Shown: positions 1 to 64,000 of the stretch, piece by piece
Layout of the letters: each line of letters starts with the position of its first letter
Numbering within the stretch: position 1 is the stretch's first letter
Assembly (NCBI RefSeq): GCF_014207985.1
Contig: NZ_JACHMI010000001.1
Location: 4,199,001 to 4,263,000, forward strand
Direction: 5' to 3'
Length of the DNA stretch: 64,000 nucleotides
Origin: Nonomuraea rubra
GTDB lineage: Bacteria > Actinomycetota > Actinomycetes > Streptosporangiales > Streptosporangiaceae
The notes under the pieces: generated by a model
What the model saw: the letters and a program-made list of their open reading frames with translations, nothing else
Told to the model about the DNA's origin: nothing
Database searches by the model: none
Program-made: the position numbers and the translations under genes

Positions 1-29
1 CCGCCATGTCCGTCCTCGGCCGCCGCTGA
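1..29 (+). CDS. 3' end of an upstream gene (partial)
   Basis: Only nine codons are visible, reading AMSVLGRR and then TGA at 27-29. The reading is supported indirectly by a strong hairpin just downstream that looks like this gene's terminator. No function can be assigned from so short a tail, and another frame is possible. Confidence 0.3.
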
Positions 30-35
30 CCGGAC

Positions 36-66
36 GGGCCCGCCGGGCTGACGGATCGGCGGGCCC
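36..66 (+). terminator. Hairpin terminator before nsrR
   Basis: A perfect 9-bp inverted repeat, GGGCCCGCC at 36-44 and GGCGGGCCC at 58-66, encloses a 13-nt loop. It lies just after the stop at 27-29 and before nsrR. There is no U-tract, which is common for actinomycete terminators. It probably insulates nsrR-hmp from upstream transcription. Confidence 0.55.
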
Positions 67-98
67 GATGACGTGCGACCTGCCCATACCGTAGGGGT

Positions 99-557
99 AT
101 GCGGCTGACCGCCTTCACCGACATCGCGCTGCGCATCGTCATGCGCCTGGCCGTGGCGCGGCCGGACGACCTGCTCACCACCCGCGACGTGGCCGGCATG
201 CTGGCCGTCCCCTACACCCACGCGGCCAAGGCCGTCGCCCGGCTGGGCGAGCTGGGCGTGGTGGAGGCCAGGCGCGGGCGGGGCGGCGGGATGCAGCTCA
301 CCGAGGCGGGCAGGGCCACGACCGTCGGCGCCCTCGTACGTGCTCTGGAGGGCGCCGGCGACGTCGTGGGCTGCGAGGACGACCCGCCCTGCCCGCTGCG
401 GGCGGCCTGCCGGCTGCGCTCGGCGCTGCGCCAGGCGCAGGAGGCGTTCTACGCCTCGCTCGACGGGATCACCGTCGCCTCGCTCGTGGACGAGCCGACC
501 GGGCCCGTCCTGCTGTCGCTGACCCCCGGGACCGGGACCGGCGCCCCGGCAACATAA
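99..557 (+). CDS. nsrR: Rrf2-family nitric-oxide-sensing repressor NsrR
   Basis: A 152-residue Rrf2-family winged-helix repressor. The N-terminus (MRLTAFTDIALRIVMRLA) is the typical Rrf2/NsrR start. Three cysteines at residues 92, 98 and 104 (GCEDDPPCPLRAAC) match the spacing of the [4Fe-4S] ligands of actinobacterial NsrR. NO reacts with the cluster and releases the repressor from DNA. The adjacent flavohaemoglobin gene and the 11-1-11 palindrome between the two genes support NsrR over the other Rrf2 types (IscR, RsrR). The start ATG at 99 follows GTAGGGG with almost no spacer and sits inside a CATACC/GGTATG inverted repeat, so the mRNA may be nearly leaderless or autoregulated there. Confidence 0.9.
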   Translation: MRLTAFTDIALRIVMRLAVARPDDLLTTRDVAGMLAVPYTHAAKAVARLGELGVVEARRGRGGGMQLTEAGRATTVGALVRALEGAGDVVGCEDDPPCPLRAACRLRSALRQAQEAFYASLDGITVASLVDEPTGPVLLSLTPGTGTGAPAT

Positions 558-578
558 TATGAATCTCAGATGCAAATT
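556..578. promoter_or_regulatory. NsrR-type operator upstream of hmp
   Basis: An 11-1-11 inverted repeat: AATATGAATCT, then C, then AGATGCAAATT. Nine of 11 positions match between the half-sites. It overlaps the last bases of nsrR and ends 21 nt before the hmp ATG. A CATAAT hexamer at 553-558 could be the -10 box, so a bound repressor would cover the transcription start. The size and A/T-rich arms resemble known NsrR operators in Streptomyces. Confidence 0.75.
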
Positions 579-599
579 TAAGTGTCCGGAGGTTCTTTC

Positions 600-1805
600 A
601 TGCTGTCCGCCAACGCCGCCGAGCTCGTCCGCGCCACCCTCCCCGCCGTCGGAGCCGAGCTGGAGACCATCACCGCGCGGTTCTACGACACGATGTTCGC
701 CGACCACCCCGAACTGCTCGACGGGCTGTTCAACCGCGGCAACCAGCGCAGCGGCGAGCAGCGCAAGGCACTGGCGGGCGCCGTCGCGGCCTTCGCCGTC
801 GCGCTGCTGGACAACCCCGATGAGCGCCCCGACGCGCTGCTGGCGCGCATCGCGCACAAGCACGCCGCCGTGGGCGTGACCGACGACCAGTACGTCATCG
901 TGCACAAGTACCTGATCGCCGCCATCGCCGACGTGCTCGGCGAGGCCGTCACGCCCGAGGTCGCGAGCGCCTGGGACGAGGTCTACTGGCTGATGGCCGG
1001 CGCGCTGATCGCCATGGAGGCCCGCATCTACGCCGAGGCGGGGGCGCGTGACGGCGCGACCTGGCGGCCCTGGCGGGTCGTCGAGCGGCGCGAGGAGACG
1101 GCGGACGCCGTGTCGCTGGTGCTGAGCCCGATCGGCGAGGAGCCCGCGCCGCCGGCCCGCCCCGGCCAGTACGTGAGCGTGCGCGTGACCATGCCCGACG
1201 GTGTCCGGCAGCTGAGGCAGTACACGCTGTCCGGGCACGACGCGGACGGCCGGCGCCGCATCACGGTCAAACGGGAGCGCCGCGCCGGCGTTCCCGAGGG
1301 GGAGGTGTCCTCACTGCTGCACGCCACCGTCAAGGAGGGCGACACGCTGACCCTGTCGGCCCCGTTCGGCGACGTCGCGCTGGAGGACGGCGACGAACCG
1401 CTCGTGCTGGTCTCCGCCGGCATCGGCTGCACCCCGATCGCCGCGATGCTCCAGCACCTGGCCGACGCCGGGGACAAGCGCAGGGTGCTGGTGCTGCACG
1501 CCGACCGCTCCGAGGCCCATCACGCGCTGCGCGCGGACATGGAGCGCCTGACCGGCGAGCTGCCCGCAGGGGAGCGGATCTTCTGGTACGAGAGCGCCGC
1601 CGGAGGGAGCGCCGCCGGCGAGGGCGCCCGCACCGGGCTGATGAGCCTGGACGGGGTCGAGATCCCCGAGGGCGCGGTCGTGTACATGTGCGGCTCGGTG
1701 GAGTTCATGCGCGCCGCCCGCGCCCAGCTCATCGAGGCAGGCGTCGCCCCGCGCGACATCCACTACGAGGTGTTCGGCCCGGACCTGTGGCTCGGCGCCG
1801 CCTGA
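600..1805 (+). CDS. hmp: Flavohaemoglobin, nitric oxide dioxygenase
   Basis: A 401-residue flavohaemoglobin that oxidises NO to nitrate using O2, NAD(P)H, haem and FAD. The globin domain (about 1-140) has the B10 tyrosine (Tyr29 in RFYDTMF) and the proximal histidine (His88 in AHKHAA). The FAD domain has RQYTL (206-210), and the C-terminal NAD domain has GIGCTPIAAML. Length is normal for the family. The ATG at 600 is preferred over an in-frame GTG at 582 because GGAGG at 588-592 sits 7 nt upstream of it. Expression is expected to be derepressed by NO through NsrR. Confidence 0.95.
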   Translation: MLSANAAELVRATLPAVGAELETITARFYDTMFADHPELLDGLFNRGNQRSGEQRKALAGAVAAFAVALLDNPDERPDALLARIAHKHAAVGVTDDQYVIVHKYLIAAIADVLGEAVTPEVASAWDEVYWLMAGALIAMEARIYAEAGARDGATWRPWRVVERREETADAVSLVLSPIGEEPAPPARPGQYVSVRVTMPDGVRQLRQYTLSGHDADGRRRITVKRERRAGVPEGEVSSLLHATVKEGDTLTLSAPFGDVALEDGDEPLVLVSAGIGCTPIAAMLQHLADAGDKRRVLVLHADRSEAHHALRADMERLTGELPAGERIFWYESAAGGSAAGEGARTGLMSLDGVEIPEGAVVYMCGSVEFMRAARAQLIEAGVAPRDIHYEVFGPDLWLGAA

Positions 1806-1820
1806 GGGCATGATGGCCGC

Positions 1821-2459
1821 ATGACGATCTCAGCGGACGAGCTGCTCACCACCACCCGCAGCGTACGCAAGCGACTCGACCTCACCCGGCCCGTCCCGAT
1901 GGAGCTGGTCAGGGAGTGCCTGGAGCTCGCCCTCCAGGCGCCCACCGGCGGCAACGCGCAGCTCTGGCACTGGATCGTGGTCACCGATCCCGGCAAGCGC
2001 AAGGCGATCGGCGAGTACTACGCGCGCTCGTGGAACGCCTACTACGGCTCAGGCTCCTCCGCCAGGTCGCTGTTCAAGGACGACCCGGCGCGCGCGGCGG
2101 CCCAGGAGCGGGTCTCCGACAGCGCCGCGTACCTGGCCGAGCACCTGGGCGAGGTGCCGGTGCACGTGATCGGCTGCATGACCGTGCCCGCCGGGCTGCC
2201 CGAGGGCAACCAGGCCGGGCTGTGGGGGTCGCTGCTGCCCGCCGCGTGGAGCTTCATGCTGGCCGCCCGCGCCAGGGGGCTGGGCACGGCGTGGACGACG
2301 CTGCACCTGGCCTACGAGAGCGAGGTGGCCGAGCTGCTCGAGTTGCCGGCCAACGTCCGGCAGGGCGTGCTGCTGCCCACGGCGTACTACACCGGCGAGA
2401 CCTTCCGCCCGGCCAGGCGCCAGCCGCTGGACGAGGTGCTGCACGTCGATCGCTGGTAA
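1821..2459 (+). CDS. Nitroreductase-family FMN oxidoreductase
   Basis: A 212-residue member of the nitroreductase superfamily (FMN-dependent, usually dimeric, NAD(P)H-using). Family signs are the early TTRSVRKRLD and APTGGNAQLWHWIVV motifs (FMN phosphate and isoalloxazine contacts) and the GLGTAWTTLH segment near residue 155. It starts 15 bp after hmp and is probably co-transcribed with it, which suggests a role in nitrosative or redox detoxification. The substrate is unknown. Confidence 0.85.
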   Translation: MTISADELLTTTRSVRKRLDLTRPVPMELVRECLELALQAPTGGNAQLWHWIVVTDPGKRKAIGEYYARSWNAYYGSGSSARSLFKDDPARAAAQERVSDSAAYLAEHLGEVPVHVIGCMTVPAGLPEGNQAGLWGSLLPAAWSFMLAARARGLGTAWTTLHLAYESEVAELLELPANVRQGVLLPTAYYTGETFRPARRQPLDEVLHVDRW

Positions 2460-2514
2460 GCCGCAGGGGATGCGCGCACAGTGGAGGTCACGACCGACGT
2501 GAGGGAGGACCCCC

Positions 2515-3558
2515 GTGATCTCCTTGCCGCTGCTGCCGACGTCGCTGGTCGGGAGCTACGCCCAGCCGGACTGGCTGATCGACCGCGCCAGGCTGGCCGG
2601 GCGGTTCCCGCCGCGCGTACGGGCCAGGGAGCTGTGGCGCATCCCGCCGGAGCTGCTCGGGCAGGCCCAGGACGACGCCACCGAGCTGGCGATCAGGGCG
2701 CAGGAGCGGGCCGGCCTGGACATCGTCACCGACGGCGAGATCCGCCGCGAGAGTTACTCCAACCACTTCGCGACCGCCCTGGAGGGCCTCGACCTGGACG
2801 ACCCGGGCACCGCGCTGGACCGCAGCGGCCATCCGAACCCGGTGCCGCGCATCGTCGGCCCCATCCGCCGGCCCCGCCCGGTCGAGGTGGACGACCTGCT
2901 GTTCCTGCGCGCGCACACCCGCCGCGTGGTGAAGATGACGGTGCCGGGGCCGTTCACGATGAGCCAGCAGGCGCAGAACGAGCACTACCCCGACGCCGAG
3001 GCCGCGGCCATGGACTACGCGGCGGCGGTCAACGCCGAGATCCGCGACCTGTTCGCCGCCGGGGCGGACATCGTGCAGCTCGACGAGCCGTACATGCAGG
3101 CCAGGCCGGACGCGGCGCGCGCGTACGGGCTGGCCGCGCTGAACGCCGCCCTGGACGGGATCACCGGCATGACGGCGGTGCACATCTGCTTCGGGTACGC
3201 GGCGATCATCCACGAGCGGCCCGAGGCGTACTCGTTCCTGCCGGAGCTGGCCGGGTGCCCGGTGCGGCAGGTGTCGATCGAGACCGCGCAGTCGGGGCTG
3301 GACCTCGGGGTGCTGTCCGACCTGAAGGACAAGACGGTCGTCCTCGGGGTGATCGACCTGTCCACGCCGGAGGTGGAGCCCGTCGAGGTGGTGGCGGGCC
3401 GGGTACGCAGGGCGTTCGAGCGGGTGCCGCCGGAGCGGATCGTCATCGCCACGGACTGCGGCATGAAGTACCTGCCCAGGTGGTCGGCGGAGGGCAAGAT
3501 GCGGGCCATGGCGGGCGCCGCCCGCCTGCTGAGGGAGGAACTGGGCGGATCACGATAA
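2515..3558 (+). CDS. Cobalamin-independent methionine synthase-like protein (MetE C-domain family)
   Basis: A 347-residue single-domain TIM barrel corresponding to the catalytic C-terminal half of MetE. All four zinc ligands are present: His223 and Cys225 (VHIC), Glu256 (SIETAQSG) and Cys315 (ATDCGMKYL). It lacks the N-terminal folate-binding half of full MetE (about 750 residues), as in archaeal-type or accessory homologues. It may transfer a methyl group to a thiol from an unidentified donor. The GTG start is preceded by GGGAGGAC. A typical annotation is 5-methyltetrahydropteroyltriglutamate-homocysteine methyltransferase family. Confidence 0.85.
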   Translation: MISLPLLPTSLVGSYAQPDWLIDRARLAGRFPPRVRARELWRIPPELLGQAQDDATELAIRAQERAGLDIVTDGEIRRESYSNHFATALEGLDLDDPGTALDRSGHPNPVPRIVGPIRRPRPVEVDDLLFLRAHTRRVVKMTVPGPFTMSQQAQNEHYPDAEAAAMDYAAAVNAEIRDLFAAGADIVQLDEPYMQARPDAARAYGLAALNAALDGITGMTAVHICFGYAAIIHERPEAYSFLPELAGCPVRQVSIETAQSGLDLGVLSDLKDKTVVLGVIDLSTPEVEPVEVVAGRVRRAFERVPPERIVIATDCGMKYLPRWSAEGKMRAMAGAARLLREELGGSR

Positions 3559-3637
3559 TTCCTCATGAATTTCCCGCCTGGACCAGGTGCTCCGCTTTAG
3601 GATCATGGCGCTGACCCCCTGATCCAAGGAGCCCGGA

Positions 3638-4471
3638 GTGCCAGGAAGCGAGCAGGACAGCGCGCCCAGCGGGATAGACACCACCAAGCCGAGCGTCGCC
3701 CGCGTCTACGACTACATGCTCGGCGGCAAGGACAACTACGAGATCGACCGCCACGTGGCGCAGGCCGCGCTGCGGATCGCCCCGGACGCGCCCGAGGCCG
3801 CCCTGGCCAACCGGGAGTTCCTGCGCCGCACGGTGCGGTACCTGGCCGCCGAGGCCGGCATCCGGCAGTTCCTGGACGTCGGCTCCGGCCTGCCCACGCA
3901 GGGCAACGTGCACGAGGTCGCCCAGGCCGTCACCCCGGGCGCGCACGTCGTGTACGTCGACCACGACCCCATCGTGCTCGCCCACGGCCGGGCCCTGCTG
4001 GCCGTGGACGAGACCACCACGATCATCGACGCCGACGTCCGCGAGCCCGAGAAGATCCTCGACGACCCGCGCACCCGCGCCCTCATCGACTTCGGCGAGC
4101 CGGTCGGGCTGCTGCTGTTCGCCATCCTGCACCACCTGAAGGACGAGGAGGACCCGGCCGGTCTCGCGGCCAGGCTCCTGCGCCCGCTGCCCCCGGGCAG
4201 CCACGTGGTGATCTCGCACTTCCACAACCCGATGGAGGCCCACCCCGAGGTGTCGGAGCAGGCCTTCACGGCGGAGAAGCTCTTCAACGAGCACCTCGGC
4301 ACCGGCCGGTGGCGCACCCGCGAGGAGATCCTGGCCTTCTTCGACGGGCTGGAGCTGCTGGAGCCCGGCCTGGTGCCGCTCCCGGAATGGCGTCCGGAGA
4401 CCGGGGACCATCGGGCCGCGCCCGGCATCACGTACCACACCTTCGTCGGCGGCGTGGCGCGCAAGCCGTAG
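3638..4471 (+). CDS. SAM-dependent methyltransferase, DUF574 family
   Basis: A 277-residue member of the actinomycete-expanded S-adenosyl methyltransferase family (PF04672/DUF574). Diagnostic features are the start region IDTTKPSVARVYDYMLGGKDNYEID, here split as IDTTKPSVARVYDYMLGG and KDNYEID, and the SAM-binding FLDVGSGLPTQGN near residue 80, followed by VYVDHDPIVL. Substrates of this family are mostly unknown. The GTG start follows AAGGAG. It is convergent with the GH1 gene, leaving 10 bp between stops. Confidence 0.85.
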   Translation: MPGSEQDSAPSGIDTTKPSVARVYDYMLGGKDNYEIDRHVAQAALRIAPDAPEAALANREFLRRTVRYLAAEAGIRQFLDVGSGLPTQGNVHEVAQAVTPGAHVVYVDHDPIVLAHGRALLAVDETTTIIDADVREPEKILDDPRTRALIDFGEPVGLLLFAILHHLKDEEDPAGLAARLLRPLPPGSHVVISHFHNPMEAHPEVSEQAFTAEKLFNEHLGTGRWRTREEILAFFDGLELLEPGLVPLPEWRPETGDHRAAPGITYHTFVGGVARKP

Positions 4472-4481
4472 ATCAGCGGGG

Positions 4482-8153
<3,672 letters not shown>

Positions 8154-8157
<4 letters not shown>

Positions 8158-10160
8158 GCGGTGGGAACCTCCGGGCGCAGGGCGGCGACCGCGCGGGGCG
8201 CCAGCGTGACGTGGTCGTCGGCGGGGGAGCCGGTCAGCAGGTCGACGCCCGGTTCGGGGACCGGCACGCGGACCGTGGTGGCGCCGTGGTTGAGCAGGAA
8301 CAGCACCTCGCCGCGGCGCACCGCCTCCACGCCCGGCGGCAGCCCGTCCAGCACGCCGGTCACGCCCGCGTCGGCCAGCGCCCGCCCGGCCAGCGCGGCC
8401 AGGGCGGCGGGCTCGGGCATCGTGCCCACGTACCAGGCGACGCCCTCCCCCGAGCGGTGCCGCAGGATCGCCGGCCGCCCGGCCAGGTCGCCGCCGGTGA
8501 ACTCGGCCACCACCTCGGCGCCGTCGGAGCGCAGCAGCTCGGTCCAGGTCTCCGCCTCGAACGGCGCGCCGCCGTGCCACCGGCAGGCCACCGGGCCTGA
8601 CGCGGGCAGCCACTCCTCGCCGGAGGCGCCCAGCACCTCGCGCAGCGGCACGGGGAACCGCCCGGTCCTGACGTGCGAGTGCGGGTCCACGACGCCCGAG
8701 AACGGGCCGACCACCAGCACGCCGCCGCCGTTCACGTACGCGGTCAGCGCCGCGGCGTCCCCGTCACCGACCAGGAACAGGTTCGGCACCACGACCAGCG
8801 CGTACGCCGACAGGTCCGCGCCCGGCGGCACCACGTCCACGCTCACCCCGCGCTCGAAGAACGGCACGTAGTAGCGCAGGAGCTGGTCCACGGCGTTGAG
8901 CCGGTCACTCGGCCTGCCGCGGTCCTCCAGCGCCCACCAGCTCTCCCAGCCGAACACCATCGCCACCCGCGCGGGCACCGGCTCGCCCGCGACCCCGGCG
9001 AGCCCGCGCAGCTCCTGCCCGTGCGCGCGCACCTCGGCGTGCAGCCGCGTGTCCGGGCCCGCGTGCGGCACCATCGCGGCGTGGAAGCGCTCGGCGCCGA
9101 ACCGGGAGGCCCGCCACTGGAAGTAGCACAGGCCGTCGGCGCCCCGCGCGACCGCCTGCAGCGACTCCAGCCGGAGCTGGCCGGGCGGCTTGGGCAGGTT
9201 GTGCTCGCGCCAGTTGACGGCGCCCGTCGCCTGCTCCATCAGCAGCCACGGCCGCCCTCCCGCCAGGCCGCGCATGAGGTCGTGGGTGAGCGCCGTCCTG
9301 GCGGGGCTGAGCGGGTCGCCGGGCTCCGGGTAGCAGTCGTTGGAGATCACGTCCTGCTCCCCGGCGAACGACCAGTAGTCCACCCGCTTGAAGAAGCCCA
9401 TGAAGTTCGTGGTGACGGGGACGCTCGGCGTGCGGGCGCGCAGCAGGTCGCGCTGCTCGCGGAAGTGGGCGAGCAGCTCGTCCGAGCAGAAGCGCCACCA
9501 GTCGAGGCGCTGGGTGGGGTTGATGATGTACGGCGCGCGGCGCGGTGGCACCACCTCGGCCCAGTCGCCGTAGCCCTGGCTCCAGAAGGTGGTGCCCCAC
9601 GCCTCGTTGAGCGTGGCCAGGTCGCCGTAGCGGTCGCGCAGCCAGGAGCGGAACGCCCTGGCGGACACGTCGCAGTGGCAGACCTCGCCGTACTCGTTGC
9701 CCACGTGCCACATCGCCAGTGCCGGGTGGGCGGCGTACCGGTCGGCGAGGGCCGTCGTGATCGACTGGGAGCGCTCCCGATATGGGCCCGAAGAAGGGCA
9801 GAACTGGTTGCGGGAGCCGTACCAGAGCCGGTGCCCGCCCTCGTCCACCGGCAGCGTCTCCGGCCAGCGGTGGCCCAGCCACGGCGGCGGCGAGGCCGTC
9901 GGGATCGCCAGGTCCACCGCGATGCCGTGCTCGGCCATCAGGTCGAGCACCCGGTCCAGCCAGCCGAAGTCGTGCCTGCCCGGCTCCGGCTCCAGCCGCG
10001 CCCAGCTGAACACGCCGACCGTGACCAGGTTGACCCCGGCGGCCCGCATCAGCTCGGCGTCCTGCTTCCACACCTCCTCCGGCCACTGCTCAGGGTTGTA
10101 GTCCCCGCCGAACAGCAGCCCGCGACCGTCGGTCAGCGTGCGCATCCCCGGCCTCACCAT
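8154..10160 (-). CDS. GH42 beta-galactosidase
   Basis: A 668-residue family 42 beta-galactosidase with the (beta/alpha)8 catalytic domain, trimerisation domain (FVVVPNLFLV region) and a C-terminal beta domain. The acid/base is Glu156 in GNEYG and the nucleophile is Glu309 in LLMEQATG. Cys121, Cys161 and Cys163 are candidate members of the structural zinc site. The start at 10160 follows GGAAGGGGG; a second ATG at 10145 is possible. It overlaps the regulator gene by 7 bp. It would strip terminal galactose from side chains before the GH31 enzyme acts. Confidence 0.92.
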
Positions 10161-11185
10161 GTGCCCCCTTCCCGTGGTGGCGCGGAGCTGTCCCCGACCA
10201 CCAGACGGCAGGGCAGCAGCCGCGCCCGCGGCCCGCCCTGCGACTCGTCCTGCAACCTGCCGATGAGCATGCGGGCGCCGAGCCGCCCCAGCTCGGTGCT
10301 GGGCGGCTCCAGCGTGGTGAGCCGCGGGTGGAACATCCCGGCCACCCGCGCCGACGACAGCACCAGCAGCAGCGTCAGATCCTCGGGGATGCGCCGGCCG
10401 TGCCGCGCCACGGCCGCGATCACGCCGGCCGCCGCGTGGTCGTCCATCACGGCCAGCGCCGTCACGTCCGGGTGGGCGTCGATCAGGTCCTCGAACGCCT
10501 TGCCGCCGTCCTCGGCCGAGCCGGGGCGGTAGCCGCCCACGTACGCCAGGCCCGCCTCCTTCGCGGCCCGCTCGAACTCGGCCCCCGCGCGGATCGCGGG
10601 CCCGTACCGGGCGGCGTGCGTGTCCTCGGCGAGGTTGAAGAAGGCCAGCTTGCGATGGCCCAGCCCGGCCACGTGCGCCACCGCCGCGTCGGCGGTGGCG
10701 GCGAAGTCGATGTCGGCGTGGTCGATCCCGCCGGGCTCCCGCGTCCGCCCGATCATCGCGAACGGCACCCCCGACTCCGCCAGGAACGCCGTCCGCTCGT
10801 CGTCCAGCCCCACCTCCATCAGCAGCACCCCGTCCACCAGCCCCAGGCCGGTCAGGTGCCGCAGCTCCTCGATGGGGTCGGCGCTCTCGGGGGACAGCAG
10901 CAGGTGATACCCCAGCTCGCCGGCCGCCTCGGCGGCGCCCGTGGCGAACTGCATCTCGGTCAGCCCGAAACCGCTGCGCGGGGCGGGAAACAGCAGCGCC
11001 AGGATGCGGGTGCGCTTGCTCTGCAGGCCGCGGGCCAGCAGGTTGGGCCGGTACCCGAGCTCCGCGGCGGCCCGCTCGACGCGCCGCCTGGTGGCCGCGG
11101 CCACGGGGCGGGTGCCGTTGAGCGCGGCGGACGCGGTACTCACGGCGACCCCGGCCCGCTCGGCCACGTCACGCAGAGAGGTCAT
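10154..11185 (-). CDS. LacI-family repressor of the glycosidase operon
   Basis: A 343-residue LacI-family regulator. The helix-turn-helix is at residues 1-50 (SLRDVAERAGVAVSTASAALNG, followed by the hinge helix RPNLLARGL), then a periplasmic-binding-protein-like effector domain. The ATG at 11185 matches the family start; upstream in-frame codons run into the operator and promoter and are not used. It is the first gene of the operon, so it probably represses itself and the three glycosidases through CGAAACGTTTCG at 11214-11225. The inducer is presumably an oligosaccharide or xylose-containing product. Confidence 0.92.
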   Translation of the reverse strand: MTSLRDVAERAGVAVSTASAALNGTRPVAAATRRRVERAAAELGYRPNLLARGLQSKRTRILALLFPAPRSGFGLTEMQFATGAAEAAGELGYHLLLSPESADPIEELRHLTGLGLVDGVLLMEVGLDDERTAFLAESGVPFAMIGRTREPGGIDHADIDFAATADAAVAHVAGLGHRKLAFFNLAEDTHAARYGPAIRAGAEFERAAKEAGLAYVGGYRPGSAEDGGKAFEDLIDAHPDVTALAVMDDHAAAGVIAAVARHGRRIPEDLTLLLVLSSARVAGMFHPRLTTLEPPSTELGRLGARMLIGRLQDESQGGPRARLLPCRLVVGDSSAPPREGGTW

Positions 11186-11213
11186 GAGGCTCCGGGGGCC
11201 GAGTGGGCGGGGT

Positions 11214-11225
11214 CGAAACGTTTCG
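11214..11225. promoter_or_regulatory. LacI operator CGAAACGTTTCG
   Basis: A perfect 12-bp palindrome with a central CG, as expected for a LacI/CcpA-type operator. It lies 28 bp upstream of the regulator start and exactly at the predicted transcription start. Occupancy would block transcription initiation. A half-site-like GAAACG also occurs near 11279. Confidence 0.85.
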
Positions 11226-11229
11226 CACC

Positions 11230-11259
11230 ACGCTAAAGTCCGGTTTGCGGGGATGTCAA
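11230..11259 (-). promoter_or_regulatory. Promoter of the lacI-GH42-GH31-GH1 operon
   Basis: Reading the minus strand, there is a perfect -35 TTGACA at 11259-11254, an 18-nt spacer, and -10 TAGCGT at 11235-11230. The predicted start near 11223 falls inside the operator. This is a housekeeping-sigma-type promoter. Confidence 0.7.
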
Positions 11260-11284
11260 TGGTCTGAATTCGGGTGGCCGAAAC

Positions 11285-12700
11285 GTGCGGGAACGGCGCT
11301 CCGGCCTGAGCATGCCCGTTCCGGGGGCGGTCCCGGAAGGGCTTGATTACGATGCGTACCCCCATCGCTACAAGGAGGATGCGGGTGCGCCGGCCGGGAC
11401 GATTCATCGCGTGGGCGGGGAGCGGCGCACGGTGCCGGCGCGGGCCGGGTTCGAGCTGGTTCACGGCATCGCGTCCGGAGCCGCGGCGGGCCTGGTGATG
11501 ACGGTGGTAGCCCCGGGCTGGACGGGCCCGTGGCCACCGTGGGAGGCACCGGCGCCATGCTGGTCGCGTGGTGGGCCGACCGGCGCGTCACCGGCGGCCG
11601 GAGGTGGCGGGTGACGGTCGGGGTGTCCCTCGGGCTGATCATGGGAATGCCGGCGGCGATCGCGGCCGGCCTGGTCGTCTGGGTGGTGCTGCCGCACGCG
11701 TGGCAGGCGGCGCACCTGACCGGCTACGCGGCCCTGATCCTGTCGATCGCGGTCGGCGGGGTGCTCGCCTGGCGCGGGATCCTGGACGCCGACGTGCAGC
11801 GCGCCAGGCTCAGGGCCGTCGCGGGCACCGTCGGCGTGGGGGCGCTCGTGGGGCTCGCCCTGCTGCTGCCGGTGTTCATCGAGCTGCCGGGACGCTGGGG
11901 GCTGCTCGTCGCCGTCCTGCTCGGACTGCAGGCGGCGACGGTGGCGGGCGTGCTGGTGAAGGGGCGGACACCCCGGCGGCTCGGCACCGGTGCGCACGGT
12001 TGGGCGCACGGTTGGGCGCATGGTTGGGCGCATGGTTGGGCGCATGGTTGGGCGCATGGTTGGGCGCATGGTTGGGCGCATGGTTGGGCGCGCGGCAGGG
12101 CGCGCCCGCTGCTGCGGCGGCTGCGGGCAGGAGCGCTGGGCGGAGCCTGCGTGGGGTTCGGCGGCGGGTTCGTGTACGGCATCCCGTCGGCGCCGGTCAG
12201 CCTGGCCGGGCGTGACGGGTTCTCGCTCTGGAACAGCCTGGTGGGCGGCTGGTGGATCGCCGGCACGATCAGCGGCACGGTGATCGGCACCCTGCTCGGG
12301 GTGTGCCACGGGGTGCTGTCCTGCATCGCCACGCCGGTCGCCCCCGCGCGCCTGGGCACGCCCGCACGCACCTTCCGCGACGAGCGCTCGGCCATGGCCG
12401 TGCGCGGGCTGCTCGCCCTGCCCTTCCTCGTGCTGGGCAGCGGCGTCCTCGGGCACTCGCCGCTGTACCTCGCGCTCCAGTGGATCGTGGCATACCTGCT
12501 CCTGACCACGGCGTGGACCACGTGCGGCCTCAGCGTCGCGACGCTGGCGGCCGGGCGGCGGGTGCCCTGGCGGCTGGGGCGGTTCCTGCGCGACGCCCAC
12601 CGGCTCGGGCTGCTGCGCCAGGCGGGCGGCGCCTACCAGTTCCGGCACGCCGCCCTCCAGGACCGCCTGGCCCGGCGATCCGGCCGTGCGTCTCCAGCAC
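11285..12700 (+). pseudogene. Decayed membrane-protein gene (C-terminal part of a large NTPase-type membrane protein)
   Basis: Two frames together resemble the membrane-spanning C-terminal part of large actinomycete NTPase/membrane proteins. A first hydrophobic segment (FELVHGIASGAAAGLVMTVV, about 11452-11520) is in one frame. The rest runs in another frame from GTG 11530, implying a frameshift near 11515-11530. Further hydrophobic helices follow, then AHGW repeats, and finally YQFRHAALQDRLARR near 12670, a string typical of the extreme C-terminus of that family. No N-terminal NTPase domain is present. The second frame stays open to 13302, but that extension is antisense to the DHFR-like gene and is probably only GC-driven. 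An intact short membrane protein starting at 11530 is the alternative. Confidence 0.55.
11992..12087 (+). repeat. Eight tandem 12-bp repeats encoding AHGW
   Basis: The unit GCGCAYGGTTGG repeats eight times without interruption, followed by one degenerate unit. It keeps frame and encodes (AHGW)8 between two hydrophobic regions. The first two units carry CAC and the rest CAT, which suggests recent expansion by slippage. Confidence 0.95.
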
Positions 12701-12753
12701 CATCGTGCCGCCGCCATGTCCGGGGCTTCGACCGGTTCCTCCGCCTGGGAGGT

Positions 12754-13293
12754 TCAGCTCGACACGCGATACCAGATGTTCACGGCGTGCGGCACGTGGC
12801 CGACGCTGAGGCGGTCGAGCTTGACGTTCGTGCCGCCCGGGTGCTCGAACAGGCGCACGCCGTCGCCCAGGAACACCGGCGCGACCATCGTGAGCACCTC
12901 GTCCAGCAGGCCCGCCTCCAGGCACTGCCGGGCGACGTCCGCGCCGAGCACGTTGACGTACTTCCCGTCCGCCGCGGCCTTCGCCGCCGCGACGGCGTCG
13001 GCCAGGTTGCCGGCGAACTCGACGCCGGGCACCGGCGTGTCCGGGATGTGGTGGGTCAGCACGATCTGCGGCCCGTGCCAGGCGCCTTCGAACGCGCCCT
13101 CCTTGTCCGTGCCCTTGTTCGGGTCGTCGCCGCGGAAGGTGCGGTTGCCCACCAGCAGCGCGCCGATGCGGCCGACGAGGTCGTCCGCCAGCGGGTTCGG
13201 GCCGAGGTGCGCGGTCAGCCACGACATGTCGCCGCCGGGACCCGCGATGAAGCCGTCGGCCGACATGGTCACCGAGTACAGCAGTCTGCTCAT
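12754..13293 (-). CDS. Dihydrofolate reductase / RibD C-terminal-fold protein
   Basis: A 179-residue RibD_C (bifunctional deaminase-reductase C-domain) protein. It starts MSRLLYSVTMSADGFIAGPGGDMSW, given here as MSRLLYSVTM and SADGFIAGPGGDMSW, and contains LLVGNRTF and the late VNVLGADVARQCLEAGLLDE motif typical of this group. These are often misnamed DHFR; the physiological substrate is unknown. It is a lone gene, antisense to the decayed membrane-protein frame and followed upstream by the LacI gene at 13323 on the same strand. Confidence 0.88.
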   Translation of the reverse strand: MSRLLYSVTMSADGFIAGPGGDMSWLTAHLGPNPLADDLVGRIGALLVGNRTFRGDDPNKGTDKEGAFEGAWHGPQIVLTHHIPDTPVPGVEFAGNLADAVAAAKAAADGKYVNVLGADVARQCLEAGLLDEVLTMVAPVFLGDGVRLFEHPGGTNVKLDRLSVGHVPHAVNIWYRVSS

Positions 13294-13322
13294 GACCTGT
13301 AGACGATCGCGCACCCGGAAAG

Positions 13323-14327
13323 TCATCGTCCAGGGGGCGCGGTGGAGCGGCGCTGGATGAGCTCGATCGGCCCGGCCAGCACCTCGGCCACCGTGTCGTC
13401 CGGCTTCAGGCTGCCCAGCAGCGTCACGCCGCGCCTGCCCAGCTCCGCCAGCGGCATCCGCACCGTGGTCAGCGCCGGGTAGAGGTAGCTGGCCAGGTCG
13501 AGGTCGTGCACGGCCACGATCGACACGTCGCGCGGGATCTCCAGCCCGGCCGCCCGCACCCCCTCCATCGCGCCGATGGCCGAGGCCACGTTCGCCACGA
13601 AGACCGCGGTCGGCGGCTCGGATCCGGCCAGCAGCCGCGCCATGGCCGCCGCCCCGCCCGCCGGCGTGTAGTCGGCCGCCACGATCGGGCCCTCCGGCAG
13701 GCCCGCCTCGCGCATCGCCGCCGAGTAGCCGGCCGACCGGCGGGCGGCGGTGTCGGCGCGCGACGGGCCCGCGAGGTGGGCGATGCGGCGGTGGCCGAGC
13801 CGTACCAGGTGCTCCACGGCGAGGGCGGCGGCCCGCTGGTCGTCGAGGATGACGTACCGCTTGACGCCCCTGCTGCGGTTGTTCAGCATCAGCCAGGGGA
13901 TGGCGGCCTGGTCGAGCTGCCGGGTGAGCGAGGTGTCGTCGCCGGTGCCGGCCAGCAGCAGCCCGTCGATGCGGCCCTGCCCGATGCGGTCCATGTACTC
14001 GCCCAGCCCGGCTCCGGTCGCGCTGCCGGTGACCAGCACATATCCCTGCGCCGCCGCCTCCGCCTCCGCGCCCTTGATGATCTCGGCGTAGACGGGGTTG
14101 GCGAAGTCGGGGATGAACAGCCCGAACATGTGCGCCCGCGAGGTCCGCAGGCTGCGCGCGGCCACGTTCGGCCGGTACCCCAGCTCGTCGATGGCCGCCA
14201 GCACCCGCTCGCGCGTCTCCTGGCGGATGTTGAGCGTCGGGTCCTTGTTGACCACGCGCGAGACGACGGCCCTGTCCACCCGGGCCATCGCGGCGACGTC
14301 GGCGAGCGTCACGCGGGAGCGCTTCAT
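13323..14327 (-). CDS. LacI-family regulator of the adjacent catabolic regulon
   Basis: A 334-residue LacI-family repressor: HTH at 5-30 (VTLADVAAMARVDRAVVSRVV), hinge RPNVAARSL, then the sugar-binding-like core and dimerisation region. Its ATG overlaps the upstream oxidoreductase stop as ATGA, so it is the last cistron of the operon amidohydrolase - oxidoreductase - lacI. Operator-like sequences TCAA(A/T)CG(A/T)TTGA, with the central CG typical of LacI-family sites, precede its own operon, the transporter operon and the SDR operon. It is the obvious candidate regulator. Confidence 0.9.
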   Translation of the reverse strand: MKRSRVTLADVAAMARVDRAVVSRVVNKDPTLNIRQETRERVLAAIDELGYRPNVAARSLRTSRAHMFGLFIPDFANPVYAEIIKGAEAEAAAQGYVLVTGSATGAGLGEYMDRIGQGRIDGLLLAGTGDDTSLTRQLDQAAIPWLMLNNRSRGVKRYVILDDQRAAALAVEHLVRLGHRRIAHLAGPSRADTAARRSAGYSAAMREAGLPEGPIVAADYTPAGGAAAMARLLAGSEPPTAVFVANVASAIGAMEGVRAAGLEIPRDVSIVAVHDLDLASYLYPALTTVRMPLAELGRRGVTLLGSLKPDDTVAEVLAGPIELIQRRSTAPPGR

Positions 14328-15400
14328 AGCGGCACACTCTCCCCGCTGTCCATCGACCGGTAGAGCGCGTCGAGCAGCCGCAGCGTGCCGAGGTTGTCGC
14401 GGCCCGACGTCTCCGGCTCGCCGCCCTCCGCGACCGCCTTCAGCAGCGACCCCATCGGCCCGGCCACCGCGTCGGGCAGCCAGCGGCGCGTCACCGGGTA
14501 CGGCAGCCAGCCGTCCGTCGGCAGCACCCGGCTGCTGACCTCCAGGGTGTCGGGGCGGCCGTGCGGGTAGTCGTACAGCAGGCCGAGCGTGCCCTTGATC
14601 GCGCCTTCCGTGCCGTCCACGCGGAAGGACGCCTCGCCGTCGCCGGTGCGGTTCTCGTGCGTGGCGTGCACCAGCGCCCGCACGTCGCCCGGGTAGACCA
14701 GCGTGCTCATCGTGCGCGTCTCGCCCTTGGCGAGCTGGCCCGGCGTGCGGCTGCCGGTGCAGAAGACCAGCTCCGGGTCACCGAGGACCGAGCGGATCGC
14801 GTCCAGGTAGTGGATGGAGTGGTAGACGATCTCCAGCCGGTCGGTGGTGACCAGCCAGTCCCACGCGCTCCAGTCGGTGTGGATGTTCACGGTGAACGTC
14901 ATCGCCGTCGGCTGCCCGATCCACCCGGCGCGCACCATGGCGCGGGCGGCGGCGATGCCCTCGTCGAAGCGGAGCTGCTGGTTGACCGCGATCTTCAGCC
15001 CGGCGGCCGCCGCCAGGTCCACGAGCTCCCGGCCGGTGGCCACGTCCGGTGCGAACGGCTTCTGGCACAGCAGGTGCCTGCCCGCGGCCAGCGCCTGCCG
15101 CGCGATGGCGGGTTGCGCCCGCGGCGCGACCGCGATGTCCACGACCTCGGCCCGCTCGTCGGCCAGCAGCTCCTCCAGCGACGCGTACGTCCTGGGCACC
15201 CCGTGACGTGCGGCCACCTCGGCGGCCCGCCCGGCGTCCAGGTCGAACAGGCCGGTCACCTCCAGCCCCGCCTGCCGGTAGGCGGGCAGGTGGGCCACGT
15301 CCACGATGGCCCCGGCGCCGACGATCGCGACCGGCCGGCGGTGCTCCGCCGGGATCGACAGGTAGGCGGCGGCCGCGATGGGCGCGAACACGTCGATCAA
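14324..15400 (-). CDS. Gfo/Idh/MocA-family NAD(P)-dependent oxidoreductase
   Basis: A roughly 358-residue sugar dehydrogenase-type protein. It has the Rossmann motif VAIVGAGAIVDVAHLPAY near residue 22, then DLDAG, and the family EKP-like QKPFAP segment; the C-terminal alpha/beta domain follows. The TTG start at 15400 overlaps the amidohydrolase stop and is preceded by GGAGGAG; a GTG at 15391 is an alternative. With the preceding lactonase-like gene it could form a sugar to lactone to acid sequence, but the substrate is not known. Confidence 0.85.
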   Translation of the reverse strand: MIDVFAPIAAAAYLSIPAEHRRPVAIVGAGAIVDVAHLPAYRQAGLEVTGLFDLDAGRAAEVAARHGVPRTYASLEELLADERAEVVDIAVAPRAQPAIARQALAAGRHLLCQKPFAPDVATGRELVDLAAAAGLKIAVNQQLRFDEGIAAARAMVRAGWIGQPTAMTFTVNIHTDWSAWDWLVTTDRLEIVYHSIHYLDAIRSVLGDPELVFCTGSRTPGQLAKGETRTMSTLVYPGDVRALVHATHENRTGDGEASFRVDGTEGAIKGTLGLLYDYPHGRPDTLEVSSRVLPTDGWLPYPVTRRWLPDAVAGPMGSLLKAVAEGGEPETSGRDNLGTLRLLDALYRSMDSGESVPL

Positions 15401-16242
15401 CGCTCCTCCATCCGGTAGAAGTGGGCGGCCGTGCCGCCGAGCACCATCGCGCGCTCGGCGTCGCCCAGCCCCGACAGCGCGACCTGCGTCTCCCGCCACA
15501 CCTTGGCGTAGTCGCCGGCCAGCGTGGCCACCGGCCAGTCGCTGCCGAACATCAGCCGCCCGGGCCCGAACAGCTCCAGCGCGTGCTCGACGTACGGCCG
15601 CAGGCCCTCGCCGGTCCAGGTGGCGGCGTCGGCGGCGGTGTTCAGCCCGGACACCTTGGCGTACACGCCGGGGCACTCGGCCGCGCGGGCCAGCAGCGAG
15701 GCCCACGGCTCCCACCCCTTGTCCCTGATCGGCGGCTTGGCCAGGTGGTCGATCACCATCCGCAGGCCCGGCACCCGCTCGGCCAGCACCGGCACGTGCT
15801 CCAGGTGCCGCGGCAGCACCGCCACCACGTCGAACGGCATTCCGGCCGCGGCCAGCAGCCCCAGCCCCTCGATGACGGGCTCCCGGAGCAGCCAGTCGGG
15901 GTCGGGCTCGTCGTGGATGAGATGCCTGACCCCGGCGAACCTGGCGTGCCGCCGGTAGCGCTCCAGCGCCTGCGCCGCCTCCTCGGGCCGCAGCAGCGGC
16001 ACCCAGCCCACCACCGCGCCGACGAAGTCGTGGGCGTCGGCCTGCGCCAGCATGGCGTCGGTGTCGGCGTAGGAGTCCATCGACTGCACCAGGACGGTGC
16101 GGTCCACGCCCGCCGCGGCGAGCTGGGGGATGAGCTCCTCCGGCTCGAACGTACGGAAGATCGGCCCGGCCTCGGGCGTCAGCCAGGGGTACGAACCCGT
16201 CTCCAGGTTCCAGAAGTGCTGGTGAGCGTCGACGACGGGCAT
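15397..16242 (-). CDS. Amidohydrolase-family sugar lactonase-like protein (COG3618)
   Basis: A 281-residue TIM-barrel amidohydrolase of the L-fuconolactonase / rhamnonolactonase / 2-pyrone-4,6-dicarboxylate lactonase group. The metal-site motif DAHQHFW (His7, His9), the mid-protein IDHLAKPP histidine and the late FGSDWPV aspartate are all present. It heads the sub-operon with the oxidoreductase and LacI genes. An operator copy lies just upstream, at 16261-16274. The likely role is hydrolysis of an aldonolactone made by a dehydrogenase of the regulon. Confidence 0.82.
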   Translation of the reverse strand: MPVVDAHQHFWNLETGSYPWLTPEAGPIFRTFEPEELIPQLAAAGVDRTVLVQSMDSYADTDAMLAQADAHDFVGAVVGWVPLLRPEEAAQALERYRRHARFAGVRHLIHDEPDPDWLLREPVIEGLGLLAAAGMPFDVVAVLPRHLEHVPVLAERVPGLRMVIDHLAKPPIRDKGWEPWASLLARAAECPGVYAKVSGLNTAADAATWTGEGLRPYVEHALELFGPGRLMFGSDWPVATLAGDYAKVWRETQVALSGLGDAERAMVLGGTAAHFYRMEER

Positions 16243-16260
16243 CCGGCCCCTCCTCCCATG

Positions 16261-16274
16261 ATCAATCGTTTGAG
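16261..16274. promoter_or_regulatory. Regulon operator copy A
   Basis: ATCAATCGTTTGAG, core TCAATCGTTTGA at 16262-16273, lies 19 bp upstream of the amidohydrolase start and overlaps the VOC gene stop codon. The same near-palindrome occurs at 20416 and 24519. It would let the lactonase-oxidoreductase-lacI unit be controlled separately from the transporter operon. Confidence 0.7.
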
Positions 16275-16738
16275 CGCAACAAAATAGCAGGAGGCTGGAC
16301 GAGTTCCAGCGTGATCTCGTCCGGGTCGAGGAAGTAGCAGGCGTAACCGCCCTTGTTCACCCCGGCCGTGATCTCCTCCGGCGGGTTGACGAACCGTACC
16401 CCGGCCGCCGACAGGCGGGCGTGCTCGGCGCGGGCGTCCTCGACCGTGAGTGCCAGGTGCGCGGCGCCCGGCAGGTGGCGGGCGGGGTCGCGGGCCTCGC
16501 CGCGCGGCTGGACGTACTCGACCAGCTCCAGGTCGTGGGTGGAGACGCCGCGCGGCTGGCCGGGCACGGCGAGCTGGGCCACGCGCAGCACCGCGTCCGG
16601 GTAGCCGACGAGCCTGCGGGTGTAGTCGTTGTCCTGCTCCTGCCGGTGCACCAGCGTGAAGCCGAGCAGGTCGCGGTAGAACGCCACGGACCTGCCGAGG
16701 TCGGCGACGGTGAACGAGAAGTGCCAGACGCCTCTCAT
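16262..16738 (-). CDS. VOC-superfamily (glyoxalase/dioxygenase fold) protein
   Basis: A 158-residue vicinal-oxygen-chelate protein with two beta-alpha-beta-beta-beta modules. Candidate metal ligands are His6, Glu71, His94 and Glu145, the full glyoxalase-I-type H/E/H/E set. ATG 16738 overlaps the permease stop as ATGA, so it is the last gene of the transporter operon. It may be a lyase, isomerase or epimerase for a pathway intermediate; the substrate is unknown. Confidence 0.82.
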   Translation of the reverse strand: MRGVWHFSFTVADLGRSVAFYRDLLGFTLVHRQEQDNDYTRRLVGYPDAVLRVAQLAVPGQPRGVSTHDLELVEYVQPRGEARDPARHLPGAAHLALTVEDARAEHARLSAAGVRFVNPPEEITAGVNKGGYACYFLDPDEITLELVQPPAILLRSND

Positions 16739-17928
16739 CGCAGGGCCTCCTGCCTGACCGGTACCGATGGTGGTTTCGACGATTCCCTTACCCGTTTGAC
16801 CTGCCGCTGGCGGCCGGCGACGGTGTAGATGGCGGCGGCCACGACGACGACCGTGCCGACGATGACCCCCTGGTAGTTGGCGCCGAGGTTGAGCACGTTG
16901 AAGCCGTTGTCCAGGGTGAAGAGGATGAGCGCCCCCACCACCGACTTCAGCACGCTGCCCAGCCCGCCGAAGAGCGAGGTGCCGCCGAGGATGGCCGCGG
17001 CCAGCACGGTCAGCTCGGTGCCCTGCAGGCCCGTCGGGTTGATCGCCAGCAGCTTGGCCGCGAACAGGATGCCGACGAAGCCGGAGCCGAGCCCGTTCAG
17101 CACGAAGGCGCCGATCTTGTAGCGGTTGACGTTGATGCCGGACAGGCGGGCCGCCTCGGCGTTCGCGCCTACCGCGTACAGGCGGCGGCCGATCACGGTG
17201 TACCGCAGCACCGCCCAGGTGACCCCGGCGATCACGATCAGGTAGTAGGTGGGCTTGCTCAGCCGCAGCTCGAACCCGAGCACCGGGCTGAGCACGATCG
17301 CCACCACGCCGGCGGCGAGCATGGCGATCCCCCCGGGGCGCGAACGGTGCAGCAGGACGAACACCCCCGCCGCGGCGGCCGCCACGCCCAGGACGGCCAG
17401 GATGTGCGGGACCGTCCAGTACCCGGCCTGCAGCGCGATCAGCGAGCTCTGCGCGCCGGGATCCTGGGCGGTGATCGTGCGGCCGTCGGTGAGGATGAGC
17501 ACCAGCCCGCGCACGGCCGTCATCGTGCCCAGCGTCACGATGAACGCGTTGATGCCGACGAGCTGCACGATCAGCCCGTTCACCGCCCCGCACACCAGGC
17601 CCGCGCCCAGCGCGATCGCCATCGCGGCCGGCAGGCCCAGCGGCGCCACCAGGCTGAGCACGGTGGCCGCCGAGAAGGCCGCCACCGAGGCCACGGACAG
17701 GTCGAAGTTCCCGCTGATCAGGACGACCGTGGTGAACACGGCGAGGATGGCGATCAGCGACGACTGGTCGAGGATGTTGATGACGTTCGTCGCCGACAGG
17801 TACGGCGGGCGGCCGAGCTGCGCCGTCAGCAGCGTCAGCACGGCGACGATCAGCAGCAGGGCGTAGACCACGCCCGCGTTGCCCGGCCGCAGCGCGGCGG
17901 CCAGCCGTGAACGAATCTCAGGCGGCAT
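16735..17928 (-). CDS. Sugar ABC transporter permease (RbsC/XylH type)
   Basis: A 397-residue multi-helix inner-membrane permease of the BPD_transp_2 family. Successive hydrophobic helices begin with VVYALLLIVAVLTLLTAQLG. The family strings VISGNFDLSVASVAAFSA and LAAAILGGTSLFGGLGSVLKSVVG are clear. It lies between the ATPase (11-bp overlap) and the VOC gene, and forms the membrane channel of the transporter. Confidence 0.92.
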   Translation of the reverse strand: MPPEIRSRLAAALRPGNAGVVYALLLIVAVLTLLTAQLGRPPYLSATNVINILDQSSLIAILAVFTTVVLISGNFDLSVASVAAFSAATVLSLVAPLGLPAAMAIALGAGLVCGAVNGLIVQLVGINAFIVTLGTMTAVRGLVLILTDGRTITAQDPGAQSSLIALQAGYWTVPHILAVLGVAAAAAGVFVLLHRSRPGGIAMLAAGVVAIVLSPVLGFELRLSKPTYYLIVIAGVTWAVLRYTVIGRRLYAVGANAEAARLSGINVNRYKIGAFVLNGLGSGFVGILFAAKLLAINPTGLQGTELTVLAAAILGGTSLFGGLGSVLKSVVGALILFTLDNGFNVLNLGANYQGVIVGTVVVVAAAIYTVAGRQRQVKRVRESSKPPSVPVRQEALR

Positions 17929-19432
17929 GCGTCGCGCCTCCCTCGCCGAATCCGTTCGCCAGCATCAGCAACTCCTCCTCGGATGTCTCGGTCGCCGCCC
18001 GTTCGGCGACGATGCGGCCCTCGCGCACGACCAGCACCCGGGTCGCCACCGCGAGGATCTCCTCGAACTCGCTGCTCACGACCAGCACCGCGCCCCCGCC
18101 CGCGGCGAAGCGGCGGACCAGCTCCAGGATGTCGGCCTTGGCGCCGACGTCCACGCCGGCGGTGGGCTCGTCGAGCATGAAGACGCGGGCGCCGCCGTAC
18201 AGCCACTTGCCGAACACGACCTTCTGCGCGTTCCCTCCGGACAGCTCGGCCGGCAGCGCGCCGGGGCCGGCGCAGACGATGCCGAGGTCGGCGATGGCCC
18301 GTTCCGCCCGCTCCTGCTCGGCCGCCTCGCGCGGCAGCGACCGGCCCGACGACAGGGACGGCAGGTCGGGCAGCGAGATGTTCTTCCAGATCGGGAACGT
18401 GCCCACCAGCCCCTGGGCGCCGCGGTCCTCGGGCACCAGCGCCATGCCCGCGGCCACGGCGGCGCGCGGGGTCCGGCGGACCTGGCGGCCCCCGACCAGC
18501 ACCTCGCCGGTGGCGCGCGGGTCGGCGCCGTAGACGGCGTGCAGGATCTCGGAGCGGCCGGAGCCGAGCAGCCCGGCCAGCCCGATCACCTCGCCCGCCC
18601 TGGCCTCGAACGACACGTCCCGCACGCCCGACGGCGAGCCGAGCCCGCGCACCGACAGCAGCACCGGGGCGTCCTCCGGCACCGGCTCGGCGCCGCGCCG
18701 CTCGGCCTCCAGCAGGTCGCGGCCCACGATGACCTGGACGAGGCGGTCCTCGTCGTAGTCGCCGGTGGCGCCCTCCTCCACGACCGTGCCGTCACGCAGC
18801 ACGGTGACCCGGTCGGTCAGGGCGAGCACCTCGTCCAGGAAGTGCGAGACGTAAAGGAAGGCCGTGCCCTGGGCGGAGAGCCTGCGGACGACGTCGAAGA
18901 CGACCTGCCGCTCGCCCTCGGCCAGCGAGGCGGTCGGCTCGTCCATCACGACCAGCTCCGCGCCGGTGGCCAGCGCCTGGAGGACCGCGACCATCTGCCG
19001 CTCGCCGATGGCCAGCCCGGCCACCTCGGCGTCGGGGTCGATGGCGTAGCCGACCCGCTCCAGCAGCCGGGCGAACTCGGCGCGGCGGGCCCGGGGCAGC
19101 CGCCAGGGGCCGGGGGTGCCGAGGAAGACGTTCTCCAGCACGGTGAGCGTGGGGGCGAGCGGCACGTGCTGCATGATCGTGGCCACGCCCGCCTTCCTGG
19201 CGGCGCCCGGCGTGCGCCAGGCGACCTGCTCGCCCTTCCACCGGACCTGGCCCGAGGTCGGCTCGTGCGCGCCCGCGATCACCTTGATCATCGTGGACTT
19301 GCCCGCGCCGTTCGCGCCGACCAGGCCGTGCACGCTGCCCGGGTGCACGGTCAGGCGGGCGTCCCTGAGCGCGACGGTGCCGTTGGGGAACTCCTTGCCG
19401 ATGCCCGTCAGGGACAGCAGTGGCGTCACCAT
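17918..19432 (-). CDS. Sugar ABC transporter ATP-binding protein (RbsA type)
   Basis: A 504-residue tandem-ATPase protein. The first domain has Walker A GANGAGKST and Walker B LVVMDEPTASL. The second has a degenerate Walker A (GLLGSGRSE), signature LSGGNAQK and FMLDEPTAGVD. This asymmetry is normal for RbsA/XylG/MglA. ATG 19432 overlaps the binding-protein stop; a TTG at 19444 is less likely. Confidence 0.93.
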   Translation of the reverse strand: MVTPLLSLTGIGKEFPNGTVALRDARLTVHPGSVHGLVGANGAGKSTMIKVIAGAHEPTSGQVRWKGEQVAWRTPGAARKAGVATIMQHVPLAPTLTVLENVFLGTPGPWRLPRARRAEFARLLERVGYAIDPDAEVAGLAIGERQMVAVLQALATGAELVVMDEPTASLAEGERQVVFDVVRRLSAQGTAFLYVSHFLDEVLALTDRVTVLRDGTVVEEGATGDYDEDRLVQVIVGRDLLEAERRGAEPVPEDAPVLLSVRGLGSPSGVRDVSFEARAGEVIGLAGLLGSGRSEILHAVYGADPRATGEVLVGGRQVRRTPRAAVAAGMALVPEDRGAQGLVGTFPIWKNISLPDLPSLSSGRSLPREAAEQERAERAIADLGIVCAGPGALPAELSGGNAQKVVFGKWLYGGARVFMLDEPTAGVDVGAKADILELVRRFAAGGGAVLVVSSEFEEILAVATRVLVVREGRIVAERAATETSEEELLMLANGFGEGGATHAA

Positions 19433-20397
19433 TGCGGCGTGCAATCGGTGAGGTTGTCCTTGGTGATGGCCGGGGTGTCGTAGGTGACGAACGCCGCGTC
19501 CTGCTTCTTCTGCCCGGTCAGGTGCTGGTACAGCGTGGTGAGGGCGAGCTTGCCCAGGTCCTCGGGCTTGTAGCAGACGGTCCCCGCGATCGCGCCCGAC
19601 TTGACGGCGTCGATGCCCAGCTTGCTGCCGCCGATGCCGACGATCTTCGCCTTGGAGCCGGCCGCGGCGACCGCCTTGGCGCAGCCCGCAGCCATGTCGT
19701 CGGACTGGGCGTAGAAGAGCTGGGTGTCGGGGTTGGACGAGAGCATGTTCTGGCAGGCCGACTGGGCCTTGTCCTGCACCCAGTCACCAGGCTGGCGGGC
19801 CACGACCTCGTACGTGGCGCCCTTGGCCGCCGCCGACTTGGGGAACTCCTGGTAGCGCTGGACCACCTCGGCGAAGCCGGCCTGGCCCTCGACGATCGCC
19901 ATCTTGCCGCCCCCGGGGACGACGCTCGCGGCGATCTCGCCGGCCTTGCCGCCGGCCGCGTACTCGTCCTGGGTGACCAGGGCGACCAGGCCCGGGTAGA
20001 CGTCCTTGAGCCGGCGCTGCTTCGGGTCGCCGACCTGCGAGGCGACGGCCACGGTGGGAATGTTGGAGGCCTTGAGCCGGTCGGCCAGGCCCTGCGCTAC
20101 GCCCGAGTCGACGGGCAGGATGAGCACGCCGTCGGGCTGCTGGGCGATGAGGTCCTGGACGTCGTTGCTCTGCTTGTCGGCCTTGCCCTGGGCGTCCAGC
20201 TCGACGATCTTCACGCCGAGCCTGTCCGCCTCCTCCTTGATGCCCTTGCCGATGGCGGCCGGGAAGGGGAAGCTCAGGCCCAGGTTGGAGACCCCGATGG
20301 TGTACTGCTTCTGGCCGTCGCCGGCCGCGCCGGTGGATCCGCCGCAGGCCGTCGCGCCCATCATGAGGGCGGCGGCGACGAGGAGTGACTTCTTCAT
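19426..20397 (-). CDS. Sugar ABC transporter substrate-binding lipoprotein
   Basis: A 323-residue periplasmic-binding-protein-4-type sugar receptor. The signal peptide ends in a lipobox (GATAC), so it is anchored outside the membrane. The mature part starts YTIGVSNLGLSFPFPAAIGKGI, split here as YTIGVSNLGL and SFPFPAAIGKGI, and contains PDGVLILPVDSG, typical of ribose/xylose/galactose-type receptors. It is the first gene of the transporter operon and has operator copy B directly upstream. The ligand cannot be read from sequence. Confidence 0.92.
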   Translation of the reverse strand: MKKSLLVAAALMMGATACGGSTGAAGDGQKQYTIGVSNLGLSFPFPAAIGKGIKEEADRLGVKIVELDAQGKADKQSNDVQDLIAQQPDGVLILPVDSGVAQGLADRLKASNIPTVAVASQVGDPKQRRLKDVYPGLVALVTQDEYAAGGKAGEIAASVVPGGGKMAIVEGQAGFAEVVQRYQEFPKSAAAKGATYEVVARQPGDWVQDKAQSACQNMLSSNPDTQLFYAQSDDMAAGCAKAVAAAGSKAKIVGIGGSKLGIDAVKSGAIAGTVCYKPEDLGKLALTTLYQHLTGQKKQDAAFVTYDTPAITKDNLTDCTPQW

Positions 20398-20415
20398 GCT
20401 CTTTCTCCTGCCGGA

Positions 20416-20429
20416 GTCAATCGTTTGAC
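20416..20429. promoter_or_regulatory. Regulon operator copy B
   Basis: GTCAATCGTTTGAC lies 19 bp upstream of the substrate-binding-protein ATG, in the 42-bp gap after the E1 beta gene. It is a near-palindrome with a central CG and is the best isolated copy of the shared motif. Its position suggests repression of the transporter operon. Confidence 0.75.
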
Positions 20430-20439
20430 TAGCGGGCTG

Positions 20440-21414
20440 TCAGCCCTTGACCAAACCCCGTACGTCCCCGGTGATGCGCGCGGCGTCCGGCACCAGTGAC
20501 TGGGCCAGCGCCGGCGCGGCCGGCATCCGCACGTCCGGCGTACCGATCCGGATCGGCGGCGCGAGCAGGGGCACCCCCGCCCCCGCGACGCGGGCGACGA
20601 CCTCCGCGCCGAAACCCCCCGTGACGTTCGCCTCGTGCACGACCGCCAGCCTGCCCGTCCTGCCGGCGCTCGCGAGCACCGCGCCGGTGTCGAACGGGTT
20701 CAGCCACGGCGTCTCCAGCACCTCGGCCTCGATCCCGTCGCCGGCCAGCGCCTCCGCCGCCTCCAGCACGCGCTCCGTCATCGCGCCCCAGGTCACGATC
20801 GTGACGTCGGAGCCCGCGCGGCGGGTCCGCGCCCCGCCCATCGGCCGCACCGGGCCGCCCGTCTCGACGGGCTCCTTCCGGCCGAAGTAGAGGGTGCGGT
20901 TCTCGATCACCAGCACCGGGTCGTCGCAGTGCACGGCCGTCACCAGCAGGTCGTAGGCGTCCTGCGGCGTGCTCGGCATGCACACCCGCAAGCCCGGCAC
21001 GTGCAGGAACAGCGCCTCCAGGCACTGCGAGTGCTGCGCGCACGCGCCCGGCGCGTTGCCCTGCTGGGTGCGGATCGTCAGCGGCGCCGTCAACCGGCCG
21101 CCCGAGACGTAGCGCACGTTGGCCGCCTGGTTGACGATCTGGTCCAGCGCGACCAGCGAGAAGTCGGCCCACATGATCTCCACGATCGGGCGGCGGCCGA
21201 ACATCGCCGCGCCCACCGCGCTGCCCAGGATCGCCGACTCGCTGATCGGGGTGTCGAAGGCCCGCTCGCCGTACTGCTTGCGCAGCCCCCGCGTCACCCC
21301 GAACACGCCGCCGGGCACGCCCACGTCCTCGCCGTAGACCAGGGTCTCCGGCAGCTCCTCCATCAGGCGGTGCAGGGCCGCGTTCACGGCCTCGCCATAG
21401 GTCATCTCACGCAT
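20440..21414 (-). CDS. TPP-dependent dehydrogenase E1 component, beta subunit
   Basis: A 324-residue transketolase-like pyrimidine-binding subunit, resembling acetoin or 2-oxo-acid dehydrogenase E1 beta. Typical motifs are YGEDVGVPGGVFGVTRGL, DTPISESAILGSAVGAA and IVEIMWADF, followed by the transketolase C-domain. It overlaps the alpha gene by 8 bp. No E2 or E3 gene is in the window, so the acceptor chain must come from elsewhere or the enzyme is a stand-alone ligase/decarboxylase. Confidence 0.9.
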   Translation of the reverse strand: MREMTYGEAVNAALHRLMEELPETLVYGEDVGVPGGVFGVTRGLRKQYGERAFDTPISESAILGSAVGAAMFGRRPIVEIMWADFSLVALDQIVNQAANVRYVSGGRLTAPLTIRTQQGNAPGACAQHSQCLEALFLHVPGLRVCMPSTPQDAYDLLVTAVHCDDPVLVIENRTLYFGRKEPVETGGPVRPMGGARTRRAGSDVTIVTWGAMTERVLEAAEALAGDGIEAEVLETPWLNPFDTGAVLASAGRTGRLAVVHEANVTGGFGAEVVARVAGAGVPLLAPPIRIGTPDVRMPAAPALAQSLVPDAARITGDVRGLVKG

Positions 21415-22354
21415 ACAGGTGCTCCATCGCTGTGGCGGGGTCGGCCGGGGGCGACTGGCGCGCGGCCTCGGCGGCGGCGTCCATCTCGGCGCGCGCCCGG
21501 CGCTCCACCGCGTCGATCTCCCGCTCCGGCACGCCGTCGGCCAGCAGCCCGGCGCGCAGCCTGGCGATCGGCTCCCTGCGCCTGATCCGCTCCAGCTCGC
21601 CCGGCTGCCGGTAGGTCTCGGCGTCGCCGATGTAGTGGCCGACCAGCCGCTCGGTCATGCACTCCAGCAGCGTCGGGCCGCCGCCCTCGCGGGCCACCTC
21701 CAGCGCGTCGCGCACGTGGAAGCGCACCGCCTCGGCGTCGTTGCCGTCGATCCGGTGTCCCGGCATGCCGTACGCGGCGGCGCGGTCGGCCAGGCGCGGG
21801 CTGCGCACCATGTCGGCGATCGGCGTCAGCTCGGAGTACCGGTTGTTCTCGCACACGAACACGACCGGCAGGCTGAACGCGGCGGCGAAGTTCATCGCCT
21901 CGTGCACCGCGCCCTGGTTCATCGCGCCGTCGCCGAACACGCTCACCGCGACCCGGCCAGAGCCGTCGTACCGGCCCGCCAGCGCCGCGCCGCACGCGAT
22001 GGGCGCGCCCGCGCCGACGATGGAGTTCTCGCCGTGGAATCCGTACTCGGCGGCGGTGAAGTACGCCGACCCGCCGCGCCCGCCGTTGACCCCGCTCGCC
22101 CGGCCCATCAGCTCGGCGAACAGCGGCTCGGCCGGAACGCCCCTGGCCAGCGCCCACCCGTGCCCCCGGTAGGTCGCGAACAGCGCGTCCTGCGGCTCCA
22201 GCACCTCGCACGCCCCTACCGGGATCGCCTCCTGCCCGACGCACAGGTGGACGGAGCCGACGATCGGCCCCTCGGCCCGCAGGTCGCGCACCTTCTCCTC
22301 GAACGCGCGGATCCGCCACATGGCCAGCAGGTCCGCCAGCCTTCTCTCACTCAT
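21407..22354 (-). CDS. TPP-dependent dehydrogenase E1 component, alpha subunit
   Basis: A 315-residue E1 alpha subunit. The thiamine diphosphate motif starts GDGAMNQGAVHEAMNFA and ends CENN, and TYRGHGWALARG is the active-site histidine region. The real start is ATG 22354, which overlaps the lyase stop as ATGA. Together with the beta subunit it should decarboxylate a 2-oxo acid or cleave an alpha-hydroxyketone arising in the pathway. Confidence 0.9.
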   Translation of the reverse strand: MSERRLADLLAMWRIRAFEEKVRDLRAEGPIVGSVHLCVGQEAIPVGACEVLEPQDALFATYRGHGWALARGVPAEPLFAELMGRASGVNGGRGGSAYFTAAEYGFHGENSIVGAGAPIACGAALAGRYDGSGRVAVSVFGDGAMNQGAVHEAMNFAAAFSLPVVFVCENNRYSELTPIADMVRSPRLADRAAAYGMPGHRIDGNDAEAVRFHVRDALEVAREGGGPTLLECMTERLVGHYIGDAETYRQPGELERIRRREPIARLRAGLLADGVPEREIDAVERRARAEMDAAAEAARQSPPADPATAMEHLYA

Positions 22355-23733
22355 GCCGACTCCTCCAGTACCGCTTCCTCTCGCCCCGCTCCGGGCCCGG
22401 CCCGCCAGGCCGCCAGCGCCGCGGCGCAGACGGCCTCGGCGTCGCCGACGTAGGACTCGGGCGGGATGGGCAGCGCGCCCAGGCTCTCCAGGTCGCCCGG
22501 CCCCGCCACCTCCAGCAGCGCGTCGGCCAGCGCCCGGCCGTGCTCGCGCGCCTCGTGCGCCGCCTTGTAGACCAGGTCGTGGGCCCGCTCCCGGCCCAGC
22601 GCCGGGGCCAGCCGCATCATGTACGCCTCCGCCATGATCAGGCCGCCCTCCGCGTCCAGGTTGGCGCGCATGGCCTCCGGGTAGACCCGCAGGCCGGCCG
22701 CGACGTCGGCGGCCGTGGCCAGCGCGCCCGCGGCCAGCTCGGCCAGCAGCGGCACGGCGTACCACTCCACCTGCCACTCGCCGGCCGCCCGCTCGTGCCC
22801 GGCCTCCATCGCGCGGAACAGGGCGGAGCTGAGCGCGCCCGCCGTGCCCGACATGCCGATCACGGCCTCGCAGCCGATCGGGTTGGCCTTCTGCGGCATC
22901 GTCGAGGAGGCGCCGCGGTGGTGGCCGCCCGCCTCGCGCACCTCGCCCACCTCGGTCCTGGACAGGTCCACGACCTCGCGGGCGAAGCGGGCCGCGGTCG
23001 CCGCCAGCGACGCGCACGTCACGCCGAACTCCGCCACGCCGTCCCTGGCCACGTGCCACGGCACCTCGGTCGTGCGCAGGCCCAGCTCCCGCGCCAGCGC
23101 CGCCCGTACGGCCGAGGAACGCTCGCCCATGGCGGCCGAGGTGCCGCCCGCGCCGAACAGCGACACCACCCGCACCTGCCGCGCCGTGGCGCCGACCCGC
23201 TCGCGCTGCCGCGTCACCTCCGCCAGCAGCACCGCCAGCTTCGCGCCGAACGTCGTCGGCACCGCCTGCTGCGCGTGCGTACGGGCGGCCACGACCGTGC
23301 CCGCGTGCCCGGCCACCAGCCCCGCCACCGCGTCGCCGAAGGCGCCGAGCAGCTCGGACAGCCGGTCGAGCGCCTCGCCGAGCTGCAGGGCCAGGCCGGT
23401 GTCCATGATGTCCTGCGTGGTCGCGCCGTAGTGCACGCGGCCGTTCGGGCCCTCAGGGAGGGCCGCCGAGATCATCCGTACCAGGGGGAGGATCGGGTAG
23501 CCCACGTTCGCCGCCTCCGCCCACAGGCGCGGCAGGTCGATGTTGGCGGGCACGCACGCCGCGGCGATGGCCTCGGCGTCGCCCGGCTCGATCACGCCCG
23601 CCTCCGCCTGCGCCCAGGCCAGCGCCTCCTCGGTACGCAGCCACGCCAGCACCGTGCGCTCGGCGGAGAAGATCTCGGCCATCACGCCGTCGCCGAACAG
23701 CTCGGGCAGCAGCTTGAACGTCTGCCTGTTCAA
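22351..23733 (-). CDS. Fumarate-lyase superfamily protein (adenylosuccinate lyase / carboxymuconate cycloisomerase-like)
   Basis: A 460-residue lyase. The superfamily signature SSTMPQKANPIGCE is intact, with HYGATTQDIMDTG and ARTHAQQAVPTTFG as the other two conserved regions. It is closest in pattern to PcaB/class-II lyases rather than ArgH. The TTG start at 23733 is chosen because the family begins a few residues before LLPELFGD. It lies two bases from the SDR stop. Its role in a sugar-like regulon is unexplained; elimination of a carboxylated intermediate is one idea. Confidence 0.82.
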   Translation of the reverse strand: MNRQTFKLLPELFGDGVMAEIFSAERTVLAWLRTEEALAWAQAEAGVIEPGDAEAIAAACVPANIDLPRLWAEAANVGYPILPLVRMISAALPEGPNGRVHYGATTQDIMDTGLALQLGEALDRLSELLGAFGDAVAGLVAGHAGTVVAARTHAQQAVPTTFGAKLAVLLAEVTRQRERVGATARQVRVVSLFGAGGTSAAMGERSSAVRAALARELGLRTTEVPWHVARDGVAEFGVTCASLAATAARFAREVVDLSRTEVGEVREAGGHHRGASSTMPQKANPIGCEAVIGMSGTAGALSSALFRAMEAGHERAAGEWQVEWYAVPLLAELAAGALATAADVAAGLRVYPEAMRANLDAEGGLIMAEAYMMRLAPALGRERAHDLVYKAAHEAREHGRALADALLEVAGPGDLESLGALPIPPESYVGDAEAVCAAALAAWRAGPGAGREEAVLEESA

Positions 23734-23735
23734 GG

Positions 23736-24494
23736 TCAGTTCATCTCCAGTCCGCCGTCGACGTTCAGCGCCTGGCCCGTCACGAACGACGCCAGGTCGC
23801 TGGCCAGGAACAACACCGCCGAGGCGACCTCCTCGGGCCGCCCGGGGCGCTTGAGCGGCGAGCGCTCGCTGACCTCCTTGAGGTAGCCGGCGCCCGCGTC
23901 GGGGCCGAAGCGGCGGTCGCGGTCGCTGATGATGTCGTCCCACATGGCGGTGAGGAAGACGCCGGGGCAGACCGCGTTCACCCGTACGGGCGCCAGCGCC
24001 TCGGCCGCCGACTTCGTCAGCGACAGCAGCGCCGTCTTGGCGGCCGAGTAGTGGGCGGCGTTGGGCCGGCCGGAGCGGGCGGCCACCGAGGCCAGCGTCA
24101 CGATCGAGCCGCCGCCCTGCCCGGCCATGCGCCGCCCGGCGGCCTGGGTGAGCCAGAACGTGGCGTTGAGGTTGACGTCCACGATCCGCAGCCACTCCTC
24201 GGGCTCGATGTCGAGCAGGGGAGTGGTGCGCATGATCCCGGCGCAGTTCACCAGCACGTCGATCCGGTCCAGCCCGTCCACCAGGGCCCGCGCCTGGGCC
24301 CGGTCGGTGAGGTCGGCCGCCCGCTTCGCCACGCCCAGCCCGGCCGCCGCCTCGTCGAGCCGCGGGCCCTCCAGGTCGGAGAGCACGACATCCGCTCCGG
24401 CGTCGGCCAGCGCGCGGGCGCAGGCGAGGCCGAGACCTCCCGCGCCGCCCGTGACGAGCGCGGTCCGGCCCGTCAGGTCGATCGTGACCGCCAT
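23736..24494 (-). CDS. Short-chain dehydrogenase/reductase
   Basis: A 252-residue classical SDR. The cofactor motif TGGAGGLG is at about 16-23, the NAG-type motif is NCAGI, catalytic Ser is in TLASVAARSG and the YSAAK pair follows. The acidic residue at the end of beta-2 (LSDLEG) suggests NAD preference. It is the first gene of the operon SDR - lyase - E1 alpha - E1 beta, preceded by operators C and D. Confidence 0.9.
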   Translation of the reverse strand: MAVTIDLTGRTALVTGGAGGLGLACARALADAGADVVLSDLEGPRLDEAAAGLGVAKRAADLTDRAQARALVDGLDRIDVLVNCAGIMRTTPLLDIEPEEWLRIVDVNLNATFWLTQAAGRRMAGQGGGSIVTLASVAARSGRPNAAHYSAAKTALLSLTKSAAEALAPVRVNAVCPGVFLTAMWDDIISDRDRRFGPDAGAGYLKEVSERSPLKRPGRPEEVASAVLFLASDLASFVTGQALNVDGGLEMN

Positions 24495-24518
24495 CCTCGA
24501 TGGCCTCCCTCATGCTCT

Positions 24519-24534
24519 GGTCAAACGATTGACC
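24519..24534. promoter_or_regulatory. Regulon operator copy C
   Basis: GGTCAAACGATTGACC is the longest near-palindrome of the family and lies just downstream of the predicted -10 box of the SDR operon. It would overlap the transcription start. Copy D is centred 54 bp upstream. Confidence 0.78.
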
Positions 24535-24536
24535 TG

Positions 24537-24566
24537 ACCATAGCAAGCGCCTCACAAACCGAACAA
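24537..24566 (-). promoter_or_regulatory. Candidate promoter of the SDR operon
   Basis: On the minus strand there is TTGTTC at 24566-24561, an 18-nt spacer and TATGGT at 24542-24537. The -35 is weak. Operator C begins 3 nt downstream and operator D lies upstream, so the arrangement fits a repressible promoter. Confidence 0.5.
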
Positions 24567-24573
24567 GAGGGAG

Positions 24574-24587
24574 GTCAATCGTTTTTA
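24574..24587. promoter_or_regulatory. Regulon operator copy D (imperfect)
   Basis: GTCAATCGTTTTTA keeps the left arm and centre of the motif but has a degraded right arm. It overlaps the stop of the aldehyde oxidoreductase gene. The 54-bp centre-to-centre distance to copy C is about five helical turns, compatible with cooperative binding or looping. Confidence 0.5.
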
Positions 24588-26375
24588 TTCGGAAATTTCC
24601 CCACCTTTAACGGGGGTCCAGCCCAGCTCGGCGTGGAAGGCCGCGCGGGCGCGCTCGAACGCCGCCCGGCCGAGGACGGCGCCCTTGTGCGGCCCCTCGG
24701 TGATCGGCTCGTCGTGCAACCGCGCCGGCAGCGCCTCGTCGAGCCGCCCGCCGGTCTCGCGCAGCGCGTACGCGCGCAGCCCGTCCAGGCGCTCCTGCCC
24801 CGCCGCCAGCAGGTCCTCCAGGGTGAACTCCGTGCCCAGGACGGCCGTGACCAGGGCGGTCAGGTGGTCGATGGTCAGCGGGCGGGTCGGGGTCGAGGCG
24901 AAGACGCACAGGTTCAGCGCGTCCAGGCCGCTCCACAGCCGCAGCAGCCGCGCGCTGCGCCGCCCCCGCTCCTCGTCCAGCTCGTGCGCGGGAGCGGGGA
25001 GCGCGCCGACGCGGGCGGCCTCGGGGAAGCTGTAGGCCAGCCCGGCGACCGGGTCGAAGTCGAGGTCGTGCTCCAGGGCGTCGTACCGCGGGCCGCCGGG
25101 GGCCAGCGCGTAGCCGAGGCCGAGGCCGGGCTGCGGGCGCGGGTCGAAGCAGGGCACCTCAGCGCCCTTCACCGTCATCGCGTACGCCCGCGCGCCCCGC
25201 CCGATCCGCCGCGCCGCCCTGGCCGAGCCCTCCGCCAGCAGGTCGCCCAGCGCGCCCGACCGGGTGGCCACGTCCTCGATCAGGCCGGGCAGCGCCGCCG
25301 CGTCGCCGAACGCCGGCCCGCCCGGCAGCAGGCCGCGTCCGGCGCACTCCATGGCGAACGCGATCGTGCCGCCCAGCGAGACCACGTCGAGGCCGAGGTC
25401 GTTGCAGCGGGCGTTGGCGGCCAGGATCGTCTCGAGGTCGTCGATGCCGAGATTCCACCCCAGCGACAGGAACGCCTCCTGCCCGAGCCCGCCGGACCGC
25501 CCCCCGTACACCTTGAGGCAGTCGTTCGGGCAGCCGGGGCAGGAGCCCGCCGTCGAGACCGCGCGGCCGTCGTAGTCGCCCGCCGAGGGCACCCGCAGGC
25601 CGGGCGGGCCCGGTACGGAGAAGTTGCGGGCCGAGGCGTACCCCGGGTCGAGCGGGGCGCCGGCCCAGCCCGCGAACCCCGGCAGGCCCGCCTGGAGCGC
25701 GGCCAGCGGGTTCGTGGCCAGCGAGTCGCGGTAGTAGGCGGTCAGGGCGGCGATCGCCGCCGGGTCGGCGGCCTCGGCGGGCGCGTCGCCGGCGCAGACG
25801 ACGGCCTTGAGGTTCTTGGCGCCGAAGACCGCGCCGAGCCCGTACCTGGCGGCGGGGAAGGCGAGGTCGGTCACCACGCTCGCGTAGCGCACCAGGTTCT
25901 CCCCGGCGGGCCCGATCGCCGCGACCCGCGCGCCCGCGCCGTGCCGGTCGCGCAGCGCGTCGGTGGTGGCGGCCGTGCCCAGCCCGCGCAGCTCGCCCGC
26001 GTCGTGCAGGCTCACCTCCCCGCCGGCCACCAGCAGGTACGACAGCCGCGGCGCCCGCCCCGTCACGGCCAGCGCCCTGGCCCCGGCCCCGCGCATCCCC
26101 GCGGCGAACGGCCCCAGCGCGTGCGCCTCCCCGGCCACCCCCGTCAGCGGCGACTTGGCCAGGAACACCGCCTTGGCCAGCCCGGGGGCCGCCGTCCCGC
26201 CCAGCATCCCGGCCGCCACGTACAGCAGCGCGTCCGGATCGTACGGATCCAGCCCCGCCGCCGTCCGCTCCAGCATCAACCGCAGCCCCAGGATGGACCC
26301 GCCGTAGTGCCCTCGCTCGGAAGCGCGATCTTCCTTCTCCACGTTTGCGCTGGTCAGATCCACGATGAACGGCAT
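24585..26375 (-). CDS. Aldehyde:ferredoxin oxidoreductase-like tungsto/molybdoenzyme
   Basis: A 596-residue AOR-family protein. Visible features are the N-terminal GHYGGSILGLRL, FLAKSPLTG, and the iron-sulfur ligands Cys279, Cys282 and Cys286 (CPGCPNDC) with a fourth cysteine in LDALNLCVFAST. Family members use a bis-pyranopterin W or Mo cofactor to oxidise aldehydes with ferredoxin. ATG 26375 with AGGAGG 8 nt upstream is preferred to an upstream start. AOR is mainly known from anaerobes and archaea, so it is notable in this background. No dedicated ferredoxin is adjacent. Confidence 0.85.
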   Translation of the reverse strand: MPFIVDLTSANVEKEDRASERGHYGGSILGLRLMLERTAAGLDPYDPDALLYVAAGMLGGTAAPGLAKAVFLAKSPLTGVAGEAHALGPFAAGMRGAGARALAVTGRAPRLSYLLVAGGEVSLHDAGELRGLGTAATTDALRDRHGAGARVAAIGPAGENLVRYASVVTDLAFPAARYGLGAVFGAKNLKAVVCAGDAPAEAADPAAIAALTAYYRDSLATNPLAALQAGLPGFAGWAGAPLDPGYASARNFSVPGPPGLRVPSAGDYDGRAVSTAGSCPGCPNDCLKVYGGRSGGLGQEAFLSLGWNLGIDDLETILAANARCNDLGLDVVSLGGTIAFAMECAGRGLLPGGPAFGDAAALPGLIEDVATRSGALGDLLAEGSARAARRIGRGARAYAMTVKGAEVPCFDPRPQPGLGLGYALAPGGPRYDALEHDLDFDPVAGLAYSFPEAARVGALPAPAHELDEERGRRSARLLRLWSGLDALNLCVFASTPTRPLTIDHLTALVTAVLGTEFTLEDLLAAGQERLDGLRAYALRETGGRLDEALPARLHDEPITEGPHKGAVLGRAAFERARAAFHAELGWTPVKGGEISE

Positions 26376-26779
26376 GACAGAGCCTCCTAGAGCCGGAAAG
26401 GGGACCAAGAGCGGCACCACATCACACATCACCCGGCACACGCAACCTGCTCATGTGCGTCCTTGGTCATGCGTCAGCGAGGAGGATGCGGCCGGGGCGA
26501 CGCCCCGCGCGGCCGTTCCGGCTCGGGAAATGGCGGTGCGCTACCTGAACCCCGCATGGCGGATCCGGCCCGGGTGGCATTCCCTGGGCCCGCACGTCTC
26601 GGCGCGACGGCGGGTGTGGACCGGGCCGGACCCTCGCAACGCGAGGAGCTCGTAAAACGCCGGACATCCTCGGAAATTTCGCCCGAGCACCGCATATGTC
26701 CGTGATATTTCCGGACGATAGATCTGACTTTTAATTCTTGTCAACATAAGTCGGTCGATTTTCGAAGTAAGGTAGATCC
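26376..26779. other. Intergenic region between the divergent AOR and ROK genes
   Basis: About 400 bp with no convincing gene. The part near the ROK start (26690-26779) is noticeably A/T-richer than the surroundings and holds a short GTCCG/CGGAC inverted repeat (26698-26716), possibly a ROK operator. No clear -35/-10 pair was assigned. Confidence 0.5.
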
Positions 26780-27952
26780 ATGCCAACCTATGGCCAGCAC
26801 GCGGCGGGGGCGGGGGCACTGTTGGCGATCCTCCGGGACGGGCGGGCCAGGACGCGGGGCGAGCTGGCCCGGCTCACCGGCCTGTCCAGATCCACCGTCT
26901 CGCAGCGGCTGGACGGGCTGATCGGCTCCCGCTGGGTCGTCGAGGGCGAAGGCTCGATCTCCTCCGGTGGCCGGCCGGCGGCGGTGTTCGCCTTCAACGG
27001 CGGCGCGCACGTCGTGCTCGCCGCCGACGTCGGCGCCACCCGGGCCCGCCTGGCCGTCCTCGACCTCGGCATGAACGTGCTGGCCGAGCGGGTCGCGGGC
27101 CTGCCCGTCGAGCTCGGCCCCGAGCCGGTGCTGGGCGGCGTCGCCGACACGTTCCGCGAGCTGCTGGCCGCGGCCGGGCGCGGCCCCGACCAGGTGTGCG
27201 GCGTCGGGGTGGGCCTGCCCGGCCCGGTCGAGCACCGCACGGGACGGCCGGTGAACCCGCCGATCATGCCCGGCTGGAACGGGTTCGCTGTGCCCGAGTG
27301 GCTGGGGGAGCGGCTTGGCGCGCCCGTCCTGGTCGACAACGACGTCAACGTCATGGCGCTGGGCGAGCACTGGGCCGCCCGCCCCGCCGTGGACCACCTG
27401 ATCTACATCAAGATCGGCACAGGCATCGGCTGCGGCATCATCTCCGGCGGCAGGCTGCACCGGGGCGCGCGGGGCGCCGCCGGGGACGTCGGCCACATCC
27501 GGGTGCCCGCGTCGGACGCGCCGTGCCGGTGCGGCAACACCGGCTGCCTGGAGGCGATCGCGGGCGGCGCCTCCATGGCCGCCGCGCTGCGCGGCGCCGG
27601 GGTCGAGGCACGCGGCAGCAGGGACGTGGTCGCGCTCATGCGCGCCGGCGACCCGCGCGCCACCCGCCTCGTCAGGCAGGCGGGGCGCGAGGTGGGCACG
27701 GTCATGGCCGCCATCGTGAACTTCTTCAACCCGTCCGTCATCCTGATCGGCGGCGACGTCGCCGCGGCCGGCGAGCAGGTGCTGGCGGGCGTCCGGGAGA
27801 CGATCTACAGCCGGTCGTTGCCGCTGGCCACGCAGCACCTCGGCATCAGGGCGGGCGAGCTGGGCGACCGGGCGGGGGTCGTCGGCGCCGCCGTCATGGT
27901 CGTCGAGCACGTGCTCGCGCCCGGCAGCATCGACCGCCCGGCCGCGAGATGA
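26780..27952 (+). CDS. ROK-family transcriptional regulator (NagC/XylR type)
   Basis: A 390-residue ROK repressor. The N-terminal winged HTH (residues about 12-60, TRGELARLTGLSRSTVSQRL) is fused to a sugar-kinase-like ROK domain. The ROK zinc motif CRCGNTGCLEAI is present, as is the kinase-like IKIGTGIGCGIISGG. Such proteins sense sugars. It is transcribed toward the secreted TIM-barrel and GSDH genes, which are possible targets along with the divergent AOR gene. Confidence 0.9.
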   Translation: MPTYGQHAAGAGALLAILRDGRARTRGELARLTGLSRSTVSQRLDGLIGSRWVVEGEGSISSGGRPAAVFAFNGGAHVVLAADVGATRARLAVLDLGMNVLAERVAGLPVELGPEPVLGGVADTFRELLAAAGRGPDQVCGVGVGLPGPVEHRTGRPVNPPIMPGWNGFAVPEWLGERLGAPVLVDNDVNVMALGEHWAARPAVDHLIYIKIGTGIGCGIISGGRLHRGARGAAGDVGHIRVPASDAPCRCGNTGCLEAIAGGASMAAALRGAGVEARGSRDVVALMRAGDPRATRLVRQAGREVGTVMAAIVNFFNPSVILIGGDVAAAGEQVLAGVRETIYSRSLPLATQHLGIRAGELGDRAGVVGAAVMVVEHVLAPGSIDRPAAR

Positions 27953-28092
27953 GCGCCATTGACCCTTTCACGACGGCGGCGTAACAATGGTGATCGTCCG
28001 GGAACCGGGGCGGTGGCATGCCCGCGGGAAACGGGCACGGATCCGCTGCGACGTGGTCGGCGCACGCGTCCCTCAAGGAAGGGAACCCCCGC

Positions 28093-29244
28093 GTGAGCCC
28101 TCACCATGCCCTGCCTGACGACGCCTTACCCGACCACGTGAACGAGCAGCGGGAGCGCGCCGAGACGCTCCGCCACCGGCTGGGGCTGAGCCGCCGCCAC
28201 CTGTTCGCCGCCACCACCGGCCTGGCCGCCGCCGCCGCGATCCCCCTCGCCGGACCCGCCGAGGCCGCCACCCGCCGGGTGCTCGTCCCGCCGGGCAAGC
28301 GCGGCATCATCCTCTACACCGTCCGCGACGCGATCACCCGCGACCCGGCCGCCACCACCTCGCCGTCCGGCTTCCGCCGCGTCCTGGAGGCGCTGTCGGC
28401 CATCGGGTACCGGCAGGTCGAGTTCGCCGGCTACCGGCAGCACGCGAACGCCGAGGGCGGCGCGAACCTCGACAGCGTCGAAGGCGCCCGGCTGCTGCGC
28501 GGCTGGCTGGACGCCTACGGGCTGCGCGCCCAGGGCAACCACGGGTTCATCCCCGGCTCCTGGCCGCTGACGACCGCCGACCTCGACCGGTTCAAGCTGG
28601 CACTGGAGATCGCGAACATCCTCGGCCTGGAGCACATGGGCACCGGCTCCGACCCGACCGGCAGCGCGTACAAGGCGGACTGGGACGTGGCGGCCGACAA
28701 GTGGAACGCGCTCGGCGCGATCGCCCGCGACGCCGGCATCAAGCTCTACACGCACAACCACGACGCCGCCTACGCGTTCCTGCTCGACAGCGGCCCGCCC
28801 GACGAGCAGGGCCGGCCGACGCGCTCGTCGGGCATCCGCAAGCTCGAGTACTTCTTCGGGATCAGCGACCCCGGGCTCGTGCACTTCGAGATGGACATCT
28901 ACTGGGCGCACGTCGCGCAGTACAAGCACCGCACCTACACCGCGCCCGACGGCTCGACGCGGACCGACGTCTTCGACCCGCTGCGCACCGTCAGGGCCCA
29001 GGAGAAGCGCTTCCCGCTCTTCCACGCCAAGGACGGCGCGTCGAACCCGGCCGTCCCCAACGGCTACGACATGGTGCCGTTCGGCACCGGCGACATCGAC
29101 TACCGCCGCTTCTTCTCCCGCCTGCGCCACCCCGGCTACCACAACCCGATGTACGAGCAGGACAACGCCCCCGGCGCCGACCCCGCGCAGTCACTCCGGC
29201 TCGCCGAGGTCAGCTACCGCAACCTGGCCGCCCTGCGCGGCTGA
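28093..29244 (+). CDS. Secreted sugar phosphate isomerase/epimerase-like TIM-barrel protein
   Basis: A 383-residue xylose-isomerase-like TIM-barrel protein (AP_endonuc_2 superfamily). A Tat-type signal is visible: SRRHLFAATTGLAAAAAIPL then AGPAEA, within the first 60 residues. The barrel includes KLYTHNHDAAY and HFEMDIYW, candidate metal ligands. The GTG at 28093 follows AAGGAAGGG. Export implies it does not act on a cytoplasmic phosphorylated sugar, so the name only reflects fold. It may work with the downstream secreted dehydrogenase. Confidence 0.82.
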   Translation: MSPHHALPDDALPDHVNEQRERAETLRHRLGLSRRHLFAATTGLAAAAAIPLAGPAEAATRRVLVPPGKRGIILYTVRDAITRDPAATTSPSGFRRVLEALSAIGYRQVEFAGYRQHANAEGGANLDSVEGARLLRGWLDAYGLRAQGNHGFIPGSWPLTTADLDRFKLALEIANILGLEHMGTGSDPTGSAYKADWDVAADKWNALGAIARDAGIKLYTHNHDAAYAFLLDSGPPDEQGRPTRSSGIRKLEYFFGISDPGLVHFEMDIYWAHVAQYKHRTYTAPDGSTRTDVFDPLRTVRAQEKRFPLFHAKDGASNPAVPNGYDMVPFGTGDIDYRRFFSRLRHPGYHNPMYEQDNAPGADPAQSLRLAEVSYRNLAALRG

Positions 29245-29350
29245 AGCGCACCCCGGCACGGAACCGGACCGCCACGAAGCACCCCGCCGTTGGCCCGGCA
29301 GGCGTGGCGGCCCGGCCTCTGACACTCCTCGTCCTAGGAGCGGCATCACC

Positions 29351-32300
29351 ATGCAGCGTACCCTCGCGGTGCTCGGCGGCCTCGTGCTGGCCGGCGCCTG
29401 CCTGTCCTTACCCGCCCGGGCACACGACCCGGCCACCACGTGGTCCAGCTACGAGAAGATCACCCTGACCAAGAACGTCGGCGAGCCGATCGACCTGGCC
29501 GTCCTGCCCGACCGGCGGGTGCTGCACACCGCCCGCAACGGCGACATCCGGCTGACCGACCCCGCCACCGGCGTCACCAGGATCGTCAACACCGTCCCGG
29601 TCTACGCCAACTCCGAGGACGGGCTGCAGACGATCGCCCTCGACCCGGACTTCGACCAGAACAAGTGGATCTACGTCTACTACGCGCCCAGGACCATGAC
29701 GGCGCCCTACCCCGCGACCACCCCCGCCGGCTCCGCGCCGAACACGCTGCTCGCGGGGGCCGACGAGACGTACTGGAACCAGTGGAAGGGCTACAACCAG
29801 CTCTCCCGCTTCAAGTGGACAGGCAGCGCGCTGGACCTGTCCACCGAGCAGGTCATCATCAAGGTCGAGGCGCAGCGCGGCCAGTGCTGCCACGTCGCCG
29901 GCGACGTCGACTGGGACGCCGACGGCAACCTCTACCTCGCCACCGGCGACAACACCCCCGCCGGCACGCCCGGCGCCAACGGCATGGCGCCCAACAACGA
30001 CGCCCCCGGCATGAACCCCGGCCTCGACTCGCGCCGCGGCGCGGGCAACAGCAACGACCTGCGCGGCAAGATCCTTCGGATCAAGGTGGCCGCGGACGGC
30101 ACGTACACGGTCCCCGAGGGCAACCTGTTCGCGCCCGGCACCGCCGGCACCAGGCCGGAGATCTTCGTGACCGGCGTGCGCAACCCGTTCAGGATGGACG
30201 TGGACGCCGAGACCGGCACCCTGTCCTGGGCCGACTACGGCCCCGACGCCGGCACGGGCGACCCCGCCAGGGGCCCGATGGGCTACGTCGAGTGGAACAT
30301 CACCCCGCTCACGAAGCCGATGAACAGCGGCTGGCCGTACTGCACGGGCGACAACTTCAACTACAACGACTGGGACTTCGCGACCGCCACCCCGGGCCCG
30401 TGGTTCGACTGCGCGGCCGGCCCCCGCAACACCTCGCGCTGGAACACCGGCCTGGACCAGCTCCCGCCCGCCGTCCCCGCCGACCTGTACTACGGCGACA
30501 ACAACACCCACCAGCCGGCCGCGTGGGCCGGGCTCACCGACTTCGACCCGCAGGGCGGCCAGGGCCCGATGGGCGGCCCCGTCTACCACTACGACCCGGA
30601 CAACCCCGCGCCGGGCAAGCTGCCCGAGCACTGGGACGGCAAGGCGTTCTTCGCCGAGTTCTCCCAGGACTACCTGGCGGCCTTCACCTTCACCGGCGCG
30701 GACGGCCCGGTCACCGCGATCGAGCACTTCCTGCCCAACAGCGCGCTGCGCACGGCCGCGCAGCCCATCACCGACAGCCCGATGGACATCGAGTTCGGCC
30801 CCGACGGCTCCCTGTACGTGCTGGAGTACGGCGACGGCTTCTTCCGCGCCAACCCGGACGCCGGCCTCTACCGCATCGACTACACCCCGGCCAACAAGAC
30901 CCCGCAGGCCAGGATCGCGGCGGACAGGACCTCCAGCAGCGCCGCGCCGCTCACCGTCACCTTCGACGCCACCGCCTCCACCGACACCGAGCCGGGCGCG
31001 CTGACCTACGACTGGGACTTCGACGGCGACGGCGACTTCGACGCCACCGGCGTCACCGCCACCCACACCTACACCGAGCTGGGCCAGTACGCGGCCCGGC
31101 TGCGCGTCACCGACTCCGGCGGCAGGGCCGGGCTCACCTCCGTCGAGATCACCGTGGGCAACACCGCGCCCGTGGTGACGGTCAAGACGCCGCCGAACGG
31201 CGGGTTCTTCGACTGGGGGAACGCGCTGCCGTACCAGATCGGGGTGTCCGACGCCGAGGACGGCGACAACCCGGTGTGCTCGCGGGTGCAGTGGACGTTC
31301 GGCCTGGGGCACGACACGCACGCGCATCCGGAGACGCTCGGCACGGGCTGCGCCGGAGCCTGGCCCACCCCCGCCAGCGCGCCGGAGCACGGCGAGACCG
31401 AGAACATCTACGGCGTGGTCGTCGTCAGCTACCGTGACAACGGCGCCGGCTCCATCCCCGGCGCGCTCGGCGAGGCCGCGCTCACCCTCAACCCCAAGCT
31501 GGCGCAGGCCGAGCACGCCGACGAGAGCAGCGGCGTCACCGAGACCCCCGACGACACCGCGTCGGCCAAGGCCAAGGTCACCTCGTTCGACGCCGGCGAC
31601 TGGATCGCCTACGACCCGGTGCACTTCGCCGGCATCACCGGCGTCCAGACCAGGGCGTCCGGCGCGGGCACGCTGTCGCTGCGGTGGAAGTCGCCGACGG
31701 CCGAGCCGTTCGCCACCGTGACCGTTCCCGCGGGCGACGGCTGGCAGACGGTCACCACGCCCCTCGCCGACCTGCCGGAGGGCACCGGCCGCCTGTACGT
31801 CACCTCCTCCGGCGGCGTGGACCTGGACGCGTTCACCTTCCAGGGCGGCGGCGTCGCCGACACCGCCCCGCCGGCCGTCACCGCCACCCTCACCCCGGCC
31901 CGGCCGGACGGCACGAACGGCTGGTACACCGGCAACGTCACGCTCGCCGTCACCGCCACCGACAACGGCACCGTCGCCTCGCGCCAGTACTCCCTCGACG
32001 GCACCACCTGGTCGAACGCCAACAATCCGGTCACGCTCAGTGCCGAGGGCGCCAAGGAGGTCCGCTACCGCGCCACCGACAACGGCGGCAACGTCTCCCC
32101 GGCCGGCACCCTCACCGTGAAGATCGACAAGTCGAACCCGACGCTGACGGTCACCGGCGTGGAGGCCGGCCCCTACGGCGACTCGGCCACCGTCACCCCC
32201 GTCCTGACCGGCGCCGACGCGGTGTCCGGCGTGGCCGGGGTGACGGCGGAGCTCGACGGCGAGGCGGTCGCGTCCGGCAAGCCGGTGCCGCTGTGGGCGC

Positions 32301-32647
32301 TGCCGCTCGGCGAGCACCGGCTCACGGGCACCGTCACCGACCAGGCGGGCAGGACCGCGACCGCCTCCGTGACGTTCCAGACGACCACCTCGTACGCCGA
32401 CGTGGGGGCGCTCGTCTCCCGCTTCAGGCAGACGGGGGCGATCACCTGGAAGGCCGCCGAGGACCTGCGGGAACAGCTCGCGCAGGCGGAACGGCACGAC
32501 AAGAAGGGCAAGCGGGCGCTGGCCGTGGCGGCGCTCGAACGGTTCGTGCGGGTCGCGGAGAAGCGCGGCAACGTGTGGGACGCGGCGGTCAGATCGGCTC
32601 TGGTCCGCGACGCCCGGGCGCTCATCGAACGCCTCCGCTCCGCCTGA
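29351..32647 (+). CDS. Secreted multidomain PQQ-type sugar dehydrogenase with PKD, CBM6-like, Ig-like and FIMAH domains
   Basis: A 1098-residue exported protein. A Sec signal (about 1-24) is followed by a GSDH/sorbosone-dehydrogenase beta-propeller (about 30-510, with EDGLQTIALDPDF and GDVDWDADGNLYLATGDN). Then come a PKD domain (about 520-605; YDWDFDGDGDFD), a CBM6-like domain (about 715-830; AQAEHADESSGV start), Ig-like/OmpL47-like repeats (about 835-1020) and a C-terminal helical FIMAH domain. The architecture points to carbohydrate binding and oxidation outside the cell. Cofactor dependence is inferred from family only. Confidence 0.87.
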   Translation: MQRTLAVLGGLVLAGACLSLPARAHDPATTWSSYEKITLTKNVGEPIDLAVLPDRRVLHTARNGDIRLTDPATGVTRIVNTVPVYANSEDGLQTIALDPDFDQNKWIYVYYAPRTMTAPYPATTPAGSAPNTLLAGADETYWNQWKGYNQLSRFKWTGSALDLSTEQVIIKVEAQRGQCCHVAGDVDWDADGNLYLATGDNTPAGTPGANGMAPNNDAPGMNPGLDSRRGAGNSNDLRGKILRIKVAADGTYTVPEGNLFAPGTAGTRPEIFVTGVRNPFRMDVDAETGTLSWADYGPDAGTGDPARGPMGYVEWNITPLTKPMNSGWPYCTGDNFNYNDWDFATATPGPWFDCAAGPRNTSRWNTGLDQLPPAVPADLYYGDNNTHQPAAWAGLTDFDPQGGQGPMGGPVYHYDPDNPAPGKLPEHWDGKAFFAEFSQDYLAAFTFTGADGPVTAIEHFLPNSALRTAAQPITDSPMDIEFGPDGSLYVLEYGDGFFRANPDAGLYRIDYTPANKTPQARIAADRTSSSAAPLTVTFDATASTDTEPGALTYDWDFDGDGDFDATGVTATHTYTELGQYAARLRVTDSGGRAGLTSVEITVGNTAPVVTVKTPPNGGFFDWGNALPYQIGVSDAEDGDNPVCSRVQWTFGLGHDTHAHPETLGTGCAGAWPTPASAPEHGETENIYGVVVVSYRDNGAGSIPGALGEAALTLNPKLAQAEHADESSGVTETPDDTASAKAKVTSFDAGDWIAYDPVHFAGITGVQTRASGAGTLSLRWKSPTAEPFATVTVPAGDGWQTVTTPLADLPEGTGRLYVTSSGGVDLDAFTFQGGGVADTAPPAVTATLTPARPDGTNGWYTGNVTLAVTATDNGTVASRQYSLDGTTWSNANNPVTLSAEGAKEVRYRATDNGGNVSPAGTLTVKIDKSNPTLTVTGVEAGPYGDSATVTPVLTGADAVSGVAGVTAELDGEAVASGKPVPLWALPLGEHRLTGTVTDQAGRTATASVTFQTTTSYADVGALVSRFRQTGAITWKAAEDLREQLAQAERHDKKGKRALAVAALERFVRVAEKRGNVWDAAVRSALVRDARALIERLRSA

Positions 32648-32655
32648 CCCCTCAC

Positions 32656-32690
32656 CCTGGCGGTCTCCCCACGACGGCGAGACCGCCAGG
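32656..32690 (+). terminator. Strong hairpin terminator after the GSDH gene
   Basis: A perfect 12-bp stem: CCTGGCGGTCTC at 32656-32667 and GAGACCGCCAGG at 32679-32690, with an 11-nt loop. It lies 9 bp after the stop codon. No long U-tract follows. Confidence 0.85.
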
Positions 32691-32698
32691 TCCTCCGG

Positions 32699-32729
32699 CC
32701 TTCCTCTCCGACGGCGTGCGGAGGGAAGG
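32699..32729 (+). terminator. Second hairpin before the antiporter
   Basis: CCTTCCTCTCCG and CGGAGGGAAGG form an 11-bp stem with one bulged base around GACGGCGTG-type loop sequence. It sits directly after the first hairpin and could back up termination or act in the antiporter leader. Confidence 0.5.
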
Positions 32730-32782
32730 CGGATCGCTCAATAAAGGGATATTTCGCGATCTTCCGGGCAGGTGGTCCGGCG

Positions 32783-34024
32783 ATGTCCACCCTCGACCTC
32801 GTCCTGGCCCTCGGCGGTGCCGCCGCGCTGCTCGCCGCGATCCTCCCCGAGTTCCTGAACGGCCGCGCCCTGTCCCTGCCGCTGGTCTACCTGCTGGCGG
32901 GCGTGCTCCTGTTCACCCTGCCCATCGGCTTACCCGACCCCGACCCGATCGCCCACCGCGCGGCACTGGAGCACATCACCGAGCTGTGCGTCGTCATCTC
33001 GCTCATGGGCGCGGGCCTGGCGATCAACCGCCGCACCGGGCCGCGTGGCTGGTCCACCACCTGGCGGCTGCTCGCCCTGGCGATGCCGCTCACCGTCGCC
33101 GGCGTGGCCGCCGCGGCCATGGCGCTGCCGGGCTGGCCGCTCGCCGCCGCGCTGCTGCTCGGGGCCGTGCTCGCGCCCACCGACCCGGTCCTCGCCTCGG
33201 ACGTGCACGTCGGCGAGCCCGTGGACGCCCAGAACGCCGACGACGAGGTCCGCTTCGCCCTGACCTCCGAGGCCGGCCTCAACGACGGGCTGGCCTTCCC
33301 GATCGTGTACGCCGCCATCGCCGTGGCCGCCGGCTCCGCGGGATGGGGGGAGTGGGCGCTGGTGGACGTGCTCTACCGCACCGCGGCCGGCGCCGTCCTG
33401 GGGCTCCTGATCGGCCGCCTGCTCGGCCGGCTGTTCTTCCGCGCCGGCTCCGACGGGCTGCGCCTGTCGGAGCGCCGTGACGGGTTCGTCGCGCTGGCCT
33501 GCACGTTCCTCGCGTACGGGGTGACGGAGCTGGCCCACGGGTACGGATTCGTCGCGGTGTTCGTCACCGCCCTCGCCATCAGGAGCGCCGAGCACGGCCA
33601 CGGCTACAACAACGTGCTGCACGGCTTCGTGGAGCAGATCGAGCGGCTGCTCACGGCCTGGCTGCTGCTCCTGCTCGGCGGCTTCGTCGCCACCGGCGGC
33701 CTGGCGGCCCTCACCTGGCGCGGCGCCGCCGTCGGCCTCCTGCTCCTGCTCGTCATCCGTCCGCTGGCCGGCTGGCTGGTCCAGTGGCGCGGCGGGGCGG
33801 GGCCGAGGGAACGGCTGGCGATCTCGTTCTTCGGCATCCGGGGGATCGGGTCGCTGTTCTACCTGGCGTACGCGCTGGGGGAGACCGGCTTCGGCGTAGC
33901 GGCGGAGGAGCTGTGGGCGGTCACCGGGTTCACGGTCCTGGCCTCGGTCGTCCTGCACGGCGTCACGGCGACCCCGGTCATGGCGCGGGTGGACGCGATC
34001 CGCGACCGGACACCCGCCCGCTGA
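32783..34024 (+). CDS. CPA1-type Na+/H+ antiporter
   Basis: A 413-residue cation:proton antiporter with about 12 hydrophobic helices. The CPA1 ion-site region APTDPVLASDV and the EAGLNDGLAFP motif near residue 160 are both intact, as is FFGIRGIGSLFYLAYAL near the C-terminus. It has no long cytoplasmic tail. It is monocistronic after two hairpins. Its 3' end overlaps the convergent FtsX-like gene by 47 bp. Confidence 0.92.
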   Translation: MSTLDLVLALGGAAALLAAILPEFLNGRALSLPLVYLLAGVLLFTLPIGLPDPDPIAHRAALEHITELCVVISLMGAGLAINRRTGPRGWSTTWRLLALAMPLTVAGVAAAAMALPGWPLAAALLLGAVLAPTDPVLASDVHVGEPVDAQNADDEVRFALTSEAGLNDGLAFPIVYAAIAVAAGSAGWGEWALVDVLYRTAAGAVLGLLIGRLLGRLFFRAGSDGLRLSERRDGFVALACTFLAYGVTELAHGYGFVAVFVTALAIRSAEHGHGYNNVLHGFVEQIERLLTAWLLLLLGGFVATGGLAALTWRGAAVGLLLLLVIRPLAGWLVQWRGGAGPRERLAISFFGIRGIGSLFYLAYALGETGFGVAAEELWAVTGFTVLASVVLHGVTATPVMARVDAIRDRTPAR

Positions 34025-35375
34025 CGAACAGCCCGGCCACCGCCGCGAGCAGCGGGACCGCCACGGTCTGCAGCCCGATCAGCGCCCACGGCGTGTCGAA
34101 CGGCACCCGCGGCGGCGGATCCCAGTCGATCGACGTCGTGAACGGCCAGGCCAGAAGCAGGCCGACGACGCAACCGGCCACCGCGCCCGGCACCGCGCCA
34201 CAAGCCGCCGCCAGGGCCGCCCGGCAGGCGGTGAGCAGCCGCGGGGAGCCGATCCGGCGCAGGACTTGCGGGCGGCTCGACCGGGCCGTGGCCACCCACG
34301 CGCCGATGAGGGCGATGAGAGCGATGAACCCGGCGAGGTACCGCCAGCCGCCAGAAGCCTGGTACCCCTGTTCCAGGTGCACCTCGGCGCGCTCGCCGAG
34401 CCTGCCGGCGAGCCGGTCCCGGTCGGCCTCGGAGGCTCTGTGCAGAGCGGGATCGACGATCAGTGCTTCGACGTCGAGCTGGAGACCCAGGCCGCGCACG
34501 AGTTCCATGGGCACGAAGACTCGCTCCAGGCCGTCGGGGACGGGCTCGACGGTGATCGCCGGGATGTTCTTGATCGTGCCGGCATCGGGGCTGGTGAGGT
34601 GGTAGTCGATCCGCACGCTGTGATCCTGCTCCGCCTCCACCGCGACCACGACGGCCGTGCCCGCGTCGTAGGACATCGCCGGATTCCCGGTGAGGTAGCG
34701 GAGCAGCGCCTGATCGCCGATGTAGGTGGCGCCCTCGCCCAGTACGTCGAAATACCCCGTCGAGCCCACGAGGTGGCCGCGCACGATCGGCACGCCGGGT
34801 AACTCCCCCCGGACGGCGGCCTCGGCTTCCGCCGCATGTTCTGGTGAGAACCTGACGACGAGCGCCCCCGGCTGGGCCTCGGGCGCATAGTTCGCCCTGC
34901 TCTGGGCGAACCCGGCGTGCGCGATGATCGCCAGCATGATGGTGATGGCCGTGGCGACCATGGTCGTCGCCACCGCGGGGGCCGTGCGTCTGCGATCGTC
35001 CGCCAGATGCCGGGCCGCGGGCCGGAACGGCCGCGGCAGCCGCGCGGCGCCCCGCGCGAGCAGTTCGAGCAGCCAAGGGACGGCGGGCCCGAGCCCGAGG
35101 AGGAACACCGCCGCGCTGAAGATGGCCGCCAGGCTGGTCATCGCCGACCCGAAGTCGTCGTAGTGCCCGTCTTCGCGCGTGCTCCACGCCGCGATCACCA
35201 TCCCCACGAGACCCATCCCCGCTAGGGACGATCCCCTGAACAGGTAGCCGCCACGCACGCCGCCGTATCGCCCGCGAGGCGCCGCCATCGCCGCCAGGAT
35301 CGTGGCACAACACGCCAGCATCACCGGCACACCCAGCGCCGCCACGAAGAACAGCAGGGAGTAGATCTCCAGCAT
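33978..35375 (-). CDS. FtsX-like ABC permease, half-length
   Basis: A 465-residue membrane protein matching the C-terminal half of a long FtsX/MacB-type permease. Helices near the N-terminus (SLLFFVAALGVPVMLACCATILAA and LAAIFSAAVFLLGLGPAV) precede the long extracytoplasmic domain (about 165-345), and three more helices end the protein. Whole actinomycete permeases of this type have two such halves and about 800-900 residues, and an ATPase gene beside them. Neither is present here. It could be a remnant or a stand-alone partner of a remote ATPase. Confidence 0.75.
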   Translation of the reverse strand: MLEIYSLLFFVAALGVPVMLACCATILAAMAAPRGRYGGVRGGYLFRGSSLAGMGLVGMVIAAWSTREDGHYDDFGSAMTSLAAIFSAAVFLLGLGPAVPWLLELLARGAARLPRPFRPAARHLADDRRRTAPAVATTMVATAITIMLAIIAHAGFAQSRANYAPEAQPGALVVRFSPEHAAEAEAAVRGELPGVPIVRGHLVGSTGYFDVLGEGATYIGDQALLRYLTGNPAMSYDAGTAVVVAVEAEQDHSVRIDYHLTSPDAGTIKNIPAITVEPVPDGLERVFVPMELVRGLGLQLDVEALIVDPALHRASEADRDRLAGRLGERAEVHLEQGYQASGGWRYLAGFIALIALIGAWVATARSSRPQVLRRIGSPRLLTACRAALAAACGAVPGAVAGCVVGLLLAWPFTTSIDWDPPPRVPFDTPWALIGLQTVAVPLLAAVAGLFVSGRVSGRGSRPPAP

Positions 35376-35493
35376 GCACAGAGACTACGCCCGCCACAGG
35401 CGAAGAGATCAAGGGCGAGATTTCCCCTGGCGGAAGGTGCGCGTTACCGCCCGGGGCACCACCCCGCCACGTACGGCGATCAAGGTGCTGGTC

Positions 35494-37359
35494 ATGTCCC
35501 ACCCCACCCTCGACCGCCGCGCGCTGCTCACGGCGGCCATCGCCGCCCCGGCCGCCGGCGCCCTCACCGGCACGGCCGCGTCCCCGGCCCACGCCTCGTC
35601 CCACGCCTCGTCCCACGGCGGCAGGTTCGACCGCGAGAGCCCCCGCTTCACGATCGGCGTGCTGCCCGACACGCAGTACCTCTTCGACGAGGACCGCTCC
35701 GACCCCGCCCCCGTGCGCCAGACGTTCCGCTTCCTCACCGGCGACGAACGCGAGAGCAGGAACATCGCGTTCATGACCCACTTGGGGGACGTCACCGAGC
35801 ACGGCACGGAGGAGGAGATCGCGCTGGCCTCCGACACGTTCAGATCCCTGGACGGGCGGCTCTCCTACAGCGTCCTGGCCGGCAACCACGACGTGACCGG
35901 CGCCGACGACCAGCGCGGCGACAGCGCCTACCTGAAGGCGTTCGGCCCGTCCCGCTTCGCCCGCATGTCCACCTTCCGCGGCGCGTCGCCCGACGGCTAC
36001 AACAGCTACCACGTGCTCGACGCGGGCGGCCGGCAGTGGCTGGTGCTGGCGCTCGACTGGCGCGTCTCCGACAAGGGCCTGCGCTGGGCGCAGGACGTCA
36101 TCGACGCCAACAGGACGCTGCCCGCCATCCTCACCACCCACGACCTGGCCTGGGCGGACGAGGCCGGCGTGGCCGCCCTGTCGCAGCACGGGCAGCGGCT
36201 CTGGGACGCCTTCATCAGGCGCAACGACCAGATCTTCCTCACGCTTAACGGCCACTACTGGCCCTCCGGGCGTACCGTGCTCAAGAACGACGCCGGCCAC
36301 GACGTGCACGTGCACCTCGCCAACTACCAGGACCGCTACTACGGCGGCGCCGGCATGGTCCGGCTCTACGCGTTCGACCTCGTCCGCAACGTCATCGACG
36401 TGGAGACGCTGTCGCCGTGGCTGCTGGACCGCGACCCCGAGGACCGCACCCCGCTGGAGGCCGAGCACCTGGAGCTGACCGGCCCGGTGGACCGCTTCAG
36501 CATCGAGCTGGACTTCGACGAGCGCTTCGCCGGGTTCGCGCCGCGCACCCCGCCGCCCGCCCGCCCCGCCAGGGCCGTGATGCCGCGCGGCACGGTGGCG
36601 TACTGGAGGTTCGACGCCGAGGGCCTGCCGGCGGCCGGTACGGACGGCGCGGTCGTCCCCGCCGGCACGGTCGCCCGCGACCTGACCGGGCGCGGCAACG
36701 ACCTGACCATGGAGCTGCTGCACGCCAGCGCTCCCGAGACGCTGAAGTGGTCGGCCGAGCACCATGAGGGCCAGCCCGCCCACGCCAGCCTCCGCTTCGA
36801 CGGCGGCAAGTCCCCCGACCGGGGCGCGGTCCTCAGGTCGGGCGCCGGCGCGCCGATCAACAGCATGACGTTCGAGTCCGGCTACACGATCGAGGCGTTC
36901 ATCAAGCTGCCGGAGCCGTTCGAGGGCGACCACGCCTGGATGGGCATCCTGAGCTGGGAGGGCCGCAGCGGCGACGCGGGCAAGACCAGCGGCTGGTCAC
37001 CCGACGAGCCGACGTGCAGTCTCAACCTGTCACCCGAGCGGTTCCTGCAGTACGTCGTCTACCCCACCGACCGCGACGCCGACCCCACCTCGTGGAGCCA
37101 CGCCCTGCCGGTGGGCCGCTGGATGCACGTGGCCGTGGTCAACGACGCGCGGCGGACGATCGTGTACGTGGACGGCTCCACGATCTCCCGGAACCCGAGC
37201 CGGCCGTCGAAGGGCATCTCCACGCTCGGCAGGCCGTTCGCGATCGGCGGCACGCAGTTCGCGCTGAAGTACGGGCAGGGCTTCTACGGCTGGATCGGCG
37301 ACGTGCGCATCGTCGCCAGGGCGCTGCGCCCGAAGGAGTTCCTCACCCCGTACGTATGA
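35494..37359 (+). CDS. Secreted metallophosphoesterase with C-terminal LamG-like domain
   Basis: A 621-residue exported protein. The N-terminus has a Tat-like signal (DRRALLTAAIAAPAAGALTG) ending near HASS. The calcineurin-type phosphoesterase domain shows PDTQYL, HLGDVTEHG, AGNHDV and NGHYW. The C-terminal half (about 390-615) is a LamG/concanavalin-like domain with YTIEAFIKLP and WMHVAVVND. ATG 35494 is chosen because it begins the signal peptide. It probably cleaves phosphomono- or diesters outside the cell. Confidence 0.85.
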   Translation: MSHPTLDRRALLTAAIAAPAAGALTGTAASPAHASSHASSHGGRFDRESPRFTIGVLPDTQYLFDEDRSDPAPVRQTFRFLTGDERESRNIAFMTHLGDVTEHGTEEEIALASDTFRSLDGRLSYSVLAGNHDVTGADDQRGDSAYLKAFGPSRFARMSTFRGASPDGYNSYHVLDAGGRQWLVLALDWRVSDKGLRWAQDVIDANRTLPAILTTHDLAWADEAGVAALSQHGQRLWDAFIRRNDQIFLTLNGHYWPSGRTVLKNDAGHDVHVHLANYQDRYYGGAGMVRLYAFDLVRNVIDVETLSPWLLDRDPEDRTPLEAEHLELTGPVDRFSIELDFDERFAGFAPRTPPPARPARAVMPRGTVAYWRFDAEGLPAAGTDGAVVPAGTVARDLTGRGNDLTMELLHASAPETLKWSAEHHEGQPAHASLRFDGGKSPDRGAVLRSGAGAPINSMTFESGYTIEAFIKLPEPFEGDHAWMGILSWEGRSGDAGKTSGWSPDEPTCSLNLSPERFLQYVVYPTDRDADPTSWSHALPVGRWMHVAVVNDARRTIVYVDGSTISRNPSRPSKGISTLGRPFAIGGTQFALKYGQGFYGWIGDVRIVARALRPKEFLTPYV

Positions 37360-37386
37360 TCGGCACACCGGGTAGGTTGACCTCCC

Positions 37387-38316
37387 ATGGAGGGACGCCA
37401 GAAGCACACCCGGCCACGACGGCTCGCCTGGGGCGCGGCCGTGCTCACCTGCGCGGCGGCGTGCGGAGCGGCCCCGGCGAGCCGGCCGTCCGGCCCGCCG
37501 TCCGAGCCCGCGCCGTCCACGCCCGCGGTCACGACGGCGCCTCCCGAGCAGGAGTTCCCGGCTCCCGACGAGAAGATCCCCGGTAGCGCCGCGAAGCTGG
37601 CCACGGCCCTGGAGGAGACCACCGAGGCGCTCAGCGCGTCCATCGACGCCTGGACGGAGGGCGGCTCGCCTGCGCCGGGCCACCCGCCCGAGGACGTCGA
37701 GCTGCTGGCCCTGCACCAGCAGCGCATCTACCGCTACGCCGCCCGCCACCCCGGGCTGGCCGCCAAGGCCTTCGCCCGCCTGCCCGACGGCCTGGCCGCC
37801 CAGGCCAGGGACAACACGGCCGCCATCCGCGGGCTGCTCGCCCTGGCCCACCCCATCAAGCCGGACGCCGTCTTCAAGACGCAGCAGCCCCGGCCCGCCG
37901 GCGAGCTGCTCGGCTACTTCAAGAAGGCGGAGCGCAGGTTCGGGGTGGAGTGGGAGGTGCTGGCGGCGGTGATGTTCGCGGAGACGAAGTTCGGCCGGGT
38001 ACGCGCCGACAGCCACGTCGGTGCCCAGGGGCCCATGCAGTTCATGCCCGCCACCTGGAAGGCGTACGGGATGGGCGGCGACGTGCGCGACCCGCGCGAC
38101 GCGGTCATGGGCGCGGCCAACTACCTCAAGGCCAGCGGCGCGCCCCGCGACTACCGGCGGGCCCTGCACGCCTACAACCCGTCGCAGGCGTACGTGGACG
38201 CGATCCTGCTGCACTCGCGCCAGATCAAGCGCGACCCGCGCGCCTACTACGCGTACTACAACTGGCAGGTGTACGTGATCACCACGGCGGGGGAGCGCCG
38301 CCTGACCGGCCCGTAG
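37387..38316 (+). CDS. Lytic transglycosylase-type lipoprotein (SLT domain)
   Basis: A 309-residue lipoprotein with lipobox LTCAAAC near residue 26 and a Pro/Ser-rich linker. The SLT/GEWL domain (about 180-290) has the catalytic glutamate in MFAETKFG, then GAQGPMQFMPATW and the late LHAYNPSQAYVDAIL. It should cleave peptidoglycan at the outer face of the membrane. It starts 27 bp after the phosphoesterase gene and may be co-transcribed. Confidence 0.88.
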   Translation: MEGRQKHTRPRRLAWGAAVLTCAAACGAAPASRPSGPPSEPAPSTPAVTTAPPEQEFPAPDEKIPGSAAKLATALEETTEALSASIDAWTEGGSPAPGHPPEDVELLALHQQRIYRYAARHPGLAAKAFARLPDGLAAQARDNTAAIRGLLALAHPIKPDAVFKTQQPRPAGELLGYFKKAERRFGVEWEVLAAVMFAETKFGRVRADSHVGAQGPMQFMPATWKAYGMGGDVRDPRDAVMGAANYLKASGAPRDYRRALHAYNPSQAYVDAILLHSRQIKRDPRAYYAYYNWQVYVITTAGERRLTGP

Positions 38317-38408
38317 ACACGAGCCGGCCGGACGCCGTTCCTCCGCCGATCGGGCGCCATCGGTCCGTCGGCCGGGCGCCGTCCCCGCGCCGGTCGGACG
38401 CCGACCTT

Positions 38409-38440
38409 CCGCCGGTCCGCCGGTCCGCCGGTCCGCCGGT
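38409..38440. repeat. Four tandem 8-bp repeats (CCGCCGGT)
   Basis: The unit CCGCCGGT repeats four times and is followed by a partial copy that merges into a hairpin. It is in the 155-bp gap between convergent genes and is non-coding as far as can be seen. Confidence 0.85.
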
Positions 38441-38454
38441 CCGCCGCGGACCGG
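38436..38454. terminator. Hairpin between convergent genes
   Basis: CCGGTCCGC and GCGGACCGG are exact reverse complements around one base, so the physical loop is slightly larger. It overlaps the last repeat unit and may terminate transcription from both sides. Confidence 0.5.
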
Positions 38455-38471
38455 TCGTGCGGTCGCGGAGG

Positions 38472-39098
38472 TCAGGTGTGGTCGGCGCAGCAGGGTGTGG
38501 GGTTCGGCACCTCGGCGGGGGCGATCCGGCCGCCGGCGGCCGGCATGGTGAGCAGCGTCATGAGGCCGTCCCGCCAGACGGGCCGGACGTGGTCGTTCGT
38601 GACGACCGGCACGTCGTCGGGCGGCGGCCCGGGGGAGGCGAGCAGCAGCACCACGTCGATGGCCGAGCCGGCGCGCAGCTCGCCCGCGCTGAGGGTGCCG
38701 GTGAGCAGGTCACGGCCGGGGAAGGTGACGACCCGGCCGCTCCGCCTGGCCTCGTGCTCGGCCGCCGCCAGCGCCGCCCCCGCCGCCAGCGGCCCGGTAC
38801 GCCGCTCGCCCAGCGCCCACGACACGACGACGGGCGGCTCGCCCGGCGCCGCGGGAAGGTCCGCGGCCGTCAGCGTGCCGGGGACGGCCAGCGAGCAGGC
38901 GACGTGCGGCTCGTCCCCCGCCTGCCCCGCCGGCACGAAGTGGGTGCACCCGACCGCGTCGCCCGGCAGGCCGAGCGCCCGCGCCACGGTGTGGAGCAGG
39001 TGCTCGGCCTCGGGCACCGTCCGGCTGCCCGCGTCGAACCCGAGGACCATCGGCCCGGATGTCGGCCCGGTTGTCGGCCCGGTTGTCGGCGCTGTCAT
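38472..39098 (-). CDS. Hypothetical protein coupled to the PHP hydrolase
   Basis: A 208-residue protein I do not recognise. The ATG at 39098 overlaps the PHP gene stop as ATGA. The N-terminus is a Thr-Gly-Pro repeat from a 12-bp DNA repeat (about 39049-39090). The middle is Ala/Leu-rich without clear membrane helices. The C-terminus ends PNPTPCCADHT, a possible metal-binding tail. Coupling suggests a role with the PHP protein; no function is assigned. Confidence 0.7.
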   Translation of the reverse strand: MTAPTTGPTTGPTSGPMVLGFDAGSRTVPEAEHLLHTVARALGLPGDAVGCTHFVPAGQAGDEPHVACSLAVPGTLTAADLPAAPGEPPVVVSWALGERRTGPLAAGAALAAAEHEARRSGRVVTFPGRDLLTGTLSAGELRAGSAIDVVLLLASPGPPPDDVPVVTNDHVRPVWRDGLMTLLTMPAAGGRIAPAEVPNPTPCCADHT

Positions 39099-40828
39099 CG
39101 GCGCGGCAGGATCCAGATCGGGTTGCTGTAGAACCACAGGTCGTTCCACGGGTCGGCGTCGCCGTACACGTCGATCTGCGGCCCGTTCGGGTCCACGGCG
39201 GCGCCCAGCAGCCCGGGCGCGCTGCGCTTGCCGTCGGTGCCGCGCAGCCGCACGTAGACGGGCCGGTCGACGGCGCCGAGCTGGTAGGTGAAGGTGACGG
39301 TGCCGCTGTTCTTGTTCACCTCGTACGACTGCACGACCTTCGTGTTCGGCGTGGTGAAGGCGTCCCTGTCGGAGACGGGGCCGGTGACGTCGCCCTGGAT
39401 GACGTCCACCCGGGCCAGCGTGGGCACGAACTGCGCCCAGTTCGGCCGCCCGGCCAGGGTGACCTCGATGGACAGCTCGACGCGGGCGCCCCGCCGTACC
39501 TGGAGGGTGCTGCCGAGCGTCACGCCCCGCTGGCCGGTGCCGGCCGCGCGGGCCCGCACCACCAGCCCGCTGATCAGGCCGCCGTGGTCCACCCAGATGC
39601 GCCCGGCGCGCAGGGCGTCCATGACGGCGCCGTAGGAGAAGTCCTCGGCGCCGACGTGCGTCCTGCTGTAGAAGCCGGGCCAGAAGTCGCCGGAGCCGAA
39701 GTTGGGCACGCCCTTGTAGACGGGGTCCTCGTAGCGGCCGTTGGCGTTGAAGTCGCTGTTCGGGCCGCGGTCGCTGGTGTCGCCGTGCACCCAGTGCGCG
39801 TCGGAGTTGGCGGTGATCCACCACGGCTTGCCCTCGGCCAGCAGGCTGTCCCACAGGCCGCCGACGGTGGAGGTCATCCAGTCGAACCCGCCGAAGGTCT
39901 TGTAGCTCTCGGCCGGGTAGCCGGGGAAGGAGTCGGCGCCGGGGCTGCCGTCGTAGTAGCCGCGCCCGCCGCCGGGCCCGTACGGCTTGGCGATGCCGGC
40001 GGCCTGGTGGCCGGGCGCGCCCTCCATGCCGATCGCGATCGACGGCTGCGCGTCCCGCCAGCCGCGGATCTCGTGCGGCGAGTCGATGCCCTTCCTGGAG
40101 GGGTGGTTGGCCAGGAACAGCGCGTCCGGCACGCGCCGCCTCCTGACCGCCTCGGCCAGGAAGTTCAGCCCGGCGATGGCCAGCGCCTCGTTCTGCGGCG
40201 TGTTGGAGCTCGCGCCCTTCACCGACCCGTCGAAGGAGCTCTCGAACTCCTTGAGCGTCGAGACCTCGTTCCGGCCGGGGGCGACGAACACGGTGCCGTG
40301 CTCGGCGGCCGGGATGTTCCACTCCAGGCCCTGGAAGACCAGCGTGTCCTTGACGGCCTCGCGTGCCGCCACGATGTCCGGGTTGACCTTCTCTACGCCG
40401 ATCTTGGCGTGCGCGGCGCCGCCGTGGTCGGTGATGACCATCCAGCCCAGCCCGAACGCGTTGGCGTGGCGCACGTGGTCGATGACCCGGTACACGGCGT
40501 CGGAGCTGTACTGCGTGTGGATGTGGTGGTCGCCGGCCAGCCACTGGTAGCCGTCCCTCGGCTCGCGGCCCCGCCCCTCGTCCCTGGTGACGGCCGCGGC
40601 GGCCTGGCCCTCGCCGCCCAGCACGCCGGCGGCGGTCAGCCCGGCGCCCAGCAGCCCGGCCCGCCGGAACATGCGCCGGCGCGAGAGCTGCCCCGGCGAC
40701 AGCTCGGCATCGGGAACCGACAGGTCCCGCGCCACGGCGGCCTCGGTTTCTCCGGGCTGCTCGTGCGCGTGGTCGTGCGCGTGGTCGTGCGCGTGGTCGT
40801 GATCATGGTGATGGTGCCCGTGGCCCAT
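39095..40828 (-). CDS. Tat-exported PHP-domain metallohydrolase with His-rich N-terminus
   Basis: A 577-residue CehA/McbA-type PHP hydrolase. Twelve histidines and four aspartates fall within the first 22 residues. They are followed by a Tat signal (SRRRMFRRAGLLGAGLTAAG) around residues 48-75. PHP metal motifs follow: GDHHIHTQYSSD, ITDHGG, NHPSRKG and TANSDAHW. The C-terminal beta domain is RVDVIQGDVTG-like. A His-rich stretch before a cleavable signal would be lost on export, so it may act in the cytoplasm, for example in metal loading. Confidence 0.85.
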   Translation of the reverse strand: MGHGHHHHDHDHAHDHAHDHAHEQPGETEAAVARDLSVPDAELSPGQLSRRRMFRRAGLLGAGLTAAGVLGGEGQAAAAVTRDEGRGREPRDGYQWLAGDHHIHTQYSSDAVYRVIDHVRHANAFGLGWMVITDHGGAAHAKIGVEKVNPDIVAAREAVKDTLVFQGLEWNIPAAEHGTVFVAPGRNEVSTLKEFESSFDGSVKGASSNTPQNEALAIAGLNFLAEAVRRRRVPDALFLANHPSRKGIDSPHEIRGWRDAQPSIAIGMEGAPGHQAAGIAKPYGPGGGRGYYDGSPGADSFPGYPAESYKTFGGFDWMTSTVGGLWDSLLAEGKPWWITANSDAHWVHGDTSDRGPNSDFNANGRYEDPVYKGVPNFGSGDFWPGFYSRTHVGAEDFSYGAVMDALRAGRIWVDHGGLISGLVVRARAAGTGQRGVTLGSTLQVRRGARVELSIEVTLAGRPNWAQFVPTLARVDVIQGDVTGPVSDRDAFTTPNTKVVQSYEVNKNSGTVTFTYQLGAVDRPVYVRLRGTDGKRSAPGLLGAAVDPNGPQIDVYGDADPWNDLWFYSNPIWILPRR

Positions 40829-41058
40829 GGGTGTTTCTCCGTCCCGCCGGAAAGGGTGCGCCGGCTACGGCGGGAGCGTGGCGGAACCGGATGAATCGGA
40901 CATGAACGGTGGAAGATCGGCGAGTGCCGAATGGATGCCACATGCCACCTCAAGGGGTCGGTGACCTTCTTCGCCTTCACGGGGCGCGCCCCCTCTCCGA
41001 TGCTCTAGTGTCGTAATGTGACGGTGCGAAGACTGCCAGTGATCGGGAAAGGTCGCGT
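40829..41058. promoter_or_regulatory. Divergent promoter region of the PHP and protease operons
   Basis: A 230-bp gap without a gene. A perfect palindrome GGGGCGCGCCCC is at 40981-40992, and a possible -10 (TAGTGT) for the protease operon is near 41006-41011. No good -35 was found at normal spacing. GGGAAAGG precedes the GTG start of the protease gene. Confidence 0.45.
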
Positions 41059-42750
41059 GTGGGCGGAGTGTTCATCCACGACCGCGCCGGCCGTCACCGC
41101 CGCACGCTGATGTCCGGGCCGCCGCTGCCGGGCCGCGCCACCGAGCCGTGGCGGGTGCGCATCCGCGACACCGCCGGAAACATCCGTGGCGCGGGCGTGT
41201 CGCTCACCGACGGATACGTGCTCACCTGCGCCCACGTGCTCGACGGCACCGGGGGAGAGGTCGTCGTCGACTTCGTCGCCCTCGGCGATCCCGTGTCGCT
41301 GCCCGCGCGGGTCAGGCCCGAGCTGTTCGTCGGCCCCGACGAGGCGGGGTGCGGCGACGTGGCGCTCATCGAGCTCGACCGCCACCAGCCGGGCGGCCTC
41401 GACGCGACCCTGCGCAGGACCGCCCTGGGCTGGCCCCGCGAGGTGCGGGTGTTCGGCTTCCCCGGCGACGTGCCGTACGGCGTGCACACCAGGGCCACCC
41501 TCGCGGGCCAGAGCGGGCCGCACGGCGAGTGGCTGCAGATGAACGGCCTCGGCCCGCACGAGCCGCGGGTGCGGGCCGGCTTCAGCGGCGCCGGCGTCGT
41601 CGACGCCGAGACCGGCGACGTGCTCGGCATCGTGGTCGGCGAGTACACCGGCGAGGCCGTCGCCATGTCGTGGATGATCCCGGTCGAGACCATCGTCAGC
41701 CACCTGCCGATGGCCCTGCGCTGGGTGACCGGCGAGTCGTACGCGGACGAGTCGTTCGCCGAGCCGAGCCGGCCCGGCGCGGACCAGGCCGGCATCACCC
41801 GGCGCGCCATCGACTGGCTGAACAAGCGCGACACCGGCGACACCCTGCTGGTCGTCCTCGGCCGGGACGCCGAGGCGATCAGGTGGATCACCGCGGTGTC
41901 CGGCCGCGAGCAGCGCAGCGGCATCACGCCTGCCCCGGGCGAGCCCGTTCCGGTCCCCGGGAGCATCGACGTCGCCGTCGACGCCTCGCGCAGGAGCCCG
42001 GACGACGTCGCGCGGCGCATCCTCGTCCGGGCCGGCATCCGCCTGGACGGCGAGGTCCCTCCGGCCGCGCGGATCAGGGCGGGCGTGCCGCCGATGACCA
42101 TCGTGATGCACGGCATCGACGAGGCCGAGCGGCCCGGGGAGCTGCTGGAGGGCGTGCTGCGGCCGCTGGCCGAGAACGGCAGCAGGCTGGTGCTCGTGTT
42201 CCGCTCGGAGTCCTCGACCCACCTCCGCACGGTGCGGTCCTGGCCCGTGGGCACGCCCGCCTACCGCGTCGAACGGCTCGCCGAGCGGCTCGCCGACCTC
42301 CAGGCGCTGGAGCAGCGCGTCCTCGGCCTGCTCGCCAAGGTGGTCGACCGTACCCCGGCCGACTGGCGGCACGGCAGGCTCGCCGGGGAGCTGAAGCGGC
42401 TGCGCGCCGGGCTGCCGGACGCGGACGAGGAGCTCCGCCGGTTACTGGAGAGGTGCGAGCGCGCGACGGCGCGCGCGTCGCGCACGTTCGCCTCGCACGA
42501 GAAACGGCTGCTGCGGATGAAGGCCGAACGCGACCGCCTGCGCGGCCTCCTCGGAGCGTACCACGCGACGGCCGGCGGCGCCGGGCTCGCCGAGGATCTC
42601 GGGCTCGCCCCGCTGTACGAGGCGGCGTACCAGGCGCTGTGGCGGTTCCCGACCGACCTCGCCGCGGCCGGCGGGGCGGTGGAGGCCTACCAGCGGGCGA
42701 TCTGGCGGGCACTCGGCATGGGGAGCACCGGTGACGGCGACCTGCTGTGA
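41059..42750 (+). CDS. Trypsin-like serine protease with C-terminal helical region; first gene of conflict-type operon
   Basis: A 563-residue protein without a signal peptide, so probably cytoplasmic. The N-terminal trypsin-like domain (about 25-220) has the full triad: His59 (LTCAHV), Asp100 (CGDVALIEL) and Ser176 (AGFSGAG). The middle (about 245-395; DTLLVVLGRDAEAIRWI and MTIVMHGIDEAE) looks like an NTPase-type fold without an evident Walker A. The C-terminal 150 residues are charged helices and a likely coiled coil. It overlaps the kinase gene by 20 bp. Proteases of this kind occur in predicted actinomycete conflict operons with VWA and Trypco proteins. Confidence 0.85.
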   Translation: MGGVFIHDRAGRHRRTLMSGPPLPGRATEPWRVRIRDTAGNIRGAGVSLTDGYVLTCAHVLDGTGGEVVVDFVALGDPVSLPARVRPELFVGPDEAGCGDVALIELDRHQPGGLDATLRRTALGWPREVRVFGFPGDVPYGVHTRATLAGQSGPHGEWLQMNGLGPHEPRVRAGFSGAGVVDAETGDVLGIVVGEYTGEAVAMSWMIPVETIVSHLPMALRWVTGESYADESFAEPSRPGADQAGITRRAIDWLNKRDTGDTLLVVLGRDAEAIRWITAVSGREQRSGITPAPGEPVPVPGSIDVAVDASRRSPDDVARRILVRAGIRLDGEVPPAARIRAGVPPMTIVMHGIDEAERPGELLEGVLRPLAENGSRLVLVFRSESSTHLRTVRSWPVGTPAYRVERLAERLADLQALEQRVLGLLAKVVDRTPADWRHGRLAGELKRLRAGLPDADEELRRLLERCERATARASRTFASHEKRLLRMKAERDRLRGLLGAYHATAGGAGLAEDLGLAPLYEAAYQALWRFPTDLAAAGGAVEAYQRAIWRALGMGSTGDGDLL

Positions 42751-44962
42751 GCGGCCGGGCTGCGACGGAGTGATCGAGGCGACCGGCTTCTGCGGCACCT
42801 GCGGGCGCCTCCCGCACCCGGAGGGGCCGCCCGCCCCGCCGTCCGCCGTCCCGCAGGCGCCGTCCGCTCCCGCTCGCGTCTGGGCCCTGCCGGTCTTCGA
42901 CTTCCCCGACCCGCGCACCAGGATCCTGGCCGACCCGCACTTCCCCGAGCGGGACCGCCGTTGCGCCAGGTGCGAGCACCCGGTGGGACGCGCCCGCCAG
43001 GGGCGGCCCGCGCTCGCCTCCGGCTACTGCCCGTCCTGCGGGCACCGGTTCTCGTTCCTGCCCGGCCTCAAGGACGGTGACCTGGTCGCCGGCCGGTACG
43101 AGGTGATCGGCTGTTTCGCCCGTGGCGGCTTCGGCTGGGTCTACCTCGCCAGGGACCGCCACCTCGACAGCCTCGTGGTGCTCAAGGGCATGATCGACGA
43201 GGCCCAGGCGCCGATGGCCGACGCCGAGCGGCGCGCCCTCATCATGCTGGACCATCCCAACATCGTGCGGATCCGCGACTTCGTCGCCCACCCGGACGCC
43301 CACACGAAGCAGTCCCGCGAGTACATCGTGATGTCGTACGTCGACGGCCCGGTGCTCAACGACATCAGGAAGGAGTCCGCCCGGGGAGCCCTGCCGCTGG
43401 GCGAGGCGCTGCGGGCCGAGCACGTCGCCGTCTGCGGGGTGCGCATCCTGGCCGCGCTCGGCCACCTGCACGGTCTCGGGCTGCTGTACTGCGACATGAA
43501 GCCGGAGAACGTGATCCTCCAGCCTGGGCAGCGCGGCGAGGAGGAGGCGAGCCGGGTCAAGCTCATCGACCTGGGCGCCGTGCACAAGATGGGCGACCGC
43601 GACCACCGGGTCATCGGCACGCAGGGTTACCAGGTCGGGCCCGAGGAGCTCAAGGAGCGCGGCGCGACCGTGCAGTCGGACCTGCACACCGTGGCCGTCA
43701 CCCTGACGCGCCTGCTCGACGTGACCGCCGACAAGATGAACCGCCGGCCCGGGGACGACCGGGTCGAGGTGGGCCTGGAGTCCTTCCGCCGGCTGCTGGC
43801 CCGCGCCGGGCACCACGACCCCGACCGCAGGTTCGCCTCGGCCGCCCAGATGTCCGAGCAGCTCGAAGGGGTGTACCGGGAGATCTCCGCGCTGCGGGAC
43901 GGCACGCCCCACCCGCACCCGTCCACCCTGTTCGCGCCCACCGCCGGGCTCCTCGACGCGGGGCTCAGCGTCGTGCCGCCGCTGGAGCGGTGGATCCGCG
44001 GAGGCTGGAGCCCCGAGCTCCCGCCCCCGCTGGACCTCGGGTCGCCGAACCCGATCGTGGCCGCGCTCGGGCTGCCCGTCCCGCTGGCGGACCCGGACGA
44101 CCCGGCGGCGGTCATCCTGGCCGCCCTCGACGACCGCGACCCGGGCAGGCTGCTCGACACGAGGTTCCCCGACGGCGGCGACACGGCCGAGATCCGGTTC
44201 GCGCGCTGCCGTGCCCACCTGGAGGTGGGCGACCTCGACGGCATGGACGCCGACCTGGAGCGGGCCGCCGAGCTGCTGGGAGAGACGGCCACCCGCGACT
44301 GGCGGGTGCGCTGGCACCACGGCCTGCGGGCCCTGGCCACCGGCGAGTTCGCCGCGGCCGAGCGGGAGTTCGGCGCCGTCTACGACGCGGTGCCCGGCGA
44401 GGAGGCGCCCAAGGTGGCGCTGGGCTACTGCGCCGAGGCCGCCGGCCAGGCCGGCCGCGCCGAGCGGTACTACCAGGCCGTCTGGTGCCGGGACCACCGG
44501 CAGGCCTCGGCCGGGTTCGGGCTGGCGAGGATCCGGCTGTCACGCGGTGACAGGGCCGGCGCGATGGAGGTGCTGGACGGCATCCCGCCCGCGTCCCGGC
44601 ACTCCGACGTGGCCGGCGTCGCCCGCGTGCTCACGCTGTCCGGGCGCCTGGGCGGCTCGCTGCCCGATGCCCGCCTGCTGTCCAGGGCCGCCGGCCGGCT
44701 GGCCGACGCGTACGTGGACGACGACGCCCGCGACCGGCTGACCACGGTCATCCAGGAGGCGGCCTTCGCCCGGATCCGCGCCGACGGCGGCCCCCTGCCC
44801 GCCGACGGCGGCGCGGTCTTCGGCCGGCACCCGGACGAGCACACGCTGCGCCTGCGGCTGGAACGGTCCTACTTCGCGCTGGCCGAGCAGGCCAGGGACG
44901 CCGGCTCCCGCTGCGCCCTGGTCGACCGCGCGCACGCGATCCGCCCGATGACGATCCTCTGA
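42731..44962 (+). CDS. pknG: PknG-like serine/threonine protein kinase
   Basis: A 743-residue soluble kinase with PknG architecture. An N-terminal zinc-ribbon-like cluster (Cys5-Cys24 region) is followed by the rubredoxin-like motif Cys78, Cys81, Cys100 and Cys103. The kinase domain (about 120-390) has glycine loop ARGGFGWVYL, Lys152, catalytic YCDMKPEN (Asp255, Asn260) and DLGA at 280. A TPR-type C-terminal region (about 480-735) follows. In mycobacteria PknG couples amino-acid sensing to metabolism via GarA. The GTG start follows GGGAG and overlaps the protease gene by 20 bp. Confidence 0.88.
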   Translation: MTATCCERPGCDGVIEATGFCGTCGRLPHPEGPPAPPSAVPQAPSAPARVWALPVFDFPDPRTRILADPHFPERDRRCARCEHPVGRARQGRPALASGYCPSCGHRFSFLPGLKDGDLVAGRYEVIGCFARGGFGWVYLARDRHLDSLVVLKGMIDEAQAPMADAERRALIMLDHPNIVRIRDFVAHPDAHTKQSREYIVMSYVDGPVLNDIRKESARGALPLGEALRAEHVAVCGVRILAALGHLHGLGLLYCDMKPENVILQPGQRGEEEASRVKLIDLGAVHKMGDRDHRVIGTQGYQVGPEELKERGATVQSDLHTVAVTLTRLLDVTADKMNRRPGDDRVEVGLESFRRLLARAGHHDPDRRFASAAQMSEQLEGVYREISALRDGTPHPHPSTLFAPTAGLLDAGLSVVPPLERWIRGGWSPELPPPLDLGSPNPIVAALGLPVPLADPDDPAAVILAALDDRDPGRLLDTRFPDGGDTAEIRFARCRAHLEVGDLDGMDADLERAAELLGETATRDWRVRWHHGLRALATGEFAAAEREFGAVYDAVPGEEAPKVALGYCAEAAGQAGRAERYYQAVWCRDHRQASAGFGLARIRLSRGDRAGAMEVLDGIPPASRHSDVAGVARVLTLSGRLGGSLPDARLLSRAAGRLADAYVDDDARDRLTTVIQEAAFARIRADGGPLPADGGAVFGRHPDEHTLRLRLERSYFALAEQARDAGSRCALVDRAHAIRPMTIL

Positions 44963-44986
44963 GCAGAGAACGAGGTGCCCCCCGCC

Positions 44987-46423
44987 ATGGATCCCACGAC
45001 CGGGTTCACCCTGAGGGCCGGTCAGATGAAGTACGTGTCCAGAGACGCCCGCGAGACGCACGCGATCATCGAGGTCACCGCCGGCGGAACGTTCCAGGAG
45101 GCGGAGGCCGCCGAGGTGATCGTGCTCGACTGCTCCGACTCGATGAACCTCCCCTGGACCAAGCTCGCCCAGGCCCGCAAGGCGGGCGCCGCGGCGATCG
45201 AGGCCCTGCGCGACGGAGTCCGCTTCGGCCTGATCGCGGGCAACCACGAGGCCCGGATGATCTACCCGGAGGACGAGCGGCTGGTCGCCGCCACGCGCGA
45301 GACGAAGGACGAGGCCAAGCAGGCCGTACGCCGGCTGATCGCCAGCGGCGCGACCTCCATGGGCGCCTGGCTGCGGCTGGCCGACACGTTGCTGGCGGCC
45401 CACCCGGACGCCGTACGGCACCTCGTGCTGCTGACCGACGGCCGGAACCTGCCCGCCTACCGGCAGGACCTCGACGACGCCCTCACCCGCTGCCGGGGCA
45501 GGTTCGACTGCCACGGCCTGGGCCTCGGCGACGACTACGACCCGGGCGAGCTGCAGCGCGTCGTGTCCGCGCTGCGCGGATCCGCCGAGGCGGTCCAGCA
45601 CGGCTCCGACCTCGCCAGGATGGCCGCGGAGCTGGTACGCCGCTCGATGAGCAGGCGGGTGCCCGGCGTGTGGATCCGGATCAGGACGACCCGCGTCGCC
45701 CGGGTGAGCGAGGTGCGGCAGGAATTCCCCGCGAAGGCGGACCTGACCGGGCTCGGCAGGCGGATCGCCCCGAACGTCATGAGCTACTCCACCGGCGCCT
45801 GGGAACAGGGCGAGACCCGCCACTTCCACCTCCGGCTCCGCCTGGACCTCGCGCACCTCCCGCCGGGCGAGGACGTGCTCGCCGCCCAGGTGGCGGTGGC
45901 GGACGCGGAAGCCGGCGGCCACGGCGAACCCGTGGCGGTGGCCGGCGGCCACGGCGAGCCCGTGGCGGTCCTCGTGCACCGCACCGACGACAGCGCGCTG
46001 TCCAGCGTCCTGGACCCCGAGGTGGATCACTACCTGCGCCACCACGAGCTGGCCAAGGCCACCACCGCGGGGTGGGAGGCCTACAACGAGGGAAACGGCG
46101 ACCTGGCCGCGCGGCAGTGGGGCCGGGCCGTCGCCCTGGCCGCGGGGCTCGGCGACCGAGTGCAGCTCGAAGCGCTCGGACGGCTCGTGCACGTCGTCGG
46201 CGATCCCGCGGAGGGCGTGGTCCGCATCCGGCCGGACCTGCAGCGACGGGACATCTCCCGGTCCGTCTTCGCCTCCCACCAACCCCCTCGCCCGCCCCGG
46301 GCGGCGGCGCCGAGCCCGTCGTCGGAAGGCGTTTCCGGACGCATCTGCGGTCGCGGGCACCCGTCCCCGCCGGACGCCCGGTTCTGCGAAGAGTGCGGCT
46401 ACACCTGGAGCGGGAGCGCATGA
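44987..46423 (+). CDS. VWA-domain protein with C-terminal zinc ribbon
   Basis: A 478-residue protein. The VWA domain (about 42-215) has a complete MIDAS: Asp48-Cys-Ser50-Asp-Ser52 (DCSDS), Thr113 in SGATSMG and Asp141 in LLTDGR. A beta-rich middle domain contains a recent 10-residue duplication (AGGHGEPVAV). The C-terminus has a CGRGHPSPPDARFCEECGY zinc ribbon. ATG 44987 is preferred to GTG 44975 on GAGG spacing. VWA proteins usually serve as metal-dependent adaptors; here it may bridge kinase and protease. Confidence 0.87.
   Translation: MDPTTGFTLRAGQMKYVSRDARETHAIIEVTAGGTFQEAEAAEVIVLDCSDSMNLPWTKLAQARKAGAAAIEALRDGVRFGLIAGNHEARMIYPEDERLVAATRETKDEAKQAVRRLIASGATSMGAWLRLADTLLAAHPDAVRHLVLLTDGRNLPAYRQDLDDALTRCRGRFDCHGLGLGDDYDPGELQRVVSALRGSAEAVQHGSDLARMAAELVRRSMSRRVPGVWIRIRTTRVARVSEVRQEFPAKADLTGLGRRIAPNVMSYSTGAWEQGETRHFHLRLRLDLAHLPPGEDVLAAQVAVADAEAGGHGEPVAVAGGHGEPVAVLVHRTDDSALSSVLDPEVDHYLRHHELAKATTAGWEAYNEGNGDLAARQWGRAVALAAGLGDRVQLEALGRLVHVVGDPAEGVVRIRPDLQRRDISRSVFASHQPPRPPRAAAPSPSSEGVSGRICGRGHPSPPDARFCEECGYTWSGSA
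45911..45970 (+). repeat. 30-bp direct duplication inside the VWA gene
   Basis: Two adjacent 30-bp copies (45911-45940 and 45941-45970) differ at two positions and encode consecutive AGGHGEPVAV units. Frame is kept. It looks like a recent slippage event. Confidence 0.9.
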
Positions 46424-47592
46424 CGGGCGCCGCCGAGCGCGCCCGGACCGCGCCGGCCATCGCCGGCGCGCGGCTGCGCCGCACCATCCGGGGCCCCTCC
46501 AGGGGCACCACCCACGCGACGCTGCTGAAACTGCTGACCGGGCTCCTGTCCGTCACGGCCCTGTCGTGCGTGACCGGCTTGCTGGTGTTCCCGTCGCGGC
46601 TCGGCGCGGCCGAGGCGGCACGCAGGAGCACCGCCCCGGCCATCGTCGAGATCGTCACCGCGCGGGCGGCGCTCGTCCGTGCCGACAGGGCCGCGATCCT
46701 CAGCCTCAGCTCGGGGGCCGAGCTCGTCGGTCCCGGCGAGAAGTACCGGAACGAGATCGCGGTCGCCGGGCAGAGCCTCACCCGGGCCGCCGGGCACAAC
46801 GCGGCGGGCACCAAAGGCGTCGGCCACCTCCAGGTCATCACCGGGCTCCTGGTCACCTACGCGGGGCTGATCGAGGAGGCCGACGCGCACTTCCGGCAGG
46901 AGGACGGCCGCAGGCTCGGTGCCGTCCACCTGTGGAGCGCCTCGCGCCTGCTGCACGACCGCGACAGCGGCCTCCTGGCGCGGATCGACGACCTCCTCGA
47001 TGCGCACGACGCCGAGCTGGCCGAACAGCTCGGGCGCGGCGCTATGACGCCGGTGGCCGTCGCGGCGCTGACCGTGCCGCTCGTCCTGCTCGCGGGGCTG
47101 CTCGTGGTCACCCACCGGTTCTTCCGCCGCCGGTTCCGGCGCAGGACGAACCCCTGGCTGCTCCTCGCCGCGGGGCTGCTGGGGGCGCTGGCGTGGGCCT
47201 CCGCCCACCTCGTCGCCTCGCAGCAGGAGTACGCACCCGTGGGCGACACGTTGCGCGGCCTCATCCACACCGCATCGGCGCAGACCGTCGAATCGCACTA
47301 CACGGGGCGGCTGGCCCTGCGCGACCTGCTGGGCCAGACACTCTGCGTCGGCGCCGGCCCGTGCGGTCACACCGTTCGCCAGGCCATCGACCAGGCCGGG
47401 AAGCTGACCTGCCGCCAACCGTGCTCGGACTGGATCCAGCCGATGGAGTGGACCAGGACGATGGTGCGGAAGGCCGGGGACGAGGACACCGGCCCGCACC
47501 TCCTGATCTACGCCCTCGACGGTCTCATCGCCGGGGCCGTCTTCCTCGGATTCCGTGACCGGCTCAACGAGTACAAGTACAGGCGGAAATGA
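46420..47592 (+). CDS. Four-helix membrane protein, GlnX-like sensor
   Basis: A 390-residue membrane protein. Predicted helices lie at about 35-57, 210-230, 243-264 and 360-378, leaving two extracytoplasmic domains. The first (58-208) is helical. The second (265-358) has four cysteines (319, 325, 341, 345). The N- and C-termini are basic and cytoplasmic. ATGA overlaps couple it to the VWA gene before and the binding-protein gene after. Topology and neighbours match GlnX, which passes the GlnH signal to PknG in mycobacteria. Sequence identity to GlnX could not be tested. Confidence 0.75.
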   Translation: MTGAAERARTAPAIAGARLRRTIRGPSRGTTHATLLKLLTGLLSVTALSCVTGLLVFPSRLGAAEAARRSTAPAIVEIVTARAALVRADRAAILSLSSGAELVGPGEKYRNEIAVAGQSLTRAAGHNAAGTKGVGHLQVITGLLVTYAGLIEEADAHFRQEDGRRLGAVHLWSASRLLHDRDSGLLARIDDLLDAHDAELAEQLGRGAMTPVAVAALTVPLVLLAGLLVVTHRFFRRRFRRRTNPWLLLAAGLLGALAWASAHLVASQQEYAPVGDTLRGLIHTASAQTVESHYTGRLALRDLLGQTLCVGAGPCGHTVRQAIDQAGKLTCRQPCSDWIQPMEWTRTMVRKAGDEDTGPHLLIYALDGLIAGAVFLGFRDRLNEYKYRRK

Positions 47593-48932
47593 CCATTTCA
47601 CGACTGGGCCGCGCCGCCCTGGCCATCGCGGTGGCGCTGTCGCCGGCGGCCGCCTGTTCGCGGCAGAACCCGAAGGGCGAGGTGACCGTCCTCGCACTCT
47701 GGACCGGCAGCGAGAAGGCGGCGTTCACCGAGGTCCTCGAAGCGTTCAAGGGACGGACCGGGATCGTGCCCGTCTACCAGGACACCCGTGCGCTGCCCCA
47801 GGTCCTGCAGGCAGAGGTGGAGACGGGCAACCCGCCGGACGTGGCGATCATGGCGAGCGCCGGTGAGTTCGCCGAGTACGCACGTGACGGCAAGCTGGTG
47901 AAGCTGGACGGGTTGGTCGGCGAGCATCGCCGGGCCTTTAAGGAGCACTGGCTGCTGCCCATGGGAGAGGGGCGTGACCGGCACGTCTACGCGGTTCCCT
48001 ACAAGGTGAGCTTCAAGAGCGCCATCTGGTACCGCCCCGGCCGGACGCCCGAGCCGCCGCGGGAGAACTGGGACCGGCTCGTGTCCTACACGACCTCCCA
48101 GGCCGGCGCCGGGATCACCCCCTGGTGCATGGGCATGGGCGACGCGCCGAGCTCCGGCGGGACGGGCACCGACGCGATCGAGGACATCCTGCTCCACAGG
48201 TCGCCCGAGGTGTACGAGAAATGGGCGACGGGGCGGCAGAGCTGGAGCTCACCCGAGGTCAGGGACGCCTGGGAGACCTGGCACGAGGTGTTCGTCGAGC
48301 ACGCCTACGGCGGACCGCGGGCCGCGCTGTCGACGGACTTCCAGGACGGGGGACGCCCGATGTTCGCCGACCCACCCGGTTGCCTCCTGGAACACCAGGG
48401 CTCCTTCATCGTGGAGTTCTACGAGCAGTACCGGGGTCTTCCCAACGGCGCGCCGCGAGCCGGCGCGGACTTCGACTTCTTCCCCTTCCCCCCGTTCGAC
48501 CCGTCCGGGGACACGGCCGGCCAGCCGTGGCTGGGCGCGATCGATCTGGCCGTGATGTTCAACGACACCCCGCAGGCGCGCGAGCTCATCCGGTTCCTGG
48601 CCACGCGGGACGCACAGCTCATCTGGCCCAGCGACCCGCACCGGGGCGGCGGCGCGATCATGGCGAACGAGACCGTCGACGCCGCCGCGTACGGGGACCC
48701 GATCAGCAGGAAGATCGCCGGCATCGTCCACTCCGACCGGCCCATGTGCTTCGACGCCTCCGACGCCATGCCGCCCGCCATGCGCAACGCGTTCTCCCGG
48801 GCCGTCCTCGAATACCTGAACGACCCCGGCCGCCTGACGGGCCTGCTGGACAAGCTCGACGCCATTCACGCGGGCATCCCGCAAACGGCATGGCTGGACC
48901 TGCCGTGCGGAGACAAGGAGACACAGGAATGA
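47589..48932 (+). CDS. Extracellular solute-binding lipoprotein
   Basis: A 447-residue lipoprotein with lipobox around Cys23 (SPAAACS). The body resembles type-1 (sugar/oligosaccharide) ABC solute-binding proteins: VTVLALWTGSEKAAFTEVL, PPDVAIMASAGEFAEYA and PWLGAIDLAVMFND. No ABC permease or ATPase is adjacent. It is sandwiched between the GlnX-like gene and the Trypco1 gene by ATGA overlaps. It therefore probably acts as a signalling receptor rather than a transporter subunit. The ligand is unknown. Confidence 0.85.
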   Translation: MTISRLGRAALAIAVALSPAAACSRQNPKGEVTVLALWTGSEKAAFTEVLEAFKGRTGIVPVYQDTRALPQVLQAEVETGNPPDVAIMASAGEFAEYARDGKLVKLDGLVGEHRRAFKEHWLLPMGEGRDRHVYAVPYKVSFKSAIWYRPGRTPEPPRENWDRLVSYTTSQAGAGITPWCMGMGDAPSSGGTGTDAIEDILLHRSPEVYEKWATGRQSWSSPEVRDAWETWHEVFVEHAYGGPRAALSTDFQDGGRPMFADPPGCLLEHQGSFIVEFYEQYRGLPNGAPRAGADFDFFPFPPFDPSGDTAGQPWLGAIDLAVMFNDTPQARELIRFLATRDAQLIWPSDPHRGGGAIMANETVDAAAYGDPISRKIAGIVHSDRPMCFDASDAMPPAMRNAFSRAVLEYLNDPGRLTGLLDKLDAIHAGIPQTAWLDLPCGDKETQE

Positions 48933-49300
48933 GTGCCCTGTTCAGCTTCCACCTCGACCAGGGCGGCTCGGTCGTGGTCGAGCTCCCCGAGCCGCCCGGG
49001 GTCAGCCGGGCATCCTCCTGGAAGGAACGCGTCGTCGAGGACACCCGGCTGTCGTTCGAGAAGGCTCTGGCGAACGTCCGCGACGCCGCGAGTGCCGCGC
49101 TCGCCCAGTTCCAGGAGATGAGCCGGCGCCCCGACGAGGTGGAGCTCAAGTTCGGCGTGAAGCTCGACGCCAAGGCCGGGGCGGTCATCGCGCAGACCGG
49201 GCTGGAGGGCCAGTTCGAGGTGACGCTCAGGTGGCAGGCGACGCCTGACGACACCGCTACGACAGGGCTCGGGCCGCGTGCACCAGGGGAACGTGGCTGA
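48929..49300 (+). CDS. Trypsin-co-occurring domain 1 (Trypco1, CU044_2847) family protein
   Basis: A 123-residue protein starting MSALFSFHLDQGGSVVVEL. It contains the small beta domain, the helical ALANVRDAASAALAQFQEM segment and the VELKFGVKLDAKAGAVIAQTG stretch (here VELKFGVKLDAKAG and AVIAQTG), which are typical of Trypco1/CU044_2847 proteins. Such proteins co-occur with trypsin-like proteases in predicted conflict systems. The ATG overlaps the binding-protein stop. Its 3' end overlaps the convergent GH15 gene by 44 bp. Confidence 0.8.
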   Translation: MSALFSFHLDQGGSVVVELPEPPGVSRASSWKERVVEDTRLSFEKALANVRDAASAALAQFQEMSRRPDEVELKFGVKLDAKAGAVIAQTGLEGQFEVTLRWQATPDDTATTGLGPRAPGERG

Positions 49301-51011
49301 AGGCCTGGGGGAAGTTGCCGACCAGCCGCCCGTAGCGGGGGTCGTACTCCTCGGCCAGCAACCCCACGTCGTTGCGCAGCGACAGCAGCCGCTCGAACAG
49401 GTCCTTGGCCTCCTCCTTGCGCCCCTGCATCGCCATGACCTCCACCAGCCAGAAGCTGCACGCCAGGAACGCGCCCTCGCCGCCCTGCAGCCCGTCCACG
49501 TCGTTGTCCTCGGCGATCGGGTAGCGCAGCACGAACCCGTCGGACATGAGCTCCTTCTCGATGGCCGCCACCGTGCCGGTCACCCGCGGGTCGTCGACCG
49601 GCAGGAAGCCGACCATGGGGATCATCAGCAGCGCCGCGTCAAGCTCGGACGAGCCGTACGACTGGGTGAAGGTGTTGCGCTGCGCGTCGAAGCCCTTGTC
49701 GCAGATCTCCGCGTGGATGACGTCGCGCAGCGTCCGCCACTTGTCCACCGGCCCGGTACGGCCGAAGTGCTCGACGTACTTGACGGCCCGGTCGAGCGCC
49801 GCCCAGCACATCACCTTGGAGTGCACGAAGTGCCTGCGCGGGCCGCGCACCTCCCACAGGCCCTCGTCCGGCTCGTCCCAGTGGTCCTCCACGTAGTCGA
49901 GGAGCTGCCGCTGGATGGTCCACGCCCGGTCGTCGGCGGACAGGCCGCGGGTGCGCGAGACGAACAGGCAGTTCATCACCTCGCCGTAGACGTCGAGCTG
50001 GAGCTGCTTGACCGCCTCGTTGCCGATGCGCACCGGGCGGGAGTCCTCGTAGCCGTCGAGCCAGTCGAGGCGCAGCTCGGGCAGGCGGCGCTCGCCCGCG
50101 ACGCCGTACATGATCTGGAGGTCCTGCGGGCGGCCGGCGATCGCGCGCAGCAGCCAGGCGCGCCAGTCGCCCGCCTCCTCCAGGTAGCCGGAGCTGATCA
50201 GCGCGTCGAGCGTCAGCGTGGCGTCGCGCAGCCAGCAGAAGCGGTAGTCCCAGTTGCGCACCCCGCCGAGGTCCTCGGGCAGGGACGTGGTGGGCGCGGC
50301 GACGATGCCGCCCGTCGGCGCGTACGTCAGGCCCTTCAGCGTGATCAGCGACCGCACCACGGCCTCGCGGTACGGGCCGGAGTAGGTGCACTTGCCCACC
50401 CACTCCTCCCAGAACGCCTGGGTCTCGTCGAGCTGGCTGTGGCAGTCGATCTGCGGCGGCATCGGCTCGTGCGAGGGATGCCAGGTGAACACGAAGGGCA
50501 GCCGGTCGCCCTCGTTCACGGTGAACGTGGCCCGGTGGGCGTAGTCGCCGCCCTTGAGCGGCACGGGGGAGTGCAGCCACACGGAGTCGGGCCCGCCGAT
50601 GGCCTGCAGGTGGCCGTTGGAGCGGCGGACCCACGGCACGATGCGGCCGTAGTCGAAGCGGACGCGGAGCTGCGTGGAGACCTGGACGGAGCCGGACACG
50701 CCCTCGACGATGCGTACGACGTCGGGATTGCGGTCACGCGGCGGCATGAAGTCCGTCACGCGGACGGTGCCCGTCGGGGTGTCCCACTCGCTCTCCAGGA
50801 TGAGCGTGTCGGGGCGGTAGCGCCGCCGGGTGGCGGGTTGCCTGCCGGTGGGCCCGAGCCACCAGTGCCCGTTGCGTTCGCTGCCGAGCAGGGCCGCGAA
50901 GCACGACGGCGAGTCGAACCTGGGCAGGCAGAGCCAGTCGATCGAGCCGTCCCGCCCCACCAGCGCGGCGGACTGCATGTCTCCGATCAGCGCGTAATCC
51001 TCGATCCGCAT
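49257..51011 (-). CDS. GH15 glucoamylase/trehalase-type hydrolase
   Basis: A 584-residue cytoplasmic family 15 protein. It starts MRIEDYALIGDMQSAALVGRD, given here as MRIEDYALIGDM and QSAALVGRDGSIDWLC. An N-terminal beta-sandwich is followed by an (alpha/alpha)6 barrel. Conserved RNWDYRFCWLRDA and WEVRGPRRHFVHSKVMCW regions are present. Actinobacterial members include trehalases as well as glucoamylases, and the substrate cannot be decided from sequence. Confidence 0.88.
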   Translation of the reverse strand: MRIEDYALIGDMQSAALVGRDGSIDWLCLPRFDSPSCFAALLGSERNGHWWLGPTGRQPATRRRYRPDTLILESEWDTPTGTVRVTDFMPPRDRNPDVVRIVEGVSGSVQVSTQLRVRFDYGRIVPWVRRSNGHLQAIGGPDSVWLHSPVPLKGGDYAHRATFTVNEGDRLPFVFTWHPSHEPMPPQIDCHSQLDETQAFWEEWVGKCTYSGPYREAVVRSLITLKGLTYAPTGGIVAAPTTSLPEDLGGVRNWDYRFCWLRDATLTLDALISSGYLEEAGDWRAWLLRAIAGRPQDLQIMYGVAGERRLPELRLDWLDGYEDSRPVRIGNEAVKQLQLDVYGEVMNCLFVSRTRGLSADDRAWTIQRQLLDYVEDHWDEPDEGLWEVRGPRRHFVHSKVMCWAALDRAVKYVEHFGRTGPVDKWRTLRDVIHAEICDKGFDAQRNTFTQSYGSSELDAALLMIPMVGFLPVDDPRVTGTVAAIEKELMSDGFVLRYPIAEDNDVDGLQGGEGAFLACSFWLVEVMAMQGRKEEAKDLFERLLSLRNDVGLLAEEYDPRYGRLVGNFPQAFSHVPLVHAARALS

Positions 51012-51090
51012 GCCTAGACGCTACTCGGAGAAGGGGTGATCCCGTGGCCGGGTCGATCATGTCGCGTCATGTCCGCCCCGGGCCACGGGA

Positions 51091-51693
51091 TCACGTCAGA
51101 GGGAACCAGCGGGTGAACACCTGCGTCAACGGCCCGATCGCCAGCGCGAACACCACGGTGCCCACGCCCACGGTGCCGCCCAGCAGCCAGCCCGCGGCCA
51201 GCACGGCGACCTCGATGGACAGGCGGGACAGCCGTACCGACATGCCGAGCCGCACCAGCCCCGTCATGATGCCGTCGCGGGGGCCGGGGCCCAGGCCGGC
51301 GCCGATGTAGAGCAGCGTGGACAGCGCGATGACGACCACGCCCATGACGAGGTAGAAGGACTGGAACGCCAGGTGGTCCGCCGTGGGCAGCAGGAAGATC
51401 GCGGCGTCCGCGAACGGGCCGACGAGCAGCACGTTGCTGATCGTGCCGAGCCCGGGCTTCTGCTTCATCGGGATCCAGAGCAGCATCACCAGCGCGCCCA
51501 CCGCGAGGATGACGGTGCCGATCGACAGGCCGGTGCGCAGGGCGGCGCCCTCGTGCAGGACGTTCCACGGGGCGTTGCCGAGGCCGGACTCCAACTGCAG
51601 GGCGATGCCGAGCCCGTACAGGGCCAGGCCGCCGTAGAGGCGGACGAGGCGGGCGGGCAGTGAACTCGGCAGCGGGACGGTTGATTCGCTCAT
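51091..51693 (-). CDS. YczE/YitT-family membrane protein
   Basis: A 200-residue integral membrane protein with about five hydrophobic helices and the family string GLGNAPWNVLHEG near residue 38, plus GLGPGPRDGIMTGL. ATG 51693 is chosen; a longer start would run into the shared promoter. It is divergent from a MocR-type regulator, the usual partner of YczE. The function is unknown; vitamin B6 or cofactor-related transport has been proposed for such pairs. Confidence 0.82.
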   Translation of the reverse strand: MSESTVPLPSSLPARLVRLYGGLALYGLGIALQLESGLGNAPWNVLHEGAALRTGLSIGTVILAVGALVMLLWIPMKQKPGLGTISNVLLVGPFADAAIFLLPTADHLAFQSFYLVMGVVVIALSTLLYIGAGLGPGPRDGIMTGLVRLGMSVRLSRLSIEVAVLAAGWLLGGTVGVGTVVFALAIGPLTQVFTRWFPLT

Positions 51694-51702
51694 GATGGCC
51701 CC

Positions 51703-51741
51703 AGATTGGCACCTTCCGATTTGCCAAAACAGGGCCAATCT
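51703..51741. promoter_or_regulatory. Candidate MocR operator between yczE and its regulator
   Basis: An inverted repeat AGATTGGC (51703-51710) and GCCAATCT (51734-51741) brackets the 62-bp divergent gap. A direct repeat of GCCAA (51723-51727 and 51734-51738) overlaps the right half. MocR regulators often bind direct repeats. Either arrangement fits repression of both genes. Confidence 0.5.
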
Positions 51742-51755
51742 CGAAAAGTGGCCTT

Positions 51756-53186
51756 ATGCGGCACATGTCAGCCATGCAGGTGGCCCGGCTCCTCGACGTC
51801 GACCCGGCGGCGCGCCCCTACTACCGAGCCCTGGCCGACTCCGTCCGCGCGCTCGTCATGGACGGCCAGATCCCCGTCCGCGTGCGCATGCCCGCCGAGC
51901 GCCACCTTGCCGAGACGCTCAAGGTCAGCCGCACCACCGTCACCGCCGCCTACGACCTGCTGCGCGAGGGCGGCTACCTGGAGAGCCGGCAGGGCTCGGG
52001 CAGCTGGACCGCCCTGCCCGACCCGGCCGTCTGGCCCGACAACCCGTGGCTCGGCACCGACCGCGACGGCCTCATCCAGCTCCACACCGCCGCTCCCGCC
52101 GCCCCCGCGGCCCTGCTCGCCGCCATGACGGAGGCGATGGAGGACCTGCCCAGGCACGGCATGGGCAACGGCTACGACCCCATGGGCCTGCCGTCGCTCA
52201 GGGAGCGGATCGCCGCCCGCTACACCGCCAGGGGAGTGGCCACCAGGCCGGAGCAGATCGTCGTCACCACCGGCGCCCAGCACGCCATCCACCTGGTCAT
52301 GGGCCTGCTGGCCGGCCCGGGCGACCCGGTGATCGTGGAGTCGCCGACGTACCCGCACGCCATCGACGCCGCCCGGCAGCGCGGCGCCCGCCTCGTCCCG
52401 GTCGGCGTCTCCCACGACGGCTGGCAGCCCGACCTCGTCGCCGGCGCCATGTGCCAGTCGGGCGCGCGCCTGGCCTACCTCATGCCCGACTTCCAGAACC
52501 CGACGGGCGCCCTCATGGAGAACCCCGTCCGCGCCGCCGTCGCCGGCGCCGCCCGCCGCGCCGGCACGCTGCTGGTGGTGGACGAGACCTGGTCGGAGCT
52601 GGCGCTGGACGAGGTGCCCGCCACCTCGCCGATGGCGGCCTTCGACAGCGACAACCGCGTCATCAGCATCGGCTCCGCCTCCAAGCTGTGGTGGGGCGGG
52701 CTGCGCATCGGCTGGATCCGCGCCACGGCCGCCCTGGCCCGGCGGCTCACCACGTTCCGCTCGTCGGTGGACATCGCCAGCCCGGTGCTGGAGCAGCTCG
52801 TCGTGGCGCGGCTGTTCGACCGGCTGGAGGAGACCCGCGCCGAGCGCCGCCGTACGCTGCGCGCCTCACGCGACACCCTGGCCGCGGAGCTGCGCGCCCA
52901 CCTGCCCGAGTGGTCGTTCGAGCGGCCGCGCGGCGGCGGCGCCCTCTGGGTCCGCCTGGACGGCGCCGGCTCCACCCCGCTCGCGGAGGCCGCGCTCTCC
53001 CATGGCGTACGCCTCGCGCCCGGCCCCTGGTTCGGCCTGGAAGGCACCCTCGAGGGTTACCTGCGCCTGCCGTACACGCAGTCGCCCAGCCTGCTCGCGG
53101 ACGCCGTCACCCGCCTGCGCGCCGCCCGCGACCACGGCCCCACCGGCGCCCCGCGCCCGTCGGACCAGCTCATCGCGATGGTGTGA
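51756..53186 (+). CDS. MocR/PdxR-family PLP-dependent transcriptional regulator
   Basis: A 476-residue GntR-type winged HTH (about 20-90, AETLKVSRTTVTAAYDLLREGG) fused to an aminotransferase-fold domain. The PLP-lysine region is IGSASKLWWGGLRIGWI, and MPDFQNPTGALM is the conserved cofactor-site segment. It regulates the divergent yczE gene and perhaps itself in response to PLP or an amino acid. Confidence 0.9.
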   Translation: MRHMSAMQVARLLDVDPAARPYYRALADSVRALVMDGQIPVRVRMPAERHLAETLKVSRTTVTAAYDLLREGGYLESRQGSGSWTALPDPAVWPDNPWLGTDRDGLIQLHTAAPAAPAALLAAMTEAMEDLPRHGMGNGYDPMGLPSLRERIAARYTARGVATRPEQIVVTTGAQHAIHLVMGLLAGPGDPVIVESPTYPHAIDAARQRGARLVPVGVSHDGWQPDLVAGAMCQSGARLAYLMPDFQNPTGALMENPVRAAVAGAARRAGTLLVVDETWSELALDEVPATSPMAAFDSDNRVISIGSASKLWWGGLRIGWIRATAALARRLTTFRSSVDIASPVLEQLVVARLFDRLEETRAERRRTLRASRDTLAAELRAHLPEWSFERPRGGGALWVRLDGAGSTPLAEAALSHGVRLAPGPWFGLEGTLEGYLRLPYTQSPSLLADAVTRLRAARDHGPTGAPRPSDQLIAMV

Positions 53187-53189
53187 GGG

Positions 53190-53798
53190 TCATTCGCCGA
53201 GGCCCTTGGCCAGCGGCGCGCGCCACTTGTAGCGCATGGCCGCGATCCGCAGCCCGAACGCCAGCAGCGCCGCCGCGAGCGTGGCCGGCCAGCCGTGCAG
53301 CCCGTGGTACGACAGCCCCGCCATCACGGCCGACCCCAGCAGCGCGGGCAGCGCGTAGAGCTGGCGGTCGTACAGCAGCGTGGGGATCTCCCCGGACAGC
53401 ATGTCGCGCAGCATGCCGCCGCCGACGGCCGTCGTGACCCCCAGGAGTGCCGCGTGCAGCGGGCTGAGCCCGTACTCCATGGCCTTCTCCGTGCCGACCG
53501 CGCAGAACAGGCCGAGGCCGGCCGCGTCCAGCACCAGGATCGCCGGCATCACGCGGGCCACGTGCGGATGCCAGAAGAAGACGATCACCGTCGCGGCCAC
53601 CGGCACCAGCACGTACCCGAGGCTCTGGAAGGCGATCGGCCGCACGTTCAGGATGAGGTCGCGCAGGACGCCTCCGCCGAGCGCGGTGATCTCGGCCAGC
53701 ACCGCCATCCCGACCACGTCGAGCCGCTTGCGCACGCCCATGAGCGCGCCCGACAGTGCGAAGACGAAGATGCCGGCGAGGTCGAGAAGTTCAGACAC
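53190..53798 (-). CDS. TRIC/UPF0126-family cation channel-like membrane protein
   Basis: A 202-residue protein with two tandem UPF0126 units and about six or seven helices. The conserved ITALGGGVLRDLIL and VTTAVGGGMLRDMLSG motifs are the paired glycine hinges. GTG 53798 is 12 bp after the POT gene stop; it lacks a clear ribosome-binding site, so the start is uncertain. The function is probably a monovalent cation channel. Confidence 0.85.
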   Translation of the reverse strand: MSELLDLAGIFVFALSGALMGVRKRLDVVGMAVLAEITALGGGVLRDLILNVRPIAFQSLGYVLVPVAATVIVFFWHPHVARVMPAILVLDAAGLGLFCAVGTEKAMEYGLSPLHAALLGVTTAVGGGMLRDMLSGEIPTLLYDRQLYALPALLGSAVMAGLSYHGLHGWPATLAAALLAFGLRIAAMRYKWRAPLAKGLGE

Positions 53799-53809
53799 GT
53801 TCGGAATGT

Positions 53810-55294
53810 TTACCGTATGGCGGGTTCGTGGTGCTCGGCCATCATCACCCGCAGCTTCCGCGTGAACATGAACAGCGCCAGCCCGGCCACGATCGCCATC
53901 GCCGCCAGTACCAGGTAGTACATCGGCTCCGACATCACCCGGCCGAGCCGCCCCGTCTGCCCGCCGACCGCGTCGCCCACCGACACCGCGATGAACCAGA
54001 TTCCGAGCATCTGCCCCTTGAACGCCTCGGGTGCCAGCTTCGTCGTCACCGACAGCCCGACCGGGCTCAGCGACAGCTCGCCGAACACCTGGATCAGGTA
54101 GACCAGCACCAGCCACCACACCGAGACCCGCCCCGCCCCGGCCAGCCCCGCGGCCACGGCCATCACCACGAAGCTCAGCCCCACCATGACCAGCGCGAAC
54201 CCGAACTTCTGCGGCGTGCTCACCCGCGTGCCCAGCTTCACCCACAGTGCCGCGAACACCGGCACGAAGATCATGATGAACAGCGGGTTGAACGACTGCG
54301 TCGTGGCCTGGTTGATCCTGATGCCGAACAGCGACAGGTCGGTGTGGTCCTGGGCGAAGAACAGCAGCTTGCTCGGCGCCAGGTCGTAGATCATCCAGAA
54401 GACGGCCGCCGCCACGAACAGCCAGATGTAGGCCTTCATCCGGATCCGCTCGTCCTCGGTCAGGTCGTGGCTGCCGAACATGATGTAACCGAAGTACGCC
54501 ACCGGCACGATGAGGATGACCAGCGTGAGCGCGACCGTGAACCGGTCGATCGTGAGCGTGCCGCTCGCCGCCCATGCGCCCAGCAGGACCGCGATCAGCA
54601 CCACGCCGAGGACCACGAGCCGGCCGAAGTGGCGCCGCTCGCGCCGTGACAGCCGCAGGCCGGGGCGCTCGCCGACGCCGCGCAGGCTCCTGCCGCCCAG
54701 CACGTACTGCAGCAGTCCCAGCGCCATGCCGACCGCCGCCGCGCTGAAGCCCAGGTGCCACCGGTCGCCCTCGGCCAGCCAGCCCACCACCAGGGGCGCG
54801 AAGAAGGCGCCGAGGTTGATGCCCAGGTAGAACAGCGAGAACCCGGCGTCCCTGCGCCCGTCGTCGCCCTCGGGGTAGAGCCGGCCGACCATGACCGAGA
54901 TGTTCGGCTTGAGCAGGCCGGTGCCGATGATGATCAGCAGCAGCCCCAGCCAGACGAAGAACGCCGACCGCACCGGGATCGCCATGCTGATGTGCCCCAG
55001 CATGATGACGAACCCGCCCCAGAACACCGACCTGCGCGCCCCCAGGATGCGGTCCGCGATCCACCCGCCCGGCAGCGCCACCAGGTAGATGAGCGCCCCG
55101 TAGACGCCCACCACCGCCTGGGACGTCTCCTGCGACAGCCCGAGACCCGCGTGCGCCGGCGAGGCCGCCATGAACGTGGCCAGGATCGCCCGCAGGCCGT
55201 ACCAGGAGAACCGCTCCCACATCTCGGTGCCGAACAGCGTCGCCAGGCCCCACGGATGCCCGAAGAACGTCCTGTCGCTCATCCACGCCCCCAT
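53810..55294 (-). CDS. POT-family proton-dependent peptide transporter
   Basis: A 494-residue MFS transporter of the POT/PTR2 family. The E-x-x-E-R-F motif is EMWERFSWYG on helix 1, and the PTR2 signature is in GWIADRILGARR and FSLFYLGINLGAF. About 14 helices are visible. It imports di- and tripeptides with protons. It is followed by the TRIC gene, possibly in one transcript. ATG 55294 or ATG 55282 could be the start. Confidence 0.9.
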   Translation of the reverse strand: MGAWMSDRTFFGHPWGLATLFGTEMWERFSWYGLRAILATFMAASPAHAGLGLSQETSQAVVGVYGALIYLVALPGGWIADRILGARRSVFWGGFVIMLGHISMAIPVRSAFFVWLGLLLIIIGTGLLKPNISVMVGRLYPEGDDGRRDAGFSLFYLGINLGAFFAPLVVGWLAEGDRWHLGFSAAAVGMALGLLQYVLGGRSLRGVGERPGLRLSRRERRHFGRLVVLGVVLIAVLLGAWAASGTLTIDRFTVALTLVILIVPVAYFGYIMFGSHDLTEDERIRMKAYIWLFVAAAVFWMIYDLAPSKLLFFAQDHTDLSLFGIRINQATTQSFNPLFIMIFVPVFAALWVKLGTRVSTPQKFGFALVMVGLSFVVMAVAAGLAGAGRVSVWWLVLVYLIQVFGELSLSPVGLSVTTKLAPEAFKGQMLGIWFIAVSVGDAVGGQTGRLGRVMSEPMYYLVLAAMAIVAGLALFMFTRKLRVMMAEHHEPAIR

Positions 55295-55414
55295 ACTCTC
55301 CGCGCCGTGCTGATCACTTTACGTGACGTTGCGCGCAGGCTCTTGCCGCTGCTGCGGGGGTGTGGTGCGATGCAGGCCAATCATGCAAGTGATTACTGAC
55401 TGGAGGCGGGTGCC

Positions 55415-57256
55415 ATGGGCGAGGTCCTCGAGGTCCGGGCCGAGATCGAGCGGCAGATCGCCGGCCGTACCGTGTGTGAGCAGCTCCGGCTGGCGGCCGA
55501 ACAACATCACGACGCACCCGCCTACTCCGACCCCGACGGGGAGGGCTGGAGCACCCTCAGCTACGGGCAGGCCCGCGAGCGGGTCCTGGAGATCGCGGCC
55601 GCGTTCGTCGCGCTCGGGCTGGAGCCCGGCGAGTCCGTGGCCCTCATGATGGTCAACCGCAGCGAGCACGTCCTGGCCGATCTCGGCGCGGTGCACGCGG
55701 GCGGCGTCGGCTGCACGGTCTACTCGACGTTCGCGCCCGACCAGATCGCCTTCGTGGCCGACAACGTGGGCGCCAGGTACGCGGTGCTCGGCGGCCCCGC
55801 CGACCTGGCCCGCTGGGAGCCGGTGCTCGACCGGCTGGACGGCCTGCGCAGGATCATCATGCTGGACGGGGCGCCGGCCGGCGACCGGTTCATGAGCTGG
55901 GCGGACTTCCTCGCCCTCGGCCGCGAGCGCCTGGCCGCCGACCCCGGCCAGGTCGAGGCGCGCTGGCGGGCCGTCACCCCTGACGACGTCGCCACCGTCC
56001 TCTACACCTCGGGCACCACCGGCACCCCCAAGGGCGTGCCGCTCACCCACACGAACATCTTCTACGAGGTCGCCGCCACCGACCGCCTCACCTCGCTGCC
56101 CGTGCGCGGCACCCAGATCTCCTACCTCACCTACGCGCACATCGCCGAGCGCATCCTCAGCCTCTACCTGCCCCTGGTCAAGGTCTCCCACGTGCACTTC
56201 TGCACCGACCTGGCCAATCTGGGCGCCACGCTCGGGCAGGTCAGGCCGATGATGTTCTTCGGCGTGCCGCGGGTGTGGGAGAAGATGATGGCCCGCCTGC
56301 TCGCCGTGCTCGCCACCCAGCCCGAGGAGCAGCAGGCCGCCGTACGCGAGGCCATGGCCGCCGGCGCCGCCTACGTCGAGGCCGGCCAGTACGGCCGCAC
56401 GATCACCCCGGAGATCCAGGCCGCCTACGAGAAGGCCGACGCCTCGCTCCTGTCCGTCATCCGCGGCATGATCGGTTTCGACCGCGCCGAGTGGACCGCC
56501 ACCGGCGCCGCGCCGCTGCCCGACGAGGTGCAGCACTTCTACGCCGGCCTCGGGCTCAAGGTCATCGACGTGTACGGCATGACGGAGACGACCGGCGCCT
56601 TCACCGGCAACAGCCCCGCCTGCTATCGCCTGGGCACCGTCGGCAGGGCCGAGCCCGGCGTCGAGATCCGCATCGCGGATGACGGCGAGATCCTGACCCG
56701 CAGCCCGCTCAACACCGCCGGCTACCTCAACCGCCCCGAGGCCACCGCCGAGCTCGTCGACGCCGACGGCTGGCTGCACACCGGCGACATCGGCACGGTC
56801 GACGACGACGGCTTCTACCGGGTCGTGGACCGCAAGAAGGAGCTGATCATCACCGCGGGCGGCGAGAACATCTCCCCCGCCGAGATCGAGAACCACCTCA
56901 AGCAGCACAACCTCATCGGCCAGGCCCTCGCCTACGGCGACAACCGGCCGCACCCGGTGGCCGTGCTGACGCTGGACGCCGAGGTGGCGCCGGGCTGGGC
57001 GCAGGCGCGCGGCATCACGTTCGGCTCGCTGGCGGAGCTGGCCGAGCACCCCGACGTGCTGGCGGAGGTGGACGCGGCCGTGACGGCGGCCAACGCCAAG
57101 CTGGCCAGGGTGCAGCAGGTCAAGAAGTGGGCGCTGCTCGGCGTGGAGTGGACGGCCGAGACCGAGGAGCTCACCCCCAGCCTGAAGCTGAAGCGGCGGA
57201 TCATCCACACCAAGTACGCCGACATCATCGAGGGGCTCTACGGCGAGCCGGGCTGA
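55415..57256 (+). CDS. Long-chain fatty-acid-CoA ligase (FadD15-like)
   Basis: A 613-residue AMP-forming acyl-CoA synthetase. The P-loop is LYTSGTTGTPKGVPLTHTN, then VYGMTETTGAF, GWLHTGDIG and the catalytic lysine in LTPSLKLKRR. Length and motifs match the FadD15/bubblegum group for long-chain acids. ATG is preceded by GGAGGCGGG. It is monocistronic and divergent from the POT gene. Confidence 0.9.
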   Translation: MGEVLEVRAEIERQIAGRTVCEQLRLAAEQHHDAPAYSDPDGEGWSTLSYGQARERVLEIAAAFVALGLEPGESVALMMVNRSEHVLADLGAVHAGGVGCTVYSTFAPDQIAFVADNVGARYAVLGGPADLARWEPVLDRLDGLRRIIMLDGAPAGDRFMSWADFLALGRERLAADPGQVEARWRAVTPDDVATVLYTSGTTGTPKGVPLTHTNIFYEVAATDRLTSLPVRGTQISYLTYAHIAERILSLYLPLVKVSHVHFCTDLANLGATLGQVRPMMFFGVPRVWEKMMARLLAVLATQPEEQQAAVREAMAAGAAYVEAGQYGRTITPEIQAAYEKADASLLSVIRGMIGFDRAEWTATGAAPLPDEVQHFYAGLGLKVIDVYGMTETTGAFTGNSPACYRLGTVGRAEPGVEIRIADDGEILTRSPLNTAGYLNRPEATAELVDADGWLHTGDIGTVDDDGFYRVVDRKKELIITAGGENISPAEIENHLKQHNLIGQALAYGDNRPHPVAVLTLDAEVAPGWAQARGITFGSLAELAEHPDVLAEVDAAVTAANAKLARVQQVKKWALLGVEWTAETEELTPSLKLKRRIIHTKYADIIEGLYGEPG

Positions 57257-57323
57257 GGCTTTTGCCATTCGGGGCGTGTGTTGTGGTCATGTCCATTACC
57301 GGACGGTTCCTACCGTCTCGATC

Positions 57324-58778
57324 ATGACCAGAAGTGTTCTTCTCGTCTCGCTCGCGGCGGGGGCGCTCACGGTGCCCGCACCTGCTGCCTCCGCCGCGAT
57401 CGAGCCCGCCATCCGCGCCATCACCGTACGTCCAGCGGCTCCCGTGGTGGGGGCGCAGGGGTCCGTCCGCCTGGTGATCGATGTGATCGCCAGGGGGGTG
57501 GTGCGCGGCAAGGACGGTGTGACCGTCAAGGTCGAGCCAGGCGCCCCGCCCGCCCATGCTCCGGAGCCCCGCCCCATCGCGGTGGCCCCACCGGCGGGCT
57601 CACCCGCCCACCCACCCGCCCACCCGCCCGCTCACCCACCCGCCCAGCAACCCGCTCAGCCCGGCCAGCAGCCCGCCCAGCAACCCGGCCACGCACCCGC
57701 GCAGCCGCCCGCCCAAGCCCCGGCCCAGGACCCGATCCAGGCGCCGGTCCAGGCCCCGGATCAGGCGCCCGCCCAGCAGCCCGGCAAGGCGCCGGTCCAG
57801 GCGCCCGCGCAGCAGCCCGGCAAGGCGCACGCCCAGCCGGACCACGGGGCCCTGGCGCCCGCCCAGCAGCCGGGCAAGGCGCTCGACCTGCTACCCGCGC
57901 AAGGCCCGGCCGTGATGCCCGGCAAGGCGCCGGCAGCCCAATCCCCGGCCCTCAACCCGGCACACGCATCGGCACACGCATCGGCACAGTCGTCGGCACA
58001 GTCGCCGGCACACGCGTCGGCGCAGGTGCCGGCGGCGTCACCCGCCGGCGTCGCGGGACCCGCGCCCAGCCCCGCCGCCGGCACAGCACCTCACCACGGC
58101 ACGGCGCCTCAGGACGACGCGGAGCAGGCCCTGCCACCCGGCACCGAACCCCTGGAGGACCGCTACCCGGCCCTGCCCGGCCCGCAGCCCGCCCCGGCCG
58201 CCGAGCCCGTCGCTCCCAAGGACGGCGTCACCGGCGCGAACCGCCCGCTGCTCCCTCCCCGCCTGGTGTGGCGCCTGGCCCAGGGATCCCCCCTGGCCGC
58301 CGCCGGGGGAGCGGCGCGGATGACGGACGACTGGCAGACCTGGCGCTTCCTGCCGGACAAGAAACTGAACCGCTTCTACCCGGCGGGCACCTGGACGATC
58401 ACCGCCACCGCCAAGGGCGCGAACGGCCGGACGATCACCCAGTACGCGTCGTTCGAGCTCAAGCGCGAGACCAGGCTGACCGCCGTACGGGCCGAGAAGG
58501 CGGCCCGCGCGGACGGCGTACGGCTGCGCGGCTCGCTGACCCGCGTGGACCCGCGCGGCCTCACGGACTACGGCCCGTTCGCCAAGCAGCGCCTGGAGCT
58601 CCTCTGGCGCCCCGACGCGTCCTCGGAATGGCAGGCGGTGGGCCAGGTGACGACGGACGCGGCCGGCGCGTTCGTCGGCACGGTCCAGGGACGTACGGAC
58701 GGCCACTGGCGCGTTCGCTATCCCGGAACCGGGCACTACGCATCAGATCTCTCAAAATCACGACAAATAGCGCAATAA
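57324..58778 (+). CDS. Secreted protein with long Pro-Ala-Gln-rich linker
   Basis: A 484-residue exported protein. A Sec signal ends near ASAAIE (about 26). A short beta domain (about 30-75) is followed by a low-complexity Pro/Ala/Gln/His stretch (about 75-285) from repeated PAQ/PAH units. A C-terminal beta-domain (about 300-480) includes RLELLWRPDASSEWQAVGQV. This C-terminal part resembles the next gene's product. Function unknown; cell-wall or surface role is inferred. Confidence 0.75.
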   Translation: MTRSVLLVSLAAGALTVPAPAASAAIEPAIRAITVRPAAPVVGAQGSVRLVIDVIARGVVRGKDGVTVKVEPGAPPAHAPEPRPIAVAPPAGSPAHPPAHPPAHPPAQQPAQPGQQPAQQPGHAPAQPPAQAPAQDPIQAPVQAPDQAPAQQPGKAPVQAPAQQPGKAHAQPDHGALAPAQQPGKALDLLPAQGPAVMPGKAPAAQSPALNPAHASAHASAQSSAQSPAHASAQVPAASPAGVAGPAPSPAAGTAPHHGTAPQDDAEQALPPGTEPLEDRYPALPGPQPAPAAEPVAPKDGVTGANRPLLPPRLVWRLAQGSPLAAAGGAARMTDDWQTWRFLPDKKLNRFYPAGTWTITATAKGANGRTITQYASFELKRETRLTAVRAEKAARADGVRLRGSLTRVDPRGLTDYGPFAKQRLELLWRPDASSEWQAVGQVTTDAAGAFVGTVQGRTDGHWRVRYPGTGHYASDLSKSRQIAQ

Positions 58779-58929
58779 GCCACATAAGGCAATCGCGCCA
58801 AACGCTTCAGCCGCCCGCCGTTGCCGAACTGTGATCAACTTTGTCGCAACTTTTCCTTACCCTTACGCGTCATTGGCATTTGACGTGCCCGCTTGGGCGC
58901 GTCCTTTCGGACGGGGAAGGATTTCTGTT
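58779..58929 (+). promoter_or_regulatory. Leader region of the small secreted protein
   Basis: A 151-bp gap that is A/T-richer than its surroundings, with GGGGAAGGA just before the TTG start. A TTGACG at about 58881 is a possible -35. No -10 is certain. Nothing else is visible. Confidence 0.3.
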
Positions 58930-59424
58930 TTGAAGATGCGACGTCTAGCCGCCGGCCTGGCGGCTGCGGCCCTGGGCGCGACCGTGGTGGCCACCGCCGC
59001 CTCGCCCGCGCTCGCGGACGACCCGGGCCTCGACCCGGATGTCGCCGGCGGCTACACCAGCCTCAAGCTCGACGTGAACCCCGAGCCCGCCTGGCGGGGC
59101 AAGCCCCTCGACATCGAGGGCAAGCTCTCCGTGCAGTGCGACGAGGACTACATCAGCGGTTTCGTCTCGGTGCACCACGCCGACTACTGCAAGAAGCAGG
59201 AGCGCTGGCACCGCCTGGCGTACAAGCGGATCGTGATCCTCTTCCAGGCGGACCGCAGCGGCCGCTGGGAGCACGTGGACACCGTCCGCACCAGCGGCAA
59301 GGGCTACTTCGGCCTGCGCGTGCCCGCCCGGGAGTCGGGCACGTGGCGCGCCGTCTTCGAGGGCAGCAGGCACCTGGCCCCCTCGGAGGGCAAGGACTGG
59401 GTGAAGGTCGTCGGCCGTCACTGA
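58930..59424 (+). CDS. Small secreted beta-domain protein
   Basis: A 164-residue exported protein with a signal peptide ending PALADD (about 29). The TTG start at 58930 fits the AAGGA spacing; ATG 58936 is an alternative. The mature domain contains VQCDEDYISGFVSVHHADYC, a possible disulfide pair. Its tail RIVILFQADRSGRWEHVDTV parallels the C-terminal part of the preceding protein, suggesting a gene family. Function unknown. Confidence 0.75.
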   Translation: MKMRRLAAGLAAAALGATVVATAASPALADDPGLDPDVAGGYTSLKLDVNPEPAWRGKPLDIEGKLSVQCDEDYISGFVSVHHADYCKKQERWHRLAYKRIVILFQADRSGRWEHVDTVRTSGKGYFGLRVPARESGTWRAVFEGSRHLAPSEGKDWVKVVGRH

Positions 59425-59437
59425 CGCGTTGACACCT

Positions 59438-59468
59438 CGGACGCCCGGCCGGACCGGCCGGGCGTCCG
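59438..59468. terminator. Bidirectional hairpin terminator
   Basis: A perfect 13-bp stem, CGGACGCCCGGCC with GGCCGGGCGTCCG, and a 5-nt loop GGACC. It lies between convergent genes. Confidence 0.9.
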
Positions 59469-59487
59469 CCATGCCGGGGCGAGGCGA

Positions 59488-60135
59488 TCAGTAGGAGACG
59501 GCCACCTGGACCCGCCGGTGCGCGGCGGTCTCCGCCTCGTCCACGAGCGCCACGGCCAGGTCCGCGTACGAGAACACCGGATCCCCCTCCCTCGCCTCCG
59601 GCACCCGCCCGTCCCCGAACCGGTACCGTCCCGTCCTGGCGGCCTCCGCGTCCAGGAAGACGGGCGGCGGCGCGATCACCACCCAGTCGAGCGCCGACGC
59701 CTCCAGCAGCTCCAGCTCGGCCGCGTGCCCCATCGAGAACGCCCGCGCGTCGGCGGGGAACCCGGGAGTGTCGGCGAGCCGCACGCCGGGCGAGACCTCC
59801 AGCAGGCTCCCGATGCCGAGCGCCACCAGCCGCGGCACTCCCGCCCGCCCCAGCCCGTCCACCAGCGCCCGCGTGGCGGCGGTGTAGAACTCCTCCGACG
59901 GCACGTCCAGCCGCGCCGACACCTGAAGCGCCACGTCGTGCCCCGCCGCCACCGAGGCCACGCTGCCGCCGTCGGTGACGTCCCCCGCGACCACCTTCAC
60001 CCGCGCGCCGCCCAGTTGCGGGTACCTGCCGGGATCCCGCACCACGGCCGTCACCTCGTGCCCGCGCCCGGCCGCCTCCGCGACCACCCGCACCCCGGCC
60101 CGCCCGCCGGCCCCGAACACCACGATCCTGCTCAC
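59488..60135 (-). CDS. NmrA/atypical SDR NAD(P)-binding protein
   Basis: A 215-residue Rossmann protein starting VSRIVVFGAGGRAGVRVVAEA, with GTG at 60135 preceded by GGAGG. The motif FGAGGRAG replaces the classical SDR glycine motif, and no YxxxK pair is obvious, as in NmrA-like reductases. It is divergent from the HxlR gene. A quinone or redox-sensing role is typical for such pairs. Confidence 0.82.
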   Translation of the reverse strand: MSRIVVFGAGGRAGVRVVAEAAGRGHEVTAVVRDPGRYPQLGGARVKVVAGDVTDGGSVASVAAGHDVALQVSARLDVPSEEFYTAATRALVDGLGRAGVPRLVALGIGSLLEVSPGVRLADTPGFPADARAFSMGHAAELELLEASALDWVVIAPPPVFLDAEAARTGRYRFGDGRVPEAREGDPVFSYADLAVALVDEAETAAHRRVQVAVSY

Positions 60136-60149
60136 CGCTGCCTCCACCA

Positions 60150-60193
60150 CTGCGCAGACCGGCGGCCGGTCCTTCCGGCCGCCCTGCGCAGAC
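60150..60193. promoter_or_regulatory. Candidate HxlR operator region
   Basis: Two copies of CTGCGCAGAC (60150-60159 and 60184-60193) flank a hairpin made of GGCGGCCGG and CCGGCCGCC. The hairpin loop is TCCTT. It sits in the divergent 110-bp gap and could be the binding site of the HxlR regulator. Confidence 0.5.
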
Positions 60194-60245
60194 GGTAGAG
60201 GGCGGGACGTCGCTTTCCGCAACGATAGTCACCTACGCTGGCGGG

Positions 60246-60611
60246 ATGGCCGAGCCTCTCGATCCGGACCTGTTCACCGGCTGCCCGCCGGTCGCCGCGC
60301 CGATCCGCATCGGCGACAAATGGACCGCCAAGATCATCCGCTGCCTGGAGCCGGGGCCGCGCCGCTTCACCGAGCTCCAGACCCCGCTGCGCGGCATCAC
60401 CCCCAAGGTGCTCACCGAGTCCCTGCGCGCCATGGAGCGCGACGGCCTGCTCACCCGCACCGCCTACGACGAGATCCCGCCGCGCGTCGAGTACGAGCTC
60501 ACCGAGCTCGGCCGCAGCCTCATCGAGCCGATGAACGCGGGCTGCGAGTGGTCCCGCAAGCACCTGTCCGAGCTCATGCGCGCCCGCGACGCCTGGTACG
60601 CCTCCTCCTGA
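60246..60611 (+). CDS. HxlR-family transcriptional regulator
   Basis: A 121-residue winged-helix regulator of the HxlR/MarR-like type. Conserved CPPVAAPIRIGDKWTAKII near residue 13 and RFTELQTPLRGITPKVLTESL, split as RFTELQTPLR and GITPKVLTESL, are diagnostic. The single Cys13 is the redox-sensing position in some members. It probably controls the divergent NmrA-like gene. Confidence 0.9.
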   Translation: MAEPLDPDLFTGCPPVAAPIRIGDKWTAKIIRCLEPGPRRFTELQTPLRGITPKVLTESLRAMERDGLLTRTAYDEIPPRVEYELTELGRSLIEPMNAGCEWSRKHLSELMRARDAWYASS

Positions 60612-60705
60612 CCCCGGCGACACGCCCGCCCTGACGCCCCCTCCGGACGCGGACCCGGAATCGATCTAGGGAAGAATGTGTTGTCGTGCGGTGAAGTGGC
60701 GGATT

Positions 60706-60735
60706 TTGGGGGCCGGCCGACACCCGTCGTAGTCT
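60706..60735 (+). promoter_or_regulatory. Weak candidate promoter of moaA
   Basis: TTGGGG and TAGTCT separated by 18 bp, 36 bp before the moaA start. The -35 is poor. AGGAGGTG precedes the ATG. Confidence 0.35.
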
Positions 60736-60770
60736 GGCCCTCTGGGTGTGCGAACAGGAGGTGACGCCCC

Positions 60771-61760
60771 ATGTTGCGAGACTCGTTCGGACGGGTGGCG
60801 ACGGATCTGCGGGTGTCCCTCACGGACAAGTGCAATCTGCGCTGTACGTACTGCATGCCGCCCGAGGGGCTCGACTGGCTGCCGAGCGCCAAGCTCCTGA
60901 CGGCCGACGAGATCGTCCGCCTGGTGACGATCGGCGTCGAGCGCCTGGGCATCACCGAGGTGCGCTACACCGGCGGCGAGCCCCTGCTCAGGCGCGAGCT
61001 GGTCGACATCGTCGGCCGCACCACCACGCTGACCCCCGAGCCCCAGATCTCCCTGACCACGAACGGCATCGGCCTGGCCCGCCTCGCGGAGCCGCTCGCC
61101 GCCGCGGGGCTGCACCGGGTGAACGTCTCCCTCGACACCCTCGACCCCGCCACGTTCAAGCGGCTCGCGCACCGCGACAGGCATGCCGACGTGATCGCCG
61201 GGCTGGCCGCCGCCGACGCCGCGGGCCTGCGCCCCGTCAAGGTGAACGCCGTGCTGATGCGCGGCGTCAACGACCACGAGGCCGTCCCGCTGCTGCGCTG
61301 GTGCCTGGAGCAGGGGTACGAGCTGCGCTTCATCGAGCAGATGCCGCTCGACGCACAGCACGGCTGGAGCCGTGAGGACATGGTCACCGCCGACGAGATC
61401 CTCAAGCTCCTGTCGGCCTCCTTCGACCTGACCCCCGACGACCTGGAGGAGCGCGGCAGCGCCCCGGCCGAGCGGTTCCTCGTGGACGGCGGCCCCGCCA
61501 GGGTCGGGGTGATCGGCTCGGTGACGCGGCCGTTCTGCGGCGCGTGCGATCGGGTCAGGCTGACCGCCGACGGCCAGATCCGCAACTGCCTGTTCGCCAC
61601 CGAGGAGTCCGACCTGAAGACGCCGATGCGCGACGGCGCCTCCGACGAGGAGCTGGCCGCGCGGTGGATGGCGGCGGTGTCCCGCAAGCGGGCGGGCCAC
61701 GGCATCGACGACCCGGCGTTCCTGCAGCCGTCCCGCCCCATGTCCGCCATCGGCGGCTGA
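60771..61760 (+). CDS. moaA: GTP 3',8-cyclase MoaA
   Basis: A 329-residue radical SAM enzyme that starts molybdenum-cofactor synthesis by cyclising GTP. The N-terminal cluster is Cys21, Cys25, Cys28 (CNLRCTYC). The C-terminal substrate cluster is FCGACDRVRL and NCLF. The C-terminal GG dipeptide, needed for activity, is present. ATG at 60771. It lies upstream of a DUF6457 gene. It would also serve any W/Mo pterin enzyme in the cell, such as the AOR-like protein. Confidence 0.96.
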   Translation: MLRDSFGRVATDLRVSLTDKCNLRCTYCMPPEGLDWLPSAKLLTADEIVRLVTIGVERLGITEVRYTGGEPLLRRELVDIVGRTTTLTPEPQISLTTNGIGLARLAEPLAAAGLHRVNVSLDTLDPATFKRLAHRDRHADVIAGLAAADAAGLRPVKVNAVLMRGVNDHEAVPLLRWCLEQGYELRFIEQMPLDAQHGWSREDMVTADEILKLLSASFDLTPDDLEERGSAPAERFLVDGGPARVGVIGSVTRPFCGACDRVRLTADGQIRNCLFATEESDLKTPMRDGASDEELAARWMAAVSRKRAGHGIDDPAFLQPSRPMSAIGG

Positions 61761-61771
61761 GAGGCCCCGCT

Positions 61772-61823
61772 GACGGGCCCCTCCGACGGGCCCTTCCGAC
61801 GGGCCCCTTCGACGGGCCCGGGG
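61772..61823 (+). repeat. Four 13-bp direct repeats downstream of moaA
   Basis: Four adjacent units begin with GACGGGCCC and differ in the last four bases (CTCC, TTCC, CTTC, GGGG). They are in the moaA/DUF6457 gap. They may be slippage products or a protein- or RNA-binding site. Confidence 0.85.
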
Positions 61824-61927
61824 AGATTCACCCGCTCGTTCCGGGTAGGCCAGGCGGTGGACGCCGCGCCCGGGCGTCCGTGATCCCGCCACGACAGACG
61901 ACCACGCATCACCTGGAGGAGGCTCGC

Positions 61928-62185
61928 ATGCACGTGCTCAACGAATGGACCGCGCTGGCCTGCAAGGAGCTGGGGATCGACCCGGCGACCGTGGACCGCG
62001 ACCAGATCCTCGACCTGACCAAGGAGGTCGCCCACGGCGTCGCCAGGCCGGCCGCGCCGCTGACGGCGTACCTACTCGGCCTCGCCCAGGGGGCAGGCAC
62101 CGCGCCCGAGGACGCCGTGGCACGCCTGACCACATTGGCGAAAAACTGGGCGGAAGCGACCACTGAGACGCTGACAGACGGCTGA
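61928..62185 (+). CDS. DUF6457 protein, probably linked to molybdenum cofactor synthesis
   Basis: An 85-residue protein starting MHVLNEWTALACKELGIDP, with GGAGGA before the ATG. It has DLTKEVAHGVARPAAPLTAY, which matches the DUF6457 pattern often found attached to or next to MobA-type guanylyltransferases. The moaA neighbour supports a molybdenum cofactor role, but no MobA is in the window. Confidence 0.75.
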   Translation: MHVLNEWTALACKELGIDPATVDRDQILDLTKEVAHGVARPAAPLTAYLLGLAQGAGTAPEDAVARLTTLAKNWAEATTETLTDG

Positions 62186-62325
62186 CACTCGAACGAACTC
62201 TTGAAGTCAAGCTCGCCCAACCTGAAGATTACCTGTGAATAACGAGTCGGGGCCGAGTGTAAACGATTTCGGGAAAGCCGCCCTATCCAACTGAGGGGGC
62301 GGCGCACACTGATCGAAAGTGGCCG

Positions 62326-62441
62326 GGAAAAGGGCGACGCCGGGTGGTTACGGGGGCAAACCACCCGGCGTCGCTTCATCGGCGTTCCGACGGGGGCCCG
62401 GAACGCCGGCACCAGCACTCCGACGGGGGACCGGAGCGCTT
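62326..62441 (-). ncRNA. 6C-like small RNA with intrinsic terminator
   Basis: Reading the minus strand, two short hairpins with C-rich loops are followed by a 16-bp terminator stem. Hairpin 1 (62439-62415) has loop GTCCCCCGT, and hairpin 2 (62407-62381) has loop GGCCCCCGT. The terminator stem (62374-62359 with 62349-62334) has loop TGCCCCCGT and is followed by CCTTTTCC. On the minus strand hairpin 1 has a G-U pair where the plus strand would have an A-C mismatch, so the minus strand is the RNA. A TACGCT -10-like box ends at 62448. This matches the actinobacterial 6C RNA plan, although the loops have five, not six, consecutive C. Confidence 0.62.
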
Positions 62442-62486
62442 GGCTAAAGCGTACACCTACAACCCGTGGGATGCGTCAAGACTTAG

Positions 62487-62810
62487 TCACGACCCGATCT
62501 CGCGTCGATGCAGCGGTATCTCGGTTTGGTTAGCCTCAGGGGACTGAAAGGTAGGCGGAGGGGCATCGTTGGACCTCTCATTGGCCCCGATTACCGCTAT
62601 GTATGGCAAAAAGACCGCGGCAGCGATGAACAGCAGCCGGTACGGCCACGGCACCGGCACCACGACCGCCAGGATCAGGCAGATCGTGCGGATCCCCATC
62701 TTGATGAGGTAGCTGATCTCACGCTTACGGATGTCCGCGGTCAGCGACGGCCGGGCGTCGGTGACCTGGTGGACGGCTGGTTTCCTGCGCCACCCCTTCA
62801 TACCTTCCAA
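62487..62810 (-). CDS. DUF3099-family membrane protein
   Basis: A 107-residue protein with two adjacent hydrophobic segments (TICLILAVVVPVPW and RLLFIAAAVFLPYIAVIGA) and charged ends, matching DUF3099. TTG at 62810 fits GGGG spacing; ATG 62801 is an alternative. Function unknown. It is upstream of the small RNA on the same strand. Confidence 0.8.
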   Translation of the reverse strand: MEGMKGWRRKPAVHQVTDARPSLTADIRKREISYLIKMGIRTICLILAVVVPVPWPYRLLFIAAAVFLPYIAVIGANERSNDAPPPTFQSPEANQTEIPLHRREIGS

Positions 62811-62900
62811 GGTAGCCCCAGGGGGACGCGGTGGCGACGGCAGCCCGGCGCGGGTGCGGGGGTCATGCGATCATGGCCTTCGAGTAAGGAGGATGTGGAG

Positions 62901-63113
62901 ATGACGGATCGCACGTACCGGGTCACCGAGATCGTCGGCACCTCAGGGGAGAGCGTCGACCAGGCCATCCGCAACGGCATCAGGAGGGCCTCGCAGACGC
63001 TGCGGCACCTCGACTGGTTCGAGGTGACGGAGGTTCGCGGGCACATCGACGCGGGGGAGATCGCGCACTACCAGGTCGGCATGAAGGTGGGCTTCCGCCT
63101 CGAGGACTCCTGA
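62901..63113 (+). CDS. Dodecin, flavin-binding protein
   Basis: A 70-residue dodecin. The beta-alpha-beta-beta sequence TYRVTEIVGTSGESVDQAI and Trp39 in LRHLDWFEV (stacks on flavin) are present. Dodecins form hollow dodecamers that store riboflavin, FMN or CoA. AGGAGG precedes the ATG by 8 nt. Confidence 0.93.
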   Translation: MTDRTYRVTEIVGTSGESVDQAIRNGIRRASQTLRHLDWFEVTEVRGHIDAGEIAHYQVGMKVGFRLEDS

Positions 63114-63193
63114 GGCCGCCGGGGTGCGGCGAGCGCCGCACCCACCGGCTCCTGAGCGGTTAGATTGGGCTTGACCCACGGGGAGCGCAGACG

Positions 63194-63787
63194 ATGGCCA
63201 TTCCTCCCGCCGCGAGCGACGCGGCACCCGGACGAGGTGAGTTCCGCCTCCTGCTGGTCTGCACGGCCAACATCTGCCGCTCCGCCATGGCCGAGGTGAT
63301 CGCCCAGGCGATGCTCCACTCCGCGGCCCTGCCCGTGGTCACGGGCAGCGCGGGGGTCGCGGCGATGGCCGGCCACCCCATGGCCCCGCACGCGATCACC
63401 GCCCTCGACCGGCTCGGCCTGAACGGCAGGGCCCACCGCGCCAGGCTGCTGGACCCCGGCCTGGTCGCCTCGTCCGACCTGCTGCTCACCATGGAGGACG
63501 GGCACCGCGCCGTCGCCGTCCACCTCGACCCGCGGGCGGCGGCCAAGACGTTCACGCTGCCCGAGTTCGCCCAGCTGGCGGCGGGCGCGGGCCAGCGCCG
63601 CTACCGCTCCGACACGGTGGATCGGGCCAGGGCGATCGTCCGGTCGGCGGCCGAGCGCCGCGCCGGGCGGCGCCCGCTGGAGGTGTACGACCCGTACGGC
63701 GGCCCGCCGGAGGGCTACGAGGCGTGCGCCAAGACGCTCGGAGAGTCCCTCAGCCACGCCCTGGCCGCCCTCCTGGGCCCCCGCTGA
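63194..63787 (+). CDS. Low-molecular-weight protein-tyrosine-phosphatase-like protein
   Basis: A 197-residue phosphatase with the P-loop CTANICR (Cys23, Arg29) and the general-acid Asp166 in VYDPYGGP. It has a short N-terminal extension. Substrates are usually tyrosine-phosphorylated proteins or polysaccharide export regulators. Arsenate reductases share the fold but use other cysteines. Confidence 0.88.
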   Translation: MAIPPAASDAAPGRGEFRLLLVCTANICRSAMAEVIAQAMLHSAALPVVTGSAGVAAMAGHPMAPHAITALDRLGLNGRAHRARLLDPGLVASSDLLLTMEDGHRAVAVHLDPRAAAKTFTLPEFAQLAAGAGQRRYRSDTVDRARAIVRSAAERRAGRRPLEVYDPYGGPPEGYEACAKTLGESLSHALAALLGPR

Positions 63788-63833
63788 CCCCTGAGGGCCC
63801 GCGAGCCCGGAGAACGGCGCACAGCCGGGCGGG

Positions 63834-64000
63834 TCAGCTCGCCTGGCTCACCGTGGACATGTTGAAGTCCGGCACCCGCACCGCCGGCATGATCGTCCGC
63901 TGGAAGTAGTCGTTCCACTCGCGCGGCAGCGTCTGCCCGCTCCCGCCCACCTCCGCCAGCCGCCCCAGCAGGTCGACCGGGCTCTCGTTGAACCGGAAGT
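63834..64000 (-). CDS. 3' end of a probable TldD/PmbA-family metallopeptidase gene (partial)
   Basis: The last 55 codons are visible, reading FNESPVDLLGRLAEVG, then WNDYFQRTIMPAVRVPDF and NMSTVSQAS before TGA. This ending resembles the C-terminus of TldD/PmbA-family proteins of actinomycetes. The rest lies beyond the right edge. The call rests on a short match and is tentative. Confidence 0.45.
   Translation of the reverse strand, partial: FRFNESPVDLLGRLAEVGGSGQTLPREWNDYFQRTIMPAVRVPDFNMSTVSQAS

Follow-up and report, generated by a model that had tools for sequence, protein, structure and literature searches.

The six genes at positions 41059-49300 of the Nonomuraea rubra DNA analysed here (the window, a stretch of 64,000 nucleotides) form a conserved block in which a PknG-type signalling relay is joined to a trypsin/Trypco1 module. 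The combination is real, conserved and built from two known kinds of system. It was not found described in the open-licence PMC papers searched, none of which contained both GlnX and vWA, or both Trypco and PknG. With some reserve, we consider it probable that the block is a paralogous, rewired PknG locus, a cassette in which an outside ligand controls a cytoplasmic protease via a GlnX-PknG relay.

All six genes are located on the + strand of the window. They encode a trypsin-like protease of 563 aa (gene 1, 41059..42750; Pfam Trypsin_2, 42.6 bits), a PknG-type kinase (gene 2, 42731..44962; PknG_rubred, Pkinase and PknG_TPR, the last with 209 bits), a VWA protein (gene 3, 44987..46423; VWA_3, 61.5 bits), a GlnX-like membrane protein (gene 4, 46420..47592; hydropathy and a match to NCBIfam NF058618 below its cut-off), a solute-binding lipoprotein (gene 5, 47589..48932; SBP_bac_1, 67.9 bits) and a Trypco1 protein (gene 6, 48929..49300; 94.7 bits against a gathering score of 24.6 for PF19493). 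Genes 1 and 2 overlap by 20 bp, genes 2 and 3 are separated by 24 bp (ATG start at 44987), and the junctions 3/4, 4/5 and 5/6 are ATGA overlaps. This layout had been described in full by the initial annotation, and the gene families that it had proposed, including Trypco1, were recovered in our Pfam and NCBIfam searches, with a sub-threshold score for the zinc ribbon of gene 3. Among the matches listed, the closest proteins were from Nonomuraea rubra (97% identity for gene 1, 87% for gene 4); the source genome comprises 12.9 Mb. PADLOC matched the kinase domain of gene 2 to the PD-T4-6 and mad6 models and gene 1 weakly to PDC-M35A and LmuA, found no match for genes 3-6 and called no known defence system.

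The gene set is kept together in other actinobacteria; with this and the Trypco1 match, two of the refutations named in the initial annotation fail. Twenty-one loci were picked by a profile of gene 4 homologues alone, and HMMs were then built from these loci and the window. In 19 of the 21 loci the protease, PknG, VWA, GlnX-like and binding-protein genes are grouped on the same strand; the two others are from Actinoplanes (L013 and L014). All six genes, with Trypco1 at the end, were found in 15 of the 21, of which 14 follow the order of the window and one (L009) is permuted. As the HMMs were seeded with these loci, their counts are not an independent measure, but tblastn searches using only the window proteins arrived at the same numbers for the 21 loci. 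A further 32 stretches were fetched (20 and 12, four of the latter from the genome of the window itself), and seven of them (L063, L065, L074, L076, L077, L078 and L093) contain the five genes, three together with Trypco1. Including the window, this adds up to 27 loci, here called type B. The binding protein is present in all 27 and the complete set of six genes in 19; Trypco1 is absent beside eight, one of which is at a contig end. The stretch of L020 stops 329 bp past gene 5, so that absence of Trypco1 is not decidable there.

Gene set and order are common to Pseudonocardiaceae and the families f1, f18 and f46, and this synteny is more than chance. The profile of gene 4 matched in 80 of 394 genomes of the class, many of the matches being weak and canonical GlnX genes being among them. 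Within the window's own family, gene 4 itself had a match in 8 of 100 genomes, its own included. One of the other seven (G074, locus L093) holds all six genes and one (G032, locus L062) lacks the protease; three loci (L059-L061) show the GlnX-like and binding-protein pair only, and two weak matches are without such a set. At 10 Amycolatopsis loci the neighbours of the operon agree in length and strand, the only two properties compared, as would be expected if the function were inherited stably and not that of a mobile defence gene. On this count, a stable role in housekeeping or development has as much in its favour as one in conflict.

In the window, the block is a clean insertion compared with a close relative (L170). 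By blastn, positions 38901-40936 align with 101-2081 of L170 at 91.6% and positions 49255-51196 with 2092-4031 at 96.6%, so that an inserted block of 8318 bp (40937..49254, + strand) stands in the place of 10 bp. The last approximately 14 codons of gene 6 extend beyond the junction at 49254/49255 into the flanking sequence. The flanking genes, both outside the block and on the - strand, encode a PHP-domain protein (39095..40828) and a GH15 protein (49257..51011). Among 38 other genomes of the genus, 12 have these two genes close together: the matches are less than 160 bp apart in seven genomes, about 520 bp in another, and 3.8-9.2 kb in the remaining four, whose own insertions at this site do not match any of the six HMMs. 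Of the five proteins scanned in these insertions, one genome has a NACHT/KAP protein and a second an SMI1/KNR4 protein, but a third has an MFS protein and a fourth a P450 and a phosphonate-type binding protein. Because of this mixed content, a pure defence hotspot was discarded; the site is variable only. The G+C content of the block (0.736) is close to that of the window (0.73) and composition therefore gives no hint of transfer.

Gene 1 consists of three parts. The Trypsin_2 domain (residues 45-191, 41191..41631) carries the triad H59/D100/S176 of S1 trypsin-like peptidases, kept in all 28 aligned rows; across the type-B set, H and S are kept in 27 of 27 loci and D in 26, L019 having N instead. 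The middle part (residues 241-381, 41779..42201) appears as an alpha/beta domain in the predicted model (pLDDT 84, pTM 0.77), between a beta-rich protease domain and a long helical tail. Residues 18-354 align by BLASTP with the protein encoded next to a Trypco1 gene in L087 (28% identity, E 2e-14), from the trypsin into the NTPase part. Judging from this pairwise alignment, from profile hits to long ORFs and from how strands and helices follow one another in the model, the middle looks like a STAND-like domain, a feature missed by the initial annotation. It is degenerate: the P-loop GxxxxGK[ST] was found neither in the 28 aligned rows nor in 120 homologues of gene 1. Gene 1 has no Pfam match to a WD40-type sensor, VMAP-C or iSTAND. 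PF19493 finds four Trypco1 genes in this genome, and beside two further ones (L087 and L088) proteins with trypsin, P-loop STAND-type NTPase and WD40-like repeats are encoded, the P-loop reading GGPGCGKS in L087, where the NTPase and WD40 matches are just below the Pfam cut-offs. A fold search with the whole of gene 1 gave 702 matches at E <=0.001; the best 50 of the 702 are all on the protease part and nearly all serine proteases, so that middle and tail were barely tested by it.

The coiled-coil tail (residues 400-551, 42256..42711) was delimited by HMM matches and by BLASTP with a protein of the canonical pknG locus of the same genome (L085). This coiled-coil protein has no Pfam match, and residues 429-548 of gene 1 align with it over 143 columns with 34% identity (E 3e-10). 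When the part of gene 1 outside the protease was used as a profile, 97 of 394 genomes gave a match. Among its best 30 loci, PknG is adjacent in all eight with a protease (the window being one of them) and in 20 of the 22 without; the two misses are L119, a stretch of only 2043 bp, and L122, which matches the NTPase part alone. With PknG next to nearly all fetched loci, the tail marks PknG loci. In L077 the protease stops short of the end of the tail (profile positions 2-438 of 524). From these alignments, gene 1 seems to be chimeric, its two parent kinds being a Trypco1-linked trypsin-STAND protein and the coiled coil of PknG loci.

Relatives of gene 1 bearing a TIR domain had also been overlooked in the initial annotation. 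TIR_2 was found on 16 of the 120 homologues listed (223 found) and was confirmed, in front of the protease, in all five that were rescanned. A VRxEI stretch is present in 15 of the 16, in 13 of them as WVRxEI, and its Glu we take to be catalytic. Gene 1 itself starts with the nine residues VGGVFIHDR (41059..41085), resembling GGVFVNYR, which opens the TIR domain of the relatives P0027 and P0028, and a linker before the protease follows. By this alignment, the nine residues seem to be the remnant of an N-terminal TIR domain lost in this lineage. No full-length TIR-protease was found in 396 genomes of the phylum, where matches to the TIR part lie in other proteins and the proteases are without TIR, and none of eight further type-B proteases scanned has a TIR domain. 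That the TIR-bearing relatives belong to the same operon is only suggested, by GlnX-like and protease hits whose longest contigs agree in length (12110, 61110 and 24490).

The kinase encoded by gene 2 exhibits the full PknG architecture, with rubredoxin (42905-43069), kinase (43121-43720) and PknG_TPR (44054-44953) domains, all above the Pfam gathering scores. The catalytic K, D and N and the DLG motif are kept in 27 of 27 type-B loci and the catalytic-loop lysine in 25. The genome contains two PknG genes (PF16918). The second one is part of L085, which in order encodes the coiled-coil protein, PknG, PP2C, VWA, FHA, GlnX and SBP_bac_3. At least two PknG matches are present in 17 of the 19 type-B genomes of the 21-locus set, and one in each of the two Crossiella genomes. 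A tree of 61 PknG rows (70 minus 9 duplicates), midpoint-rooted for drawing only, has one split with 100/100 support into 33 and 28 rows; the tree program flags long rows, that of the window included. On the larger side are all 27 type-B loci, three of them listed by the name of a duplicate, together with L062, L150 and a rubredoxin-less type (L072, L073, L075 and L096). The smaller side contains the seven GlnH-linked loci examined. Its 20 rows seen over about 4 kb only show PP2C in five cases, a piece of GlnH in one and a protease in none. An exception is L067, with a kinase of the 28-row side next to VWA, GlnX-like and SBP_bac_1-type genes. The row of the window groups with Pseudonocardiaceae and one further relative (7 rows, 100/98), apart from L062 and L093 of its own family, which fits transfer.

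Two expectations were given up. The seven GlnH-linked loci (L064, L070, L085 and L089-L092), some of whose stretches are cut by region ends, contain VWA and PP2C in three, a coiled coil in three and FHA in two cases, which refutes that canonical pknG loci are always accompanied by coiled-coil, PP2C, VWA and FHA genes. A tie between loss of the FHA gene and loss of the N-terminal threonines of the kinase was dropped as well; these are few in the window kinase, and most Amycolatopsis type-B kinases keep stretches like TRITSTVVTR.

Gene 3, which shows 33% identity to the VWA protein of the canonical locus, has a VWA domain (45116-45589) and a zinc-ribbon-like pattern at its C-terminus (46358-46402; 13.4 bits, 25 being required by Pfam). 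Its MIDAS residues are kept in 26-27 of 27 type-B loci. Gene 4 reaches 88.5 bits with the GlnX family model NF058618 (E 5e-25), below the cut-off of 250, compared with 281 for the canonical GlnX of L085, to which it has no pairwise BLAST similarity. Two other GlnX-like proteins of type-B loci (L076 and L078) do not match the GlnX model. Hydropathy reveals four hydrophobic segments in gene 4, in agreement with the four-helix membrane protein proposed earlier; their spacing resembles that in the canonical GlnX of L085. Of the aligned GlnX-like rows, 34 have letters at a short basic loop (about 47110-47157), which reads FRR in 28; since some of these 28 have no adjoining PknG, the loop cannot be called a PknG-specific site.

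The lipoprotein encoded by gene 5 belongs to SBP_bac_1 and not, as the GlnH of L085, to SBP_bac_3. Its candidate lipid-bearing Cys23 (47655) is shared by at least 90% of the rows in an alignment of 14, which includes 12 from type-B loci. Compared with solved structures, the best matches of the binding-protein profile were binders of chitin oligosaccharides and AcbH (E 6e-15 and 1e-13). As the nearest solved proteins bind oligosaccharides or sugars, the ligand is likely a carbohydrate. For Trypco1 the predicted model is poor (pLDDT 62), and its profile matched, among solved structures, a designed helical bundle only (positions 31-66).

In the relay reading that we favour, the surface lipoprotein would bind an extracellular, probably carbohydrate, ligand and act on the GlnX-like protein, which would signal this state through the membrane to the kinase's TPR domain. 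The kinase, possibly by phosphorylation, and the VWA protein would control the cytoplasmic protease, held on the kinase/VWA complex by the coiled-coil tail of gene 1. This docking is a guess. Trypco1 could be a partner or a restraint of the protease. Gene 1 would have given up an ATPase switch and a WD40 sensor for a dock onto the PknG relay, and the output would be regulated proteolysis, most likely in a conflict, cell-death or stress response. Given intact active sites in kinase and protease and the loss of the STAND switch, a kinase relay that controls the protease is the simplest reading. Kinase, trypsin and VWA metal-site residues are preserved in 25-27 of 27 type-B loci. As to the VWA scaffold proposed previously, the protease itself carries a coiled coil found elsewhere as a separate protein beside PknG, which makes docking by the tail at least as likely as by VWA.

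As to the biological role, an outside-in conflict system is conceivable, though less likely than not. The lipoprotein would read a ligand such as a cell-wall or chitin oligosaccharide from a competitor or from dying kin, and the GlnX-PknG relay would release a self-damaging or killing protease (in relatives a TIR-protease), the STAND sensor having exchanged its ATP switch and WD40 part for the tail of a PknG locus. The block could instead be a second nutrient-sensing PknG operon, in which the lipoprotein senses sugar, the kinase adjusts metabolism and the protease serves ordinary regulatory proteolysis with no conflict or death role. The relay half is constructed like the nutrient pathway, the nearest solved binding proteins bind chitin oligosaccharides, with AcbH beside them, the neighbours at the 10 Amycolatopsis loci have the same length, and the known PknG pathway controls metabolism according to the part of PMC6069109 dealing with it. 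We nevertheless regard this as rather unlikely, since the operon has neither PP2C nor FHA, the class to which the known PknG substrate belongs, and the protease is related to Trypco1/STAND proteins and has homologues bearing TIR.

An inside-sensing complex appears improbable to us. In that case the VWA protein or the STAND-like part would sense invasion and the membrane and lipoprotein half would serve as an anchor only. This would suit the assignment of VWA, trypsin, TIR and Trypco1 to predicted vWA-MoxR systems in parts of PMC7159879, and the same chromosomal site holds a NACHT/KAP protein in another genome of the genus. The operon, however, has no match to a MoxR ATPase, no P-loop in the STAND-like part and no WD40-type sensor in gene 1, and it retains the binding protein at every type-B locus, with its lipoprotein cysteine conserved as described above. 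Even the absence of any functional tie between the genes has something in its favour, namely GlnX-like and binding-protein pairs that have no PknG within the stretch examined (L013, L014, L059-L061, L066, L068, L069 and L071). We hold it to be very improbable, given the shared set and order in Pseudonocardiaceae and three further families, the presence of one block against an empty site in L170, and a gene 1 that carries a domain found beside PknG.

The predicted trypsin/STAND/Trypco1 systems are assumed to detect invasion inside the cell; for PknG relays, a role in nutrient sensing is known. The locus unites both kinds in one gene block and in one chimeric protein, kept across several actinobacterial families. 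It offers a concrete route by which an outside signal could trigger a protease inside the cell, and a TIR domain in the case of relatives, and it hints at what may be controlled by a PknG relay beyond 2-oxoglutarate metabolism.

Among known systems, the proteins of L087 and L088 share with gene 1 the succession of trypsin and a STAND-type domain, with a Trypco1 gene in the neighbourhood. In contrast to gene 1, which has a coiled coil instead, they keep the P-loop and WD40-like repeats. VWA, trypsin, TIR and Trypco1 are described as parts of predicted vWA-MoxR ternary conflict systems in parts of PMC7159879, in which Kaur et al. predict computationally that trypsin/Trypco systems act in conflict. 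The operon resembles these vWA-MoxR (VMAP) and iSTAND systems in its VWA protein, trypsin and Trypco1, and in the TIR domain of relatives. Unlike them, as far as they are described there, it has an intact PknG-type kinase and an extracellular binding protein, and its six proteins have no match to a MoxR-type AAA ATPase at E up to 1 and none to VMAP-C. The words PknG and solute are absent from the main text of that paper. GAP1-N2 systems, also treated in parts of PMC7159879, include an actinobacterial set of zinc-ribbon kinase, PP2C and VWA. The operon likewise has a zinc-ribbon kinase adjoining a stand-alone VWA protein, whereas PP2C, DO-GTPase and GAP1 have no match among its six proteins.

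The GlnH-GlnX-PknG-OdhI/GarA pathway is described for Corynebacterium and Mycobacterium in parts of PMC6069109, PMC8546545 and PMC9769921. In the published model the signal passes from GlnH to GlnX and on to the TPR domain of PknG, contacts that are undemonstrated according to the authors in the relevant part of PMC9769921. Our operon has the same three elements, a PknG with rubredoxin, kinase and TPR domains, a four-segment GlnX-like protein and a solute-binding lipoprotein. It differs in having SBP_bac_1 in place of SBP_bac_3, a GlnX score under the cut-off and a kinase on the opposite side of the PknG tree. Furthermore, protease, VWA and Trypco1 genes are added, and an FHA substrate gene of the OdhI/GarA class is missing; Pfam found neither FHA nor PP2C among the six proteins. 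As in L085, a gene with a coiled-coil domain precedes PknG, and VWA, then GlnX and the binding protein follow it. L085, however, has PP2C, FHA and SBP_bac_3 genes and no protease, and the type-B locus differs from it in the lack of PP2C and FHA, in the class of the binding protein and in a protease that takes the place of the coiled-coil gene. The initial annotation was right in joining a GlnX/PknG-type relay and a Trypco1/trypsin module in one conserved operon, but this relay is not the GlnH-GlnX-PknG pathway itself, which is present separately in the same genome as L085.

The final codons of the Trypco1 gene (49255-49300) lie outside the insert, which spans positions 40937-49254 of the window. 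These codons overlap the oppositely oriented GH15 gene of the right flank at its 3' end. In another genome of the same genus, the chromosomal site of the insert is occupied by a gene for a protein of 1428 amino acids (L168, 2010-6296), whose P-loop matches are to NACHT and KAP.

The genome of Saccharothrix deserti encodes two PknGs of the type-B side of the tree. The second of these (L150 and G468:C18:143328-146171) is followed by a VWA gene, and a Trypco1 gene is located about 1.6 kb 3' of the TPR match. Two divergent genes with TIR parts were detected in L162 and L165 (G499:C126:2992-4105), these parts showing 41-43% identity to the TIR domain of the gene 1 relatives.

A PknG lacking rubredoxin represents an additional type (L072, L073, L075, L096). 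It is accompanied by GlnX-like and SBP_bac_1-type genes, and the fetched stretches of these loci contain no VWA or protease matches. Binding-protein genes were also found paired with a GlnX-like gene in L013, L014, L059-L061, L066, L068, L069 and L071, in whose fetched stretches PknG is absent.

Genes for a coiled-coil protein, PP2C and VWA are present, too, in the canonical pknG locus of N. rubra (L085, 5138-13515). Among the 30 best loci fetched for the coiled-coil-containing profile, 20 besides L085 exhibit such a coiled-coil gene adjacent to PknG. Compared to the published glnX-glnH-pknG trio, the coiled-coil, PP2C and VWA genes are extra in L085.
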